Shown: piece by piece, positions 1 to 64,000 of the stretch
How the letters are laid out: each line of letters opens with the position of its first letter
Numbering within the stretch: position 1 is the stretch's first letter
NCBI GenBank assembly: GCA_037042185.1
Contig: JAXQJY010000020.1
Coordinates: forward strand, 310,001-374,000
DNA length: 64,000 bases
DNA from: Sordariomycetes sp. S80-01Y
Lineage: Eukaryota > Ascomycota > Sordariomycetes
Reading direction: 5' to 3'
The notes under the pieces: generated by a model
Database searches by the model: none
Seen by the model: the letters and a program-made list of their open reading frames with translations, nothing else
What the model was told of the DNA's origin: nothing
Made by a program: the position numbers and the translations under genes

Positions 1-1573
1 TTTGCAGCAACCGGCTCCGTACACGAAGTATCTGGAGTGGACCCTTGCGCATCGGCGATGCTGGACTGAAGATCCGGTTCCCTTGCAGAGTCGTCTGATT
101 GCGACAGATGGTGGCTTTCTAGCTCTTGGGAGAGTCCAGTCTCTGGAAGCGACGGAACCTCAAAGTCCAAATGAGACGGTAATCCGTCGACAGCGGAGCA
201 AATCCTCGCGAAGTGTGCTGGCATCCAAATATCATAAATGTTTCTTGTGAGACAGTAGGCCGTCCACTTGTCCTTGCCCTCCATTTCGGTGAAATCGAAG
301 GTGCGAATTGGATGGCGGTAGAATTTCGTATCCCTACCCTGAACCACCGCGTAATGGCCGTAAATGCGTACCAGTCGGTGGTCATGAGAGATGGAGAAAG
401 CTAGTATCTGGCGATCAATCTCCTTCTCACGACCGACAAGTCGGAAGAGCTCGACGACTGATCTCACAGCGAGCGTCATGCTATGCGCGTTCTGGCGGTC
501 CGCAACGTCAAGCGCCGCAGTGCCACACTTGACCTCGCATGTGAGAAATGGGAAGTACATTTGGTATGTCGCCATGAAGAAGGACTGATCACCGGCAATG
601 AAGTTGCCGATGAAAGGCGAGAGCTTCTCTAGCCGGTCGTCCGAGAATGCTTGGCGCCTAAAGCCCACAGAGTAGTCCGGCTGTGGCCGAGTGCTAGTCA
701 CAGGGATAGAGTTGCTCTTTCCTTCATTGGTGCTTTCAATCAAACAACCAAGCTCCTTGGCCCCGTAGGTGACCAGAATCTCCGCGGAGGGAACAATCAA
801 CGGGGTGATGTCCCTCATAAGTCTTGCCTCGTTCCTATCTTCGACTTTCTGGCAGGTTGCTTCGAAAATATCGTCGCGGAACAAGGAGTCTTCGGGCGTT
901 GGTTGCTGCTCCTCGAGCAGGGCTCGGCAAAGGCACTTGCTTTCATCAGTGATGCCTAATTCAGACTTGTCCATGAAGCTGCCCTTCGTCTCGAGTAACG
1001 TCTTGTATCGTGGGTCGCGGTACGGCGCACTTTTCTCTTCCCTGACAGAGCTGGCGGAGCCAGGCTCAGATCGCTTGCGGCTCCTCAACGAAGACGAAGA
1101 CTTCTTTCTGGCAAGAATGTGCTCCATGAAAGGATCTTGCTTGTACTGGGCTGGCCAGCGTCCTTTTCCTGCCCAATACGCAACGGGGTCGGTCTCGTCA
1201 ATCCCGTCAATGTTTCGCGATCGAGAGGTTGGGTCGGGGCGCGCGCGCTTGGGAGCACGATGATCGAGCTTTCCGGAAGTGTCTTGGCTTTCACGCTGTC
1301 GTTTCCGGCTTGCAGATGCAGTCCGTACCTCTCGAAATAGCTTCGGAGAAGAGATGGGGGGTATCGTCCGTGCAAGTTCGGATCGCTTTAGGGACCGTTG
1401 AGCTGCCGTTTGGCGTTCTGGCTTGCGCACCCTGCCGCTCTGGACTTGATCCCCTATTACCGGTTAGTGCAGTCGCCTGTGGGAAAGAATGCAGTAGTTT
1501 TACCTCGAAGATTGAGGGCTGGAGGCCGGTGCTTATTTAGGTAGGCGCGAGTCTGTGCGCGAGTGAGTGCCAT
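1..1573 (-). CDS. DUF7924-domain protein, 3' end outside the window
   Basis: Two exons are visible: 1504-1573 (start ATG at 1573) and 1453 down to base 1, where the frame is still open, so the C-terminus is missing. The 50-nt intron runs from GTAAAA to TAATAG and has a CACTAAC branch site. The first ~190 residues are basic and disordered. The conserved domain follows, with the motifs MYFPFLTCEVKCG, ADRQNAHSMTLAV and FSISHDHRLVRIYGHYAV, then YRHPIRTFDF and YDIWMPAHFARICSA. These match DUF7924, a fungal domain of unknown role that is abundant in accessory regions. The EVKCG...Q segment recalls restriction-endonuclease-like folds, but that is only a resemblance. No break is seen in the visible part. 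Confidence 0.88.
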
Positions 1574-2285
1574 GGTGGTATGAATAAGAGGAGATGGTTC
1601 GATGGGTGCTTTCGTCGCGTATCCCAAAGACCATCAGATGGTGGAGAGGTGGTGGGGTAGAGGTTCAAGTTTGGGCCTCGCGGTAGAGAGACGCGTCAGG
1701 ATGCGACGGCGCTAAAATTTGATTGGTTTGGGAGGGTCACACACCTCGACAGTCCTGCTGCAACGCTGCTGAGCGGCGATTGCACGGGCGTGGAACTACC
1801 ACTTTCCATTCTAACCGCCCTTCCTAGCGGTAACTGCGCCTGCATGTGACAACCCCATGCCGTCTGTTAAATAGCATGAGCGCTTCTGAAACCAGGTGCC
1901 GCACTGTAGGAATGCAGAAACGGAAAGAATACCACAGGACCTGCTCTGACCAAACCTTGTTGAGCTATCTGAGAATATATTTTCGTCCAAGTCCGCCCGG
2001 TACTACTCGAAGCGTAAGATTCGCAATCGCTTCATAGGCCCAGTTCCTGAAGCCTTTTACTGCAACTATACAGGACAGTGCAAACATGCTACTTCACACC
2101 TACTGCCTGGTTTGGAAGCATTGTTCTCCTTCACTATTACTCACCCAACGCAATGTCAACCTTCGGACGCTCTCGATGCTCTCCTGCTGGCCCCTGCGCT
2201 GGAGCCGACCTGTGATGTTAACGGGTCAACAACTGTGCCATCCTGGTATGGCGGCTGAATGTAATTTAAATAAGTTGTTAAATTA
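1574..2285. other. intergenic, no gene seen
   Basis: This stretch separates the start of the DUF7924 gene from the 3' end of the next minus-strand gene. It contains only short chance frames without splice or motif support. Confidence 0.5.
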
Positions 2286-4124
2286 TCATGAGCTTGACGT
2301 TCTGGTTGACGACTCTAACAGCCACCTCCCAACGTTCTCTCCGGCTGTAGACCGAACTTCACCTTCAACGGGACAGTCATCGTCCGATTCCAGATTCTCA
2401 ATCCACTCATGCTCGCGAATCGCTCTTTCCACGACGGGGAAACCGTCCTCACCCCGGAGCCAGGTGAAAATATTCCTTGTCGTCATTTCCGACACTTCAT
2501 CTTCGACATCCATGTTATCATAACGGACGGTGATCCCACTATCCCAGCCAGAGGGATGCGTAGCCTTCAGGCGGATGATTGAGCATATTTCGCTTCTTCT
2601 TTGACCGACCTTCTTGGCGTCATGACAATTCCAGGTAAAGCCGTCGTACCAGAGGCCATGAAATGCCGAGCATTGAGCATGTCGACGAACGTCAATATCC
2701 GTGTCTTCCAAAGCAGTGGAGCCGAACGGAGCAAATGGAAATAGTGGTGGGATCGCGTGATTCTGTTCGTGCGACAGGTACATCAGCCGGCATTCGTCAG
2801 CACGCGATATCTGTTTGGAAACGGGAGAACCTTTCGTCACAAGTCCCTGAAGAAACGATACGTGTGTCCCGGTCCAGGCAGCGGGACTAAGATCAACTTT
2901 CCACCACCCTGATCGAGCTTCTTGGAGACAGCGCGCTTCTGCGCCTGAGATGAAGGCACCAAGCCAAAGAAACCCCAAACCTGGATCTCTTTTTATGAAC
3001 GTTTGGAGGCGGCGTTGCGGATCCTTAGCCTTGTCGGAGTCAATGAATGCGAAGGAGCCCTGTAGCCAAGCTCCACAGACATTACAGGCAACGTCAGGGT
3101 CAAAGAATACGCTATTCAGGAGGCCCTTAACTCCTCGCGAGTTGCAACTCAGGGTGAGTAATCGATCCAACTGGCAACGTTTCCGGTCCCAAGCCGCGAT
3201 CGCGTGCTTTCTCTTCTGCCCTTTTGGTCCCTCTCGAGGCAGTCGCGGGATAGGTAGTTCGATTCGTCGATTGTCCAATTTTGCCAGTGGAATGAGCAAA
3301 GCCGCTGCGAGGGCTGCTTGGCTCTGATCGCCAACATCATGGAGAGAGCAATACTCCGACAGGTAGCGAATAGCAGTGCTGAAGGACGCAGGACGGGGAT
3401 CGCTGTTTGGTATGTGAGGCTGGACATTTGCCGAGACGAGGAACGACGTATCAGACTGAGTTCTTACGGCCCATGGTGCGTAGAGATGGAACCCGGTGTC
3501 GCTCCTGATCGAGGCGTTCCAACCACAGTCTACAGATAGGACAGCTTTCCACCACCGAGCAGCATCTTCATCCACATCCCCAACATCTACCACAATGGGC
3601 ATGTTGTGGTCTTCCAGTCCCATTGTTCCATTTCCCTCGTTCTGCTGATATCCGTGGCTGCTATAAGTAGGCCCGCGTGCTCCAGGAATAAGCTCTGCCC
3701 ATCTAGCCGAGAGTATATATGCCCATGCAAGCGTAAGGATGGGAACATGGTGGCCCCTGTTGCCAAGGTAACCAGCGAATTTTGTTGCCGGGTTTGAATC
3801 AAAAACGAAGACAACTGTCGTCACGCGGCTTGAAGCCACCCGAAACACCACATCTTCTTGAAATGGCTTCAAATCGCACCACCCTAGAGTGGTTCTCCAA
3901 GTAGTTTTCCCCTTTGCGAGGATCGTATTTGAAAAAGATTTGTCGAGAGAAAGGCCTTCCGGAAAGTATGGGTGATTGGGAAATGATGAATCAAGGTCGG
4001 TCAGACAATCTTGCAGGAAGTGTCTGTCTGCCTCGGCTTCCTTCCAAAGTGTAGCCCACGTTCGGTATCCTCTCGCATACATCGCCTCGAAGGCTGCCTC
4101 GCTCGGGCGGACTGCATCGTCCAT
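2286..4124 (-). CDS. fungal conserved hypothetical protein (612 aa)
   Basis: A single uninterrupted exon of 613 codons. The start is the ATG at 4124, just before the motif RGYRTWATLWKEAE. The frame is open further upstream but without an ATG. The protein contains the segment HHVPILTLAWAYILSARWAE, which I remember from a large Pezizomycotina-specific family of unknown function. It also has a CNVCG pair near the middle and several Trp-rich stretches (GWWKVDLSPAAWTG, YDGFTWNC). The C-terminus is acidic. No catalytic motif, membrane segment or signal peptide is visible. Length and codon use look like an intact gene. Membership of the family is recall, not a search result. Confidence 0.8.
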   Translation of the reverse strand: MDDAVRPSEAAFEAMYARGYRTWATLWKEAEADRHFLQDCLTDLDSSFPNHPYFPEGLSLDKSFSNTILAKGKTTWRTTLGWCDLKPFQEDVVFRVASSRVTTVVFVFDSNPATKFAGYLGNRGHHVPILTLAWAYILSARWAELIPGARGPTYSSHGYQQNEGNGTMGLEDHNMPIVVDVGDVDEDAARWWKAVLSVDCGWNASIRSDTGFHLYAPWAVRTQSDTSFLVSANVQPHIPNSDPRPASFSTAIRYLSEYCSLHDVGDQSQAALAAALLIPLAKLDNRRIELPIPRLPREGPKGQKRKHAIAAWDRKRCQLDRLLTLSCNSRGVKGLLNSVFFDPDVACNVCGAWLQGSFAFIDSDKAKDPQRRLQTFIKRDPGLGFLWLGAFISGAEARCLQEARSGWWKVDLSPAAWTGTHVSFLQGLVTKGSPVSKQISRADECRLMYLSHEQNHAIPPLFPFAPFGSTALEDTDIDVRRHAQCSAFHGLWYDGFTWNCHDAKKVGQRRSEICSIIRLKATHPSGWDSGITVRYDNMDVEDEVSEMTTRNIFTWLRGEDGFPVVERAIREHEWIENLESDDDCPVEGEVRSTAGENVGRWLLESSTRTSSS

Positions 4125-4806
4125 CGAGAATGCAGAGTAGCTGGCAGTTAAGGATGTGGACACCGTATGTGTATTGTGCAGAAGTCTGAGACGACATGGG
4201 ACTTTGAATGTCTTGTTAGTAGTGGACCTGTTTGAGTCACGTGATTGGACTCAGAACAGCCATCAGCCATTTGAGAACCCTTGTACCCCCACAATTGTGG
4301 GGGCGCTATCTCCGTCTCCTCACAGCACATGCCCACCCAATTATCGCAGGCTTTTGTCCGTATTCTTTCTTGTAGAGTCACCGTTCTGCTATAACAAATC
4401 CTAGAGACTTGATTCGCCATCGGAGCTTCCCCAAGTACAAATATGCCTCGGCGCTTGGAGCGAGTTGAGGTGGGAGTTGCTTGAGTAGCAGATCTGATTC
4501 GAACCAACACCTCTTCTATTATTAGATCGCTAGCCTGTTTGTTGTTGCAGAGGACCGGCGCTTAATGTCTTCTAAAGCCGTGATCGTTGGCTGACTGTGA
4601 GTATTTATGCCATGGCAGAGTTAATTGTTTTTCGAACTATCGTCTTGTGTCGCATCGGTGCAATTGTACACTTCCTGAGTGAATGTCCCGGTAACATACA
4701 AAACTCCATTTACCATCCTTCTCGGCACCCACGGTGTAAGTTCATGCCTACCTAGCGGGGTCAAGGCACTAACTTACCCTGGAAGTGCGGACTGTGTAGC
4801 ATCAGC
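4125..4806. other. intergenic, no gene seen
   Basis: Upstream region of the 612-aa gene. The only notable feature is one copy of the CCGGCGCTTA core (about 4555-4564) that recurs in the tandem repeats at 47.2 and 58.7 kb. Confidence 0.4.
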
Positions 4807-5109
4807 CTAAACACAGCAAAGATGAAATCCTCCTCCATGAAAGGTTCTTGCTCTGTTTGTGGTCACCAGAACAGTGTCCACGTAAAGCATACTTGTATCG
4901 CCAAAGGTTACAAACAGCAGATCAAGGTTTGTGGGGCCTCCTATCATTACTGTTACGACCTCGAAGGCAATGAACGCCATCAGGATGGAGATGTTGTCTG
5001 CAGGGAACGTCCGGATCACGGTCGAAGGAGTAAGACCCAAGACTTCAACCAGAGCCCCGTCGTTGGCAGTGATGCTGATGGGAACCTTTGGATCACCAAA
5101 GAAGGGGTC
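4807..5109 (-). pseudogene. possible SMP-30/gluconolactonase-like C-terminal remnant
   Basis: The minus-strand frame resembles the last third of SMP-30/regucalcin beta-propellers: a blade with VLGLTPSTVIRTFPADNIS, then VTVMIGGPTNLDLLFVTFGD, comparable to the family's 'TS-FGGP-LD-LFVT' motif, ending near a GGGF. There is no start codon or N-terminal two thirds, and the frame upstream is not convincing. The plus strand of the same DNA happens to encode SDADGNLWIT, also SMP-30-like, which shows how weak the case is. I read it as a decayed fragment. It lies directly beside the duplicated Ulp1 exon. Confidence 0.3.
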
Positions 5110-5204
5110 TAAGAAAAGAAAAAAGCCAGCTTGTAGCCGGAAATGTTTCGGATATCTTAAGCCAAATAAAAAATCTAGTGTCATGACGGTATGCCTGACA
5201 ATCT

Positions 5205-5583
5205 CAGCAGATTGTACCCTACACTCGGAACATCCCATTGCCGTCTGCGTACCTACCAACGTCAACAGCGTCAACTCCGGGACTCTAGGTGCATGCTGAA
5301 AACTATTAACACATTCGCTTAATATCCTTTTATGATAGGACTATATAGGTAGCTTCCGCCTTTTGTAAGGTTTTAGCTGATCCTTTTCTGCAAGGCCACG
5401 CTTGCGCGGTGATGACCTTGTAGCCGAGACTAAACCGCCATTCTCGCTGATTGCAAAAGAGCCAAAGCTTGTTGTCAGAGCCTTAATGACTTTACCATCA
5501 ATCACCTCAAAGGCGACTTCTCGGCCGAGCATTCGCCATCGAGCATGCCTGATCACTAAAGGGCCACAACTATAGCCATCGCT
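5205..5583. repeat. segmental duplication A, copy 1
   Basis: About 380 bp nearly identical to 9018-9403. The shared core includes GGTAGCTTCCGCCTTTTGTA and a following A/T-rich segment. Copy 2 is the native 3' end of the Ulp1-like gene. Copy 1 is orphaned and has a 2-nt and a 4-nt deletion that together keep the frame. Confidence 0.85.
5341..5583 (-). pseudogene. orphan copy of the catalytic exon of the Ulp1-like protease
   Basis: This frame reads QSDGYSCGPLVIRHARW and ends in the same KPYKRRKLPI terminus as the intact gene at 9154-11727. It keeps the catalytic Gln and Cys but has no His/Asp half, no start and no upstream exons, so it cannot encode a protease alone. Similarity to the parent ends abruptly about 12 nt inside the parental exon 4. 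Two small deletions and several substitutions date the copy as not very recent. Confidence 0.7.
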
Positions 5584-5599
5584 CTGTTAGCCCTGCGGG

Positions 5600-5905
5600 G
5601 GATTTACTCTTCCCCTTGACGCCCATTGCTGTGAAGTTCGTACAGCCCTTTGATAGGGGGCTTCCTAGCTGTCCACATATATCTATGGCCGTGTGTTAGC
5701 AACTGTAAGCAATGCACCCATCAGCAACGCCAAACTCACATTGTGCAGAAGGCACGACACTGAAGTGCGCAAATTTCCTTCTTTACCTCTCGACAGAGAT
5801 TGCGAACCACGTCGGGATCCATGCTCAAACCATCCACCATTGGCATCAAACTCATAACCTCGAGGCCATAGTATAAGACAGGGTTGAACCAGTTGCCCAC
5901 TTCTC
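5600..5905. repeat. segmental duplication B, copy 1
   Basis: The 3' part of the RNase H gene and its downstream flank, related to 7303-7560. The shared blocks include AGCTGTCCACATATATCTAT and CTCACATTGTGCAGAAGGCA. It abuts duplication A with only about 20 bp between them. Confidence 0.75.
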
Positions 5906-6433
5906 GCTCATGCTGGTCGGGAGACCATGGGTTGACGTGGCACTTGATGGTTTCCTGCTTAAACTCTGTGAGACCAGCTTCATGCATCATCCTCTTGGTC
6001 TCGTGAGGATCCACGATCTCCGGAGCGAGGACGATTCCTCTCAGCTCGGCTGCACAGACCGTTGTGGCCGTAGCAGGGCCCACATACGCATGCGTCTCGT
6101 GTTGATGCCTTCCATCTGGAGCGCAGGCGCCACCGCAGCGGCCCCAACGTGACCATGGACGCCGCCCCCGTCTGTGTAGACGCAAACTGCGCCAGGCTTG
6201 ATCACATCGTGCTTCTCGATAGCCTCGTCGGCTGACTTCGCAATGCTCACATGCGGGGGCACCCACCACGGCGGTACCACATGGGGTTGGCGTTTCTCGA
6301 GGCGGCTTCTTGGCTGTCCAAATATGTCACGGTCTGTTGTTGCCTGTGGCCAGCCAGAAACCACAAGGTTGTCCCGCGCAAGTACGATAGCTGGCTTGTT
6401 GTCCTCCTCCTTCTGTACGTTGACGACACTCAT
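5736..6433 (-). pseudogene. LINE-derived RNase H gene fragment with a frameshift
   Basis: The frame starts at the ATG at 6433 and reads PPWWVPPHVSIAKSADEAIE, then CVYTDGGGVHGHVGAAAVAP. After a one-base frame change near 6090 it continues HAYVGPATATTVCAAELRGI. This is the start of the RNase H domain of fungal non-LTR (Tad/I-like) ORF2 proteins, with the Asp of TDG and the Glu of AEL. The reverse transcriptase is absent and the RNase H domain ends early in an unrelated C-terminus (to 5736). The frame change has no room for an intron, so it is probably a true frameshift. It could be a domesticated fragment or a dead LINE copy. Confidence 0.6.
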
Positions 6434-6485
6434 GTGATGCTACTAGGGTCCTGGCCGGGAGAGGGCAAAGGGGTGCTGGTGTATG

Positions 6486-6493
6486 TATAAATA
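6486..6493 (+). promoter_or_regulatory. TATA box of the 6572 gene
   Basis: TATAAATA 79 bp before the ATG at 6572, followed by a pyrimidine-rich leader (CCTCACCCCC). Confidence 0.55.
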
Positions 6494-6571
6494 CCTTGCC
6501 CCTCACCCCCTTCGACCATCATCCTCACTTCCCTTCTTCGACCACCACCAGTATCTCCGACGTCTCCGACC

Positions 6572-7177
6572 ATGTCGCTTTTCGCACACCGTATCAACCC
6601 CTCCTTCACTGTGGTCCTGTTTCAAAACGCCACAGGCCGCACTGAGGTAGGCTTCTTCGTCGAATGGGATCAATCCGGATCCCTCGAGACCCGCACCGAG
6701 CAGAGGATGATTCATTGGCCGTATACTGGACCTCACTCGGTGCCGATGAACATCTGCCGCGAGCTCACAGAGCGCAACAGGAACACGGAAAAGGCCCTTA
6801 CCTGTCATGCCTGGGGCGACGTTATGCCTCAGCCCTGCACAACATGCGAGGAGGACCAGGGCCGCTGCGTCACGCTACGGAACAAGTTCAACAATGCCTG
6901 CTCCAACTGCATCTTGAAGGGCAGAGACGTATCCTGCGAATGGCGCACGCGATACGAGCTTGACTCCGACGAAGAGTACGATTACCTCCCCCCGACAAGG
7001 GCTGGGGCGAGGGGCACAGGGGCTCCCGCCGCCATCCCAGCGACACGCGCAAGGAGGGCTGGGAGAGGCGATTATCCTCAGCGAAAGAGGCGGCGCGCTG
7101 GCAAGAACAGTGGGAGCAATGCGGAGCTTGAAGCGGAGGGGTCAGCGAGATGCGTCATTGATTTAACCGGGGATTAG
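6572..7177 (+). CDS. DUF3716-like Cys-cluster protein (201 aa)
   Basis: Single exon. The ATG at 6572 is the first after a TATA box. Six cysteines form a compact cluster: C89-x2-C92-x6-C99-x10-C110-x2-C113-x8-C122 (PCTTCEEDQGRC and ACSNCILKG). The spacing resembles DUF3716, a small fungal Cys-rich domain that looks zinc-binding. The tail is basic (RKRRRAG, a likely nuclear signal) and ends in the acidic CVIDLTGD. A nuclear, possibly DNA- or chromatin-associated role is an inference. It is divergently oriented to the RNase H remnant, with 138 bp between the starts. Confidence 0.75.
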   Translation: MSLFAHRINPSFTVVLFQNATGRTEVGFFVEWDQSGSLETRTEQRMIHWPYTGPHSVPMNICRELTERNRNTEKALTCHAWGDVMPQPCTTCEEDQGRCVTLRNKFNNACSNCILKGRDVSCEWRTRYELDSDEEYDYLPPTRAGARGTGAPAAIPATRARRAGRGDYPQRKRRRAGKNSGSNAELEAEGSARCVIDLTGD

Positions 7178-7302
7178 TAAAAGTGTTGTATTTGGTTGGA
7201 GTGGCAATGCATTTGTGAGGTCCGGCTGAGTCTTCGAATTGAGGTGGCTGGGTTCTCAAGATCCTTGAGCCAGACTTTCCTCCAGTAAAGCCAAGGGATA
7301 TT

Positions 7303-7560
7303 TACTTGCGCTTCCCCTTGACTGTGAAGTTCATATATTTAGGGTCCCTTAATCGGCGGCTTCTTAGCTGTCCACATATATCTATGGCCGGTGTTAGCGA
7401 CTGCTTATGCACCCAACAACGTCAAACTCACATTGTGCAGAAGGCACGACATTGAAGTGCACAAATTTCTTTACCTCTCGCCGTTGACATCAAACTCATA
7501 GCTTCGAGGCCGTAGTATAAGACAAGGTTGAACCAGTTGCTCACTTTTCCCTCCCCACCA
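7303..7560. repeat. segmental duplication B, copy 2
   Basis: Decayed copy of the 3' end of the RNase H gene (5600-5905), including the block AGCTGTCCACATATATCTAT. Indels destroy the reading frame and there is no gene here. Confidence 0.7.
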
Positions 7561-7831
7561 CCTTCCCAGGGGGTTTCCAACGCAACACTTCATCCTCCCG
7601 TTATAGTGCGGGCAGGTTCAAAGCGGCGGCTCGTCATGAGGATGTATCAGATTATCAGGTTAGGGGTCCCAAAGTGGTCAAATGAGTCGGCGTGAAACGT
7701 ATGAGGAGACTCATCCACTCAGACGAAAGACACCTTGTATGCAAGGTGTACGCAAACAGGTATTGTCGAGCTCAGTAACCTCGCCGGCTGGCATGGTGCC
7801 ATGATGTGGCCTGGAGCAGGCACTCAACGCC

Positions 7832-8902
7832 TCAATTGTCTGAATCCTCTCTCACGCTTGTATTTGGATTCGTTGTACTTCCAGCATCGGAGCGTTCCCG
7901 GACGTTATTTGCTAACTCCCGTGACTTTTGCCGTAGTTGGTTCAAGGTGGGCCGCCGGGAAGATGGAGTTGAACGCGTGCCCCATCCAAGACGTGCGTTA
8001 TCTACCGAATCCGAGCCGCTGGGGGCTGCGCCAGTGCGAACCCTCTCTGAGCCGTGGTGACGCAAATTTGCCTCTGAATCAAGCTTCGGTCGATGGGTGT
8101 GCTGTACTTCTTCAGGAGGCTGTAGCTGGGAGCGCTTAATTGGAGGCGGCCGAGGGCGGTTGGCGAACTCTTGAGCTCGCTGGCGAAAGTCTTTGAAATT
8201 ATCCTCATGGAGGCCCAGGACATGCTCCAAAAGGTCGACAGCGTCTTCTGGATCTTGTATTATGATAGAGGAGTCGTCGTCGTCGCTGTCGGAAGAGGTG
8301 GAGTGAGGGGCATGGGGAATGTCGTAGAAGGAGACTAGGTAGGCGAGCATGCGACGTTGGTGGTCCGTGGAGGGATCTCTGAGAGCGTAAAACTCTTCGG
8401 CGTGTCTTGGGAACAGCGACGGATCTGGATTGCGAATGTCTCGACCATGAATAGCTGAGAGGGGACGGATAGGGTACTTTGGATTGCGCAAGTTGTTGTT
8501 CCTCATATACGAGGTGTGACGCATGAATTCCGCCATAGACTCTTTGACTTCGTCTTTGAGCTCGTTAAATCGATGGTTCATATCGTTGAAGCGATGATTG
8601 ACGTCGTTGAAGCGATGATCGACGTCGTTTTTGAATTCCTTGAACTCGGATTCAAACTGGTTGATCGAGTCGCGGATGGAGCGGAATTCTTCGTTTAGGA
8701 GCTTGTCATGCCGATTTTGGCGGTCAATATATTCGTCGCGTAGGAGGAAGACGGTCTCCGCGGCCATGGTGGTGGTCATGGTGGGAACATGTTGGTGAAA
8801 GACGAGGCGTGAACGGATGCGGCAACGATGGCATCCCTTAGCGGGGTCTGACCAGGCGCGACTACTGATTGCGTGACCAGCCTGACCTGATTGCTGACTC
8901 AT
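7832..8902 (-). CDS. coiled-coil protein with tandem HRFND repeats
   Basis: Single exon of up to 356 aa. The ATG at 8902 is in frame, but the ATG at 8779 (MTTTMAAE) may be the true start because the first 41 residues are poorly protein-like. The centre is a long coiled coil with three near-perfect 7-residue repeats, DHRFNDV-NHRFNDM-NHRFNEL, encoded by a 21-bp tandem repeat near 8570-8635. After it comes a segment with YALRDPSTDHQRRMLAYLVS, seen in many fungal orphans, then an acidic patch and a basic disordered tail. It is probably an oligomerising scaffold. No enzyme motif is visible. Confidence 0.75.
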   Translation of the reverse strand: MSQQSGQAGHAISSRAWSDPAKGCHRCRIRSRLVFHQHVPTMTTTMAAETVFLLRDEYIDRQNRHDKLLNEEFRSIRDSINQFESEFKEFKNDVDHRFNDVNHRFNDMNHRFNELKDEVKESMAEFMRHTSYMRNNNLRNPKYPIRPLSAIHGRDIRNPDPSLFPRHAEEFYALRDPSTDHQRRMLAYLVSFYDIPHAPHSTSSDSDDDDSSIIIQDPEDAVDLLEHVLGLHEDNFKDFRQRAQEFANRPRPPPIKRSQLQPPEEVQHTHRPKLDSEANLRHHGSERVRTGAAPSGSDSVDNARLGWGTRSTPSSRRPTLNQLRQKSRELANNVRERSDAGSTTNPNTSVREDSDN

Positions 8903-9017
8903 CAGTTAGTCGACGTCGGGACCGCCTTGTCCCACTGGTCAGTACAGCCACCGGAATCTCATTAGTCAGCAACGGCCATTGTCGCGGGAACTTTTTGTGA
9001 TTTTGTATTCAGTCTAT

Positions 9018-9403
9018 GCAGATCGTCCCATACACTCGGTAGCCACCTCATTGCCGTCTGTATACCTACCAACGTCAACAGCGTCAACTCCGGGACTCTA
9101 GGTGCATGCTGAAAACTATTAACACATTCGCTTAATATCCTTTTATGATAGGACTATATAGGTAGCTTCCGCCTTTTGTAAGGTTTTAGCTGATCCTTTT
9201 CTGCAAGGCCACGCTTGCGCGGTGATGACCTTGTAGCCGAGACTAAACCGCCATTCTCCCACGCTGATTGCAAAAGAGCCAAAGCTTGTTTTCTTAGAGC
9301 CTTAGCGCCTTTACGATCAATCACGTCAAAGGCGACTTCCCGGCCGAGCATTCGCCACCGAGCATGCCTGATCACTATAGGGCCACAACTATGGCCATCG
9401 CTC
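9018..9403. repeat. segmental duplication A, copy 2 (native locus)
   Basis: The last exon and 3' flank of the Ulp1-like gene, duplicated at 5205-5583. Confidence 0.85.
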
Positions 9404-11727
9404 TGCCTCAGTGCTACCTAGTCGCAGTCAGCATCAAACTTGGCATTAGATTTCGAAGCAGTATGATACCTTATCCATGTACTGGAAACTAGGGAACTCT
9501 TTTCCGCATGCTAACTAGGAATAATCAGCAGTTGGTCCGCTTCGCTTGTGGGATAAAAACCTTGATGTCATAATTCTCGACCTCGCCCATTGAATCATAA
9601 TGATAAATGACTCTCTCTCGCTCATTGATTTCGAGGAGACTGAAATGATTGTCGTGCTGGAGGAGAGGAAAAAAACAGACCAAATCGATCGGCGTTTCCA
9701 GATCGCTTCCCCATTTCATTACCTGCTTCCCAGCTCTCTCAAATGGACGTTGTATTGGCACGTTTGTATGTTCCTGTTGGTGGATGGGGATGCTCATGCC
9801 CACGCGAACAAAGGGTAGCTTGTCTGCCACATGTAAGCATGCAAGGATGATGCTGTCATCGAGGCAACGTGTTCCGTCAAGCCTTTTGAGCGAGTCCACG
9901 TGAATTTTGAAATCCGTGCGGGGAACGAGAAGCTTCCCGACAGGAGACCGTCTTCGGACTTGTCGAGCAAAGGCGTTGGCATCGGCATCCTCGGCATCAC
10001 CGGTGGATGGAGGCGCTTTGGGCACCAGCCCTGGGAGGTTCTTGTCCAACTCATTGCAGAACGTATCTGGATCTGTCTTGCCCGTCTTGAGGAGTAGCTT
10101 CATTTGGTTGGTCATGACCCGCAACAGAGTCATCTTCTCCAGGCTCTTGGGCATCTCGCTGAATAGCCTCTCCAGTGCTGACTCTGTGGACTTTGCGAGC
10201 TGCCTGAAAGTATTGTTAATACCTCTTATCATGCCTGTATATATAGACTTACCACGGATTACAGAATAGAATGCCGAAGTCGAAAGCCCTCACCAAACGT
10301 GACCACTTCCGTCCACGGGCGAGGTGCGTGCTGAGTTTCTTCCGCTTCTGTTCCCATCTCTTCTTGTCATCCTCAGGCTTAAAGCCAATAAGTCGTCTCG
10401 ACACCTTTTCTGCAGCTGTCCTGGCATTTGATTCTTCGAGCAGCACAGCTTGCGACTCGTGCCACCTGCTAAAACCAATTGCAGTCAGAGCGTAGCGCAG
10501 CGAACTCCTGAGTCGCCCGCGATCACCAGCCTCTAGTAAGGACACCCACTCTGTCCCATTCGACCAGGACAACCTGCTCTCCTCGCGTCCATTTTGCAAT
10601 GCATCGAAAAGGGTCGCGTACGTTTCTGTGACGTCCTCAGTCCCTGTATGTTGCTGGACCTGCTCGTAGCTGTCGGTGACGAAGCTCTCCACAGATTGCT
10701 CAAGGAGGTATAGGCATCCTTTGCCGCCACCATCCGCATGACCCTCAAGCCCGGGTTCCCTAACTTTGAGCGGTGACGACTTCTTGTCGCTAGCCGCCGC
10801 CCGTGCACTCTGCGGGCTGCCGATAATAGTACTACCAGACATACTGCAAGCTGTAGACGAGCCACCGGCACCGGCAGCTGCGTCTGCCTTGTAATCGGTC
10901 GAGATTGTCGGAGCGATGTCGATTGGCGTACTGGGAGCTAGTTCACTAATGCCGTCCTCGACGCTAATCGGTTGCAGTTCTGGGTCGCTGTGCCCCCGCC
11001 AGTGAGATTGCCTGGTGTCGGTGCACCTTTCTGGGAACGATACACCGTGTCCACCAGCCTCATAGACTTGCAATGCTGTTCCGACAACCTCTTCAGGCTC
11101 AGGGATATCGCCACTACGAGTCTCAACTCCGGAGTCGGGATCATCGACGTAGACCTTATCGGTGAAAGCGTCCTTGCCATGCTGGAAGTCTCCGGCGTCA
11201 TTATCGCCATCCTCCACTTCGCAAGGATTGTTTTCAGGAGCTCCAGTCTGAGAAGTGTTGAGGTGGGATTCTTCGCCGCAGAACGCTTCGAAACCCTCGG
11301 CCTCTTCAGTAGCCTCAACGCCGTGAGCCTTACCGTCGTGGGCTTTCTCCTCATGGTCAGGTCCTGGGAAGTATGAATGCGCCTTGCACACGTCATCACA
11401 GATTCGGCAGAGGGTGTCCGCAAACAACCTGATGCGAAGGAGCTCCGAGGGTGATCTTTGCCACGCAGCTGATCTCAGCCCTTCACCAAGATCGTTGGCT
11501 TCCTCAGTACTCTTGAGAATTTCGTCTAGGATGATGGGAAGCTGAAGGGCGGTAGACAGTATCTTAAACGAAGTGACCGCGCCTTGTTCGTCGTTGCTCC
11601 GTGACGAGCAAGAGTCTTCAGCATGCTGAGAAGGTTCGGTGGAGGGTGGAGTGAGCGCAGACCTGGACGCTGCTTGCTTCCCATCGGCTTTGTCCGTGGG
11701 TGCCCAAGGCTGACTAGTTGAAGACAT
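9154..11727 (-). CDS. Ulp1-type (C48) cysteine protease-like protein, 808 aa
   Basis: Four exons: 10253-11727, 9561-10203, 9470-9514 and 9154-9417, with introns of 46-52 nt. Start ATG at 11727, 78 bp below a TATA box. The first ~490 residues are disordered and helical with no known domain. They end in a module, THLARGRKWSRL...FCNPW, also present in the JmjC gene at 38.7 kb. The protease domain follows: an acceptor-like LDGTRCLDDSIILACLH, catalytic H678 (DNHFSLLE), D695 (YHYDSMG), Q726 and C732 (QSDGHSCGP). All four catalytic positions of Ulp1/SENP enzymes are present, so it should be able to cut SUMO- or ubiquitin-like conjugates. The C-terminus is lysine/arginine-rich. The donor of intron 2 (GTTTTT) is weak, but splicing there is needed to join the His/Asp and Cys halves. 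Substrate is unknown. Confidence 0.8.
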
Positions 11728-11804
11728 GGCGAACGACGCCGTCGGAGAGTAGGAGGGGAAAGAGGAAGAGAGCTGGGCGGACAGCGGCCGAGGGGGGAGA
11801 TTGG

Positions 11805-11812
11805 TATTTATA
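11805..11812 (-). promoter_or_regulatory. TATA box of the Ulp1-like gene
   Basis: TATAAATA on the minus strand, 78 bp before the ATG at 11727. Confidence 0.5.
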
Positions 11813-11832
11813 GGCCTGGCCTCGACACATGA

Positions 11833-12302
11833 TTAGGCCGCTAAAACGCGACCTGCGTTCCGAAGTGTGTGGTTGGCTACGGTCGGTATCGCATGTATAG
11901 CCAATACAGCCCAAGGCTTCCCAGCTGGTGGCTCGAGGAGATAGGAGACGGTAACCTCGGAGTTGGGTAGAAAGGAGAAGAGAGGCCGGTTGGCCTTAAT
12001 TTGAGCGATGGCGTGATACCGAGCGCTGTAGGCCATGGTTACATAGCCGTCGAAGCGCAAGTTGCATTCTGTAAACTGACCCGCCCCTTGCTCTTCCCTC
12101 CGTGAGTATCCTTGATATGGCTTGTGATAACCATTGCCGTACCAAAGTGTGGGTCATTGGGGAAAGCAGAAGAATGCATCCTAATGATTAATGGGAATCC
12201 GCGCAGATGTTAATACAATGGGATGTGCCCCATGGGTTCGCAGCGCATTGAGACTTCCCAGGAAGTCACAAACGGCCCCCACGTCCCCTTCTTGTCGACT
12301 AC
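11833..12302 (-). CDS. 'WGPF' family fungal orphan, 3' exons
   Basis: Three exons are supported: 12217-12302, 12143-12180 and 11833-12068, giving 119 continuous residues. They read GTWGPFVTSWEV...RCEP, then SAFPNDPHF, then ECNLRFDGYVTMAYSARYHA and SEVTVSYLLEPPAGKPWAVL, ending at 11833. The frames only join if introns with GTATTA...ATTAG and GTACGG...TTACAG are removed, which supports the model. The 5' exons are unresolved. A frame with DDFIIRYGPSRLIF lies just upstream (about 12540-12640), and a putative first exon near 12780 would need a TGA read through. Function is unknown. A remnant of the same family is at 44.93 kb. Confidence 0.5.
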
Positions 12303-14983
12303 CTAGACGGCCACGCCACTGCGGGTTCCAAGCATGAGCCTCTAAGCCGCTTTCATCTCCCTTGTGTTCTTCTCTCCGACCGACGTTCAGCTGTGCTTCT
12401 TGAAAGGGCGAACTTGTAGTCCCTGCTCTGACTCGAGACCCAGCGACAAGTAAGGAGTTGCGGTGTGGTAATCGAAATGAAAGCTCTCGCGCTTTGACTT
12501 CTTGTGACTTCGGATTCGATGGCGAACCAGTCAAGCAGACGAAGATGAGTCTACTCGGTCCATAGCGAATAATGAAGTCATCTTCTGGTCGTGCGTGTTG
12601 ACAGAGCAGGGCACCCGGAGGGTGTTGAATGGAGATGCAGGACTATGAGAAGCTTGGCTGCTGGGTGTGGAGAAGCTTACTCAAGTGGCAGTCCGCCCTT
12701 ATACCGTAGAGGCGACAGCAGACCAAACTTGGTGAAACCGTCGCCTCACATCTTCTGGTGGAAGTCCACTCGATACCACATTACATTTCCCACCTTTTAA
12801 GGCAGAGCACGACCGTCGAGCGAACTACCGCGGCGCAGCGGATCTGGACGCAAAAGTTCTTCCTGGCGTTTCCTTGTCGACGTGGTGTGAAGAACAGATA
12901 CTAAGCCGACTGATGTTGAATCACCAATGCGATTAGAACCGTGCACTTCGATCTGCAGCCGAATATCAGTACAAGTCACTGACGTTTGGTGCGTCCGCTA
13001 ACTTACGCTGGTGGCCAAAAAGGATAAATGGAAAGGTTGGGTATTATCGAGCCAGTAACTACGAAGAGAGAAACTATAGAGGAGGGAAAAAGAAGCTTAG
13101 TTGTTGTTAGATAAGAAAGCTTGTCGTTGGGGAAAGAACTAAGATATTCGATGGCCGGGCCACGATGTTAGACGAGGCCCACCTCGCAACCATCATAATT
13201 ATGCTTTGGTTTATTTTTGGGCCTGCTGATACTGCCGAGGTTGAACCGATTCTCTGCTTAGTAATGGTGAATGCGAAACCCAGGACACCTTCGATGTCTG
13301 TGATGGAACGACGCTTGATGTAACTAAATGCGAGCTGAGATATTGCGAACCCTGGGTAGGGGAAACACACAATGCCCACTGGCTGCGCCATTGTTGATAC
13401 CCCCTATTCGGCGCCTCAGCCCGTCACTCTACGAGGCGCGTTAGCTAAAACAGCGGAAATGAGGGGAGCGTGTGTCCTAACGCAACGTGATCTCGCTCCT
13501 GAACCCCCGTCATTTCTGTCCAACGCATGTTGGGCATGTGTTGCCTTTGACTTTGCCCGTGTCGTGGCAAGTTTCGCAGTCGTACATTTTGGACGGTGCA
13601 AGTAATGTCGCTGGTGGTGAAAGGTTGGAATTGAAATTCTGCAACGAAATGGTGCTGGTACGCCAGGTCTTCATCAATCCATGCCAGATGCTGCTGAAAG
13701 GTCCAGATTAGTCATTCCACACGGCAGATGATTACGCGAAGTCACGTGCCATGTCAAGCCAATTTCACTGGGACGCGCTTTTGACATCGCGTAACTCTCG
13801 TTCACGTGGCGTGGCGACCTCCCAAGCGTCCTGGTGGCACGGCCGAAAATCCGCAGACACGATGATACGATGATACTCAACGACTCCACCTGTTTTCCCA
13901 TGCCTTCCTTCCGTAAATGACGCGTCACGATGGCCGATCGAGCACGGGCAGATATCATTAAGGAAACCCCATTGGGAACAGCCTTGATGCATTTCGCGCT
14001 TCCTTCGATACTGTCTGTATAAGTCTCGGCATCTCCGACCAAGGTAAGCAACGATGCCATTTGAACCGCGTCCATAGACATGTTGTCCTTGGCGATTGTG
14101 GAAAAGCGATTAACAAGGCGAGCTCGCAATCTACTCTACTGAGGGGCACGACTCCTTGCAGAAGGCAGGCTTCTTGCACAGAGATATCTAGATCAACAAT
14201 TTCATGGTCAACTTGGACGATAACAATGCTTGTTGGTCTTTTGATTGACCTTGATCTCGCTAATCATCAAAGAGGAAAGAGATGGCGTCTCGGGGGCAAG
14301 AGGGAAGACAGGCACCAGAGCTTTCATGGAGAGAGGAGCGCTCCTGGGCGAGCAGCATCCTTCATGCATGAGCCTGAATCATTTGTCCGGGTCTTATTCT
14401 GGACATGCGTACATTACAACGGGTCAGATGAATGCAAAGATTTGATAAGTAGAATTTCATCGACCCAGAAGAGCTGGCAACTTCTGAAACGGGGTTGGAA
14501 CGGAGTTGAGCCCGTTGCAGTTGACGAGTCATGCCTGCCCTGTGCTAGAGCTCATGGCTACGAATACCTGTGTTCGCGAGTTCCAGGCCCTGCATTTCAA
14601 TACGTCTTGGTAGATCTTGTAGTCCTGTTTGACGACTCTTCATCAATCCATCAACGACTCCCTCAATCGACAGGAACGCTTAGGGTAGGGGATCTGCGGC
14701 TCCCATGGCATCGCGTACAGTGGCCTCGCCAGGGCCAAATGAGAGGCTGCTCTATCATCTACGGCTAACAACCCGGTACTTTGTGGTTATAAGTAAAAAT
14801 TACTATCTCGATGGACTTGTTGGTCATACGGTCTGGCCGCGTGCATGGTTGTTGCGGTCTCAAAATACCCGGATCTTGGGTGCGGGGTCTGTTGCCATCC
14901 GCGCTTGATGGGTAGGTACTTCAAAGCTCGAAGCCCCATCGGTTCTCCGCCAACTTTGTCCTTCCTCCATTTCTCCCTCCCCA
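12303..14983. other. gene-poor stretch with unresolved minus-strand exons
   Basis: I could not build a secure gene here. Candidate minus-strand coding pieces are the upstream exons of the WGPF gene (12.5-12.8 kb), a 94-aa frame from the ATG at 13391 to 13107 (MAQPVGIVCFPYPGF), and a frame at 13674-14129 with an upstream exon containing SIVIVQVDHEIVDLDIS near 14.2 kb. None has a recognisable domain. Confidence 0.35.
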
Positions 14984-15923
14984 ATGACACCCGGTACCTT
15001 CGAATGCGATGTCTGCTCCGAGCCTATCACAACACAGGATGTGACGACACATCTGAAGATACATCAAGTAAGAAATATCACTCTGTCATAGCACGACCAA
15101 TGCTCACCATTTAGAGTCAAATTTGTAATCTCCTGAATAGATTGCCCAAGACCACCAACCACGAGTTCATCGATCTCCCCAAGCCGCCCTCTCACGTCCC
15201 TGCTCCCTCGGCACCTCGCGCACGGTGTCGCAAGCCAAGGCCGAGTCAATGTCCTCGATGCTCGCAATGCTTCTCTCGGCCGGAACATCTGACTCGGCAT
15301 TATGCCACACGTAGAGGACTTCGAACCTTGTTATAGAAGCTCTGGCTGATGATGCTACAGATTACTTTCGTCAAATTGATTGCCCCCAATGCGATAGATC
15401 ATACCCTCAGGGTAGCCTTTTCAATTCGCACCGACCATGCTCAAAGAAACCATCGCCCGAGTTTTTGGGGGTTTATGACGCGCTGAAAGCAGAGATCGAA
15501 ATGGAGCTCGGAATGAGATACAAATTTCGAAGGGCCCGAATCGGCAAACATCACGTTCAAGCCTCCGTGACACAACCGGAGAATTCACGCCTTATACAAG
15601 AATCAAGTATCGAAGCCAACGTCGATAGATCCGCAACATGCCAAGCATCGTCCCCTCGACAAGAGCTGGCAGTTGAAGCTTCCGACCATGCGGGACTCGA
15701 TAGCTCATCCACCAGGACAGATTTCCAAATGGACGGCGCTTATCTCAACAACATGGCGATTAATGTGCCCCTGGAATTGCACTACCGACAAAATTGTACT
15801 CCTACAGGATGGCCACAGGGAACTTTTGCCGACCAGAATTCCCGCACCTCATCCCACGAGACTTGGTTCCTACCCGAAGCTCAAGGTATGGCCTTGGAGA
15901 CTAATTTCCAGCAGGATTGGTGA
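14984..15923 (+). CDS. C2H2 zinc-finger protein (about 288 aa)
   Basis: Proposed exons are 14984-15067, 15115-15310 and 15337-15923. Exon 1 encodes a C2H2 finger, C-DV-C...HLKIH. After a normal 47-nt intron, exon 2 carries a linker and a second finger, CPRCSQCFSRPEHLTRHY, close to the first finger of fungal C2H2 regulators. Exon 3 starts with a further degenerate finger, CPQC...H...C, and continues through a basic segment into a disordered tail. The join between exons 2 and 3 needs either a 26-nt intron (GTAGAG...TTATAG), unusually short, or reflects a frameshift. It also removes the last His of the second finger. Nuclear transcription factor is the likely role if intact. Confidence 0.6.
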
Positions 15924-16075
15924 TCTCCTGCTGGGCTGGGACAGCCTGGACCTTTCTGCACGCGTACGCAGCAACCAGATTTATCTCGCAGCGGATCCCC
16001 CAGGCATGACGGGGATGCAAAATCAGTCTGTACTATGTTAGGTATGGCAGACAGACATGGTCACATACAATGGAC

Positions 16076-16781
16076 TCACATTCCTCCTTCTCTCATTGTT
16101 ACCGTCCTTTCCACCAGGTGTCTTGTACGGCTGAGGAAAGAATACGGAATTTGGTAGAGCCCATTTGATGCTTGCCTACCCTTGAGGATGCCAGTGTGGC
16201 AATAAGGGAAGACCTCCAATGTTACCGGTGCGTTGAATATATAGACAACGGCTTGGTTAACGAGGTCTTCATCTTCGACAACTCTTAAAGCATAATAGGG
16301 TCCTCTACGACCAGCAAGGCTGTATGTGAATTGTGGCTTGTAGAGCTCAAGGATCTTCTTGAGTCGCTGTATAGGGTCAGTACCATAGAGGAGTAACTCG
16401 CCATGACACTGACCTGATCTTTTATTTCGAACTCTTGTAGGGAGTCTGTTTCTTCAAGACCGTGAGCGCCTAATTCTGTTGCTTTCCTTCCGATGGCTGC
16501 GTCTGCGTGGTAGAATATTCCATGCTGATCAAAAAAGGCAGGTGCATCCTCTACAGTTATAGAAGAAGATATGCAGGTTTCCTCGAATACCGAAACATCA
16601 GAGAAACTCGGCAGCGTCATTGAGAAAGAGCTAGGAAAGAGCTGGGAGGAGTCAACAACGCAGAACTTGCTTGCCTTGGTGAGGGGGACAAATGCCTCCA
16701 TGATCACCTTCACGTCATGTGGATCCGACTCAACTGCTGATTGGCTCACGTTTGCTGAAGTAAGCTACCTTTTTGATCCAT
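16076..16781 (-). CDS. hypothetical protein (207 aa)
   Basis: Three exons: 16769-16781, 16414-16733 and 16076-16366. The second intron (47 nt, GTCAGT...CTGACCCTATACAG) is textbook. The first is only 35 nt and is less certain. The frame is continuous across all three. Visible sequence includes DQHGIFYHADAAIGRKATEL, then RLKKILELYKPQFTYSLAGR and VYIFNAPVTLEVFPY. The middle looks like a mixed alpha/beta globular domain. No motif is recognised, and there is no signal peptide or membrane segment. It stands alone between the C2H2 gene and a short plus-strand frame. Confidence 0.6.
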
Positions 16782-16876
16782 GTCGCATGTGACTCATTGA
16801 TTAGTTAGGTATAGTCTAGTACCCAAATGCAAAGTGGCATTTAAGCGGAGATTGATTCCCATCTATTTCTTGTTTC

Positions 16877-17080
16877 ATGCCCAACATCGGCCAGACAGCC
16901 ACGCAGCCCAAGGAAACTCACAAACTTCACGCCAGCATCTTGAAAAGAGCTCCAACCTTGTTTCTCCTCTCTCACAACCGAAAAGATTGCGCGATGCCTG
17001 AACAAAACTGTGACGGGTGCGATGGCTCTGGCTTCACCAAAATGAACACGATCTGCCCTTTATGTGGCGAGAAGAAGTAG
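16877..17080 (+). CDS. small protein with a CxxCxGxG...CxxC zinc motif
   Basis: A 67-codon frame from the ATG at 16877. A second ATG at 16994 would give a 28-residue product. The C-terminus reads CDGCDGSGFTKMNTICPLCG, which is half of a DnaJ-type zinc centre (CxxCxGxG paired with CxxC). Such tiny zinc-ribbon proteins exist in fungi, but the length and lack of splicing evidence keep confidence low. Confidence 0.35.
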   Translation: MPNIGQTATQPKETHKLHASILKRAPTLFLLSHNRKDCAMPEQNCDGCDGSGFTKMNTICPLCGEKK

Positions 17081-17229
17081 ACTGAGTAGGAAGCGTTCTT
17101 TTTTGTTGTAAGTCAACCTCTTTTGAACCGCCATATTTCCTTGTACTAACTTACACAAGAAAGACATTACTGGGCATTGAATTGGTGGAATGATCGCAGC
17201 TGAGAGCTACCGTTTAATTTCTCATGACG

Positions 17230-17476
17230 TACATCGAGTGTCCTAAGTGCCCCAAGTGCCCCAAGTGCCTCCAGTGCCCCAAGTGCCTCCAGTGCCCCAA
17301 GTGCCTCCAGTGCCCCAAGTGCCTCCAGTGCCCCAAGTGCCCCAAGTGCCCAAGTGCCTCAAGTGCCCCCAGTGCCCCAAGTGCCCCCAGTGCCCCCAGT
17401 GCCCCCAGTGCCCCCAGTGCCCCAAGTGCACCCAGTGTGTCAAGTGCGTCAAGTCTCCCAAGTGCCCCAAGTTACA
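17230..17476. repeat. GTGCC(C/T)-type 9-bp minisatellite
   Basis: About 27 tandem units of a 9-mer, mostly CCAAGTGCC alternating with TCCAGTGCC or CCCAGTGCC. In one frame this codes Cys-Pro-Lys and Cys-Leu-Gln triplets, in another Pro-Val-Pro-Gln. Both strands stay open in several frames simply because of the repeat. Confidence 0.9.
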
Positions 17477-18020
17477 TCAACCCACGGCCCGCGACTAGCT
17501 TCCCTGTGTGGGAGCGACATCCAAGCTGTTCAATACAGCGCTGTGCTGGTGGCTTCATGTCCGATTGAAACCACTGAGAACCCTAAGGCTCATCGGCAAG
17601 CACCCAAGGCGAGGACAGGCAATCCCTCGGCGTGGTTCACCAACCGCGTCGATCGAACATGCCACCAACATGCAAAAGAACGCATCTGGAATCTACCAGT
17701 TGTAGAGAGGGGTGTGTGTATATGTTAGCTACATCTGCAACATGGTTCCCAGCATGTTGGCTGCAGCTACATTAGTAGCGTTTCCGGTGGTCATGAGACG
17801 CAATTGGATATAAATATCAGTGTACGAGCTGTGCTATATCTGTCACATATAAGTGCCGAATACCAGAAGCCTTCGAAGGTCATTATAAACATTGTACGAG
17901 GTCACTCGTCGTTGTATATCGGAAAGACTCGATCCACACTCGAGAATCGCTTGAGTCGCTTTAGGTCCGTTCTATTTCTTGAGACCTCGCCCTTGCTTAA
18001 CAGTCATTAGATACCCTAAT
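17477..18020. other. intergenic, no gene seen
   Basis: Downstream of the minisatellite there are only short frames without motif or splice support. It ends at the start of the 18021 gene. Confidence 0.4.
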
Positions 18021-18474
18021 ATGCCTACTTCTGTCTATGAGCGAGTCGGGCGTAGTGACAACGATTATTCTTTGGAAAGAACATCGTCAGGGTCTTCCCC
18101 GCAACCCACTGGCAACGCCCTAGACACTCAAACCATACAGTCAGGCAGCCAAATCCGCACGAACGGAGGCACTGCAAACTCACAGGAAGAGTCTATTTCT
18201 ACTGATGAACAAAGTCCACGCAGCGAATTCATGCCACCAGATCGTGAAGCAGACGATGAAGTCAGAACTCCTGCAACTTCGCCAGCCACCCACGGTGCAG
18301 AGGACAATCCACAAGATCAGCAAACCGAGCCTGATTTGAGCGACATGCTGCAGTCAAATCTCTCGGCAGAAGACCTTGAGCAATTCAACAAGTACTTCGA
18401 AGTGAGTTTGGCCAAAGTCGTGAATTGGAGACGTCACTAACAATAAGAAGTCTGGGGCCAACCGGGATGAGTAG
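18021..18474 (+). CDS. small acidic disordered protein (135 aa)
   Basis: Exons 18021-18401 and 18448-18474, with a 46-nt intron GTGAGT...CACTAACAATAAG. The product is Ser/Gln/Glu/Asp-rich and low in complexity, with a short predicted helix at the end (LSAEDLEQFNKYFE). It ends in KSGANRDE. There is no domain. It resembles in style the small orphans at 28415 and 31126 but shows no clear sequence identity to them. Confidence 0.55.
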
Positions 18475-18875
18475 ACGAATTCAACTCATATAAGATAATA
18501 TTGAGAACAACACTTCCATTATTGGGATAATAAGCGACGATAGCAATAAGATTCTCTATTCACTTGAAACCTCAGCAGCTGCTCGTGATATCGTGAATTA
18601 GTGGCTGTGACAACGCGACAAAACGACCGACCGACCGCCTGCCCGAATCCACTGTAGTATGCTAGCAACTCTACTTACACCCCAGGAAGATCCTGTTGCT
18701 TTATCCACATTTCGCCATATCATGGTTGTGAAAGTGCATGTCCCGAAGATGACTTGAGGCCTGAAGTGGAGGTGACACGTGACGCGACGTAGGTCGGCTT
18801 CTAACACCGCTATCAGCCGGTGCGAAGCGCCCAACCCCCGCTCTGTTACGAAACCAAACTTGCCTTCGCAAAACG

Positions 18876-18883
18876 TATATAAA
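18876..18883 (+). promoter_or_regulatory. TATA box of the 18936 gene
   Basis: TATATAAA 53 bp before the ATG at 18936. Confidence 0.5.
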
Positions 18884-18935
18884 CACAACGTCTTCGCTCA
18901 GCCCATGAAGGGAGGTTGTCAATGTTTTATTAACA

Positions 18936-19500
18936 ATGGAACAGACATTGCGAGAACTTGTCAATGCTGCGGCTGATGCCGCACAGCAAGTGCCCAGGCA
19001 GGAAATGAAGATAACGGGGAAGCACCAAGGGGTAACAAAGGCTTACCAACGAACCCCTTCTCCAGAGGCGAAGAGCGTGATTGACTTCATACTACGCAAC
19101 AAGGTGAGTGGGTGTCGCTGCTGACGGGAACCTACGTCTGACGCCGATGCAGCGTATAGAAGTCAAAGCGATAGCAACCAAGGCTGGCCTCCCCAAGCCA
19201 AAACCGAAAGGGCTGTCGGTGATTGAGATAGGAAAAGGATATCTTAAAACTGGGCCTCAAGAACTTGGGATCGTGATCCCCTTTGCCTCGGATGCCAAGA
19301 TCGAGCTTCAAGGTGGTGATTGCGAATTGTTTGGCGGCATGAGTGCTATACCTCCCGATACCGACTTCACGACGCAGCCGCCAGAACGGCTGTTTCTGCT
19401 CTTCTTACTCGGACCAACTGAGGCACAAAAGGAACATGAGGAGAAGGATAAAATTACCGCGCTAGCAGGAAGCTCAGAAACGCTCAGCAGCATCGAGTAA
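18936..19500 (+). CDS. hypothetical protein (171 aa)
   Basis: Exons 18936-19103 and 19153-19500, with a 49-nt intron GTGAGT...GATGCAG. Splicing joins LRNK to RIEVKAIATKAGLP in one frame. The second exon has a beta-rich look (GLSVIEIGKGYLKTGPQELG, then ERLFLLFLLGPTEAQ). No family is recognised. Its last 27 bp overlap the end of the convergent minus-strand gene at 19474. Confidence 0.65.
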
Positions 19501-21119
19501 ATGCTCAAACAAGTTTCCATTCTCGTCCAACATGTGTCCCCAGTCTTCCAGATCTGCATCATTCCAGCCACCGATCATGTCACAGAGATCTTGACCTGCC
19601 GTATCTATACGCTCTAGGTCGATATCGTGGAAAAGGGTCCTAGAAACAGTCTCTGCGGCAGGCGGCAGGTCCGCAACGTCAGGAGTATCGAAATCGCACC
19701 ACGAGCTAATTGGGGGCAGGGTAGTAGAGCCGATGGACCTATGACAGCTACCGCGTGATAGAGGCCCTTCGTTCATTGATCGGAAAGCGTAAGGACTTGA
19801 TTCTTGCGCGTCTCTCTGTGGCTGATTCGGCGGTACAGCAGGTGGGGGAGTACGCTCGTCAGATTCAATATCCTGGTTCAAGCGAGCTCTTTTGTGTGTC
19901 TGGTCTCGTGGTCTGGTCTGACTGATTGGCGAGGGAAGCTGATCATTTCCGGAACCGGTTTCATTTGCGCTCACGCCGATATGGGTGGTGGATGGCGCCG
20001 GAGACACGGTCTCCCTATCCCCGCCGGCGTGAGGGTCTTGTGCGGTCGAGTGAGGGTTTACATCGGTAGACGTTGGGGTCACACGATCAGCGGATGGTGT
20101 CCGATAGTGCAAGACTTTCGCAGAAGGATCAAAGCCTTGTCTTTTGAAAGGCTCGAGACACAGGATGGTGCGCATATCTGAACGCGTGTTGTCGGATGTG
20201 GCAACGGGGTCGTGGAGACTGCGTAAGTTGTAGAACCAGGCGAGAAAAGCGATAGGATCTAGATACCACACCCTGTCTTCAAGTTGGGGTCGGATGAGCT
20301 CGATGAATTTATCGATTGCTTCAGTTTGATCCTGTTCGTTCGCCCTGAGCAGGTAAGTCAATTTCTTCCCTGCATTTCGGTCAGTCTAACGCGCGAAGAG
20401 CAGCGACATCGCGTACCGGACAGTAGTGGAAGCAAGGCCAGAGCGTGTTGTTCATCCAAGCCATGATGAACAGCCGCATTCACGATGCGATGTCTCATGA
20501 ACACAAGTTGCCGAACCTCCTTCTGCTCGCGACTTTCCCTGTCATCGTCTGTTGTTCGCAGCCAGCATATGTCTAAGCACTGGCACAGATGTTCGAGCGA
20601 ATCGGACCAAATCCGATATTTCTTTTGAGCTTGCCTGTGTTCGCTCAATATTTGATGCAGAGATTGCCTCAAATCCTGGATCGAAGAGTCTTCGGCCTTG
20701 CAATTCTGTAGCTGTGTTTCGATGTCCTGACACGACTCATCAATATGTGGTGGAGCCTCTCGCCATACTTCTAGATAGGTTCGCAGGCTATCGAGAAGAC
20801 GATTCGCGATGGTTTCGGGAGACAGGCCACTCCTCTCAGTAATCTTGAGCTTCTTCGGAGGCCTGTTATGGTTACTGATTTGGTCATTTCAATAGATGAT
20901 GGTGTTTACCCACCGCGTATGATGACACGGTGCCGCGGCAGCCGAATCGGTGCTACCCGGACAGCACACTCGAGAAAGAAGCTGAAGCTTGTGGCCTTCC
21001 TCTGCGGCCTCGACGTTTTGCAGTTCCCATATGATCTGGCGGTTTCGCCCTTGGATAATCAGAGCGTCGTCGTTGCGGTCGTACCAGACCTGGGACTTGT
21101 CATCCAGAAAGCGCTTCAT
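19474..21119 (-). CDS. fungal orphan with helical N-terminus (515 aa)
   Basis: Exons 20914-21119, 20417-20862 and 19474-20369, with introns of 51 and 47 nt. All joins keep one frame. The N-terminus reads MKRFLDDKSQVWYDRNDD, followed by GRNRQIIWELQNVE. The middle (residues ~90-260) is strongly helical with LRQSLHQILSEHRQAQKKYR and a WYLDPIAFLAWFYNLR segment. The C-terminal 200 residues are disordered, with a basic stretch (HKRARLNQ) and an acidic end. No known domain. A nuclear adaptor is possible but only inferred from composition. Confidence 0.68.
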
Positions 21120-21301
21120 AGTGGCTTGCAGAGGAAGACGGAGGAAAGTTGTCAACGGCAGTCAGGAAGGCTATCAGCAGCAGGGGGTGGCAGTCACGTT
21201 TGGAAGGGGTTCTCGGAAACTGTTCGCGCCCGCGAAAGCGGCCGCGTCCACGGCGGCCCTAGGCTACAGATCCCTACCACACTAGTCTGAGCTGGGATGA
21301 G

Positions 21302-21358
21302 AGGGGCGTGTGCGGGCATTGTGAAGTTGACAACTTCACAATGCCCGCACACGCCCCT
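21302..21358. repeat. perfect 28-bp inverted repeat with 1-nt spacer
   Basis: Left arm 21302-21329 (starts AGGGGCGTGTGCGGGCATTG), spacer A at 21330, right arm 21331-21358. The arms match at every base. It lies between the divergent starts of the 21119 minus gene and the 21502 plus gene. Confidence 0.95.
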
Positions 21359-21501
21359 TTGACAGACGTGTGCAATTGGAGTCCGCTCGCTTCCACGCGC
21401 TTTGATTTTCTGCACGCAGCGCTGGTATGTTGGTCTATATCAAGGCTGCCACAGCCTCGTCTGCCTTTCCAATTGCACATTTGCGGCTCACCGCCTTCAA
21501 G

Positions 21502-22981
21502 ATGACGCTTCATGTCAGCGAGGCTGTTGTCGTCGAAGCGGCTGTTATCTGTGTCCTTTTCATTGTCTCGCTTGCTCTATACATCATCTTACCGGAACTC
21601 AACTACCCAGATTATCTGCAATGTCGTTTCCCGGGGCCAACAAACTGGCCTCTCAAAGCCATCTGGGCCCGACTTCCCATGCATATTGCAGAGGAGTTGA
21701 AGAAATCAACTCGCTTGCCCCTTGCAACGGCTTGCGCCGTTTGTGCCGTGGGTGGCACCGCCTTGGGTGGTGCCACGGTCGACCTGTGGAGGACCGATCG
21801 GCTTCATGAAGCCTCGATGTGTCTCTTCTCTTGGCAGGGGCTCATCATTTGTTGCGTGACACTTGTCGAGGTAGAACACCGTTCACTGCCGGTCACCAAG
21901 GGCTGACAATTATTAGATATTACAAATCCTGTATCCAGCATGCCGAGCACTTGCTACGCGGGCTTCGGCGAGCGAACATCAAGAGGGAGCGGCGTGGTGC
22001 AGTTGGTGGTTTCCCTTTGGCCTGATCGCTCATGCCAGCTGGCTGGCTGTTGGCATTTGGCTAGCACAGCTAGAACTTCTGGTATGTCTACCGACGTTGA
22101 CACACTTCTGCTCGTTAGTACCTGGACTGTACATCGCAGTCACGCTCGATAGGAACCAGGCGGATAGGCACCGGATGTATTGGTGGACCGGGACAGTCGT
22201 CCTCGTGTGCGTCGTGTCACTAGCCGCAAGTCTGGTCACTGTTTCGGGTTGGCGCACTGGACATCTTGCTGCACAGTGCGCTTGCTCCACTACTCTCGTA
22301 TGGGAGAAGGCGATCTGGAAGTTTTACCTTCGTCCATCGCAAGGTTCCAACCCCAGCCAGAGACTGGGGCACAGCCAGGGAGGGTCAATACGTTCAACCA
22401 CAGGATTGATACATACTACACGGTGAGCCGGATGTTGCTAAGGTTGAAGGGTGAGCTGATGATTACGAGCTCTAGAACGGCCAGTTCCTCGTCGACTGAA
22501 GAAGGAGGGCGCCCCAAGCAAGCGCTCCATGCACTGTGAGTTTAGTGAGCCTGGAGGATCGAAGGAGGTTAACACATCCAGGAAGGAATATTCTATCGAT
22601 ATCGCAAAGCCTGCGCCACCGCAACGCGTTGGTAAACACGAGCAGATGGTGTTCAGCAATATCAGAAAGCGGGTGGATGCGGAAGTATCTGAGGAGGATA
22701 TCTGCGGTGATACCGACGCAAGCCCTACCCCCATCAACTTACGAGTAACAAAGGACCCCTGCACGTCGCCAGAAGGCGCAATGGCGGCTGTGAATACCGC
22801 AAAATGTCTGGAGCTTGCATCAAAGGCATTGCAGGTAAGAGATCAGGTCTCCTCCGGCTCCGCATTCCAGCTAAGACGGATATGATAGGAATATCTAGCC
22901 AGAGAATTGGAGGTGGAAAGATCCGGCTTCTTGGTGGAGACTAGGTTTGCCAATTGTCTGCTTGGCACAAGAATGGCTTGA
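21502..22981 (+). CDS. multi-pass integral membrane protein (426 aa)
   Basis: Five exons: 21502-21870, 21917-22422, 22476-22535, 22582-22834 and 22889-22981, with four introns of 46-54 nt, all with clear donors (GTAGAA, GTGAGC, GTGAGT, GTAAGA). About six hydrophobic segments are seen: VVVEAAVICVLFIVSLALYI, the segment after RLPLATACAV, the segment after WQGLIICC, a pair around AHASWLAVGIWLAQLELLV and the VPGLYIAV region, and TVVLVCVVSLAASLV. The C-terminal third is cytoplasm-like and ends in the helical ELASKALQEYLAREL. An in-frame ATG at 21427 could extend the N-terminus by 25 residues. I do not recognise a transporter signature. Function unknown. Confidence 0.72.
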
Positions 22982-23269
22982 TTATATTTGTGGTGCACTT
23001 CTCTTTCGCCTAACATGGATCAATATAATGCAACTCTGGCCCATGGACGGCAATAACAAGTCGTCCCAGCTCCATAGACTGTGCTTAATACTCAGGTGAT
23101 AGCTCGACGATCATGCAGTATTCGAACTCGGAAAGGGTTCGTACAGTTACATTCAACTAAAGCAATGCAATCATCTCACCTGATCCGTGGTGACACATTC
23201 AAGAGAGCTTGCATGCACACGCACTCCACGGGTCGATGATACGGACGGAACTGGTACGGTAGTTCAGTG
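22982..23269. other. intergenic
   Basis: No coding signal seen. It leads into a TATA box at 23270. Confidence 0.4.
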
Positions 23270-23276
23270 TATAAAG
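23270..23276 (+). promoter_or_regulatory. TATA box of the 23338 gene
   Basis: TATAAAG 62 bp before the ATG at 23338. Confidence 0.45.
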
Positions 23277-23337
23277 GTAGCTGGCGTGCTCCTACGTTTG
23301 GCTCAATGTTCGTAAGATTCAACCCAACTTATCAACA

Positions 23338-23511
23338 ATGGATAGTAAAGCCGCCGTGGAGATCTACAGCCGAGCTGCGACTCAGTTGGGGTATTACATC
23401 GACCGGTGTCTCCCCGGGCCTGAAACTGGTCACATGAACCAGGGCGTCCCCCATGGTGAAACGGGACGACTAAGTATGTCACGAAGGGATCCATCTTTGT
23501 CAACTGGATAA
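23338..23511 (+). CDS. small protein (57 aa), duplicated family member
   Basis: ATG at 23338 after a TATA box. The product starts MDSKAAVEIYSRAATQLGYY, followed by IDRCLPGPE. A GTATGT at 23474 could be a donor, so the 3' end is uncertain. The same coding segment is repeated, broken, at 25139-25240 (RAAPQLGYYIDLCLP). Two related copies within 2 kb suggest a real coding unit. Confidence 0.4.
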   Translation: MDSKAAVEIYSRAATQLGYYIDRCLPGPETGHMNQGVPHGETGRLSMSRRDPSLSTG

Positions 23512-23825
23512 AGACGGTACAAATGGTCGAAGACGGCGTCGGCCACTGAGCGATGTTACAGGATTGAGGCGGATGAGCAGCAGCATATAACGCTCAGGGG
23601 CTCGTGGCGTAGCAGCCACGGGAATCAGGAAATTGGTTGGTCCATCACATGATCCGATTTGGTTCCTTGCTGCATGTCGATGTATATAACACCATGAGGA
23701 CCTTTCTTTGATCGACTTCCTCGTGCATATTGTCTGCCTTACAAACGCAGCCTTCGGACGCCCTACATTGACATTTTGGATCACCTCTCGTCTCCGAACC
23801 TCCTGGCAAGAACTATACCATAAGC

Positions 23826-25125
23826 ATGCCTGACTGGCAGACCGATACAAGCGAGACCCAGCCAACCAGCCTTATGGATGCGAGCAGAGGGGCTATGACG
23901 CCAACGCCAGCATCAGAGAAGGCAACGAAGAAGATGCGACGCAATAAGCTCGGTTACACTCGGATAGCGGTTGCATGCAGTAAGTATCATGTAAATGTTG
24001 ATTTGCTCGTATACTAATCCTGCGGGTTACTGTCGTAGACGCAGGGTTCGATGTATGCCAGCACACAACGGTACCGAAAATCGATGCGAGAACTGCGTCA
24101 ATCTGAAGATTGAATGCGACAAACACGTGTACAAACAAGGGGGGGTCACGAGTCGGCAGAGATCTCCTCCTGGCTCTCCAGCGCCGATAACACAGAACAC
24201 CTCTCAACCACAGCATCAACTTCCACCCTGGACCACCTATGGCTCAATTCCAGCGACCGTCAGCTATTTCCCCCAAAATTACGTTCAGTATTGCGATAAG
24301 ACAGCAATCGGGAATGGGCTATGGACTGAGCATCAACTGGAATACCCCGGGATTGCAAGTCATCTGTTGCCAGTCGACGATTCTGAGAACACGGATGTGC
24401 AATCCTATTCCGACACCTCGCGAGCAACTACCCAGGAATACCAGCATCCCGGAGGCTTTTGGCCACATCCCCTCACTCAGAATGCGCTTGAGCTTCCTGT
24501 GAATCAGGCAGATCTTGTCAGCGGTTCACTCAATCACATGAGCCCAACTTATCGAGATGGATTATCACTATACGGATTATTCCCGACCACCGTCGACCCT
24601 CAATCCATCGCCTCTGAACCCCCCGATCTATTCGAATCTCTCAGGGGCCCAAAGTCCTTGCCATCATCCACTGAAAGAGCCGTTGTCAATACCAGGCTAG
24701 CCAAGACGGCTCCAGGAGATCTATACACACCAACATGGGTACGAGGTACCGGAGAAGACCGCGAGGCTTGGTGTGGCTTTTGTAAGCCTGGGAAATGGCT
24801 TACGCGCAAAGATTCGGCGTATTGGTACCATCTACTCCGCTCACACGGTGTTAGGCCTTCTACAGGTCAGCGCATGGAGGAGCCTATTACTTTCAGACTC
24901 TCAGCATATAGGGGGATTCAGGCCTGGCTGGGGCGTTGCGAGTGTAACAAGTGGGTCGTGCTATCGAGGGAGCGTGGTTTCGAACCATGGTTTGCTCATG
25001 TCGCAAAGTGCCCTAAGATGCGAGAAATAGAGGAACGCCGCCTGGCTCTCCAGAGTTTGGCCCCGTACAAGGAGCTCACTCCCGGGGGTAACATCCCTGC
25101 CACGCTCTGGATGGGTTCTTTATGA
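23826..25125 (+). CDS. Zn2Cys6 regulator with Rua1-like C-terminal zinc domain (417 aa)
   Basis: Exon 1 is 23826-23979 and exon 2 24026-25125. Joined, they give a perfect Zn2Cys6 cluster: C-SY-C-RRRRVR-C-x10-C-EN-C-VNLKIE-C. The join needs an acceptor ending in GG (TACTAATCCTGCGG) instead of AG. No AG gives the cluster. The middle 200 residues are Pro/Ser/Gln-rich. Residues ~283-385 match the Rua1 C-terminal domain (formerly DUF4451): DLYTPTWVRG, WCGFCKPGKWL, KDSAYWYHLLRSHGV, then C-x-CNKW and WFAHVAKC. Rua1 of Ustilago regulates a biosynthetic cluster, so a DNA-binding regulator is likely. A truncated paralogue is at 27020. Confidence 0.72.
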
Positions 25126-25138
25126 AGGTCGTGGAACT

Positions 25139-25240
25139 TCCATTCATAAATCTATAAAAGAGCTGCGCCTCAGTTGGGGTATTATATCGACTTGTGTCTT
25201 CCTGAGGCTGAGAAGGAATGAATAATATATCACGAAGGAG
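25139..25240 (+). pseudogene. broken copy of the 23338 gene
   Basis: Reads a frame with RAAPQLGYYIDLCLP, close to RAATQLGYYIDRCLP at 23.4 kb, then a TGA. Downstream sequence up to about 25530 also echoes 23500-23560 (AAGACGGCGTCG in both). Confidence 0.55.
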
Positions 25241-25621
25241 AAGCGCGGGCAAGCGGCTGACGTAATCTCGAAGTACAAGTGGGAGGCCCTTGACAATCTC
25301 GAGATTGAGCATATCAGCAAGCTGCACCAAGTGAACCCGGGGAATTAGCAACATGAATAGAATAGTTTAGATGATGTATGTGGAGCCCGGTCGCATATAT
25401 CCTTTGCCTTGGGGCTTGCCCTTGGCCAGCAAGTTCCCTCGGATTCCGTAAGTAGGGTCTATGGTCAGACGATATGAATTACCAAAGGGTGAAATGATCA
25501 AAGACGGCGTCGATTGACGTTTTCCGTGGTTAGGTTAGGCTGTCGGTAGGCCACAAGGAGCCTTCCACAATGTTCTAGCCTGATCCTGCCGCGAGAACGT
25601 CCCAAGCTCCCGAGGCCTGGG

Positions 25622-25629
25622 TATATAAA
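25622..25629 (+). promoter_or_regulatory. TATA box of the 25696 gene
   Basis: TATATAAA 74 bp before the ATG at 25696. Confidence 0.5.
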
Positions 25630-25695
25630 TCCGAGACCCGGCCTTTCAAGAGTTTGGTCCCTTTCAACTCACTCGACACTCATACAAGCGCCTAC

Positions 25696-26471
25696 ATGGA
25701 GGTCTTCTACCGTCAGTTCCAATACAATCAATGCACTCTCTTCATGACAAGCCACGGACAGATTGTCTGGAACAATAAAGAACCTCCGGCCGCTGAGCTT
25801 CAGGATGCCATCAAAGAGCTAGCTGAAAAGCGTTTCTTGATTCACAGGGAGATTCTTACTCCAGAGCGATTCCCGCTCCTAGCTGTACCTGAAGTGTTGT
25901 CCTCTCCCCCTTTAGACAGTCCTGAGCTAACGGTATTTTTAGTATGTTCGTTGGCGACTGGGTTACCAACCGACAGCCTTTGAGGAGGATTGTCTGTCCT
26001 TCTGATCAAGACAAGACTCTCGTACTTTTTGCACAGCTTGTCGGCGCGGATAAGTTTATAGATTCTCGATTTCGGCGCCTAGCTTTGGAGAACATTTTGG
26101 TAAAGGCACAATGTCTCACAGAAACCCGGGGGCCCTACACCGAATCCGTGCGCCTGGCAGTCATAGAGGGTTTCATAAAGCGGGTCTTCCCGCGAACTTT
26201 CCCTACAAATTCTGACTTCTATCAAGACGTCTATATCCCAGACACCCTAGGTGCGATTGAGGCTGCTGCTCGGCTCGGGATTTACGTCCCAATTGAGGAC
26301 TTAGAAGATAGGACGGAGAGACTCAAAGTTGCGAATAATATCTTTGCACACGGGATTACATACTATATTTGGGCTTGTCCGCATTGTCCTGCAAGGCATG
26401 TTAATGCTGAACATAGGTGGAACCACATTCTTGAAGTCCATGGGTATATGTTACAGAGGGACTTGTGGTAA
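25696..26471 (+). CDS. CPHC-finger orphan, paralogue 1 (243 aa)
   Basis: Exons 25696-25898 and 25943-26471. The acceptor follows a GCTAAC branch site (ATTTTTAG). The donor (GTCCTC) is weak but keeps the frame. It starts MEVFYRQFQYNQCTLF. Later comes VRLAVIEGFIKRVFP, then AARLGIYVPIEDL. The end has a zinc-finger-like motif: W-A-CPHC-x10-RW-NHI-x3-HG. The same architecture is found in the 241-aa protein at 34119, confirming the model. The terminal finger (W-CPHC...RW-HI...H) resembles the style of the Rua1 C-terminal domain in the neighbouring gene, but direct homology is unproven. Function unknown. Confidence 0.68.
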
Positions 26472-26823
26472 ACGGGTCGGGGCATTGTGAGTAGATCTAG
26501 GTGTGACCACAAATAAGGAGGTTTGAATTTCAGAGTCATTCACTCTGAGATAGTACGTTCTGCAGATGCTTTCCACCTTGTCTTGTCTCGGCGCTCACTT
26601 TGCTACGGCATGGACATATGAAGGGTCATATTTTTTCTGATTAAGTCTGTGGTGATTTTTGACTTTGCGCCAAGTTCAATGTCTCGAGGGGCTTAAGAGG
26701 TATTCTACAACGTATGAGAAACAGCCTACAACGCTCATGGCGTAGTTGCGACGCGTACGATGAACTCGGTGACGGTTGGTCGATTACTCACCCAGAGTGG
26801 GCGTCCCTGTGTCTGCAAATGCA

Positions 26824-26830
26824 TATAAAA
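26824..26830 (+). promoter_or_regulatory. TATA box upstream of the second Zn2Cys6 gene
   Basis: TATAAAA about 195 bp before the ATG at 27020, so a long leader would be needed. Confidence 0.35.
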
Positions 26831-27019
26831 AGACGATCTCGCTTGCTAGTTTGATTCCCCATCTTTGTCTCTATATCCACGAGTGCGACGACCAAAATCC
26901 TCTCATTGACGGACCTCCCAACCCGATACACGCGGGATCCAACAAGTCAGCTTCGTTGATACGGCAGGGGTTTCTACACCAAACAATCTTCATATCAAAG
27001 TTACCGGACTTGTGGGGAG

Positions 27020-27752
27020 ATGTCTCGATTGCTTCCACACCAGGTTGGGGAGAGCTTGACGCCAAACGCCAATTTTGAGGCGGCGAGGGAGAAGCCGCGG
27101 AAGGGCAGGCTCGGTTACGAGCGTGTATCAAGTGCGTGTAGTAAGTACCGCCTGAATATTGACTTGCTTGCATACTAATTCTGTGGTTCCCTGCCGCAAA
27201 CGCAAGATGCGATGCCTCCAAACAGATGATGCCCGAGGTCCATGTTCGGCCTGTATCCGGCTGAAGAAGGAATGTGTTTACACACAGGAAGGGCTCAAAT
27301 CACTCTCCACGAGCCAGAAGGAATCCCATTCTCCTCCAGCGCCATCAACACAGAATCCCTCTCAGTATCAACTTCCACCCTCGACATATGGATTTAGCAC
27401 GGAAACCCTTAATCGTATGTCCCCCGATGACAGCTGGCATTCCTTTACAGCAATTGGGAATGATCCGCGGGAAGGTCAACAACCACATTCACCAATCCCG
27501 CCTACGGCTCCTTTCTCAGTCCAGCACGCGGCACAAGACGGAACAGCGGTACCAACACAATCAATGCCCAGCGAGAGTTGTAATGTTAGCAACTGGGTTG
27601 AGCCAGTGCCAAACAGCGGTTATTGGGCTGGAGATGTTGGAGGTTCTGCACCAGAGGCGACCTTCGAAAGCTTCCAGATTGACCCGGACAGCACGGCACA
27701 ACAGCGAGCCGGAACGCTACGCATTGATGAGGCTTATTTGCAGTGGTGCTGA
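27020..27752 (+). CDS. Zn2Cys6 protein, truncated paralogue (228 aa)
   Basis: Exon 1 is 27020-27140 and exon 2 27187-27752. The join gives C-IP-C-RKRKMR-C-x9-C-SA-C-IRLKKE-C, a perfect Zn2Cys6 cluster. As in the 23826 gene the intron is 46 nt, interrupts the codon after the first Cys and ends in GG (TACTAATTCTGTGG). Exon 1 is related to that of the paralogue (KGRLGYERVSSAC against RNKLGYTRIAVAC). The linker is Pro/Ser/Gln-rich. The frame stops at 27752 and the Rua1-like zinc domain is missing, so it may compete with or have lost the regulatory role of its paralogue. Confidence 0.6.
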
Positions 27753-28379
27753 CACCCCCTGCGTTCAGTAATTACCAGTCTAGTTAACGATTTATAAACA
27801 TCACTCAGATAAAGTCGCAGACCTTTATCAAGCCTCGTAGTTGGTTGAGCTGGCTTCAAAGACCACGTCACCAGCGCACGACACGGGGTGTGGAAGTAGC
27901 GTCAAGTCTACTCACGGTCTATTGTCTCTTCAAAGAACAAGCTCTCTATGCGTTGCCATAAGCCAAAACCTCTCACCGTAGTATCATTACCAATACCACG
28001 AGTCGTCCAATTTAAGATCATGCAAGTCAAAAGATTCCTGATCCATGCCTCTCAATACAAGTTATGGCAGCTTGGCGATAGAGAATGTGAAATTCACCAG
28101 CCGTGGAGCATTTGCAATACCGGCAGCGGTGGGGCCGCGTTGATTCAATGATTGAGCGCCCGCTCTCTCACTCCACGGGGTACGAGGCGAAGTACTCTCA
28201 CTCGTTTTCCAGCGACGTTGCTGAAGAAACCTGCTCATTCGGACCAAGTCTGGCCCTTGACCCACGAACACCACAGTGCGACATCATGTACAAAGTGCTT
28301 TGAGTGCGTCTCGATGCAGCCAGGCTCATCCACGGCATACCATTTTGGAACCGGCCGCATACTGGCTCAACGATCCAAG
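27753..28379. other. intergenic, no gene seen
   Basis: Short frames only. No trace of the missing Rua1-like domain was recognised. Confidence 0.4.
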
Positions 28380-28386
28380 TATAAAA
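28380..28386 (+). promoter_or_regulatory. TATA box of the 28415 gene
   Basis: TATAAAA 35 bp before the ATG at 28415. A second in-frame ATG at 28454 would give more usual spacing. Confidence 0.4.
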
Positions 28387-28414
28387 GTCTTACAATGTAA
28401 ACTGCCCCTTCGAC

Positions 28415-28675
28415 ATGCTAAGTCACCTTTCTCTACTTCCAAAAACCCCAGAAATGCCTGAAAACCCCCCAGACACCCCGGAAAAGGGCACCAAAGACAC
28501 AACTTATCAATGCTCCCATGAGAGCGCCGATGAGACGAATACACCTCGGCCCAACAGCTCAGACAAGACGAAGACGACATCAGACAGTGGTGAGCAAAAG
28601 GGAGCCACGCCAAAGATGGACCAGATTTTAGACCCGTCAAACGAGACTGAAGGTTTCGCGAGCCCATCTAGGTAG
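28415..28675 (+). CDS. small disordered protein (86 aa)
   Basis: Single exon. Thr/Ser/Asp/Lys-rich with no hydrophobic core (PENPPDTPEKGTKDTTYQ). The TATA box just upstream argues that it is transcribed. No family recognised. Confidence 0.4.
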   Translation: MLSHLSLLPKTPEMPENPPDTPEKGTKDTTYQCSHESADETNTPRPNSSDKTKTTSDSGEQKGATPKMDQILDPSNETEGFASPSR

Positions 28676-29101
28676 AGACCTGTGCGTGGCGGTGCTAGGA
28701 ATACGTACTTTGTGCGCTGGCAAATGAGCGCTGGTCGCTTGCGATGCGGCTGCGCAAGCGGTGATCAATTGAAACTAGTCCCATATCCCGTCTCAAGGAA
28801 ACTGAACCTGCCTATGTCCTGATTCGTGATTGATGTAGATCAGCCCACTTCTTTGGTCAAATTCCTTCAACTTTGACCAGCCGCCGACGGCGCGGTCTAG
28901 ACGCGATCCACACAAACGCCCATTCACATTCCTTAGCTCTGTGGGGCTAGTGGTCTCACAGTGGCCTTCTTGTCTTAGCGAGTCGAGTCTGAAGCAACGG
29001 ACCTAATGAGGCAGTGCATCTTCTGCGGGAAGGGACCTAGAAGAACAAAGTTCAACGTTCTGTGAAGAAGGATGTCACCATTTATTTCTGCGAGATCTTT
29101 C
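28676..29101. other. intergenic, no gene seen
   Basis: No coding or repeat signal noticed between the small plus-strand gene and the 3' end of the 29102 minus gene. Confidence 0.4.
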
Positions 29102-30115
29102 TTAATGGGAGAACATGACTTCGAAAGCCCTCTGAAACTCCGCGAACACGATGTCAGCCGCATTCATGCAAAACACATCCAGCCGAGGTTCTCTGAAATG
29201 GTTCCAGAAGTTTCCAACCGCACTTTGCTTGACCTCAACTGGCAGCCCGATGTTGAGGTTTTGCACAACCTGGTATTCCACAAAGGTCAGGACAGCGCCC
29301 GAATTGCACTTTGACCGGATGGTGTGGGCGCTGGCCTCCAGCAGGGCTTGAACTAGTGGATGTTGAGATATAGCCTTGTTATCCAGTTTGACGCTCAACG
29401 CATGGGCTGTGAGCCTCTCTGCGTATGGTGTTGGGTGCCCGCAAAGGTCGAACGTGGTAAACCCCACAAGTCGAACGAGATCTTCAACAGGCCCATGTGG
29501 TTCCCTTGCCAGTTTATGCTCGCAGTAAAGACGTCTAACTTTAGATCCTTGTGCTAGATCAAAAGAGCCCGAGAATGTCGCAAGGAGCCTGAGCTCCATA
29601 GGGGATGGCAATTCGTTGGCCTCGAGTAGGTGCGTGACCCTGTCCATGAATGACCGCAACACGGCTTCGTCTTCCCTTGCTTTCGACTTCTGCATATCAT
29701 GACGATATAGTGCGTCTTCAAGAGCACGGTAGGCATACGTAGATGAGGGTGATTTCGTGTCCTCGTGGTTGAAGCCTGCCTTTCTTAGCTGCAGATATCG
29801 AACAGTGTTGTCGTCCGCTTGTTCGTCGCTAAATGGTTGCACGGCCATCACGGATAGTCTCCATTCAGGTGAATCATCGACAATTAAGCTGGCGTGTACG
29901 AGGACCCTAATAACCACATCACTCTTAACTTCGGGGTCCTCAGGACGATGGCGCATCAACCCTTCGAAGGACTCGAGAATCTTCGTTGGCATGATGATAT
30001 GCGAACCAACGAGAGACTCAGCTTGAAGTGGTGTTTTTCGAAGAATGTGCAGGAGGGGATACTTGAAATCATCCCAAGAATTGCTGCTGTAACATTTGTC
30101 AAAATAAAACTCCAT
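29102..30115 (-). CDS. hypothetical protein (337 aa)
   Basis: Single exon starting at the ATG at 30115 (MEFYFDKCYSSNSWDDF) and ending at 29102. It is globular and helix-rich, with YPLLHILRKTPLQAESLVGS, a segment with ALEDALYRHDMQ, and LPSPMELRLLATFSGSFDL. No signal peptide, membrane segment or catalytic motif is recognised. Codon use and length argue for a real gene. Confidence 0.68.
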   Translation of the reverse strand: MEFYFDKCYSSNSWDDFKYPLLHILRKTPLQAESLVGSHIIMPTKILESFEGLMRHRPEDPEVKSDVVIRVLVHASLIVDDSPEWRLSVMAVQPFSDEQADDNTVRYLQLRKAGFNHEDTKSPSSTYAYRALEDALYRHDMQKSKAREDEAVLRSFMDRVTHLLEANELPSPMELRLLATFSGSFDLAQGSKVRRLYCEHKLAREPHGPVEDLVRLVGFTTFDLCGHPTPYAERLTAHALSVKLDNKAISQHPLVQALLEASAHTIRSKCNSGAVLTFVEYQVVQNLNIGLPVEVKQSAVGNFWNHFREPRLDVFCMNAADIVFAEFQRAFEVMFSH

Positions 30116-31125
30116 TGTCCCATGTGTACGTTTCGTTGTCTGTTGCACTCATGGAAGTCGAGAGGTTTAAACCTTTTCTTGACGTGCCAATTCTTATCGA
30201 GTCGCTAGTAACCCTGGGCTAGACCAGATAACCCGCGACCAATCCCACCTATAGCCGACATTGCGAGGTTCCCAGACTGCGTCCCTATTGATCATTTTAG
30301 CGCAAGCTAGGCACAGGCTGTGGAATGTGACGAGCGTGTCACTGAATCAGGGAAAGTAGTCTCTCCTCATCCTTCGGCCGCCTCAGTCCCCGGCAGAGGG
30401 ATATTGAAAGTCTTTCTCGTCAGAGGCTGGTTGGTACCTCGTGTTGTAGATTGCGGCTCTCTACATATGAGCATGTTGCTGCTTTCTTGTGGTCATGGAA
30501 TTTCTTAGGCACGTTCTGAGTATGCTTCACAGCAGCCCTTTCTTCAGGGGAAAGCCAAGATTAGGTGTTGGTCAATTGTGCTTGGATTTGACCAGGTGGC
30601 GTAAATGAGCCAATCGGACGTTTCACGTTGACAGTCTCCCCGCCACTTGCGCTCCTCCCTCTGTTGATCTAGAGGGGTCACCAACCTTGGGCAAATGTCC
30701 GAATCTTGATCACTATTGAGTGGGTTGTCTGGTATGCGAAAAGGTCTGATCCTATCGAGAAAGGTGTCCAACCACTGAAACTTGCAAAGAGTCTAAAGAA
30801 GCTCTGGAACGCGCCCTTGCCGATTGCGTACCTGCATCATCGGTCGCCATCAAGAACGGCCACATCTTTCTTAGCTATCTGGTTAGTTCGATGTCGCGCC
30901 TGTATAGCGGCGGCTAGATATGCCCCCTTATTGGGTGATAAGTAGGTTGTTGGTACCCCTGATTTCCACTCAAGGTTCAGCCTCGGCGCTTATGCTGACG
31001 AGACCGCCAAGCAGCCGGTTGCACCATTGCAGGACCGCGGCGTTATTTAACAGCTAGCACTTGTCTCCCTGTAATTCTCCAACTTCTTTCATACTCAAAA
31101 ACAGCGAATACTACAAAACACCACA
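30116..31125. other. intergenic, no gene seen
   Basis: About 1 kb with only weak frames, for example one ending near 30945 on the plus strand. No motif support. Confidence 0.4.
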
Positions 31126-31532
31126 ATGACCAGCAAAAAGAGAAAGCTGTCCCTCGAGTGTCCTCGGGAAGAACAGGCGGAACTTCACTTCTGTCAGGAT
31201 AAGGTTATCCTAACAATGGGACAAATCCCATATGGTATCACCATTGGTCCCTTCGCGATCTCATATCAGCCCCGTATGTATTCCGAGCGAGCTCATAGTT
31301 AGGGGGAATGCTGACTTCGAGACAAGCAATCAAAGTTTTGAATGATATCACGTCGTCGGAGATATACCAGAAACCTCATGGGGCAGACAGGCACGACTTT
31401 CCTGCCTCTCCACAGCAGAATTCAAAGTCTAGCGAGCCGCAAACCGAAAACGACCCAGATAGTCCGCAAGAGCGATTGGGTTCTCCATTCCAAGGCCAAA
31501 ACCAAGAGAATGTTGAAGAGAGCCTGCTTTGA
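31126..31532 (+). CDS. small orphan protein (117 aa)
   Basis: Exons 31126-31273 and 31327-31532, with a 53-nt intron GTATGT...GACAAG. It begins MTSKKRKLSLECPREEQ (basic, nuclear-signal-like), has a short beta-rich part (ILTMGQIPYGITIGPFAISY), then an acidic Gln/Ser-rich tail ending NVEESLL. No family recognised. Confidence 0.55.
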
Positions 31533-31704
31533 AGATCCGAAGTTTTCGGAACCCGTCACGCCCGAGGGATATATAACGTTACTGCGTGTCAGCATGGAAG
31601 CTTGGTACAGATATCATGGAAACATCAATTGTCAGCTCCGAACTTGCCTAATATGCAGTTCCAATGGGTGACCATCCAGTAGGATTCTGAGCACCGCGGG
31701 AGGT

Positions 31705-32483
31705 ATGACGTCATCGAATGGGATCACAACCCCACCTTCTTCACCACAGCCGTCAGATACTATTTACCGCATCCCTCCCTTGGTCAGAATCATGTACCTT
31801 TTCAGCCGTAGAATCGAGGCTCATGTCGAGCTCCGCAGACTAGCATCGCAGGTCGTCTGCTCTATGCGTTACATGGTAGCTGTTCCCGGCGCAGACTACG
31901 TTTGCAAGCTTCCAAGAGAAAGGAGACCTGAAGAAGCCGACCAACTTCGACTTTCCTTCCACGACCGTTATGTAGAATGCAGCCCTTTCGAGATATGCTG
32001 CGAACGGCTTACTAACCCTTGTGTTAGAAACCCCACGTGGAAGAGTGGGCGAAGAGTGAGGGATTAGAAGTAGTGAAGGAAGCTTTTCTAGCACCTCAAG
32101 TCATATGCGTTGCATCTGGCGGTGAGCTTTCAGTTAGCGAAAACCAAGTCGCATTCGCGGTGGTACTATCAGGATTAAGAGAAGAGGCAGCCGAAGCCGA
32201 TGGCGCGGAAGGTTTGAAACTCGCTTAACCCATGAGCTCGGATACTGAAAAAAGGCCAGCTGCGCACAGTCAACCGAAATTCGAAGTGCGGACGAAGGCC
32301 GTCATCAGCGAAGGCCTCACAGTGGACTCGAATATCAATTTGGTACCTGGGGATGTGATCGTCATCAAACCAGGGCAAGCCCTCAGCGTCAGAAGCATCC
32401 GGAGCCTGTGGCTACTCTCCGAGCTTCACAAAACGAGACCAGCATCCGAAGAAGGAGGATTAGTAGATAGGCTGACAGCCTAA
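31705..32483 (+). CDS. orphan protein, possibly cut by a single in-frame TAA
   Basis: Exons 31705-31971 and 32028-32228, with a 56-nt intron (GTAGAA, CTTACTAAC branch, TTAG). This gives a 155-aa product ending ...AEGLKLA at a TAA (32226-32228). The same frame stays open after the stop with an ATG three bases later (32232) and continues 83 codons to 32483 (PKFEVRTKAVISEGLTVDS, VPGDVIVIKPGQALSVRS). Either the two parts are separate genes with a 3-bp gap, which is unusual in a fungus, or one 239-codon gene carries a CAA-to-TAA change. Function unknown. Confidence 0.55.
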
Positions 32484-32503
32484 GCACCGGGAAATTGATA
32501 TTG

Positions 32504-33374
32504 CTATTGTAAGAATCCCAATCCTTCTGTGGTGTCGTCCAGAATACAGTCTAGGCTGCCTAGACCTGCGCTCTCATGGATTACCGCGAACAGTCCATAC
32601 ACACTGTCGAGTCGGCACTGCATGTATTTCAGGTGTGATAAGGAAAGATCGTCGCAAATTCGCTGGTACCTATGTCTGGATTAGGCCATCTCGAGAAAAG
32701 TGTCCATGGAACTTACGGCTCATCCCATATCCAGCTAATGAATGTGGCAGGGTTAATCATTAATGTACCCTCCGGTAGTAGGAGCAATTTGCCCCGTAGC
32801 TCGGAGGCGACGAGCTTGCTGAACCTCTCCTGACGTTCTAGCCCCTTGTCGTTCATTTCGGATATAGAGTAGTTCGACTCTAAGGGATGTCAGTGCAACT
32901 TCCAACCTCCGAGGCATGTTACCGACCAGAGAGGGCCGTATAGACGGATAGGCTTCGTCGTAAGTCTGCGGCTGTCCCCTGCGTTGAGAGATAGACTTCT
33001 CTGACCACCAAGTTGATTATATGCGCACCCTCCGCGGCCCTCTCTTTGTTGTCATCGCGGGCGATAGCTCGACGTTTTCGTAGGATGTAGCGCATGCATC
33101 CAGCATAGTGCCGAATTGACCAGATGATATTTTTGGGAGTGTGGCTGCTCGCCTTCCTTATGTCCCCTGCCAGTTTCTCCCACCTCAGGAGCTTCTTGGC
33201 TTTATCGATTTCCAGCATTGATTCTTTTGTCGCGTCCCAAATCATCTGTATGAAAGGGATGGTAGGTGTGAAGCTCGTGATTCCCCTTTCGATCTTGTGC
33301 GCAACAGCGACGGCAAAATCCTCATCCGTTGAACGGGTATTTCCTTGCATACTTTTATCGAATATCGAGCACAT
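32504..33374 (-). CDS. orphan protein (258 aa)
   Basis: Exons 32927-33374, 32717-32879 and 32504-32669, with two 47-nt introns (GTCGGT...CCTTAG and GTAAGT...ACATAG). Start ATG at 33374 (MCSIFDKSM). Sequence includes FVPFIQ-like TIPFIQMIWDATKESMLEID, then KLLRWEKLAGDIRKA, then SKLVASELRGKLLLLPEGTL and INPATFISWIWDEP. Mostly helical, soluble. No family recognised. It is convergent with the 31705 gene, with 20 bp between the ends. Confidence 0.65.
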
Positions 33375-34018
33375 TCGAAATTGCACAGTACTTCAAATGC
33401 CAGCACATGCAGTGTTGTCGTGGGAAATGCTCCTGTTCCCTACCTCTCCCCGCCGACGGCGCTGGCTTGTTTAAGTTTGGAATGTCTTCCTTAGTCATCA
33501 GCAGTCTCTAGCAGGCTCCGCCTAGGGATTGGGTACATACGAGCTCTCCAACAAGGTACCCTAGTAGGTGCGGCGTGGGTCCTCAATGATGATATGCTAG
33601 TAATTGCCGCGTGTGATATGGTCGAACGTCGCTATGTATCATGTCGTTGTTGGAGAGAAGTGGGTGTGGTTGTGCTGAGGAACATTACTGGCACGGGCGG
33701 GCGGGCGCCGAGCTGAGCTGGCTGGTCGGAGACAAAAGTAATCGGCCAGAACAGTGGGCCTTCAGCAAGGGCAATCGTTCCAGGCATGGGGGGTTTATCT
33801 GCACGAGCACCGACTAGCGCCAACAGCACTTGATACTTCGGGGTCAGGTGTCACACTCCCTACAGCAACTGTCCCGTGCTCATTGCATTAGCCACCGTGC
33901 CCTTCGCCTCGCCGATCGATAACGCTAGTGCAAGGCTGTGACTGCTGAGCAAGATTGATTTGCACGAGGTACGCTGGTGCGGGTACGGTCTACCTTAAGT
34001 GCAATCAAAACATGCCAG
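33375..34018. other. intergenic, no gene seen
   Basis: Weak frames only. It ends at a TATA box for the next gene. Confidence 0.4.
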
Positions 34019-34026
34019 TATATAAA
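34019..34026 (+). promoter_or_regulatory. TATA box of the 34119 gene
   Basis: TATATAAA 100 bp before the ATG at 34119. Confidence 0.5.
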
Positions 34027-34118
34027 CCTCTGGCGTCAGAGTCCAGCCTCTCAATGCGCTGGAAGAATCTGCAGTCGTCTGTCACCTTCCAGAGTCTTCC
34101 TCGCGCGATTGCACCGAC

Positions 34119-34895
34119 ATGGAGCTCTTCAAGCGAAATTTCAGCTTTTGCAACCGACTCTTTACAATCGATACTAACGGCACTATCACCACTACTGACT
34201 CCGGTGTTCCTCTGCATGTGGCTCAGTACCTCACCTACAACCGTTATTATATATGGGCGTCGATTTACAGCCTTCCGGAATCTCCATCGACCCCATTGGG
34301 ACTGTAATGCTACCCCGACCCGGAGATACATATAGACACTGACCGTGAAAGCAGATCCTTCAGTACCAGTTGGTCTCCCGTGGCTAGAGCTTTGTCTGAT
34401 CTGATCTGCCCTGTTACGAACGGCGAGATACTTGACGTTATGTACCAGCTCGTGGGCCAAGACATACGACCCGATTCGAACCTTGAAGACCGCTGCGAAT
34501 ACCTCGAACACATGCTGTTAGGTGCAGGTTACCTGAGATGCAGTGGTAAGGGATACAAAGAGACCGAGCGAGTAGCGGTTATCCACGGGTTCTTCAGGAG
34601 GATCTTCCCACAATTTCTTACAACTGGGTTTGAAGTGACTACTCCCGAGGGCCCTCCAGACTCGGACAAGGTCACCAGATACGCTGCTCGACTCGGGTTG
34701 TACCTCCAGCCCACGAAACTGCAAAATCTTCGCTGGTGGCTCACAATAGAGAGTTCCTGGAATACTCTCGAGATGAGTATCGACACTTGGCTATGTCCAC
34801 ATTGTGCTTTGAAGTTCGAAGACGCTTCAAAAAGGTGGAGCCATATTTACGCCCTCCACTCCAGAAGAGTGATGTTTCCGGAGTGTTTTGAGTAA
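34119..34895 (+). CDS. CPHC-finger orphan, paralogue 2 (241 aa)
   Basis: Exons 34119-34303 and 34355-34895, with a 51-nt intron GTAATG...CACTGACCGTGAAAGCAG. It starts MELFKRNFSFCNRLF, parallel to MEVFYRQFQYNQCTLF of the 25696 protein. Both share AVI-GF--R-FP, AARLG-Y and the terminal W-L-CPHC-x10-RW-SHI-x3-LH. Overall length is almost the same (241 against 243 aa), but the sequences are diverged, so the duplication is old. Function unknown. Confidence 0.75.
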
Positions 34896-35416
34896 TTTCC
34901 GCTCCGAGCTCATCAAGTATGTACCAAGCTGTGATAGCGACGTACACACGCACAGATATCATTTTCGGTGAGAGCAAGTGAGTTACCAAGTTTACGAGCA
35001 TTCGGCACTTCACGGCGTTACAGACTGACGGGAACCCTGCTGTGAAAGCCCGCCGGCAAACGAAGCGTAATTCTCAGGGTGGAATAGCAGCTAGGAGGAC
35101 CTTGCAACAGGGAGAGGGAGACAGATGTGGTAGTAGATGAGAGCGACGCGTGAGAAGTCTTCTCACAAGGCAGAAGATCGTTTGCCGGTGTCCCTTTAAT
35201 AGGCTCACCTGTAGAATCACATCTGGGATTCGAGGAGTGCAAAGTTGGGTCAGTATGTCTAGCAGCTGTTGTATTCAATACCATTTGCACTTAAAAAGTA
35301 ACTAGGTTTCTCTAAACACCGTGGTAGCTTCTCAAATAATACTACATGATCTATCTGCTCCTAGTGATAAGCAAGGAAAGAACCATTCACCAACCAACGG
35401 TACTGCGGATGGCCCC
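34896..35416. other. intergenic, no gene seen
   Basis: No supported coding feature between the 34119 gene and the 3' end of the 35417 minus gene. Confidence 0.4.
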
Positions 35417-36079
35417 TTACAGGAAGCAGTGTTCTTCTCCGCAGTACTTCCTTCGCTCATAAAAGTAGTGACTAGAACGCTTCTTGTTGGGAGGTTCCAA
35501 AGAGGGTCTTGGGCTCGGACACTTGCGTTTGCGACAGAAGTACTTTCTGTCGGGGGTGATAGGTCTTGATGTACCCGCTCTCGCAGGAGTCGTATCTGAA
35601 TATGCACCCAACATAGCGCTTCTGTCCGAGGCCCTGCCTCTCGCGCCTTCGATCTCCCTCAACACGAAAGCCTTGAGCTTTGTCACTCTTGCTTTCAGAT
35701 CTTCGAACAGGTAGCTCTTTCCGTCTTCCACGAACTGCCTGCTCACATCTTTCGCTAGGAGTCTCGTCTCTTTCGCAGTATTTTGGAGGTCGCAGACAGG
35801 AAGCCATGGAAGGCTGCCTATTTCCTCGCCCAGGTCTCGGTCCCAAAGATCGAAAAAGGCGCTCACACGCAAGATCCGTATTTTCGGCGCTGCATATTGT
35901 TCGCAGAGTGATAAGCATACCCCCATTGTATCGAACACATCCCATGATTCCGGCCTCTTTGGTGAGACCTTGGCGAGATCCAATATCCACTGATCGATTC
36001 CGAGCGACAACCTTTGCCAGATCCTAAGAAGATCGGCCTCACGGCGACTCCCAAGGTCTTCGAGGAAATTCTCAGCCAT
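35417..36079 (-). CDS. orphan protein with basic C-terminus (220 aa)
   Basis: Single exon from the ATG at 36079 (MAENFLEDLGSRREADLLRI). The N-terminal 150 residues are helical, with WQRLSLGIDQWILDLAKV and FDTMGVCLSLCEQYA. A basic Cys/Arg-rich tail follows (DRKYFCRKRKC, PPNKKRSSHY). No family recognised. The tail suggests a nuclear location. Confidence 0.65.
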   Translation of the reverse strand: MAENFLEDLGSRREADLLRIWQRLSLGIDQWILDLAKVSPKRPESWDVFDTMGVCLSLCEQYAAPKIRILRVSAFFDLWDRDLGEEIGSLPWLPVCDLQNTAKETRLLAKDVSRQFVEDGKSYLFEDLKARVTKLKAFVLREIEGARGRASDRSAMLGAYSDTTPARAGTSRPITPDRKYFCRKRKCPSPRPSLEPPNKKRSSHYFYERRKYCGEEHCFL

Positions 36080-36312
36080 CTCGATGGTGTGCGCAGAGTT
36101 CTCGGTCGCTTCATCGGCAAGGCTCTATCGTCGTAACAAAATCGAGTCGTTCCTCGCACAAGGGCTCTAGAGGAGCCGGCCGCTGTTAGTAACAAGGAGG
36201 CTATAGGACGCTGAGTAGCTCACGAGGGGGCTCGCCTGGGAGGGCTCGGAGCAGTTTCAGAATACTCCTTTCGGATGTCGAAGTTTTGCAGCCTCTACAT
36301 CGGCTCGATGAT

Positions 36313-36313
<1 letters not shown>

Positions 36314-36346
<33 letters not shown>
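36314..36346. repeat. (TTG)11 microsatellite
   Basis: Eleven perfect TTG units. On the minus strand they would code poly-Thr inside a 99-codon frame starting at the ATG at 36500, which I consider doubtful. Confidence 0.95.
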
Positions 36347-36347
<1 letters not shown>

Positions 36348-36938
36348 GCTAAAGTGAGGAGTCAGGGGGATGCAGCTTCTACGCCCGGCATGCGCTGTGC
36401 TCTTGTGGAGCCTGGTCAAAGTCGTCTCGAATCGGCCAGAAAGGCGGGTACTGTATGTGACGAGCTGCATTAGTGTGTTTGCAGGGGTAATGGAAGTCAT
36501 GACCGACGTGATCAGGACACAAGAAGCTTGTGGCCGGCAGGGTCGCTCCAGGCTCCATTTAGCCCTGTTTTGTTAATCCTGTACTCAGGGTATGGTGGGC
36601 TCAGTGTATGTTACAAGCTGCTCTAAACCAAGGCGTGCTACCTTGCTTGGTGCATGTTCCAGACTTGAGACATGGACAGAAACTGAGATCGACAACAAGG
36701 CGTTGCCTTTTTCGCAGGTAAGGCAACAAGACCAGGGTCAACCCAACGCTTCATATCACCACCAGCATACGCAGCCAGTCGCCTTGTGCCGCAGTCCAAT
36801 TATCATTGGTCCCAGCCATAAGTCGGTGAGGCACGCAGGCCGATACCAGAGCTTCTGGGGCGGCGCCATGTCAGCCTGCATCAGTGGGCGTTACCCCCTT
36901 TGTCAGCCCAGAAGGCTCCGAGGAGCCTCACGGAGGTC

Positions 36939-36945
36939 TATAAAA
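36939..36945 (+). promoter_or_regulatory. TATA box of the 37053 gene
   Basis: TATAAAA 114 bp before the ATG at 37053. The remaining 36.1-36.9 kb holds the microsatellite and no secure gene. Confidence 0.45.
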
Positions 36946-37052
36946 GGCCTTGTCTCTCATGCTTCGAGCTTGAGCTTTAGTCGTAGAGTAGGCATTACGT
37001 TCCTACTAGCCAAGTTTCCACAATCGTCTCCTGGGAGAACCAAGACGTCAGC

Positions 37053-37890
37053 ATGCGGCAAAAGAACCAGAGTATGACCAAAGATGAATCTAGCGACAAG
37101 TAACTGACAATACTTAGTCCATGAAGATAGGCTAGGACGTTTCGCGAGAGCCCCTCAAACCTTGCGAATTCCGGAGTCCACCACTTCTACACAGACCCAT
37201 ATGAACATAGGCTATTCCAGGGTGGCTGAGTTACGGGATGACGAAAACGTGTTTGAGATGAGTGACGACGAGAGTCGCAGCGAGATGGACTCCGACAGCG
37301 ATGGAGAACTTTTCCCCTCCAGCGAATCCTCAACTATACCACGCCTGCGAACTTCCCGACTCGGCCATGGCCAGAATCCCTCGACGGCTAGGGTACCTCT
37401 TCGAACCGACCGCCTCGAAAATTTCAATTCATCCTGCGCGCAAAGGCAAACACCCACAACTTTAGCACCGATCAAGCATTCCTTAGAGGGCTATAGGACT
37501 ACATTCACGACGACCAACCCCACTCACCTCCTATCAGAGGGTGCCGACAAAAGCCACACCCTTCATGAGGATGCTTATCCCAGCCTCACTATGAGATATC
37601 CTGCGGGAGTTAAGGCTCGTATCGTCAACGTTGTCAACGGCATCTACCAGCCACCATTCACAGAGAGGATGCACCTGAAAACCCCTGAAGTGTTGACAGC
37701 TGCCGAGACTCATTGTATTGAAACTTATGGAGGCAAATTCATGGTTCTACTCAAGTCTATCCGCTGTGGGAATACAGAGTTGGCAATCGGAGGCTACGTG
37801 CCTCATTTGGATCTAGTCGCTGATGGAATGTGTGAAACGGGCGCAGTGCCGATGTTTCAGCTTGTGGTGGAATGTTTGAGGGTAGTGTAA
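37053..37890 (+). CDS. orphan protein (263 aa)
   Basis: Exons 37053-37071 and 37118-37890, with a 46-nt intron GTATGA...AACTGACAATACTTAG. The first 130 residues are acidic and Ser/Thr-rich (DDESRSEMDSDSDGELF). A compact C-terminal domain follows: GVKARIVNVVNGIYQPPFTE, TPEVLTAAETHCIETYGGKF, then VAIGG-like ELAIGGYVPHLDL. It ends LVVECLRVV. No family recognised. The small first exon is supported by the frame being closed upstream of exon 2. Confidence 0.62.
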
Positions 37891-38677
37891 TGAAGTTTTG
37901 AAGCGTCGTAACCCATGACTGCTTATATTTGGATTCGCCTGCAATGCGGAATTCCATCTAGCGGACTTGGGGTCAGACACCATTGAAGACTTCCATCGCG
38001 CCCAAAGTCCCAAGAGTGAGGTCCATGAAGTAGAGGGTAGTGGGGAAAGACTTGCTCTAGCCAGGACGGGATAAAGTCACGTGAGTGGGACCGATCATGT
38101 GAGACTTCGATCTTGCGTTGCTATCAAACTCAACGGCTGAGGGGCTGCAGTATCCTTCCCGAGAATGGCGATACTCATGACACGAAAACATCCGGCGGAG
38201 GACGCCGTTGGTGATGGGCGTCGGCGTGTCGCCGAATGGCCAGCTCCAGTACCCCAACCTGGTTGATGACGGGCGTGCCTGCGAGTTCCATGATCACAGA
38301 CGTGGTCAAGTGGTATCACGCCAACAAGAGCCAGGACATGACCAGCTATACGCTGTTGTATATGCTAAGTCGGGGTGCCCACAGAAGGTGAGCTGACCCC
38401 AGAGCATCGGGCGGAGGGTTGCTACTCCAGACGCATGGTGCCACCGACCTTGGCCGGGCCAACAGCACGTTCGTACCAACAGAATGCATATGGCAATCAC
38501 TCCGCAACGCATTGGCCAAGAAGCCAATCGCCATCCTGCTGACACACAAGACAGACGGCTGGCTTATGAGTCAGCATTGTCACGTAAATAGCCTCGCGCC
38601 TGCGTCGTCGTAATAGCATCTTCATTCCAAACTTTTCGTGTTACGATCCAAGCTTGGATGCATTTGCCGCTGCGACA
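37891..38677. other. intergenic, no gene seen
   Basis: Short frames only. An upstream exon of the JmjC gene could hide here but was not identified. Confidence 0.35.
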
Positions 38678-40927
38678 ATGGAAGCACTCGAGAAGCACTT
38701 GGGCGATTTATGCGCTGTCTTCGACCACTTACGAGACCAAATTGTGCTGCACTGCGACGCGCGAACTGACTGTCAAAGGAGTTTTAGGTATGGTACTGAA
38801 GAAAGCTTCACGAGGATCATTAATTTGACCCAACAAATGTGGGACGATCTCAAAAACTTCAAGGAATCGGCCTCGAATGATCCCCAACCTCAAGCACCTT
38901 CAGACACTCCCGCAGATACTGTCTCAGCTTCTGAAAGGCAGATGGATGACGCTCCCCCACGTGGTGGAGGTTCAGCAGAGCAACCACCCCCTGAGAGTAC
39001 CTGCTTGGACGCTCAGGCGACAAATGCGGTCTTGCGTGAGCTGGTATCACAACCTTTCATTTCGGAGCAGCGCACCGCGGATCCATCGGGAGCGACGAGC
39101 ATCCGCGAGGCAACTTCGAACGAACAAAGCACCAGTGAACATTGTTCCGATACAGCACGGACATCTTATGGCCACTCCGCAACTCGCAATACGTCTGGTG
39201 ACCTGAATCGTGATGGTCGTGCCCCGAACGATACACAGATGGACAGCTGCGGTGAAGATCGAGGACCATTTGTTTTGCGACCCGGCGACATGGGCGAGAG
39301 GCTTATACCGGCGATCATGGCCCTGGCCGCCAACCCGAATTTCCATGGCACGTTAACAATTGATGAGCCGGAGCGAGACGTCTCCAGCCTGAACGTTGAC
39401 CTTGGAGAGGGAGACTACTATGGGGTTCAGCATGCCGTGACAGACAGATAAAGAGCATCGAATATCTGGCTTACGAAATACGCTTCTTCATTCCGCTGGC
39501 CAAACTTCGACAAAATACCTGACCGACCCAGTGCGGAGGAATCGCGCGACTTTTTGGAGGCTATCGTGGCCAGTCCACCAGAGAAGCCGATCGACTACTA
39601 CGGCGGAAACGCGACATCATTGCTCGACAACTTGCTCTATCCCGGGCAGGTTCTGGCTCAATGTACAGAGCTGCAGGATATGAGGTCGACATACTATCAC
39701 ATTGGCGCAAAAGGATCTGCAACCGGATTTCATTGTGAAGATGCAGAGTTCTGGTCTTGCAATGTCACAGATGCTGGGTACAAGATCTGGCTCATGATCG
39801 AACCACATCACACAGAGCTGTTTGAGCGGTTCATTCGGGCAAATTGAACTTGTGGCGATTGCGATCAATTTGTTCGTCATTTATGCCTCCTCATCGCTCC
39901 ATCGAGACTGCAAGAAGAAGGCATCGATTTTAGTGTTTGCTGCGCGGGACCTAATGAGATGGTTATCACGAGGCCGCGTCAGTATCATGCTGTTGTCAAT
40001 TACACTTCGTGCTTCGCGCGGTCGACCAACTTCGTTCCCGACGAGCAGGCGCTTCTACCGACCAAGGTCGTGGTCTGTGAGCAAGACGGGCTGTACCCCC
40101 TGCATCAAGTTCATCCGATGCAAGTGGTAGTCGCGCCTACGACGCACCCTGCCCCGACATCGGACCGCCAATCAGAAGGACAGAAAAGGAAGCGGAAAGC
40201 ACTGCCTTCAAAGGTAGAGGACGTCGCTCGAGCTAAATCAGCCCGCGCCTTAGAGCGTGGCAGGACTGCTTCGACGGCAGCCCATGAGATAGCGCGACTG
40301 GCGAAGTCCCTCTTGAGGCAAGACCCCGAGCTCAACCTACCCGATGTTCGTCGGCTTTCGAACCCAACAATATTGAAACTTGCAGCTGCTCTTCGCGGCT
40401 CTTCGTGTACGCAACAAGTGAAGAGCCTCTGCCAAGAGCGAGCCAAAGACGAATCTTCTGCGGTGATCCGACGGACCGGCAACGATGATGAGGTCTGGGA
40501 GTCGCAGATCACATACCTGCGCGCTGCTACAGCGGGATCAGCGTTCCAGAAATTCAAGATAAGACTAATTGAGTACGCGATCGCCGAGAAAGTCAGCAAA
40601 GGCAAGAGAAGGTGCCGCCTCAGGGCCGACACCAGTGAGCTCGATGCGTTTGCCGACAAATTTTGGCCCGAGGACACTGGCAAACAGAAGTTACGTTACC
40701 ATCTTTACCGAGGCAGAAAATGGTTACGGCTATGCGGGTCCTTGGTTGGACTCCTTGCCTATATCCCACTTCATCGTGTCGACTCATTGGGTATTGGGCC
40801 AAAAGACTACTGGGCACTTGGAGAGTCGGACATAGAACGTTTTCATGACATGTTTACAGACGATTTCGGCAAGTCCATTTGCTCGACGGGCAAGACAGTG
40901 GTGGAGATGGTACTGTACTGCTCTTAA
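38678..40927 (+). pseudogene. JMJD2-like JmjC-domain gene with two in-frame stops
   Basis: One reading frame runs from the ATG at 38678 to the stop at 40927 (about 750 codons) and is interrupted only by TAA at 39449-39451 and TGA at 39845-39847. The JmjC domain spans both sides of the second stop: TYYHIGAKGSATGFHCED with the iron-binding His and Glu, GYKIWLMIEPHHTELFERF, then QFVRHLCLLIAPSRLQEEGI and MVITRPRQYHAVVNY with the distal His. These align with the JMJD2/KDM4 pattern (WHxED, QFLRH, YHxGFN). No plausible intron removes the stops without removing conserved residues. After the domain comes a disordered basic part and the C-terminal module LYRGRKWLRLCGSLVGLLAY, shared with the Ulp1 gene. 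If read through, it would be a histone or protein demethylase. Confidence 0.72.
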
Positions 40928-41711
40928 GTAGGTCGCAGGTGGCTTGACTTTTGTCATATATGAGTAGGTTGCTGGTCTCACGTAAACTGCAATAATCCGT
41001 AATTGGAGGCCAGTGGTGCCACTTTTGCTAGCTGGTCGCCTGCAATCGCCTTCCGAGGAGGTCGCGGGCTGAACCGTCACCCAAGTCGAACTTCAAGTGT
41101 TCTCGGTCAAACAAGATTGCACTAGATGGTGAGTGCTGGTTCGGAAATGCCTATGTACCCATTTCGATAGGAGCGGTCGTCCCCAAAACACTACTCCGAT
41201 GTCTCTTAGAGAAGTCCCAAAGGAACGAGGTAACAGCTAACCCATCCTGTGAATACGCATGCCACCTTGCTCCAGGGTAAGGAACAGGTGCGTACCAGAA
41301 ACTGGTAGGCCTGTAGTGGTGTAGACTACATACGATAGTGATCGTGTCGAGTATAAGTTCTTCAATTGATGTTCGAACCATGGTATTGCACAAGCTTCAT
41401 AGTTACTTTATTTCATCCAATCTCGATGGCGGTGTGATATTAATTGTTAAAATAAGTTGTGCATGACTCATGGTTCGGTTGGCTGACGTGCACCAAGCTA
41501 ACAGAAAAAGCCACTCCGCGGGGCAGATTGGCTAGTGCCGTGGTAATTGGCGGCTTCTGGCGTCATCACCCGATAAAATCAAATATCAATTCCAGCCCTG
41601 AGTCAAACCCCAAAAATCAATTTTAAGGGGCATTAATAAGAGGTTATCACGCCTGCAATCCGACCTTCTGTCGCCTCCTAACCCAAATCATATCTTCCTC
41701 TTCGACTAGCA
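40928..41711. other. intergenic with one doubtful small frame
   Basis: A minus-strand frame of 76 codons from the ATG at 41381 (MVRTSIEELILDTITIV) ending at 41151 is the only candidate. No family recognised and no promoter seen. Confidence 0.3.
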
Positions 41712-42517
41712 ATGGAGCTGTACCCGAATGACCTTCAAGGGCATGGAACCGAGCCTGTACCCCGGTCACGCGCATTTAATCCGCTCGCGGTTGGCTTGGT
41801 CAGAGACGATGCTGTAAGCTTCTTTGCAGAAAATTTTAGCGAAATACACGAATGTTGGGTATCGCTATTGCAAAAAACCACTCTACCCCCCGATACAACG
41901 CATACCGACCCAGTCGTGAAGAATGCGTTCCGAGAAATAGACAAGAGTATCGCAACTAAACCCGGATCGCAGCTTATGTCAAGGCTAGCCAACGTTCAAC
42001 TAACAAGGATGCTGGTTTCCTTGAAAACAATTATAAAACGGGATCGCCAAACAGGCCGGAATTATCCCGACTCTGGTAAGACTGCGGAAACTGTGGCCGC
42101 TGATATCTACGTCAGTATTCAATCTTCGACATTAAGTCCAGAAGCACAACGTGCGCTCGTGCACCAACGAGTTAGGATCGCTAAACGATGGGCTATTCTC
42201 GCCGGCGCATTCCCACTACTTATAATCACTCACTCACCAAAAGCAGAAAGAATTATGTACGTGAATGGCTTCTTTCCTTACTGTATCACACTAAAAAAAG
42301 TAGTGCCAATTTGTCTATTAAGCATCAGGACCTCGTCGCGCTTCGAGACGAAACCTCACGATGCTATTCAGCTGAGTTGGTGCGGGCTTCAGACCATCTT
42401 ACCCAGATTGGGGAGTCAGGAATGGCAGGTGATGATCAGACAAACCATAATTTGCAGAAAATTGAAGGAGGCCTTGGCCTTTTTGCGCCTAGTTTACAGC
42501 CCCTCAGGAGGGTCTAG
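41712..42517 (+). CDS. orphan protein (about 241 aa)
   Basis: Start ATG at 41712. Proposed exons are 41712-42170 and 42251-42517. The unspliced frame runs to 42539, but its last part is less protein-like than the alternative frame after an 80-nt intron (GTTAGG...AGAAAG), which reads NYVREWLLSLLYHTKKSSA and HQDLVALRDETSRCYSAEL. The first exon is helical (VSFFAENFSEIHECWVSLL). No family recognised. The C-terminal choice is uncertain. Confidence 0.5.
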
Positions 42518-42615
42518 AACATTGTTGGATATTACGTGAATGGTAGTTTAGTGGAAATGACAAGATCCTTATTAAAAGGAGCACAGCGGCCCATAACACA
42601 GGTCGCGGGATAATA

Positions 42616-42940
42616 GTGAAAATTGCAGTAGTAGCTGTAGTGGTAGCTGTAGTGGTGGCTGTAGTGGAGGCTGTAGTGGAGGCTGTAGTGGAGGCTGTAG
42701 TAGTGGCTGTAGTAGTGGCTGTAGTGGTGGCTGTAGTGGTGGATGTAGTGGTGGTTGTAGTGGTGGACGTAGTGAGGTTCAAGGCAACCAGTTCCCGCAT
42801 TTTAGCCATTCTAGAAACCTCACTACGTCCACCACTACAACCACCACTACATCCACCACTACAGCCACTACTACAGCCACTACTACAGCCACTACTACAG
42901 CCGCCACTACAACCACCGTTACAGCCAGGGCCACCCTTTC
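42616..42940. repeat. GTAGTGGTGG(C/A)T tandem repeat folded into a large inverted repeat
   Basis: Tandem 12-bp units of the type GTAGTGGTGGCT run from about 42630 to 42779, and their reverse complement from 42816 to about 42930. The innermost 49 bp (42731-42779 and 42816-42864) are perfectly complementary around a 36-nt loop. Outside them the arms continue with one repeat-unit slip. Confidence 0.92.
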
Positions 42941-45220
42941 TTACTGCCGCAGCAATTTATACATTCATAGCAGTGCAGGTAAAGATTGGCACAGTCGTGG
43001 TAGCTGCATCGAAAAGGTGCTCCACTCCGAAGACTTTGTCGTTCATGCGGAACAAACTTACGGATGTCCTTCACAACGAATCAATACTCAGTTTGAGTAA
43101 TCTTTAAAGCCGACAAGGACATACACTCATCATTTGTCTCTCCCTTCACTTCTATTTCTGTCACATAATTAAAAAGAAATTCGTGTCCCTGATCCCTCAT
43201 TTAAGCTATGATCCTTCTCCAAAGCTTAGTATTAAAGCTTTGGAGTGTCTCTACCTCCAGTAACTTCGGAATTAGGGACCTCTCCATCAAGCACCAGCAT
43301 GAAAATGCATTCTTGTATATAATCCTCTTCTGATTACGTCATTATTCCCGGAGGTATCCAAGAGGGTCGATTGATTCAAAGGCATCATTGAACTTGTGCT
43401 GCTCCTCAGTGTCAAATCGCTAAAAAGACTAGAGCTTAAACCACAAGACGGGAGAAGTTTTTCGCTCATAATGATTACTTTCGTCATCTTCATAGCGTTA
43501 GCCGGCCCCAACAAGGACTTTGCGAGGGGTCAGGCTGTTGTGGCGAGTTCGCCGGCCACGGGGTATGGACAGAGCTTAGGATAGGCCGGAGTGACCGAGC
43601 TTTTTGAGATATCTAAGTTATTTTTTCACTATAAGGGATGAAGATACCCGAGGAAACATCATCTGAGATGATCAGTGCCTCCTCAGATGCATCCGGTATA
43701 AAATCGTCTTTAACATTGGGTTTAACTGGTGTTGCTCCTGGGGAGTCAAGGCGACGTCCAATGCTAGTTCATTGGTGCTGAGTTTCAAAAAGGCGGTAAA
43801 AGAGAGCATAGAGGTCCAGCTGTCTCTCGCTGAAGGCTTGGAGGTCAGTGCCAAGATGACGAAGGAGGAAAGTCTGTCACCGAAGTGGGTGAGGGGAAGT
43901 GAGCTCATGCAATACTCTCTTCCGCAGCTAGGAAGTTGCGAGCAGCATTTATGATGAGTGCGTCTAGGAAATCAAGAAAGTCAATTGTTGAGAGGGGGTA
44001 TTTGATCCACTGAAGGGCCGGTATCGATTCTGGGGAGGCAGAATGAAGTGCAAGAGCCGGCGCTAGCTGATCTTGGTTCGACGTAGAGGATATCTGCCCT
44101 AGAGCATGAAGAAATTATTGAAATAGAGATCAATAGGCACCCAAAAAGGGGCGGATTATTGGGCGTTTTAATGACGCAATTGGCTCTGCTTCAAGCGCAA
44201 AACATTCTCGAAACCAAGCTTCGAGAGGAGTCGCCCAAGACACATACAACCGACATATATATGTGTACACACGCGCTCTTCTTTCTTGTTTTAGATAGTT
44301 AAATTTACATTTAATGTTTGGCATCCTTACTTGGACATCTGCGAAGTTAAAATCAAAATTTGTTTTCGGCTGGAGGCGGTTGGAGGCCGCCCACCACGAC
44401 CGGCGCTAAAGATATTGGCCTAGAGTTTGGAGGTGACCCTCTGAATAATTTATTCGCGTTTCTCGCTAGCAAGACTTCGAGCCACTACTGACGATGTGAA
44501 GGGCGTTGGTACTAAATTAGCGATCTCGTAAATAAATCAAGATGGCAAGAGCGAGATTGCTCATGGCTTATTCCGATGGATTTACACTATCGAGTTGATA
44601 ATTCAAAACGTACATTGTATCTCGCTCTTTCCTCAAGAATTGGCTTTATTGTCTTTCTTTAAACCTGGCCTAGCTATAGCCTTTCTAGAGGCTCTGAACA
44701 CTTTTTGCTGTTGGCTCGCGAACACGAAGGGTATTATCTGAGGTAGTTGGTCGATCGTGGAAAATTCCAGGAAGACCTTGGTGCAATAACGAGCTCATCT
44801 TCGGCGAGAACATACAAAGGCGAGCAAGTCGCGGAAGGTAAATATATGGTACGTCTTAGAACAAATATTGGCAGCTTCTGTGCAAGTGAACAATCACATG
44901 TCTTCCTGATGAGGCTCGTGGTGACTTCCTAGGAAGTCAGAAATGGCCCCCACGCATCCGTGGTAATGCGTGGTGGCGTGTCATTATAGATAATCTCGAG
45001 CACCTGTATTTTATGTAGGTAGCCAACAATTGAATATTCGGAGTTTTGTTGGACTCGGCTCTCTATGACCAGCATGCTCTGATGAGGACGACGTACGCTC
45101 CACCTCCAGATCCCACGATGGCTTAACGACGAATGACCATTCTGCAAATGCGCCGTGCAACAAGTCATTTCTTGGAAGTTTACTGTTTTTATGTTCTTGT
45201 ATTTATTTACTCTTTACTTC
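42941..45220. other. A/T-richer gene desert with relics
   Basis: About 2.3 kb without a secure gene. It holds an 11-bp hairpin (43217-43227 with 43235-43245), an 18-bp palindrome TGACTTCCTAGGAAGTCA at 44922-44939, and a WGPF-family fragment at 44929-45168 on the minus strand. Base composition is visibly richer in A/T than most of the window. Confidence 0.5.
44929..45168 (-). pseudogene. remnant of the 'WGPF' family
   Basis: Reads ...TTDAWGPFLTS then TAG then EV, parallel to GTWGPFVTSWEV in the 11833-12302 gene. The nucleotide match spans about 32 bp with a few differences, and the Trp codon TGG has become TAG. The upstream 60 codons are open but not clearly homologous. Confidence 0.35.
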
Positions 45221-47008
45221 TTAAAGAATCTTGCTAGCTGGTGGTCTGTATTCAGTTTCTTTGAATTCAACTAATTGCCGTCGATTCGCCACCGCCGCTG
45301 TGCGCATAGAGTCCGTGAATCTAGGGTCGCCGGAGGCTTTGCCGTCAGTGTGAGATTTGCATCGGGATGAAAAACGTACCGACTACTATCATACGGCCTG
45401 AAGTCTTGCCTCTCTCCTCTCTCACCTTTCTTTGCAAGACACCTACAGCTTGGCTAGTGCTCACGTGTCTACACGCCCAAAACTGTTGCTGAGGATCCTC
45501 TGACTCCGCGAACGGAGGAAATCCTAAGTTTTCCTCAGGATACAAGCACCATACGACAAGTAGTCTCTACTTCGAAGTAAGCAGAGGAAAGGGTACTTAT
45601 GTGCCTACAACGTACATTGAGAGGGTCTAGACTTTTGAGTCGTGCGAGTTCGCTCGCCAACGGCTCCATCTGAGCGTTGGTCTCTGGTAACCAAAGGACA
45701 ACGACCTTGCGCGTGGCGTCCAGAAGTCGCCTATCTTCGAGCTCGGATAACTTCTCCCTTAAGTTCTTTCTCTCCTGGGAGTTCGTTGGAGTTGAGAGGC
45801 TCGCCAACTGCCTGTATTCAGTCCACTGGTCGGTTAATTCAGCCTGGATAGAAGCATCGCGGTACTTTCGCTCGGCTAGATCCAAAGCCAAGGGCAACAC
45901 ACCCACAATACCCATCCCCTTGGCAGCGAAAAATACCGTCTCATATGTTCTCAAACGAAGATCTTGTCCATATGGCCCGTCAAAAGTCAATTTATCATCC
46001 TTCGCAAGCCGATGTATATTCCTTTTCCAGCTCCCCTCGGTTGAGAGGACAAACTTGATGGTCTTGCTGACACCAGTATCGTTATTGTCTCTTAAGGAGT
46101 TGCTGAATGCGACAATGGAGTAGCGGTGGAGAGATATAGAGTTTTGAAACGACACTCGGAAGTACCCTCCAGGCATCAAGCGTGCAGGAGGTATCAGGTT
46201 TGCTGTGATCGTAATAATGCGTGATTGGGAATGTCTTTGAATGTCGGAAACGACCGCAGAATATTCTGGGAAAGCTCTCTTCCATGCTTTCTGGGCTAAA
46301 CCTATGGTCAGGAACACGCCTGATACACCTACCACAACCCGTGCTACGAGGTTCTCAACGCAAAGAACGTGCCAGAACAAAACCGCTAGACTGGATGTGA
46401 CGACGATATTATGCGTCAAAGTAAACCAAGCTTGTTGTATTTCCCGGAGCCATACAAGCGAGAGAAACATGCACAGAAGCCAACCGCCGAAGACCTGTTT
46501 CTGTTAGCGAGATAGGTACCTCGGAAAGCTGGACACTCACTCCGTAGCCGGTATATACAAGGGTACCTGGACGTGGTTTCTTCCATAGTACTATAGCAGC
46601 GTGGCATAGAGCTTCCAAGATGGCTATTCGGCCAATCCAATGATGGAAGAGATGGTATAATGTTCTGTGGATGTTCAACACCTTAACTGGGCGCATTCCC
46701 ATACCCACACAGAGGGGTATAACATTTACCGCGGCAATTAGAGCGCATCGTTTTTCAATCTTCCTCCAATCGAAAGTATTGAAAGGTATAAATATAAGAA
46801 CAACATTTGTCGAGAAATAAACCAATAAAAGTATTGCGTCCAGCCTAGTGACGCTATCCCATCTACGACGACGGATAAGTAACGGTATTCGAACGTTTCT
46901 CGAGAAAGCAGAACTCAGATCAGGAACGTGGTGAGATATGAAGGAGATAACGACCAGAGTTGTCGCGACGCCGACAAGTAAAATGAGATACCAGATGGGA
47001 CTGTCCAT
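45221..47008 (-). CDS. ferric reductase-like transmembrane flavocytochrome (551 aa)
   Basis: Four exons: 46541-47008, 45616-46500, 45380-45566 and 45221-45336, with introns of 40-49 nt. Several N-terminal membrane helices carry the two haem pairs H122/H136 (HHWIGRIAILEALCH) and H186/H200, each with 13 residues between. The FAD motif is LHRYSI (about 281) instead of the usual HPFT. NAD(P)H-binding motifs are DGPYGQ (about 330) and FFAAKGMGIVGVLPLAL. The C-terminus has RMIVV-ASGDPRF and ends RQLVEFKETEY, the position of the family's CGPP motif, here degenerate. Such enzymes reduce ferric iron or copper outside the cell before uptake. The altered FAD and CGPP motifs may lower activity. Ferric reductases of this type are recurrent Starship cargo. 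Confidence 0.85.
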
Positions 47009-47195
47009 GTTTGTGGTTTTTCGCTGTCATAATGTCTGAAAGTGGACTTGTCCTTGCCTTTTGGCGAATATCCCACAGGCCAAGCTAGTCGTCATATCCA
47101 AGTTTCTTTATTTAAAATCTAAGTTCCAATTTCGCAGGTAATCTTTCTCAGGCCCGACGCTGAAAGTCTGTCCTTTAACCAAAGCTGGTGATCTC

Positions 47196-47333
47196 CAGGG
47201 CCGGCGCTTATGGGTCTCCACCCGGAGCCGGCGCTTACGGTCCCCGTCGGAGCCGGCGCTTATGTCCCCACCCAGAGTCGGCGCTTGTGTCCCCACCCGG
47301 AGTCGGCGCTTATAAACCTACCCCGGAGCCGGA
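47196..47333. repeat. five tandem units of ~26 bp with a CCGGCGCTTA core
   Basis: Units resemble GGAGCCGGCGCTTATGTCCC plus CACCC, with point differences between copies. They lie between the ferric reductase and MADS-like gene starts, which are divergent. Confidence 0.85.
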
Positions 47334-47528
47334 CACGATAATCTTGGAGGCAGCTTATGGAAGACAGAATTAGAACAATAGGCCACTGTCCAGGCGCGCG
47401 CCTACAAAGAGTAAAAATAGATTATATTGTTGTATAAAATCTGTCGACCAGCCGGATCAGTCACGGTAATCACTTAACAACACACCTGTGTCCTCAAGCT
47501 CCCTGATCTAAGCTATCGGACGCTCGAC

Positions 47529-48032
47529 ATGCCCAAGTACAGAGGCCAGCAGAATCGTAACCCGGAAGCGGGAATGAGAAACCGCCAGATGGGCCTTGGC
47601 AAGAAAGCCAACACCTACAAACAATTTTACGGAGGGGACGTCCTTCTCCTCATGCGAAGACGAGATGGACAAATCTTTGGATACCAATCTAGAGATGGCC
47701 TGATTCGCGACATGCCAACCTGGAGAGTCCTAGAGTCCGAGCTCTATACTCCAGATGATTTCGAAAAGGTCAGCGAGAGGAGACGCCTCCGTTCTTCTCG
47801 CTCGCCGGCGTCAGCGTCGTCTGCATTCTCGACGGGACAATCGCCCCAAACCCCATCGTCCGACCTATCTGATTCAACGTGGAGGAACACTCCTATCCAG
47901 CAGGAAGCTGGACTCGGCCTGGAAGCTACATCTGATTTTATAACTACAAGGGCGAAAGTGCTACAGCCTTCTCCGTTATCAATGACGCAGAAAAGGAAGA
48001 TTGAGTCACTCCTAGAAACTTGTTTCACTTGA
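47529..48032 (+). CDS. MADS/SRF-like small protein (167 aa)
   Basis: Single exon, ATG at 47529. Residues ~15-60 read RNRQMGLGKKANTYKQFYGG, then DVLLLMRRRDGQIFGYQS. This follows the MADS-box pattern (R-K-GL-KKA-EL, then V-L-I-R-DG-I-Y-S). A basic Ser-rich stretch and a helical end follow (QKRKIESLLETCF). Fungal genomes contain a family of short MADS-like proteins of unknown role. DNA binding is an inference. A relative lies at the right edge (63621-64000). Confidence 0.65.
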   Translation: MPKYRGQQNRNPEAGMRNRQMGLGKKANTYKQFYGGDVLLLMRRRDGQIFGYQSRDGLIRDMPTWRVLESELYTPDDFEKVSERRRLRSSRSPASASSAFSTGQSPQTPSSDLSDSTWRNTPIQQEAGLGLEATSDFITTRAKVLQPSPLSMTQKRKIESLLETCFT

Positions 48033-48433
48033 GAGTGCCTGGAAGGTCTTACGCGGGCAGTCTGCGGTGGGGGAGCTCATCATTTGTCTTTGAATCTTGG
48101 GTTTCATTCATGTAATTCATAAGTTTTCAAATATATGTGTTATTTTGTGCATACACTTAACAAGTAGTGCTTTCACATAGAAACAGTTTGTGGCGCGAAG
48201 GTCAACTCATCAGTGAGGTAACCTTATTTTGAACACTAGTAAGTCTCACAGACTTAAAAGTTAAAAATTTAATCCCAATGGAAGCTCTGAATTTCCAATT
48301 TTAACCCCATAGCATAGTTCTATAAAGATTGGCATCGGACGAGAGGGTAAATTCTATGACATGATACTACTTTGACTCTCTAAAAATCTACTGACATTAA
48401 GATTAAGATACGGTAATATCCTACAGATAAGTA
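48033..48433. other. A/T-rich intergenic stretch
   Basis: No gene seen. Strongly A/T-rich, with runs such as AAATATATGTGTTATTTTGT. Confidence 0.5.
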
Positions 48434-49864
48434 ATGGATCCAAAATTGATCGAGATCTCCGGGGCCTTGGAACGTTGGCCGAAATCGAGCGGTTCTACCA
48501 CTAAGGCGCTCAAGGCAATTGGTTTAAAGCAAGGCAAGGATGGGGAAGGAATTGTGCTCGTTGCGACTCCGGAGGCAGTGGAAAGACAGCATAAGCAGGT
48601 CCAAAGGGCTATGCACGACAAAATACCAATCGTGAGCGAACTATTTCTTGACGAGTGTAAAAAGGCCGGTGGTTGGTTGGAGCCGAGCTCCTTATTCCAC
48701 CTTCACCTTCACACCTATGAGGATAGCGGCATAGGTCTCGAGGAGCCGGCCACAAACACGCCGGCAACGCAGGTTAGTGGACACAAAAGATTATTCTCAG
48801 AAACTGAGCCTGCCCATACTCACTATGCCAATAAGCCTAACCATCAGCCACCTCCTCAAACTCCTCCTCAGGCTCCTGCTCAGACTCCTACTCAGACTCC
48901 TGCTCAACCAACTCCTGAGGCTCCTCCTCAGACTTCTGCTCAACCAACTCCTGAGGCCCCTGCTCAACCAACTCCTCAGGCTCCTCCTCAGACTCCTCCT
49001 CAGACTCCTCCTCAGACTCCTCCCCAACCAACTCCTGAATCTCCTGCTCAACCAACTCCTCAGGCTCCTCCTCAGACTCCTCCTCAACCAACTCCCGAGG
49101 CTCCTGCTCAACCAACTCCTGAGGCTCCTGCTCAACCAACTCCTGAGGCTCCTGCTCAACCAACTCCTGAGGTTCCTGCTCAACCGGCTCCTCAGGCTCC
49201 TCCTCAGACTCCTCCTCAACCAACTCCTGAGGCTCCTGCTCAACCAACTCCTCAGGCTCCTCCTCAGACTCCTCCTCAGCCTTCTACTCAGCCTACTCCT
49301 CAGCCAGGCGCTTCCCAGTCTCCCAGTCCCGGGTCTTCCGAAGATCAACCTGTCTGTACTACGTTTCCATATGTTGGCTCCGGGTCACGGTCCACTATGG
49401 TGATTGAAGATAAAGAAATCAGGTTTGTGACCGCTTTCAGGGGGTTGATATTCTGCACAAAGCCAGGCAGTAATGCGGCGTTTAATCAGGGCTACATGTT
49501 TAAAGGAGCAGATTATCGAGTACAGAAATCGGCATTTTTAGGCCCGGAGTATGGCGGTTCTATCCAGTCCAACTGTCCCGCCAGCTCCATAAAAAGCCAG
49601 AGTTTACGTGACTTCGTACTTCACTCAGTAGCCGTGATCCCTCATGGCAAGGCCAAGTTCGTGGTAGCTATGGGACGTGATGAATCTGAGAAGGTCTGGA
49701 GGCCGTATAGCCGGACTGCGTTGAAACAAAAGTTTGGGCCAAAAGTTGACGCATTAATCAACATGACTCGACATCTGGCAGGACAGGAAATGATTAATTT
49801 TGACAAGGAAGCAATCGACCCTAAGAGAATGTGTACGCTGAGAGGGTATAATTGGTCTACGTAG
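48434..49864 (+). CDS. BRCT-like protein with a Pro-Gln-Thr repeat (476 aa)
   Basis: Single exon, ATG at 48434. Residues 1-95 look like a BRCT domain of the PARP/RFC class: LIEISGALERWPKSSGSTTK, GIVLVATPEAVERQ, then KIPIVSELFLDECKKAGGWL. Residues ~140-290 are tandem PPQTPPQ, PTPEAPAQ and PTPQAPPQ units. A C-terminal globular domain (residues ~310-476) has VIEDKEIRFVTAFRGLIF and a WGR-like part with ESEKVWRPYSRTALKQKFG. The order BRCT, linker, WGR-like domain recalls PARP proteins without a catalytic domain. Binding to damaged DNA or PARP partners is an inference. Confidence 0.6.
   Translation: MDPKLIEISGALERWPKSSGSTTKALKAIGLKQGKDGEGIVLVATPEAVERQHKQVQRAMHDKIPIVSELFLDECKKAGGWLEPSSLFHLHLHTYEDSGIGLEEPATNTPATQVSGHKRLFSETEPAHTHYANKPNHQPPPQTPPQAPAQTPTQTPAQPTPEAPPQTSAQPTPEAPAQPTPQAPPQTPPQTPPQTPPQPTPESPAQPTPQAPPQTPPQPTPEAPAQPTPEAPAQPTPEAPAQPTPEVPAQPAPQAPPQTPPQPTPEAPAQPTPQAPPQTPPQPSTQPTPQPGASQSPSPGSSEDQPVCTTFPYVGSGSRSTMVIEDKEIRFVTAFRGLIFCTKPGSNAAFNQGYMFKGADYRVQKSAFLGPEYGGSIQSNCPASSIKSQSLRDFVLHSVAVIPHGKAKFVVAMGRDESEKVWRPYSRTALKQKFGPKVDALINMTRHLAGQEMINFDKEAIDPKRMCTLRGYNWST
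48850..49300. repeat. coding minisatellite CCTCCTCAGACT / CCAACTCCTGAGGCT
   Basis: Tandem units of 12-15 bp encode PPQT and PTPEAPAQ blocks inside the BRCT-like gene. The repeats keep all six frames open over about 450 bp. Confidence 0.9.
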
Positions 49865-50216
49865 AATAAAATAATAATATCATTTTCCTTGACAAACTCA
49901 GCATTCTAAGTGAAGCATTTGTAACTCACTAAGCAAATTGCCAGTTGTACACACCACTAAGATATGGACGCACGCCAAACAAGCAAGAAGGGTTGCAGTG
50001 ATAGGTGGCATGCTAAAAGGCCTTTCCCGGCAGCTTGTAAAGTAACCAACCTGATGCATTTTCCGTTCACTACAGGTCCCACGAGTGGCCATGAATTGAC
50101 TGCTGAGATCGCTATAATTTGTATTTAAGATTTGATATTTGATATCATCAGATACATAAGCACCGAAGATCAATCACTCAACCGCTTTTGCTACAAAAAT
50201 CATTTTACACCTGTTA

Positions 50217-51002
50217 ATGATGCTTTTCTGGATAGTAGCCCTCTGTACCGTCGAGGTCTTAGCTCACTCTTGGGTCGAAAGAGTCATGCGAATAGAACCA
50301 AACGGAACAATGACTGGTAGACCAGGCTTCGCTCGCGGCACCGTTTCACGGCTCAAAAATGGTTTTACAGATTACGATATGCAGCATCAGATTCGAGGGG
50401 ATTATAATGATAGAATGTGCAAGGCTACACAATCTTTCAACAACTACAGCGACGAGTTCCCTGCCCTTCAGGCACAACCAGGGGACTTCATTGCCGTCCA
50501 ATACCAAGAAAATGGCCACGTAACTCTCCCCGAAATCACCCCCCAAAAGCCTAATAGTGGGACTGTGTATGTTTATGGATCCTCTTTGGCACTGGAAGAC
50601 CCCTCTTTGCTGTCCATACATGGTGTTTGGAAGGAGACAGACAGCAGCATGGGTAAATTACTAGCAAAACATCAATTTGATGACGGTCAATGTTATCAAA
50701 TTAATGGCGGAAACGTTTCAAAAGATCGACAATCCTCGTTTCCAAAGAGCCCTAAGCCTCCCCAGGGAGCAGATCTCTGGTGCCAATGTGATATTCGACT
50801 GCCTAGTGATATCGAAGGGATATATACTCTCTACTGGGTCTGGGACTGGCCCTCTCTCATTGCCGGAAATATCGAGACAGAAATCTATACTACTTGTCTA
50901 GACATCCTCGTATGGCCTGGGGTGCAGACGAAGGAGTTGAATTATATACGAGGTCAAAATGTTGATGAATCAGGTCTAGAGTACCAGATGGGAAGTTTCT
51001 AA
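50217..51002 (+). CDS. secreted DUF7492 protein, LPMO-like N-terminal His
   Basis: Single exon, 261 aa. A signal peptide (MMLFWIVALCTVEVLA) would be cleaved before HSWVERVMRIEPNGTMTG, leaving His as residue 1. Further conserved parts are DYDMQHQIRGD, PGDFIAVQYQENGHVTLP, VYVYGSS, LLSIHGVW, DGQCYQINGG, ADLWCQCDI, YTLYWVWDWPS and EIYTTCLDI. These match the fungal DUF7492 family. The N-terminal His, the ENGH and the WVWDWP block resemble copper-dependent lytic polysaccharide monooxygenases, so an oxidative activity on a polymer is plausible but not proven for the family. Confidence 0.85.
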   Translation: MMLFWIVALCTVEVLAHSWVERVMRIEPNGTMTGRPGFARGTVSRLKNGFTDYDMQHQIRGDYNDRMCKATQSFNNYSDEFPALQAQPGDFIAVQYQENGHVTLPEITPQKPNSGTVYVYGSSLALEDPSLLSIHGVWKETDSSMGKLLAKHQFDDGQCYQINGGNVSKDRQSSFPKSPKPPQGADLWCQCDIRLPSDIEGIYTLYWVWDWPSLIAGNIETEIYTTCLDILVWPGVQTKELNYIRGQNVDESGLEYQMGSF

Positions 51003-51027
51003 ATTCACCAGTCGTTGATTATCCAAT

Positions 51028-54000
51028 TTATCCCTCTTCCTCGATGATGTCGTCAATCGCGCTCCCCCCAACTTCAATGAGTTCATTTGGCTCAGGTATT
51101 CGCAGGTCCATCTCTGTATCGGAGTATCCTCTTCGGCGAATCTCCACCTCTCTCGTATCTTCCGTTCCCCTTTTCCCACCGACGCCTCTTGTCTGACTTG
51201 GGCCACTTGTTACACTCTCCACTGCAGTCACACTTCCCACTCCCCCCTCCAGCCTTCGAGCTTTGACTTTGAGTGTAGCGGGACTGTCTGTACCCTTCTG
51301 CACCGGTAGCCTGACTGCGTTCTTAGATACCTGTAGCGGTTCGCGAAGCCTGGATGAATAGTCTGTCGACTGATGGTGCGCCGCAACGAAGGGTATGTCG
51401 ACCCTAGGAGCTCCACTTTGTTCGGATCCCGCTCCGATGTTACTATTCCCATCGTTGACAGTGGAATTCCCAGCAACTTGGGCGGGTGCAGGACTCGAAG
51501 CGTGGTCTGTCACTGGTTTATGGACAAGCTCTGCTCCAATGATAGACCCGGCGTCGCCAACGATCACATCGAAAATCACTCGAACTCTTTGTTTTTCCAA
51601 TATTTCACGGCTCAGAAGGAACTTTTCCTTCAATATAGACCAGACGTTGTCCATAGGGGACAATTGCTTCGAGATACCGCCAACCCTGACCTTTGTCAAG
51701 CTTATACTGGCAAAGGTTTCTCGTTGGCGATTCAAATACTCTGACACAACTTCTAGGAGCGTTTCAGTGCTAAGACGCACGTTTTGAACAACGGTGCGGC
51801 TTTGCCGGTTGGACCGGTGGACGTTGAAGCTCACCACGGCGTCAGGTGGGGCTTCGGGACTCGCCGGGAGGCTGCTTTCGACGGCAACGTTCTGCGGCGG
51901 TTGTCCGGCAGATATGGAGAAGATAGGTTGGGGGAGTTGCGAGACATCCGTTATGCCAGCAGGGCGTATCCTCTGCAATTCAGCCGTTTGGTGATCAAGT
52001 GGTTGCAGACGATTGCTCGTCGTCGGACCACTCTCACCCACAGCAGAGCTCCCTCCTGCAGCCCCCTCATCAATTTGGTCTGTTTGATTCTGCGGATCTG
52101 GGGGAAGAACTTCGGCTTGTGTACCAGGATGATGGGACGTTACCGCCGGGTTGCTCTCCATCGGTAACCTTTGAGTTTCCGGAATATCTGGAGCAAATAC
52201 ACGAGACGTTCGTCCACCCATATACCTTCTCGCGAGTTTGGCACCTTTCCTTTGTGACTTGAACTGAACCTCCTTGATCTGTGTGTCTGACCCCTTCTTA
52301 GTGTTGTAAACACCAAGCCGGCTCCCTTCCGCTCGGGTTGCTCTAGGTCTCCGCACTGCATCGACACCAACGTACTCCATTAATGCATCAGCAGTGGCAC
52401 CATCGCCGCCATCTGTGGCAGTGGTGGCTCCGTCATCGGAGCAAATTGTCATCATATTGTCGGCAGTCATACTATCTTCCAGAGCTTGATCAGGCCACCT
52501 CAGCTCAATGGCGGTGGTTTGCGTCGGGTCCATTTCTATACGCGGGAGGCATCCGAAGAAAGCAGAAACAAAATCTCGCTGTATACAAGCGTGGTCTGGG
52601 TTGAGGGTCTCTGAAGTATCGAGATTTGCGAGAAAGGGTAGATAGAAGTTGCTTTTCAGCGCCCAAAATTGTTGGATGGAGGGCATCCCACCACGCCATT
52701 CTTTGTAAAGATTGGAGGATTTGGGACTTTGGATCCACCCACGATGTTGGAAACGCTTGACACCCTCGGCTATTTTCTCGTTGCGAAAGCCACGTATTTC
52801 GGCGCTCCGGCACAGCCAGCTCAGGCTGTCTTTATGGGGCGCAGCAATCATCTCTTCTCCCTTAACATCTTGTAAGGGACTTACGCTACTCATGTACGGG
52901 AAGTCCCTTAGAGCAGTAAGTAAAAGATCTGCAAATGCGGCCCAGGAATCGCTCTGGCCGATGTAAGGGCTGAATTGGCCAGCTTTCGTCTCCAGCAGGC
53001 TGCATCCATCCCAATCTCTGGTCAGATTTTTGTAAAGACACGACGGCTCTTTGAGCAGTTTTGGGGTACTTCGGTGTTCTTTTTTGGGTTTGACCTCGAT
53101 GTGTTTTTCCAAGATCTTTGCACCCACGGTAATATATCGCATATTTTCGTCGAATGTGAGGATGCTAGGGATCACGACATCCAACCTTAGGATGTTCTCA
53201 AGAAGTCTCGCCCTGCATCCTGAAGACGTTATATTACCAAAAAGCCATCTCATACTCTTTGTAATGAAAGTTCTGTCACCATCGCTCCACGCTGGGGCAC
53301 GATATTGGAGGCACTGGACAGTCCACGGATCAAGCAAACTTGGGCTTGACTCGACGCCTGCGAATATCTTCGTCCACGTTTCGTGAATGTGCTTCCAATA
53401 ATGGACAATCATAAGGTCGCAATGTGCGGCCAAATGCTTTGCCCAATTACCGAGTCGAAGATCATCCCAAAGGCCGGAGAATTGGATGACGGCGTCCATT
53501 GCGTCGCAGATACTCGGACGGCCAAGTATCATGCCGAGGTGATTGGGCTTGCGCCCTTTCAGTTTCCACATCCATTCTTGAGCAAGATTGTAGTTACCCT
53601 CTTTCATATGTTTGCGCACATTGATGTATATCAGGCCGTCGCTACAACCTGCACGACAAGGTTAGTGATGCTTCACTTGCCTAGCTTTGATCTTACCTGG
53701 TGGAATGTAGTACACTTGTACACGACACTCGAATTTGGGTCCAAGACGTTGTATGGCCTCGTCAATGCACTTTTGCCCGAGAAGACAGGCAATTCGGACC
53801 TTTACTCTTGGAGACGGAGTCTCTGGCCGCAATGTCTCCACCAACCTGAGGGGACTGATTTCTTCCTCAATGACCTCCAGTTGAACATTGTTTACAACAG
53901 CACATATCGGATGGACTGCACTCGCCAAGATCTCCTGGAATTGCTCTGTTGTTGCAGACTGACACAACGCCTGAGGAATCTCCACGATACTTTGGGCGGC

Positions 54001-54060
54001 CAACGAGTCCAGTGGCACCCTTACGACTCCGCGAATGTGGTCTGTAAAATTGTTCGCCAT
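51028..54060 (-). CDS. DUF3723 protein (994 aa)
   Basis: Exons 53697-54060 and 51028-53648, with a 48-nt intron GTAAGA...CACTAACCTTGTCGTGCAG. The N-terminal half carries DUF3723 hallmarks: an opening with RVPLDSL, CLLGQKCIDEAIQRLGP, then GNYNLAQEWMWKLKGRKPNH, DAVIQFSGLWDDLRLGNW and VHYWKHIHETWTKI. From about residue 530 on it is disordered, with a globular island (RSNRQSRTVVQNVRLSTETL ... SILKEKFLLSREILEKQ) of unknown type. DUF3723 proteins have no known biochemistry but are among the genes most often associated with Starship transposons. It is divergent to the RING-patatin gene, with 177 bp between the starts. Confidence 0.85.
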
Positions 54061-54237
54061 GGCTGCATAGTGGCCAGACTACTAAAGACCATGCATCGGG
54101 GGCCTATGTACTGGTAATATTCTTATTCGGAAGCTTCATTTGAATACTTAAATTAAGGTCGTTCACTATAACTGTAGCGTTGCTCTAGGCGGCTAGGCTC
54201 TTGGCGCTCTCCTCCCATCCCAACATGCTTACTCATC

Positions 54238-56640
54238 ATGTCGGCTTCCACTCTCCTCACACTGCGTGCAGGTGCACCAGGTCTACCGGGCCCTTACCTG
54301 AAAGAACATCTAGAAGCATACGCGCTTTTCGATCAGATTGGAGAGAAGAGGCCCCGGATTCTTATGCTCATCGGCACCATGTGGGATGTTCGTCGAGACA
54401 AAGGGCATGAGAATATGGTGGCTATTCGACAACTCAACTTGGAGACACTCTGCTTCGAATGTACGCTGCATCACACCACCTTCATTCCGCGAATAAAGGG
54501 TGGCTACGAGCTTGGTAGTTCGTTGCATCACCTCATGGCAAGTAAGGATGTCACACGAATTTCGTGGGCCATATATTGCATTGTTTTGTCCCGGTTCAGC
54601 GACGCAACTGTAATATCTGTCTCCGACTTCGGAGGTTTCCCCACAGTCATCGACTTTCTGTGCTTCTACATGGAGTGTAATCGCCTGTCTGAGCGAAAGA
54701 TCGTATACATAGCTCATGAAACCCCGTTCGATCAAGACCGGTTTCAATTCGACCTTGCCGTCAGCATGCTTGCGAACTTACGAGCTCGCAATCCGGTGGA
54801 AACCCCTACCTTTGCAGAAGCACGGAAAATCTTGCGTGCAAATTTGGAAATTCGGCAATTGTCCATTAAGACGCCTTCATTCATAAAACGAGTTACTTCA
54901 GAGACCCGGGCTATCAACGAAGACAGGATACGGGAACGGCTCGTTTTCTCGGCACTTCAGACCAAGCAGCTACTCCAAGAAACGATTTCGAGGTTTGCGA
55001 TGCAACCTACGAAGGCACCAGACTTTCTGCACTTATCAAGGGCGAGATTTCCTGGGATGGATGAGTCTTCTGAGCAGCTTTTCCTCTTTATGGACAATTT
55101 TAAAGGCTCCACCGAAGAAGCGACATCAATCCTGGCCTCTGCCCTTGTTGTAGATGCGTATCCGCCTGGGATGCATGGTACGTCGGCCTTTACAAAGCGC
55201 AACATTAGCTAACTTTGATAGCATTTCCGCCCGCTGACGTATTTCGAAATCTGTATGAGGATCAAATAAGAAAACTCTCCGATGCAACTAGGCTACCAAT
55301 GTTGACAAAGGACGTGGAAAGAGACTTTGTGTCACTAGCTCTTGACCTTCTTGCGACGAGGGCAGATATAAAGAAGGCACACTGCGTACGGCTTCAGGGG
55401 AGTCGATCTATGAGAAGTTTGAATTCCAATGGGTGCTCATTTTGTCTCCTGAAGTGGTCCAGCCATGTCCTAGATTGCAAGCACCAGCTGTGTTTTAGGT
55501 GCACTGACGGCCATGAGCCGCTACGGTCTTGCCCTGTGTGTCAACAGCCTAACTCAAGGGTCCCTCAGCGACGGCTTCCGACCGCGGGCATCAGGGAGCT
55601 TCAGATTCATGGTCACAATGCCGAAGACATCCTCAACTTCCTGAAGAATTTACAACGAAGCACAGGGCTCAATTCATCGTCATTAAGATGCCACTTTGAC
55701 AGCATCTCTGGCTCCGGGATTGGTAAGTCTCCATCTAGGCTATGCGCTCTTCGCTGAAGTTATGAAGGCTTCTTCTTTGTTCTCGCCATTTTTGTGGAGG
55801 GATGGTCTATTTCAGACTGCAAATATCACCTCCCCAATATTCGGAAACAACATCTGTCAAATCGGATCATATGCCGTGGTGGGAAGCACCGATTTGGCCT
55901 GAATTACAGTGCCGTAAGCTTTGGGAAGGGACTTAAGTGGTCATTCGAGGAAATTCAGTCGAAAAACGCTAAAATTATTGGGGAAAGTAGCGAACATGCC
56001 ACCATCACAATACAGTGAGTTCTCGCACAGGAAGACCAAGGCGTGATCCTGATAGATCTTCAGAAACCAGCTTCGATCGGGCTCACTGCCCGATATACAA
56101 ATACGATACCCTGGCAATGCTTTTGACGCCATTCAGTTCGACCGCATTGCGCATAAACTGTTTGCCTACCTTTTCTATATTGAACTCAAGTCCCTACCAA
56201 CGTTCTATGAGTCCCCCGAGATATGTTCGTTCAGGTTGCTGTGCCGACTCCCCCCGGAGCATGCTTTGTTGGACTTGCTGTTTAAATTTCGCCGTGAAAA
56301 TACTCGGTGGTACTATCGTGGCAGTAATGGCTCATATCAATCCTCTGTATTCACCACGCGAGAAGTCATGATGGCTTGTCAAGGAGGCAAGCCCTTTCAG
56401 AAGGACTTTTACGTAGAAATGCGATCGCCAGATGATTCCGTGGACGTCCAAATTGGAACCAAGTGGGGTCAATTTCATGTTAGCAAATGTCCCTATGCGT
56501 TAAAAGAGGTTATCAAGGACCAAGGGATTTGCTGCTTTTTCGGCGACGCATCACGTTCGACGGCGGCTTTGAAGGCTCGGCGATCTCCGGGGGCCACGTT
56601 GGTGGCCATGGAAATGCAGAAGGTGATAGACACGTTTTAG
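54238..56640 (+). CDS. RING-patatin-like protein, catalytic residues lost (754 aa)
   Basis: Exons 54238-55177, 55222-55722, 55768-56014 and 56064-56640, with introns of 44, 45 and 49 nt (last acceptor GATCTTCAG). The N-terminal ~330 residues are uncharacterised. A C3HC4-like RING follows: CSFC, then H-x-LDC-KH-x-LC-FRC, then SCPVC. Then comes a patatin fold: the glycine loop reads RRLPTAGIRELQIHG instead of DGGGxRG, and the nucleophile elbow HFDSISGSGIGG has Gly where GxSxG needs Ser. The helix after it (VLAIFVEGWSISDC) is conserved. The stretch with the catalytic Asp is missing. The tail (FDAIQFDRIAHKLFAYLFYI...LCRLPPEHALLDLL) matches fungal RING-patatin proteins. It should be inactive as a lipase and may act as a sensor or scaffold. 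Confidence 0.75.
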
Positions 56641-56902
56641 TTACAATTTTGATAGATGATCGGCGGCTGATGGTTTATTGCATGTTCCTGACTGATAGTC
56701 AGCCATACTTCCATCTGTCTCGTAACCATGATGAGTAACACTCTTGTGAGTCGTCCGAAGTTGTGCGTATGAGATACCCTACGTCTATTGAGCCCTAGTG
56801 TTGATTGAACTCCGGACATTGCAAGAGGAACCTAGGTTGGGAACGATTATCATACGAGCTGCGGAATTTCGAGGACGTAGAAAGCATTTCCCGAGACTTT
56901 AT

Positions 56903-57399
56903 TTACTTATTCTTCAGTCCTACTGCTCTCTGTATCTCTTCCTCTGTCAGGGTTGGAACGATTTGTCTGGGAACCTTGACATACGGCTTTGAGACCCGGC
57001 CAACCCCAGCTTCGCTGCGTCTCAGGTCGCCGATCCTGTTCCTCGACCTGTATGCACAAGGTTGAGTGGTCTTCTGTTTGCGATAAGCTGGAAACAGGTC
57101 TCCTTAGCGGGTCACACTTTGTCAGGCAAGATCCACGCTTACCTTGCAGTGACAGCATCGCCAAAGATTCTGATATCGACTTGGAGGCAACAGGCTGATC
57201 GCGATCTCTCCGTGAGCTTGGCTTCTTATCAGAAGCCAAGGGAATAGGTGTAGGAGGCCTTATCATCCCTGTGAGGGGCTCACTTGAAGGTTGCCAGCTG
57301 CTGTTCGTTAGCGAGGACGTGCGCACGAGGTAGGACAGCTCACGTGATTTTGGCACAGTCTTCATGAATGACCGGCATCGAGTCGATTCTCTCCATCAT
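56903..57399 (-). CDS. small orphan protein (131 aa)
   Basis: Exons 57344-57399, 57143-57297 and 56903-57087, with introns of 46 and 55 nt (GTGAGC...CGCTAACGAACAGCAG and GTAAGC...GTTTCCAG). It starts MMERIDSMPVIHEDCAKIT right after a stop, continues WQPSSEPLTGMIRPPTP, and ends VPRQIVPTLTEEEIQRAVGL. Mostly disordered and basic in the middle. No family recognised. The clean splice sites and frame agreement support it. Confidence 0.55.
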
Positions 57400-57783
57400 A
57401 TTTTACGATCTTCTTTGTTTCTTCTGCACCAATATGGAAGTATGATGGGGACTCGAAGCCTTCTAAGTGCGCAATGCAACGGTGGGAGGGCCTTTCAATG
57501 AATGGAGCGGGGCGTTGCTCGAATCTGACTCTTAATTTTAGAGTCGAAGACACACCTCGGAGAACTTCATCCTCCCCTAAAAGTGGAAATGAAATTGCCA
57601 AGGGCGCTTAGGCACATCATGGTGTGAAAGGAGGTGAATCAGCCGGTCCGGGTTCCGGCGAGTAGACCCACCCACCCCGAATCCCTCGGCGGCAAGTCGG
57701 CGCTTGGCAGCCCGGAATCGGTGAGGTGGGGCCGCTGTGATGGCACTGTGGAGGTTATATACGGCGGAGGACCGAAGCTGCAT
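57362..57783 (-). CDS. doubtful small protein overlapping the previous gene
   Basis: Exons 57672-57783 and 57362-57576 would give 108 aa (MQLRSSAVYNLHSAITAAPP ... EDEVLRGVSSTLKLRVRF). The 95-nt intron is longer than others here. The last 38 bp overlap the 56903-57399 gene in another frame on the same strand, so one of the two 3'/5' ends may be wrong. Confidence 0.25.
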
Positions 57784-57864
57784 CCCGATAAAATCTCAGG
57801 CATTTCTGAAAACTCCAAACCTCATTATCATCACAGTTGAACTTGTTTTGCAAACATTCGCGCC

Positions 57865-58226
57865 ATGGAGGCAAACGTAGCTCACGCAGCAACGTCGCGA
57901 AGAGGCCGTTCTCGTCCAAGACAGCCAGCCAGACAGTCAGCCCTGGCGCATGAGCAAGAGAAACATGCCCAGACGAAGGCACAGCTAACCGAGAAAACCT
58001 TGGAACTTGAACGTCTGCAGTCAGAACTGGCCACACTCAGAGAGAGAAACGATTTACTGTGCAGAGATGTTCTTGTTCTTCGCCATCTGGTAAGATCTAA
58101 CCCCTTCACTGCCTTGCCCTATTAACGCCCACAAAGATACCGCTCCCCATGGAATCCTCTGGAGGGTGGCTTCTGACTGATGAACCCGCGCCAGATGAGA
58201 ACGAAATTGGATGCGCCGGGCTTTGA
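57865..58226 (+). CDS. small basic-region plus coiled-coil protein (104 aa)
   Basis: Exons 57865-58089 and 58137-58226, with a 47-nt intron GTAAGA...CTATTAACGCCCACAAAG. The N-terminus is basic (RRGRSRPRQPARQ), and a heptad coiled coil follows (QLTEKTLELERLQSELATLR, ERNDLLCRDVLVLRHL). The layout recalls a short bZIP, but the basic region lacks the N-x7-R signature, so DNA binding is doubtful. It could pair with the other coiled-coil proteins nearby. Confidence 0.6.
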
Positions 58227-59430
58227 GACGGCAGGAAAAGGGGTACCTAGCACTTGCAGGAGGGGGCAGACATTAGCAGATACCAGCTTTGCGTTTGAAT
58301 ATTCCTGATACTTGAAGTATGTTCGTGTGACCAAAAGTGACTTCATCGAGCCCAAACTGTAGTAAGCACACTTACCAGTAGATGGGGGCGGGGATGCGAA
58401 CGATTCATCACCAACCACCGGGAAAGCGGAAGCTTACTAGAAAGTTATCGGAGAGGTTTTACTGGAAGATTTCTGAAAGAACTTACGTCAAAGCAAGAAA
58501 GATGGCACTTCTTACTGGAAGTCGTCTGCTACTGGAAACTGAGGGTGAAGCGAAAGAGGTTCATGTGCAAGGGGTATCCGGTAAATGATCTTCACTGGAA
58601 AGAGACCACTGTGGACCCGAGGGGACGATGTTACTGATAAGGATATGTCTAACCGTACTAGGTACACCTTGCCGGTGCTTTACCATTACCCTTTCCATAC
58701 CAGGTACACCTTGCCGGCGCTTACCAGTACCCTTTTCGTGCCAGTTACGCCCTTCCGGCGCTTACCAGAAGCTTTGCCTTACGGGTAAGTTACCGGCCAT
58801 ATCTACTGGTATGGCCGGTCGGCCGCCGCATCGTCTCCAGTAACAGCTGAGCATAGTCTTCTGGTAATGACTGCGTCCTCAAAGGTTGGATTCTAGTAAA
58901 TACTGCCTCCATATCGCTGCCTTCTGGTAAAGCAAGCCGTCGCCTGGGAATTGTGCTCCGGAGATTGCTGCCCTCCCTAGTAATGTATTCCTCATGCTCT
59001 CTTCCCTTGTTCTCCCTCATCTCCCTAGTAACATTTAACATCTACCTTCGCGATTCTTTTGCTCCGTCATGTAGGCTAGTAGCCGCACACCAAGTTCCCC
59101 GGGTCACACGCATCGTCCCTGTCTGCCATCTCAGCCTCAGGCGCTAAGCTTTGGCGGGCAACTCGTCCGGAGGAGCCAAAGCATAAAGAACGCTAAACTA
59201 GCGCGAACCGTTCCGCTGGGACGGTCCGGTGCCTGTCAATGGACCCGAACGAATCGCGTCCTCTTAAGCGCCTGATCCACCCCAACAAGAGGTTGACACA
59301 TGGGTTCGTGGAACGGCGAAATGCTTGAGACGAGCTGTGTGAATTTGAACATTTCTACTTCTCTTAGATGGTTAGGCTTCTACACTGCTATTTGAAAGTT
59401 TGTGGTAAATGACAGTATTAGATTCATAGG
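58227..59430. other. gene desert with degenerate TACTGG/CTTCTGG repeats
   Basis: No gene seen. Many copies of TACTGG and CTTCTGGTAA are scattered from 58380 to 59030, and a 42-bp tandem repeat lies at about 58660-58785. Confidence 0.5.
58660..58785. repeat. three tandem units of ~42 bp
   Basis: Each unit contains AGGTACACCTTGCCGG(C/T)GCTT or a variant, followed by ACCAGTACCCTTT-like sequence. The core CCGGCGCTTA is the same as in the 47.2 kb repeat. Confidence 0.75.
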
Positions 59431-60039
59431 CTAGAAGTTTCTACATTTCCGCCTTTTGGCGGGTTCCCCGTGATCACAAGTACCAGCCCTCCGTCTTTTG
59501 GCGCTAGACTGCTTTCTGTTGGCGCGGACTCCTCTCCCTTCAGCTGTCACGGAGTTCGCCGGTGGGGGTAATTGCAAGGGAGACGGCGATCGATCCACCC
59601 CCGAATCCGACATTTCGACGATCTTCTCCGAGGTCGCTGGAATGTGCCCTAAAATCATCTCAGGCTGTGATGTGTGCCGAACATGGTACGACGAGCTTAG
59701 AAGGTCGAGATAAAGAATTACACCATGATACGTGTTGTCCGGCAGGTACATGTCCGCTTGCACGTTCATCCACGGCTTAGGTGGCGAGTAGGGACCGGCA
59801 AAGAAGCGCATGCGCATCCATGGATACTCTTGTGTATCAACGAACTGTGGATCTGCTGAAGGGAGAAAGCCGTGGGGTAGATTAGGGACCCAGCGCTGCA
59901 CAGTTCCTGTGGGATCTGTGACCGCCCAGAAACGCGCAATTATGTTCATGTACTGATCCTTGCACTCTAGGTCAACGTGAACTCCCTCGATGCCGAAGTG
60001 CGAGGGGCCAATTACTTTGCACGTGACTGGGGCCATCAT
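59431..60039 (-). CDS. transthyretin/HIUase-fold-like protein (202 aa)
   Basis: Single exon, ATG at 60039. The N-terminal 120 residues read VTCKVIGPSHFGIEGVHVDL, FWAVTDPTGTVQRWVPNLP and YHGVILYLDLLSSSYHV, a beta pattern like fungal relatives of the transthyretin/5-hydroxyisourate hydrolase fold (C-V-G-GV-V-L, TD--G-I--W). The HIUase catalytic His-Arg-His set is not evident, so enzymatic activity is unlikely. The basic C-terminus (SAKRRRAG, PAKRRKC) suggests a nuclear location. Confidence 0.6.
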   Translation of the reverse strand: MMAPVTCKVIGPSHFGIEGVHVDLECKDQYMNIIARFWAVTDPTGTVQRWVPNLPHGFLPSADPQFVDTQEYPWMRMRFFAGPYSPPKPWMNVQADMYLPDNTYHGVILYLDLLSSSYHVRHTSQPEMILGHIPATSEKIVEMSDSGVDRSPSPLQLPPPANSVTAEGRGVRANRKQSSAKRRRAGTCDHGEPAKRRKCRNF

Positions 60040-60532
60040 TGAGCTTACTTGATGTGAAAGGGGCCGAACGAAGTACCCGGCTGTTATATGCTAGCTCAGA
60101 GACTTCTAAATATGGTTTCTCGATCGTTATAGCCCATAGTATGAGAGTCAATTGGAATTTCTTAAAATTAACGTGTCCAAGTTGTACGCGAGGTTTGATC
60201 CGTCCGTGCACTTGAGCTCTGGGGGCAATTCCCATGCTCTTTGTTGCTTCTTGACCTGCCACTCCTCTCCCTCCTGCTCCTGCTCCGCTCCCACGATCTA
60301 GCTCATGGAGGGTCGACTTCATCCCACCTTCTTCTCTTTAGCCTCTCGGGTCTGTCGGGTTCAAGCCATCCTTGCAACTTCACCACAGCACAAGCGCCAG
60401 CGATGGCTAGCGTGAGTTTCACGAGTCATGATTGTTTAAGTGATAGTGAAGGGTTTGAGTGCTTTCTATTGACCTTCTATCGACAAGAGTGGAATTAGAT
60501 TTTGTAATCTTGACTGTGCTAAATTTGAAATA
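60040..60532. other. intergenic, no gene seen
   Basis: A Leu/Leu-rich plus-strand frame at 60241-60498 has no support and is not annotated. Confidence 0.4.
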
Positions 60533-60982
60533 CTAAAAGTAATCGCTGTCGCTATCGCTGAATGCCGCGCAGTGGTTGTGAGTGCCTGCAGGCGACTGCA
60601 GGCTCAGACGCCCATGCACCTTGTCCCTTGCAGCTTGACGAGCCTCTAGCGCTTCTCGTACATTGCGAAGAAAAAGCGCATCGTGTTGGTCACTCTCATC
60701 TAAGGCCCACTCCTTTTGAGCCAATGATCGTCGCAGCGTGGCGATCTCCAAATCCCTGTCCACTAGCGCCTGTTGGAGTGTATCGATCTCTTTCCGGAGG
60801 TGGAGCATTTCGTGATGAGCCACCTTGGGGGAGTCGCTTCGTCCATGAGAGGATGCAACACGCTGGTTTGGTGGCGCTCTTGCCTGCGGAGACTCCGAAG
60901 CCAACCGTAGAGGCACCACGGCGGAGTCTTCCGCGGAGGGAGTAGGCGGTAGTTCCTTGAACTTTTTGTTGAAATAAGCCAT
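60533..60982 (-). CDS. coiled-coil protein with acidic tail (149 aa)
   Basis: Single exon from the ATG at 60982 (MAYFNKKFKELPPTPSAED). Residues ~60-125 form a continuous coiled coil (LHLRKEIDTLQQALVDRDLE, IATLRRSLAQKEWAL). The end is SDSDSDYF. No other domain. Similar in size and layout to the other small coiled-coil proteins of this segment. Confidence 0.62.
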   Translation of the reverse strand: MAYFNKKFKELPPTPSAEDSAVVPLRLASESPQARAPPNQRVASSHGRSDSPKVAHHEMLHLRKEIDTLQQALVDRDLEIATLRRSLAQKEWALDESDQHDALFLRNVREALEARQAARDKVHGRLSLQSPAGTHNHCAAFSDSDSDYF

Positions 60983-61162
60983 AGCAAGAAAGCTGATCAA
61001 TTTGGCAGGCTCACACGACTTGATGGATATTTATGTTTCGTTGGGGATAGTGTTTGTCAGAATGCGAAAATAGAAAACGAGGATTCAAGAATTAAACCGC
61101 GCTATGTACGTATCCCACCACACTCGATTTCCTGCCCCACCAACCAATCGTCACAACCAGGC

Positions 61163-61720
61163 TCAACGCCTACCCTCGACCTCCACCAACTGGCCGCCCA
61201 CGAGCTGATCGACCAAACCTTGTGTGAAGTTTCGCAAACCAGCCTTAAGGCCATCAATTGGCTCCTTCAGATCATCAGGAAGTTTCATGATGTTAGGCAA
61301 CGCAAAATCCAAATTGAAGCTCAGCTGGTTGATTTGAGCTTCAACTTGTTTCATGCTGCTTTCCAGTTGCCCCAAACGAGCCGACATTTGTTCTAAAATC
61401 CTAGAAAGATAAGTCGAGAACAGATAACGAAAGGTTCTGGGCAATTACTCAATAACCCTAGCATTGTCTACCGGAGGCTGATCGATGCTCTCGAACGGAG
61501 TTGCTTGTGGGTTGAATTGGTGAGACTCAAAGGTTGTGTCTCCAGAAGGAGCAGTCATGTTTGCGCAAGGCGCCATCGGCGTATCGGGCATCGATTGACC
61601 AGAGAGTGTGGAAGTTTCAAAGTCAAAGGGGGGTAAAGTTGAGAAATCAACGAGATTTGACATATCGTCGAACTGGAAGTCGACGTCCCCAAAGAGCTCG
61701 TTGTTGAGTGTGTTGTCCAT
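61163..61720 (-). CDS. acidic-N, helical-C protein, interrupted by an in-frame TAA
   Basis: From the ATG at 61720 the frame reads MDNTLNNELFGDVDFQFDDM and Pro/Thr/Ser-rich sequence to a TAA at 61445-61447. The same frame then stays open to 61163, with a coiled coil (ILEQMSARLGQLESSMKQVE). A CTTTCTAG acceptor lies between the two halves, but no GT donor gives a frame-keeping join. Either the stop is a CAA-to-TAA change or a non-standard intron is used. The second half alone may start at the ATG of MSARLGQ. Confidence 0.45.
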
Positions 61721-61892
61721 GATTGAAGGAAGAATATGTTGATGATGATGTTGGTGTCATAAGGACTGATGCCACCTTTTTAAGCAGACCGCGGCAAGTG
61801 CACCCATGGCATGTGACTTAAGCGCTGCCAGATTTAGCATCTTAAAAGCCGAATATAACCTGGCAGATAGGGGTATTTAAGCGCCCGTCGTC

Positions 61893-62933
61893 ATGAATTG
61901 GATGAACATCAGCACGACATTATCGCCCAGCATGTTGTACCTACACGCATTTCTCCTTGCCATCGCCCTTGACGTAGTCAGGGCATTTACTCCCTTGTGT
62001 CTCGACAGCCCACCGATTTCTCTAGTAGCAGGGAAATCATCTTTGGGAACAACGTGCGAAGCCCCGACTGAAGTGTGTGGCTCTTGCTAACCATCGACGC
62101 AGGGTTGAGATACCAACGGACGGTCGATGCGAAGCCATGATTCAGTTTGAAGATACAATTTTCCTACCGATACGCTACTCGTTCCAGCCGGTTGCCTGTG
62201 ATGGTCTGCAGGTGAATAGCTTCACCATCCCTGAGGGGGTACCCAACGGAGAAGCCCATGTGTTCTGGTACGGAGATGGACTCTGAGAGTCGAGCTTTAC
62301 TAATTTTAATCAAGGCAATGCACGGGCTCTGGGCCAAGTTGCGTTCGAGCAACCATTTCTGGTGGACGCTCCGACTCTGCTTTGTCCTTCGACAACGAAG
62401 GCGCTGTGGGGTGTGTGTCAGAGGTTCTTCACACCCGTACTACCCTCACTACAATCACGAGGGTGTCCAGCACCCTCACAAGTGCTCTCCCAACTGTGGT
62501 AAAGACAAGGGAGACCAGCTTCTACTCGCCCTCCGGAGAAATGCCTCTGCCCACGCCCTCGCACACTCCTTCTGACACCACGACAACCCCTGACGCTAGA
62601 ACCAACACATTTACCCCTCGCCCCACACCAACTGCCACCACTACAACTGCCATCACGAGAACTGCCACCACCACTGTCCTTGTTGCCCCTGGCGGCACAA
62701 CCTCGCCAAAAGCACCTGAAGCAAAGGCGAACAGTGAGGCTGTAGAAAGACCAGTGACCACTGAAGAGGCCAAAACTAGAGACGAGTTGGTTCCCACAAC
62801 AAAACCAGATCCGATCTTCACTAACGATGCAGTTCTCCAAAGTGATGGTGCTCACACCACGAGCCCTCCTCTTGGTCCACTCATAACAACAATCCTACTG
62901 ACCACAACACTGACGGCCGCGTGCACGCCGTAA
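61893..62933 (+). CDS. secreted Thr-rich, GPI-anchor-type surface protein
   Basis: A signal peptide is clear from the ATG at 61932 (MLYLHAFLLAIALDVVRA). The ATG at 61893 is also in frame. The first intron is uncertain because it would be only ~28-32 nt, around 62068-62099 (GCTAACCATCGACGCAG). The second (GTACGG...TACTAATTTTAATCAAG, ~62271-62317) is clear. The ectodomain has VEIPTDGRCEAMIQFEDTIF, VACDGLQVNSFTIPEG and W-QCTGSGPSCVRATISGG with paired cysteines. A Thr/Pro-rich stalk and a hydrophobic C-terminus (PLGPLITTILLTTTLTAA) follow, typical of GPI-anchored fungal wall proteins. Confidence 0.6.
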
Positions 62934-63095
62934 AAGGATTAGCCGACCAAGAAGGAATGGGTGGTGTGGAGCATACGGACAATGGTGGGCACCGACGGTG
63001 ATGAAGGCAGAAACGAGGAGCCGATATCAGGTTGGGACGTGAAAAGAATGGGTGGGAGTGTGGCAATAACTTAATGACAGTAGCTCTAAATATAC

Positions 63096-63102
63096 TATAA
63101 AG
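63096..63102 (+). promoter_or_regulatory. TATA box of the 63176 gene
   Basis: TATAAAG 80 bp before the ATG at 63176. Confidence 0.5.
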
Positions 63103-63175
63103 CCCACGAAAGTCCCAAGTATTCTTATGAGTGTGATCTTTCTCGTCCTGCTTTTTTTAAAACAGTTGCATCACA

Positions 63176-63612
63176 ATGTCTGAATTGCCCCCACTTCGCC
63201 CTCAAGCTCCTGAACCAAGTCACTCGAGCTTTGACCCTCGGCGCCCTCGAGCCCCCTTTCGATTCCACCTGCAGGTTGAGGCGGAGAACACTGCCAATGG
63301 GGCACGAGAGGAAAAGGCTTTACTTTCGTTCTATTATCAGAGCTTTGAGAAGATTGATCTAGTCTTGAACGCTATCTTAGAAGAGATTCGAGGCATAAAG
63401 CAGGAAATAGGACGAGGCAATGTGAGTTCCATAGAGTGCACTGTCAAGAGTTTGCTAACTTCGATGTACAGCGCAACCGCCGCGGGTCAAACAACCTCAA
63501 ACAAAGCTCTAGATCGTCCTCTCCGTCTAGCCCAACAACTCCAGAGGCCTTTCGCCATCCTAACGATTCCTTTTCTACTTCAGACACGGTGTGTCACTGT
63601 GTGACTCCTTAG
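63176..63612 (+). CDS. small protein with one amphipathic helix (128 aa)
   Basis: Exons 63176-63421 and 63472-63612, with a 50-nt intron GTGAGT...TTTGCTAACTTCGATGTACAG. The start is Pro/Arg-rich (PPLRPQAPEPSHSSFDP). A helix follows (FEKIDLVLNAILEEIRGIKQ), then a Ser-rich tail. No family recognised. Confidence 0.58.
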
Positions 63613-63620
63613 CGAACGAG

Positions 63621-64000
63621 CTAGCATCCAGGAGGATCGGGACAGGAAACATAGATCCCTAGGAAAGTATCAGAAAATGAAACAGAGAAAAGTTCACACC
63701 TGCAGGATTCATCGCTCACAAGTTCTTCGCGCGAAGGTGGCTCGTATCCATTACTGTACTCCCACAGCTGGCGACTTTTGCGATTTCGAATCATAACGTA
63801 GACGTCAACATCACAGTCCCGCTGGAGGTCGTGCGCTCTCCTCAGAAATGTTCTGCGTCGCTTCGAGAACCTTGTTGCAACTTGTTTGCGTTGTTTCTGA
63901 CTCTTGCTGGACGACGTTTTGGGACATGGGGCGTGGGCAGCCAAAATGGCAGCCTGCTCCTGCCCAACGAAAGGATCGAAGAGCACATAGCAGTCTTCGC
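63621..64000 (-). CDS. second MADS/SRF-like protein, 5' end outside the window
   Basis: The minus-strand frame is open through base 64000. It reads VATRFSKRRRTFLRRAHDLQ, RDCDVDVYVMIRNRKSRQLW, then EYSNGYEPPSREEL, which follows the MADS pattern (KRR--F-RRAHDL---DVDVYV-IR--------Y-N). A GTGTGA...TTTCCTAG intron (about 63655-63700) probably follows CysArg, so the last residues are uncertain. It relates in type to the 47529 protein but with low identity. Confidence 0.55.
   Translation of the reverse strand, partial: EDCYVLFDPFVGQEQAAILAAHAPCPKTSSSKSQKQRKQVATRFSKRRRTFLRRAHDLQRDCDVDVYVMIRNRKSRQLWEYSNGYEPPSREELVSDESCRCELFSVSFSDTFLGIYVSCPDPPGC

Follow-up and report, generated by a model that had tools for sequence, protein, structure and literature searches.

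The window analysed here, a 64-kb stretch of a 30.9-Mb fungal genome (C3:310001-374000, window base n being C3:310000+n), raises the question whether its accessory genes belong to a Starship giant transposon. Judging from gene families, the original prediction had taken an 11.4-kb block of the window as candidate Starship cargo, with the captain recombinase either lying outside or the whole being a relic. Read at both ends in this single genome, the sequence very probably places the whole window (1..64000) inside a Starship-type transposon of 101.4 kb (C3:281534-382951) that is inserted in a dispersed 5S rRNA gene. The block is accordingly an interior feature of this element and does not mark its border.

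Two genes of the block were identified as proposed. The DUF3723 gene (window 51028..54078, minus strand) matches PF12520 at E 7.2e-54 (51028-53661) and probably consists of two exons, separated by a 48-nt intron read by eye at about 53649-53696 (GTAAGA...CTAAC...CAG). Decay of this gene, considered for an in-frame TAA, was rejected, as the stop codon lies within this canonical-looking intron; to judge by its sequence, the gene looks intact. The best relative of its protein stands at 84%, so the gene is present in some near relative, which counts against the main reading. The DUF7492 gene (50160..51002, plus strand) is a single open frame with a PF24320 match at E 6.2e-80.

The other assignments in the block stood in part or fell away. 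The ferric-reductase-like gene (45535..47026, minus strand; probable intron at about 46495-46540 from splice candidates) is divergent, with a PF01794 score that stays at 20.1 bits (cut-off 28) when its exons are joined, and it is absent from the 19 ferric-reductase matches found genome-wide. Of the presumed RING-patatin protein, the open frames at 54178..56640 (plus strand) retain a RING segment (55209-55757; PF13920, 21 bits, cut-off 27), whereas no patatin profile was matched up to E 10 by the separate pieces, nor at this place by a six-frame genome search, which yielded seven matches genome-wide and none on C3. The patatin likeness of these frames was noticed by eye alone. The supposed MADS-like and BRCT-repeat proteins are likewise without any Pfam match at E 10 or below, a limit to be read with the fact that the HMMER filters discard most matches above about E 0.1. 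Two open frames of 184 and 477 amino acids (47478..49864, plus strand) are without Pfam match; the longer one scores strongly as coding sequence and contains a 12-nt repeat tract. An A/T-richer stretch (window 42-46 kb, GC 0.45-0.47) and an inverted repeat (42669-42926, 111-nt arms, 95% complementary) do exist as described, but their role as borders was rejected, as both are interior to the element. The repeat is built of 12-nt low-complexity units and does not form an element end.

Further genes are found elsewhere in the element. In the window, plus-strand frames encode a JmjC domain (39848..40927; PF02373, E 7.2e-11), a Rua1_C regulator (23995..25125; PF14616, E 1.4e-15) and a fungal protein kinase fragment (13962..14768; PF17667, E 8e-6). 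Left of it lies an NLR, an NB-ARC plus TPR protein (C3:292311-296321; NB-ARC 26.3 bits, cut-off 23.5), and the element also carries one or more HeLo genes. Among the Starship accessory families, DUF3723 and NLR are present, while the ferric reductase match stays below threshold. We infer that the DUF3723, NLR, HeLo and other interior genes travel with the element as cargo. Family names alone tell little, because ferric-reductase and DUF3723 matches recur elsewhere in the genome, and two further DUF3723 loci (on C9 and C15) are both without a DUF3435 match.

A DUF3435 gene and short terminal direct repeats were looked for beyond the window, and both were found. The 64 kb indeed hold no DUF3435 gene; the captain lies at C3:380025-382495 on the minus strand, 6.0 kb past the right edge, and reads back over the window, supporting cargo with an outside captain. 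It matches PF11917 with 84.3 bits (cut-off 25.8, E 1.1e-23), is single-copy in the genome and appears intact, with four exons and about 770 amino acids. A relic is not favoured for this predicted captain, because all four exons join into an open frame that has the residues of a tyrosine recombinase (Y414, R417 and Y448 invariant, R270 nearly so, among 11 aligned sequences). The captain also carries C2H2 fingers. Compared with its relatives, it carries a 15-residue insertion in its N-terminal region, and its last zinc finger is reduced; both differences count against the main reading. All 17 relatives found are from hypocrealean fungi and Colletotrichum, and in three Fusarium genomes relatives of the captain and of the DUF3723 protein are located on the same contigs. 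For the captain, a profile search of PDB sequences gave no match at 0.01, nor did Foldseek at E 0.001.

The ends of the element are defined by a split gene. The element ends at C3:382951, 456 bp upstream of the captain ATG (C3:382495), and gives way there to the 3' portion of a 5S rRNA gene. The captain is the first gene at that end and reads inward; the 5' portion of the 5S gene lies 101.4 kb leftwards. Together the two halves make up a dispersed 5S rRNA gene, and they have in common the core CCCGTC (C3:281528-281533 and C3:382952-382957), the presumed target site, which forms short direct repeats at both ends. From these two parts and their common core, the element is placed at C3:281534-382951 (101418 bp), with junctions at C3:281533/281534 and C3:382951/382952. 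The 5S identification is based on intact 5S copies elsewhere in the genome; Rfam at gathering score reported nothing over the window and neighbouring C3 pieces, which we attribute to the 5S being present there only in part. The length, with cargo, fits the large size expected of Starships, reported at 15-700 kb (PMC12134995). Two features of the ends count against this reading. The repeated core is followed by C at the left junction (CCCGTCC) and by T at the right one (CCCGTCT), and there is no significant terminal inverted repeat at the element ends, whose similarity is short, around TTCTTG only (shuffle p 0.37). Such repeats are frequent and not universal, being given for 18 of 20 A. fumigatus Starships in one study (PMC12153272).

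The left end at 281.5 kb was chosen as the closest candidate, with a 5S half that agrees fully with the common sequence over a 34-base pattern. Alternatively, the captain end would be real and this half not its partner, the region being a mosaic of old 5S-targeting insertions in which the captain's own 3' end was lost or lies at 272.5 or 278.6 kb, giving 104-110 kb. In favour of this, the left side shows a succession of three lone 5S 5' halves followed by related 3' ends, and such 3' ends without a partner are frequent genome-wide; however, the two outer halves (C3:272466 and C3:278627) have 2 mismatches each, and pattern searches found no other 5S 5' half from 281.5 to 382.95 kb. Likewise, no 5S 3' half rises above background there, the best value over 101 kb being 26 against 23-29 for a background shuffled from seven shorter bodies only. 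A mosaic is therefore considered unlikely.

The single element is further illuminated by related ends elsewhere. Its 3' end has ten further copies (eleven in all), nine of which follow a 5S 5' half, and the core CCCGT is kept at the junction in eight of these nine. Junctions of the captain-side type found number two in all; the other one closes a 3.2-kb captain-less insert on C2, in which a related 3' end is paired with a break at the same 5S core. These sites bear on a solo DUF3435 gene beside ordinary accessory genes, with the 5S split by chance. Solo DUF3435 genes are described as more usual than captains (PMC12134995), and both DUF3723 and ferric reductase genes exist elsewhere in this genome; nevertheless, the nine recurrent junctions, the core common to both halves and a captain that lies 456 bp from the break and is oriented as expected leave chance with hardly any probability. 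The repeated 3' ends might otherwise stem from another 5S-targeting class, for example a retroelement, with the captain a mere neighbour, as eleven 3'-end copies face one captain and two captain-side junctions. This is very improbable, given that captain end and 3' end break the 5S at the same core, as in the C2 insert, and that no reverse transcriptase was seen in the few short-insert frames scanned with Pfam.

The 11 to 2 junction imbalance can also be read, within a Starship origin, as captain-less satellites whose own second end is a 5S 5' half. On entering a 5S gene, a satellite of this kind would leave it interrupted at one end and restore a complete 5S at the other, comparable to certain bacterial islands that regenerate their target tRNA gene. 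It would explain the imbalance and why six of nine unpaired 3'-end sites have a further same-strand 5S 5' half 2.9-6.4 kb downstream; in three cases this half is part of a complete 5S (C10:242.4 kb, C10:398.0 kb and, decayed, C11:1638.7 kb). The model is not established, because 5S 5' halves are clustered by strand anyway (13 neighbouring pairs on the same strand and 2 on opposite strands, p 0.007) and intact 5S copies also have same-strand neighbours within 10 kb downstream (7/24, versus 5/9 pattern-found 3'-end sites). The upstream flanks lend no support: apart from overlaps due to neighbouring 5S genes, they yield a single weak pair (67 bases, 73%). No description of captain-less Starship satellites rebuilding 5S was found in the literature searched, and we regard the model as rather unlikely.

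As a Starship, the element resembles several known ones. Osiris navis elements of the Enterprise family in Aspergillus fumigatus (mean length 38-138 kb) insert in and fragment 5S rDNA, with a hotspot enriched in 5S copies (PMC12153272). The 5S gene is the target here as well, a likeness at the level of the gene, whereas the captain relatives found here come from hypocrealean fungi and Colletotrichum. A. fumigatus belongs to a fungal class other than that of the present host. Voyager, with target AGAATACAGGGC, is described with DUF3435 and DUF3723 in a paper that also mentions reported Starship insertions into 5S rDNA (PMC10128009). The present element similarly combines DUF3435 with DUF3723. 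Its core CCCGTC presumably lies, compared by eye, just downstream of the Voyager-site equivalent in 5S. Sanctuary of Bipolaris sorokiniana has a 6-bp direct repeat (ATWHCT) and accessory families and occurs in several haplotypes and strains (PMC12506042). The present repeat is also 6 bp long, at a captain-to-end distance of 456 bp, but reads CCCGTC, with different cargo and one genome instead of several haplotypes and strains.

Captains are described as moving by cut-and-paste (PMC12134995). By this route, the captain may have recombined the element into the CCCGTC core of the 5S gene, and the DUF3723, NLR, HeLo and other interior genes would have been carried along.

The element is very probably a Starship of already known type, accompanied by an excess of lone 3' ends elsewhere in the genome. 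Thanks to the split 5S gene, one genome was enough to turn a guess from gene families into a defined element. This adds a Starship with a C2H2-fingered captain in an apparently hypocrealean host and gives its target core, CCCGTC. Moreover, the eleven copies of the 3' end would provide an internal record of past insertions, on which models of decay, cargo exchange and trans-mobilised satellites may be tested.

The genome of Sordariomycetes sp. S80-01Y totals 30,874,049 bases in 16 contigs (C1-C16), with the window at C3:310001-374000 and, to its right, a DUF3435 gene on the minus strand (C3:380025-382495), hereafter the captain. A search of the genome with the surrounding DNA (C3:378000-384000) returned 33 matches, namely itself and 32 others, 24 of which share the exact start base C3:382952. 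This base opens the 3' portion of a 5S rRNA gene. Intact copies (eight read) have the form ACATACGACCATACC(C/T)AGTGGAAAATACGGGATCCCGTCCGCTCTCCC, continuing to a T run, and at C3:382952 the 5S sequence sets in abruptly with CCCGTC, the captain's upstream DNA lying to its left. For an element splitting a 5S gene, the 5' half is expected leftward on the same strand. Within C3:210001-474000, 5S 5' halves ending after CCCGTC were found at C3:281495, 278625 and 272464, and a decayed 5S-like copy outside the element (C3:401336) continues beyond this break point. The nearest half (C3:281495-281533) has 0 mismatches to the common 5S over a 34-base pattern, and the other two have two mismatches each. 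The element spans C3:281534-382951 (101,418 bp) with the direct repeat CCCGTC, followed by C at the left junction and T at the right; comparison of both ends gave no significant terminal inverted repeat. Passages of PMC12506042 and PMC12134995 describe captains as the first 5' genes of Starships and NLR, PLP, FRE and DUF3723 as accessory families. Insertion into and fragmentation of 5S rDNA is described for Osiris navis Starships in parts of PMC12153272, as are a target site and DUF3723 for the Voyager Starship in parts of PMC10128009. The element has a captain where a Starship would carry it, direct repeats at a defined target site, a Starship's size and two accessory families; with these known features, including 5S rDNA insertion, it therefore belongs to a known kind.

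The original prediction had placed candidate Starship cargo at window 45221..56640, a block said to encode ferric reductase, DUF3723, RING-patatin, MADS-like, BRCT and DUF7492 proteins. The DUF3723 and DUF7492 genes are secure by Pfam, the TAA breaking the DUF3723 frame being bridged by a canonical-looking 48-nt intron. Ferric reductase and RING have Pfam matches below the cut-offs (20 bits vs 28 and 21 vs 27, respectively), and patatin, MADS and BRCT found no Pfam match in the block at E up to 10. By themselves, the family names carry little weight as evidence: the genome has 19 listed ferric-reductase matches, the block's gene being absent from them, and three DUF3723 loci (C3, C9 and C15). 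Captain relatives (n = 17) and DUF3723 relatives (n = 30) have three contigs in common, recognised by species and equal bp size in both lists: F. oxysporum NRRL 32931 (5,296,576 bp; locus tags FOYG_03470 and FOYG_03487), F. austroafricanum (99,025 bp) and F. beomiforme (194,069 bp). The pair therefore co-occurs elsewhere too, at the level of the same contig. A genome DNA search for a second copy of the block (window 44500-57500) gave only one 147-base match, one candidate being unscored in each of the three DNA searches for copies of cargo and block. Additionally, a 12-nt tandem repeat tract (window 48760-49335) lies within a 477-aa frame of strong coding score, and a diverged inverted duplicate of ~0.85 kb (68-74% identity) flanks the block on both sides (window 43083-43927 and C3:377490-378416, the latter 67490-68416 in window numbering).

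The 3' end of the element, its left-hand end, was also used as a query (C3:281490-281720) and matched 36 places in the genome. Twenty-five cover the 5S half only (24 intact 5S genes and one broken elsewhere), and 11, self included, carry the 3' end: three on C3, five on C10 (246.6, 251.7, 404.3, 1260.4 and 233.8 kb) and one each on C2, C16 and C11. A 5S 5' half stands left of the 3' end in ten of these 11 copies, decayed including its core at C10:1260.4; in the C11 copy only about ten bases of it remain. A pattern search allowing up to 3 mismatches counted 34 5' halves and 31 3' halves, giving 24 intact genes, 10 lone 5' halves and 7 lone 3' halves. Two of the seven start with CCCGTC, at the captain end and at C2:220265; the latter and the 3' end at C2:217007 enclose a 3.2-kb insert without a captain, where tblastn for one gave only matches of E 0.016 and worse. 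Within this insert (C2:217040-220264) are a 490-aa frame to which Pfam gave no match and another that looks chitin-binding-like by eye.

No captain-side partner was found for nine of the 11 3' ends. Six of the nine have another same-strand 5S 5' half 2.9-6.4 kb downstream: on C3 from 272.5 to 278.6 and 278.6 to 281.5 kb, on C10 from 251.7 to 246.7, 246.7 to 242.4 and 404.4 to 398.0 kb, and on C11 from 1642.7 to 1638.7 kb, the last being a decayed complete 5S gene. Such spacing would suit captain-less satellites that use the 5' half as their own second end and rebuild a complete 5S gene there. Five of the six intervals (the C11 one aside) have no 5S 3' half above the shuffled level, the search of C10 404.4-398.0 covering 398.6-404.0 kb. 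Intact 5S genes are likewise clustered on one strand, so the control for downstream 5' halves is not clean, and the unpaired ends at C10:233.8, C10:1260.4 and C16:587.8 have no such half. Satellites are judged improbable; on the plain reading, the unpaired 3' ends are elements whose captain half was lost. Between two lone 3' ends (C10:242300-251900) lies an NLR gene, with NACHT by Pfam and phosphorylase-like and ankyrin parts by eye.

5S genes also appear to be broken at another point, around CTGAGGGG, by a second type of insertion: five lone 3' parts start and one lone 5' part (L045) ends there; the loci are L040-L043 and L045 (C10:232153, C16:6118, C9:581166, C15:337307, C2:33558) and C3:409904. 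Upstream sequence is common, by eye, to at least three lone 3' parts (L041, L042, L043). Furthermore, a second, broken DUF3435 piece lies near a contig end (C1:2675-2797), where the first kilobase is A/T-rich; tblastn with this captain family over C1:1-10000 gave no match.

Outside the element, an AAA gene (C3:427257-429443) has relatives at 97% and 86%, then Ilyonectria, a hypocrealean genus, at 69%, and such relatives point to a hypocrealean host. Left of the window, the element carries an NB-ARC/TPR NLR gene (C3:292311-296321), a HeLo gene (C3:296305-297510), an OTT_1508 deaminase and a methyltransferase, and right of it a GT8 fragment. Pieces of the element's left part recur on C15 at 86-92% identity (among them, at 87-92%, C15:319625-325607, covering the NLR/HeLo pair, C15:263653-264944 and C15:90833-91899), with one more at 71%; the same contig has a DUF3723 gene (439.7-441.2 kb). 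C9 has weaker matches at a distance of 26-34 kb to the DUF3723 locus of that contig. The C15 and C9 pieces would fit a sharing of cargo among elements or relics. The Starship life cycle, in passages of PMC11623301, includes derelict elements and cargo swapping.
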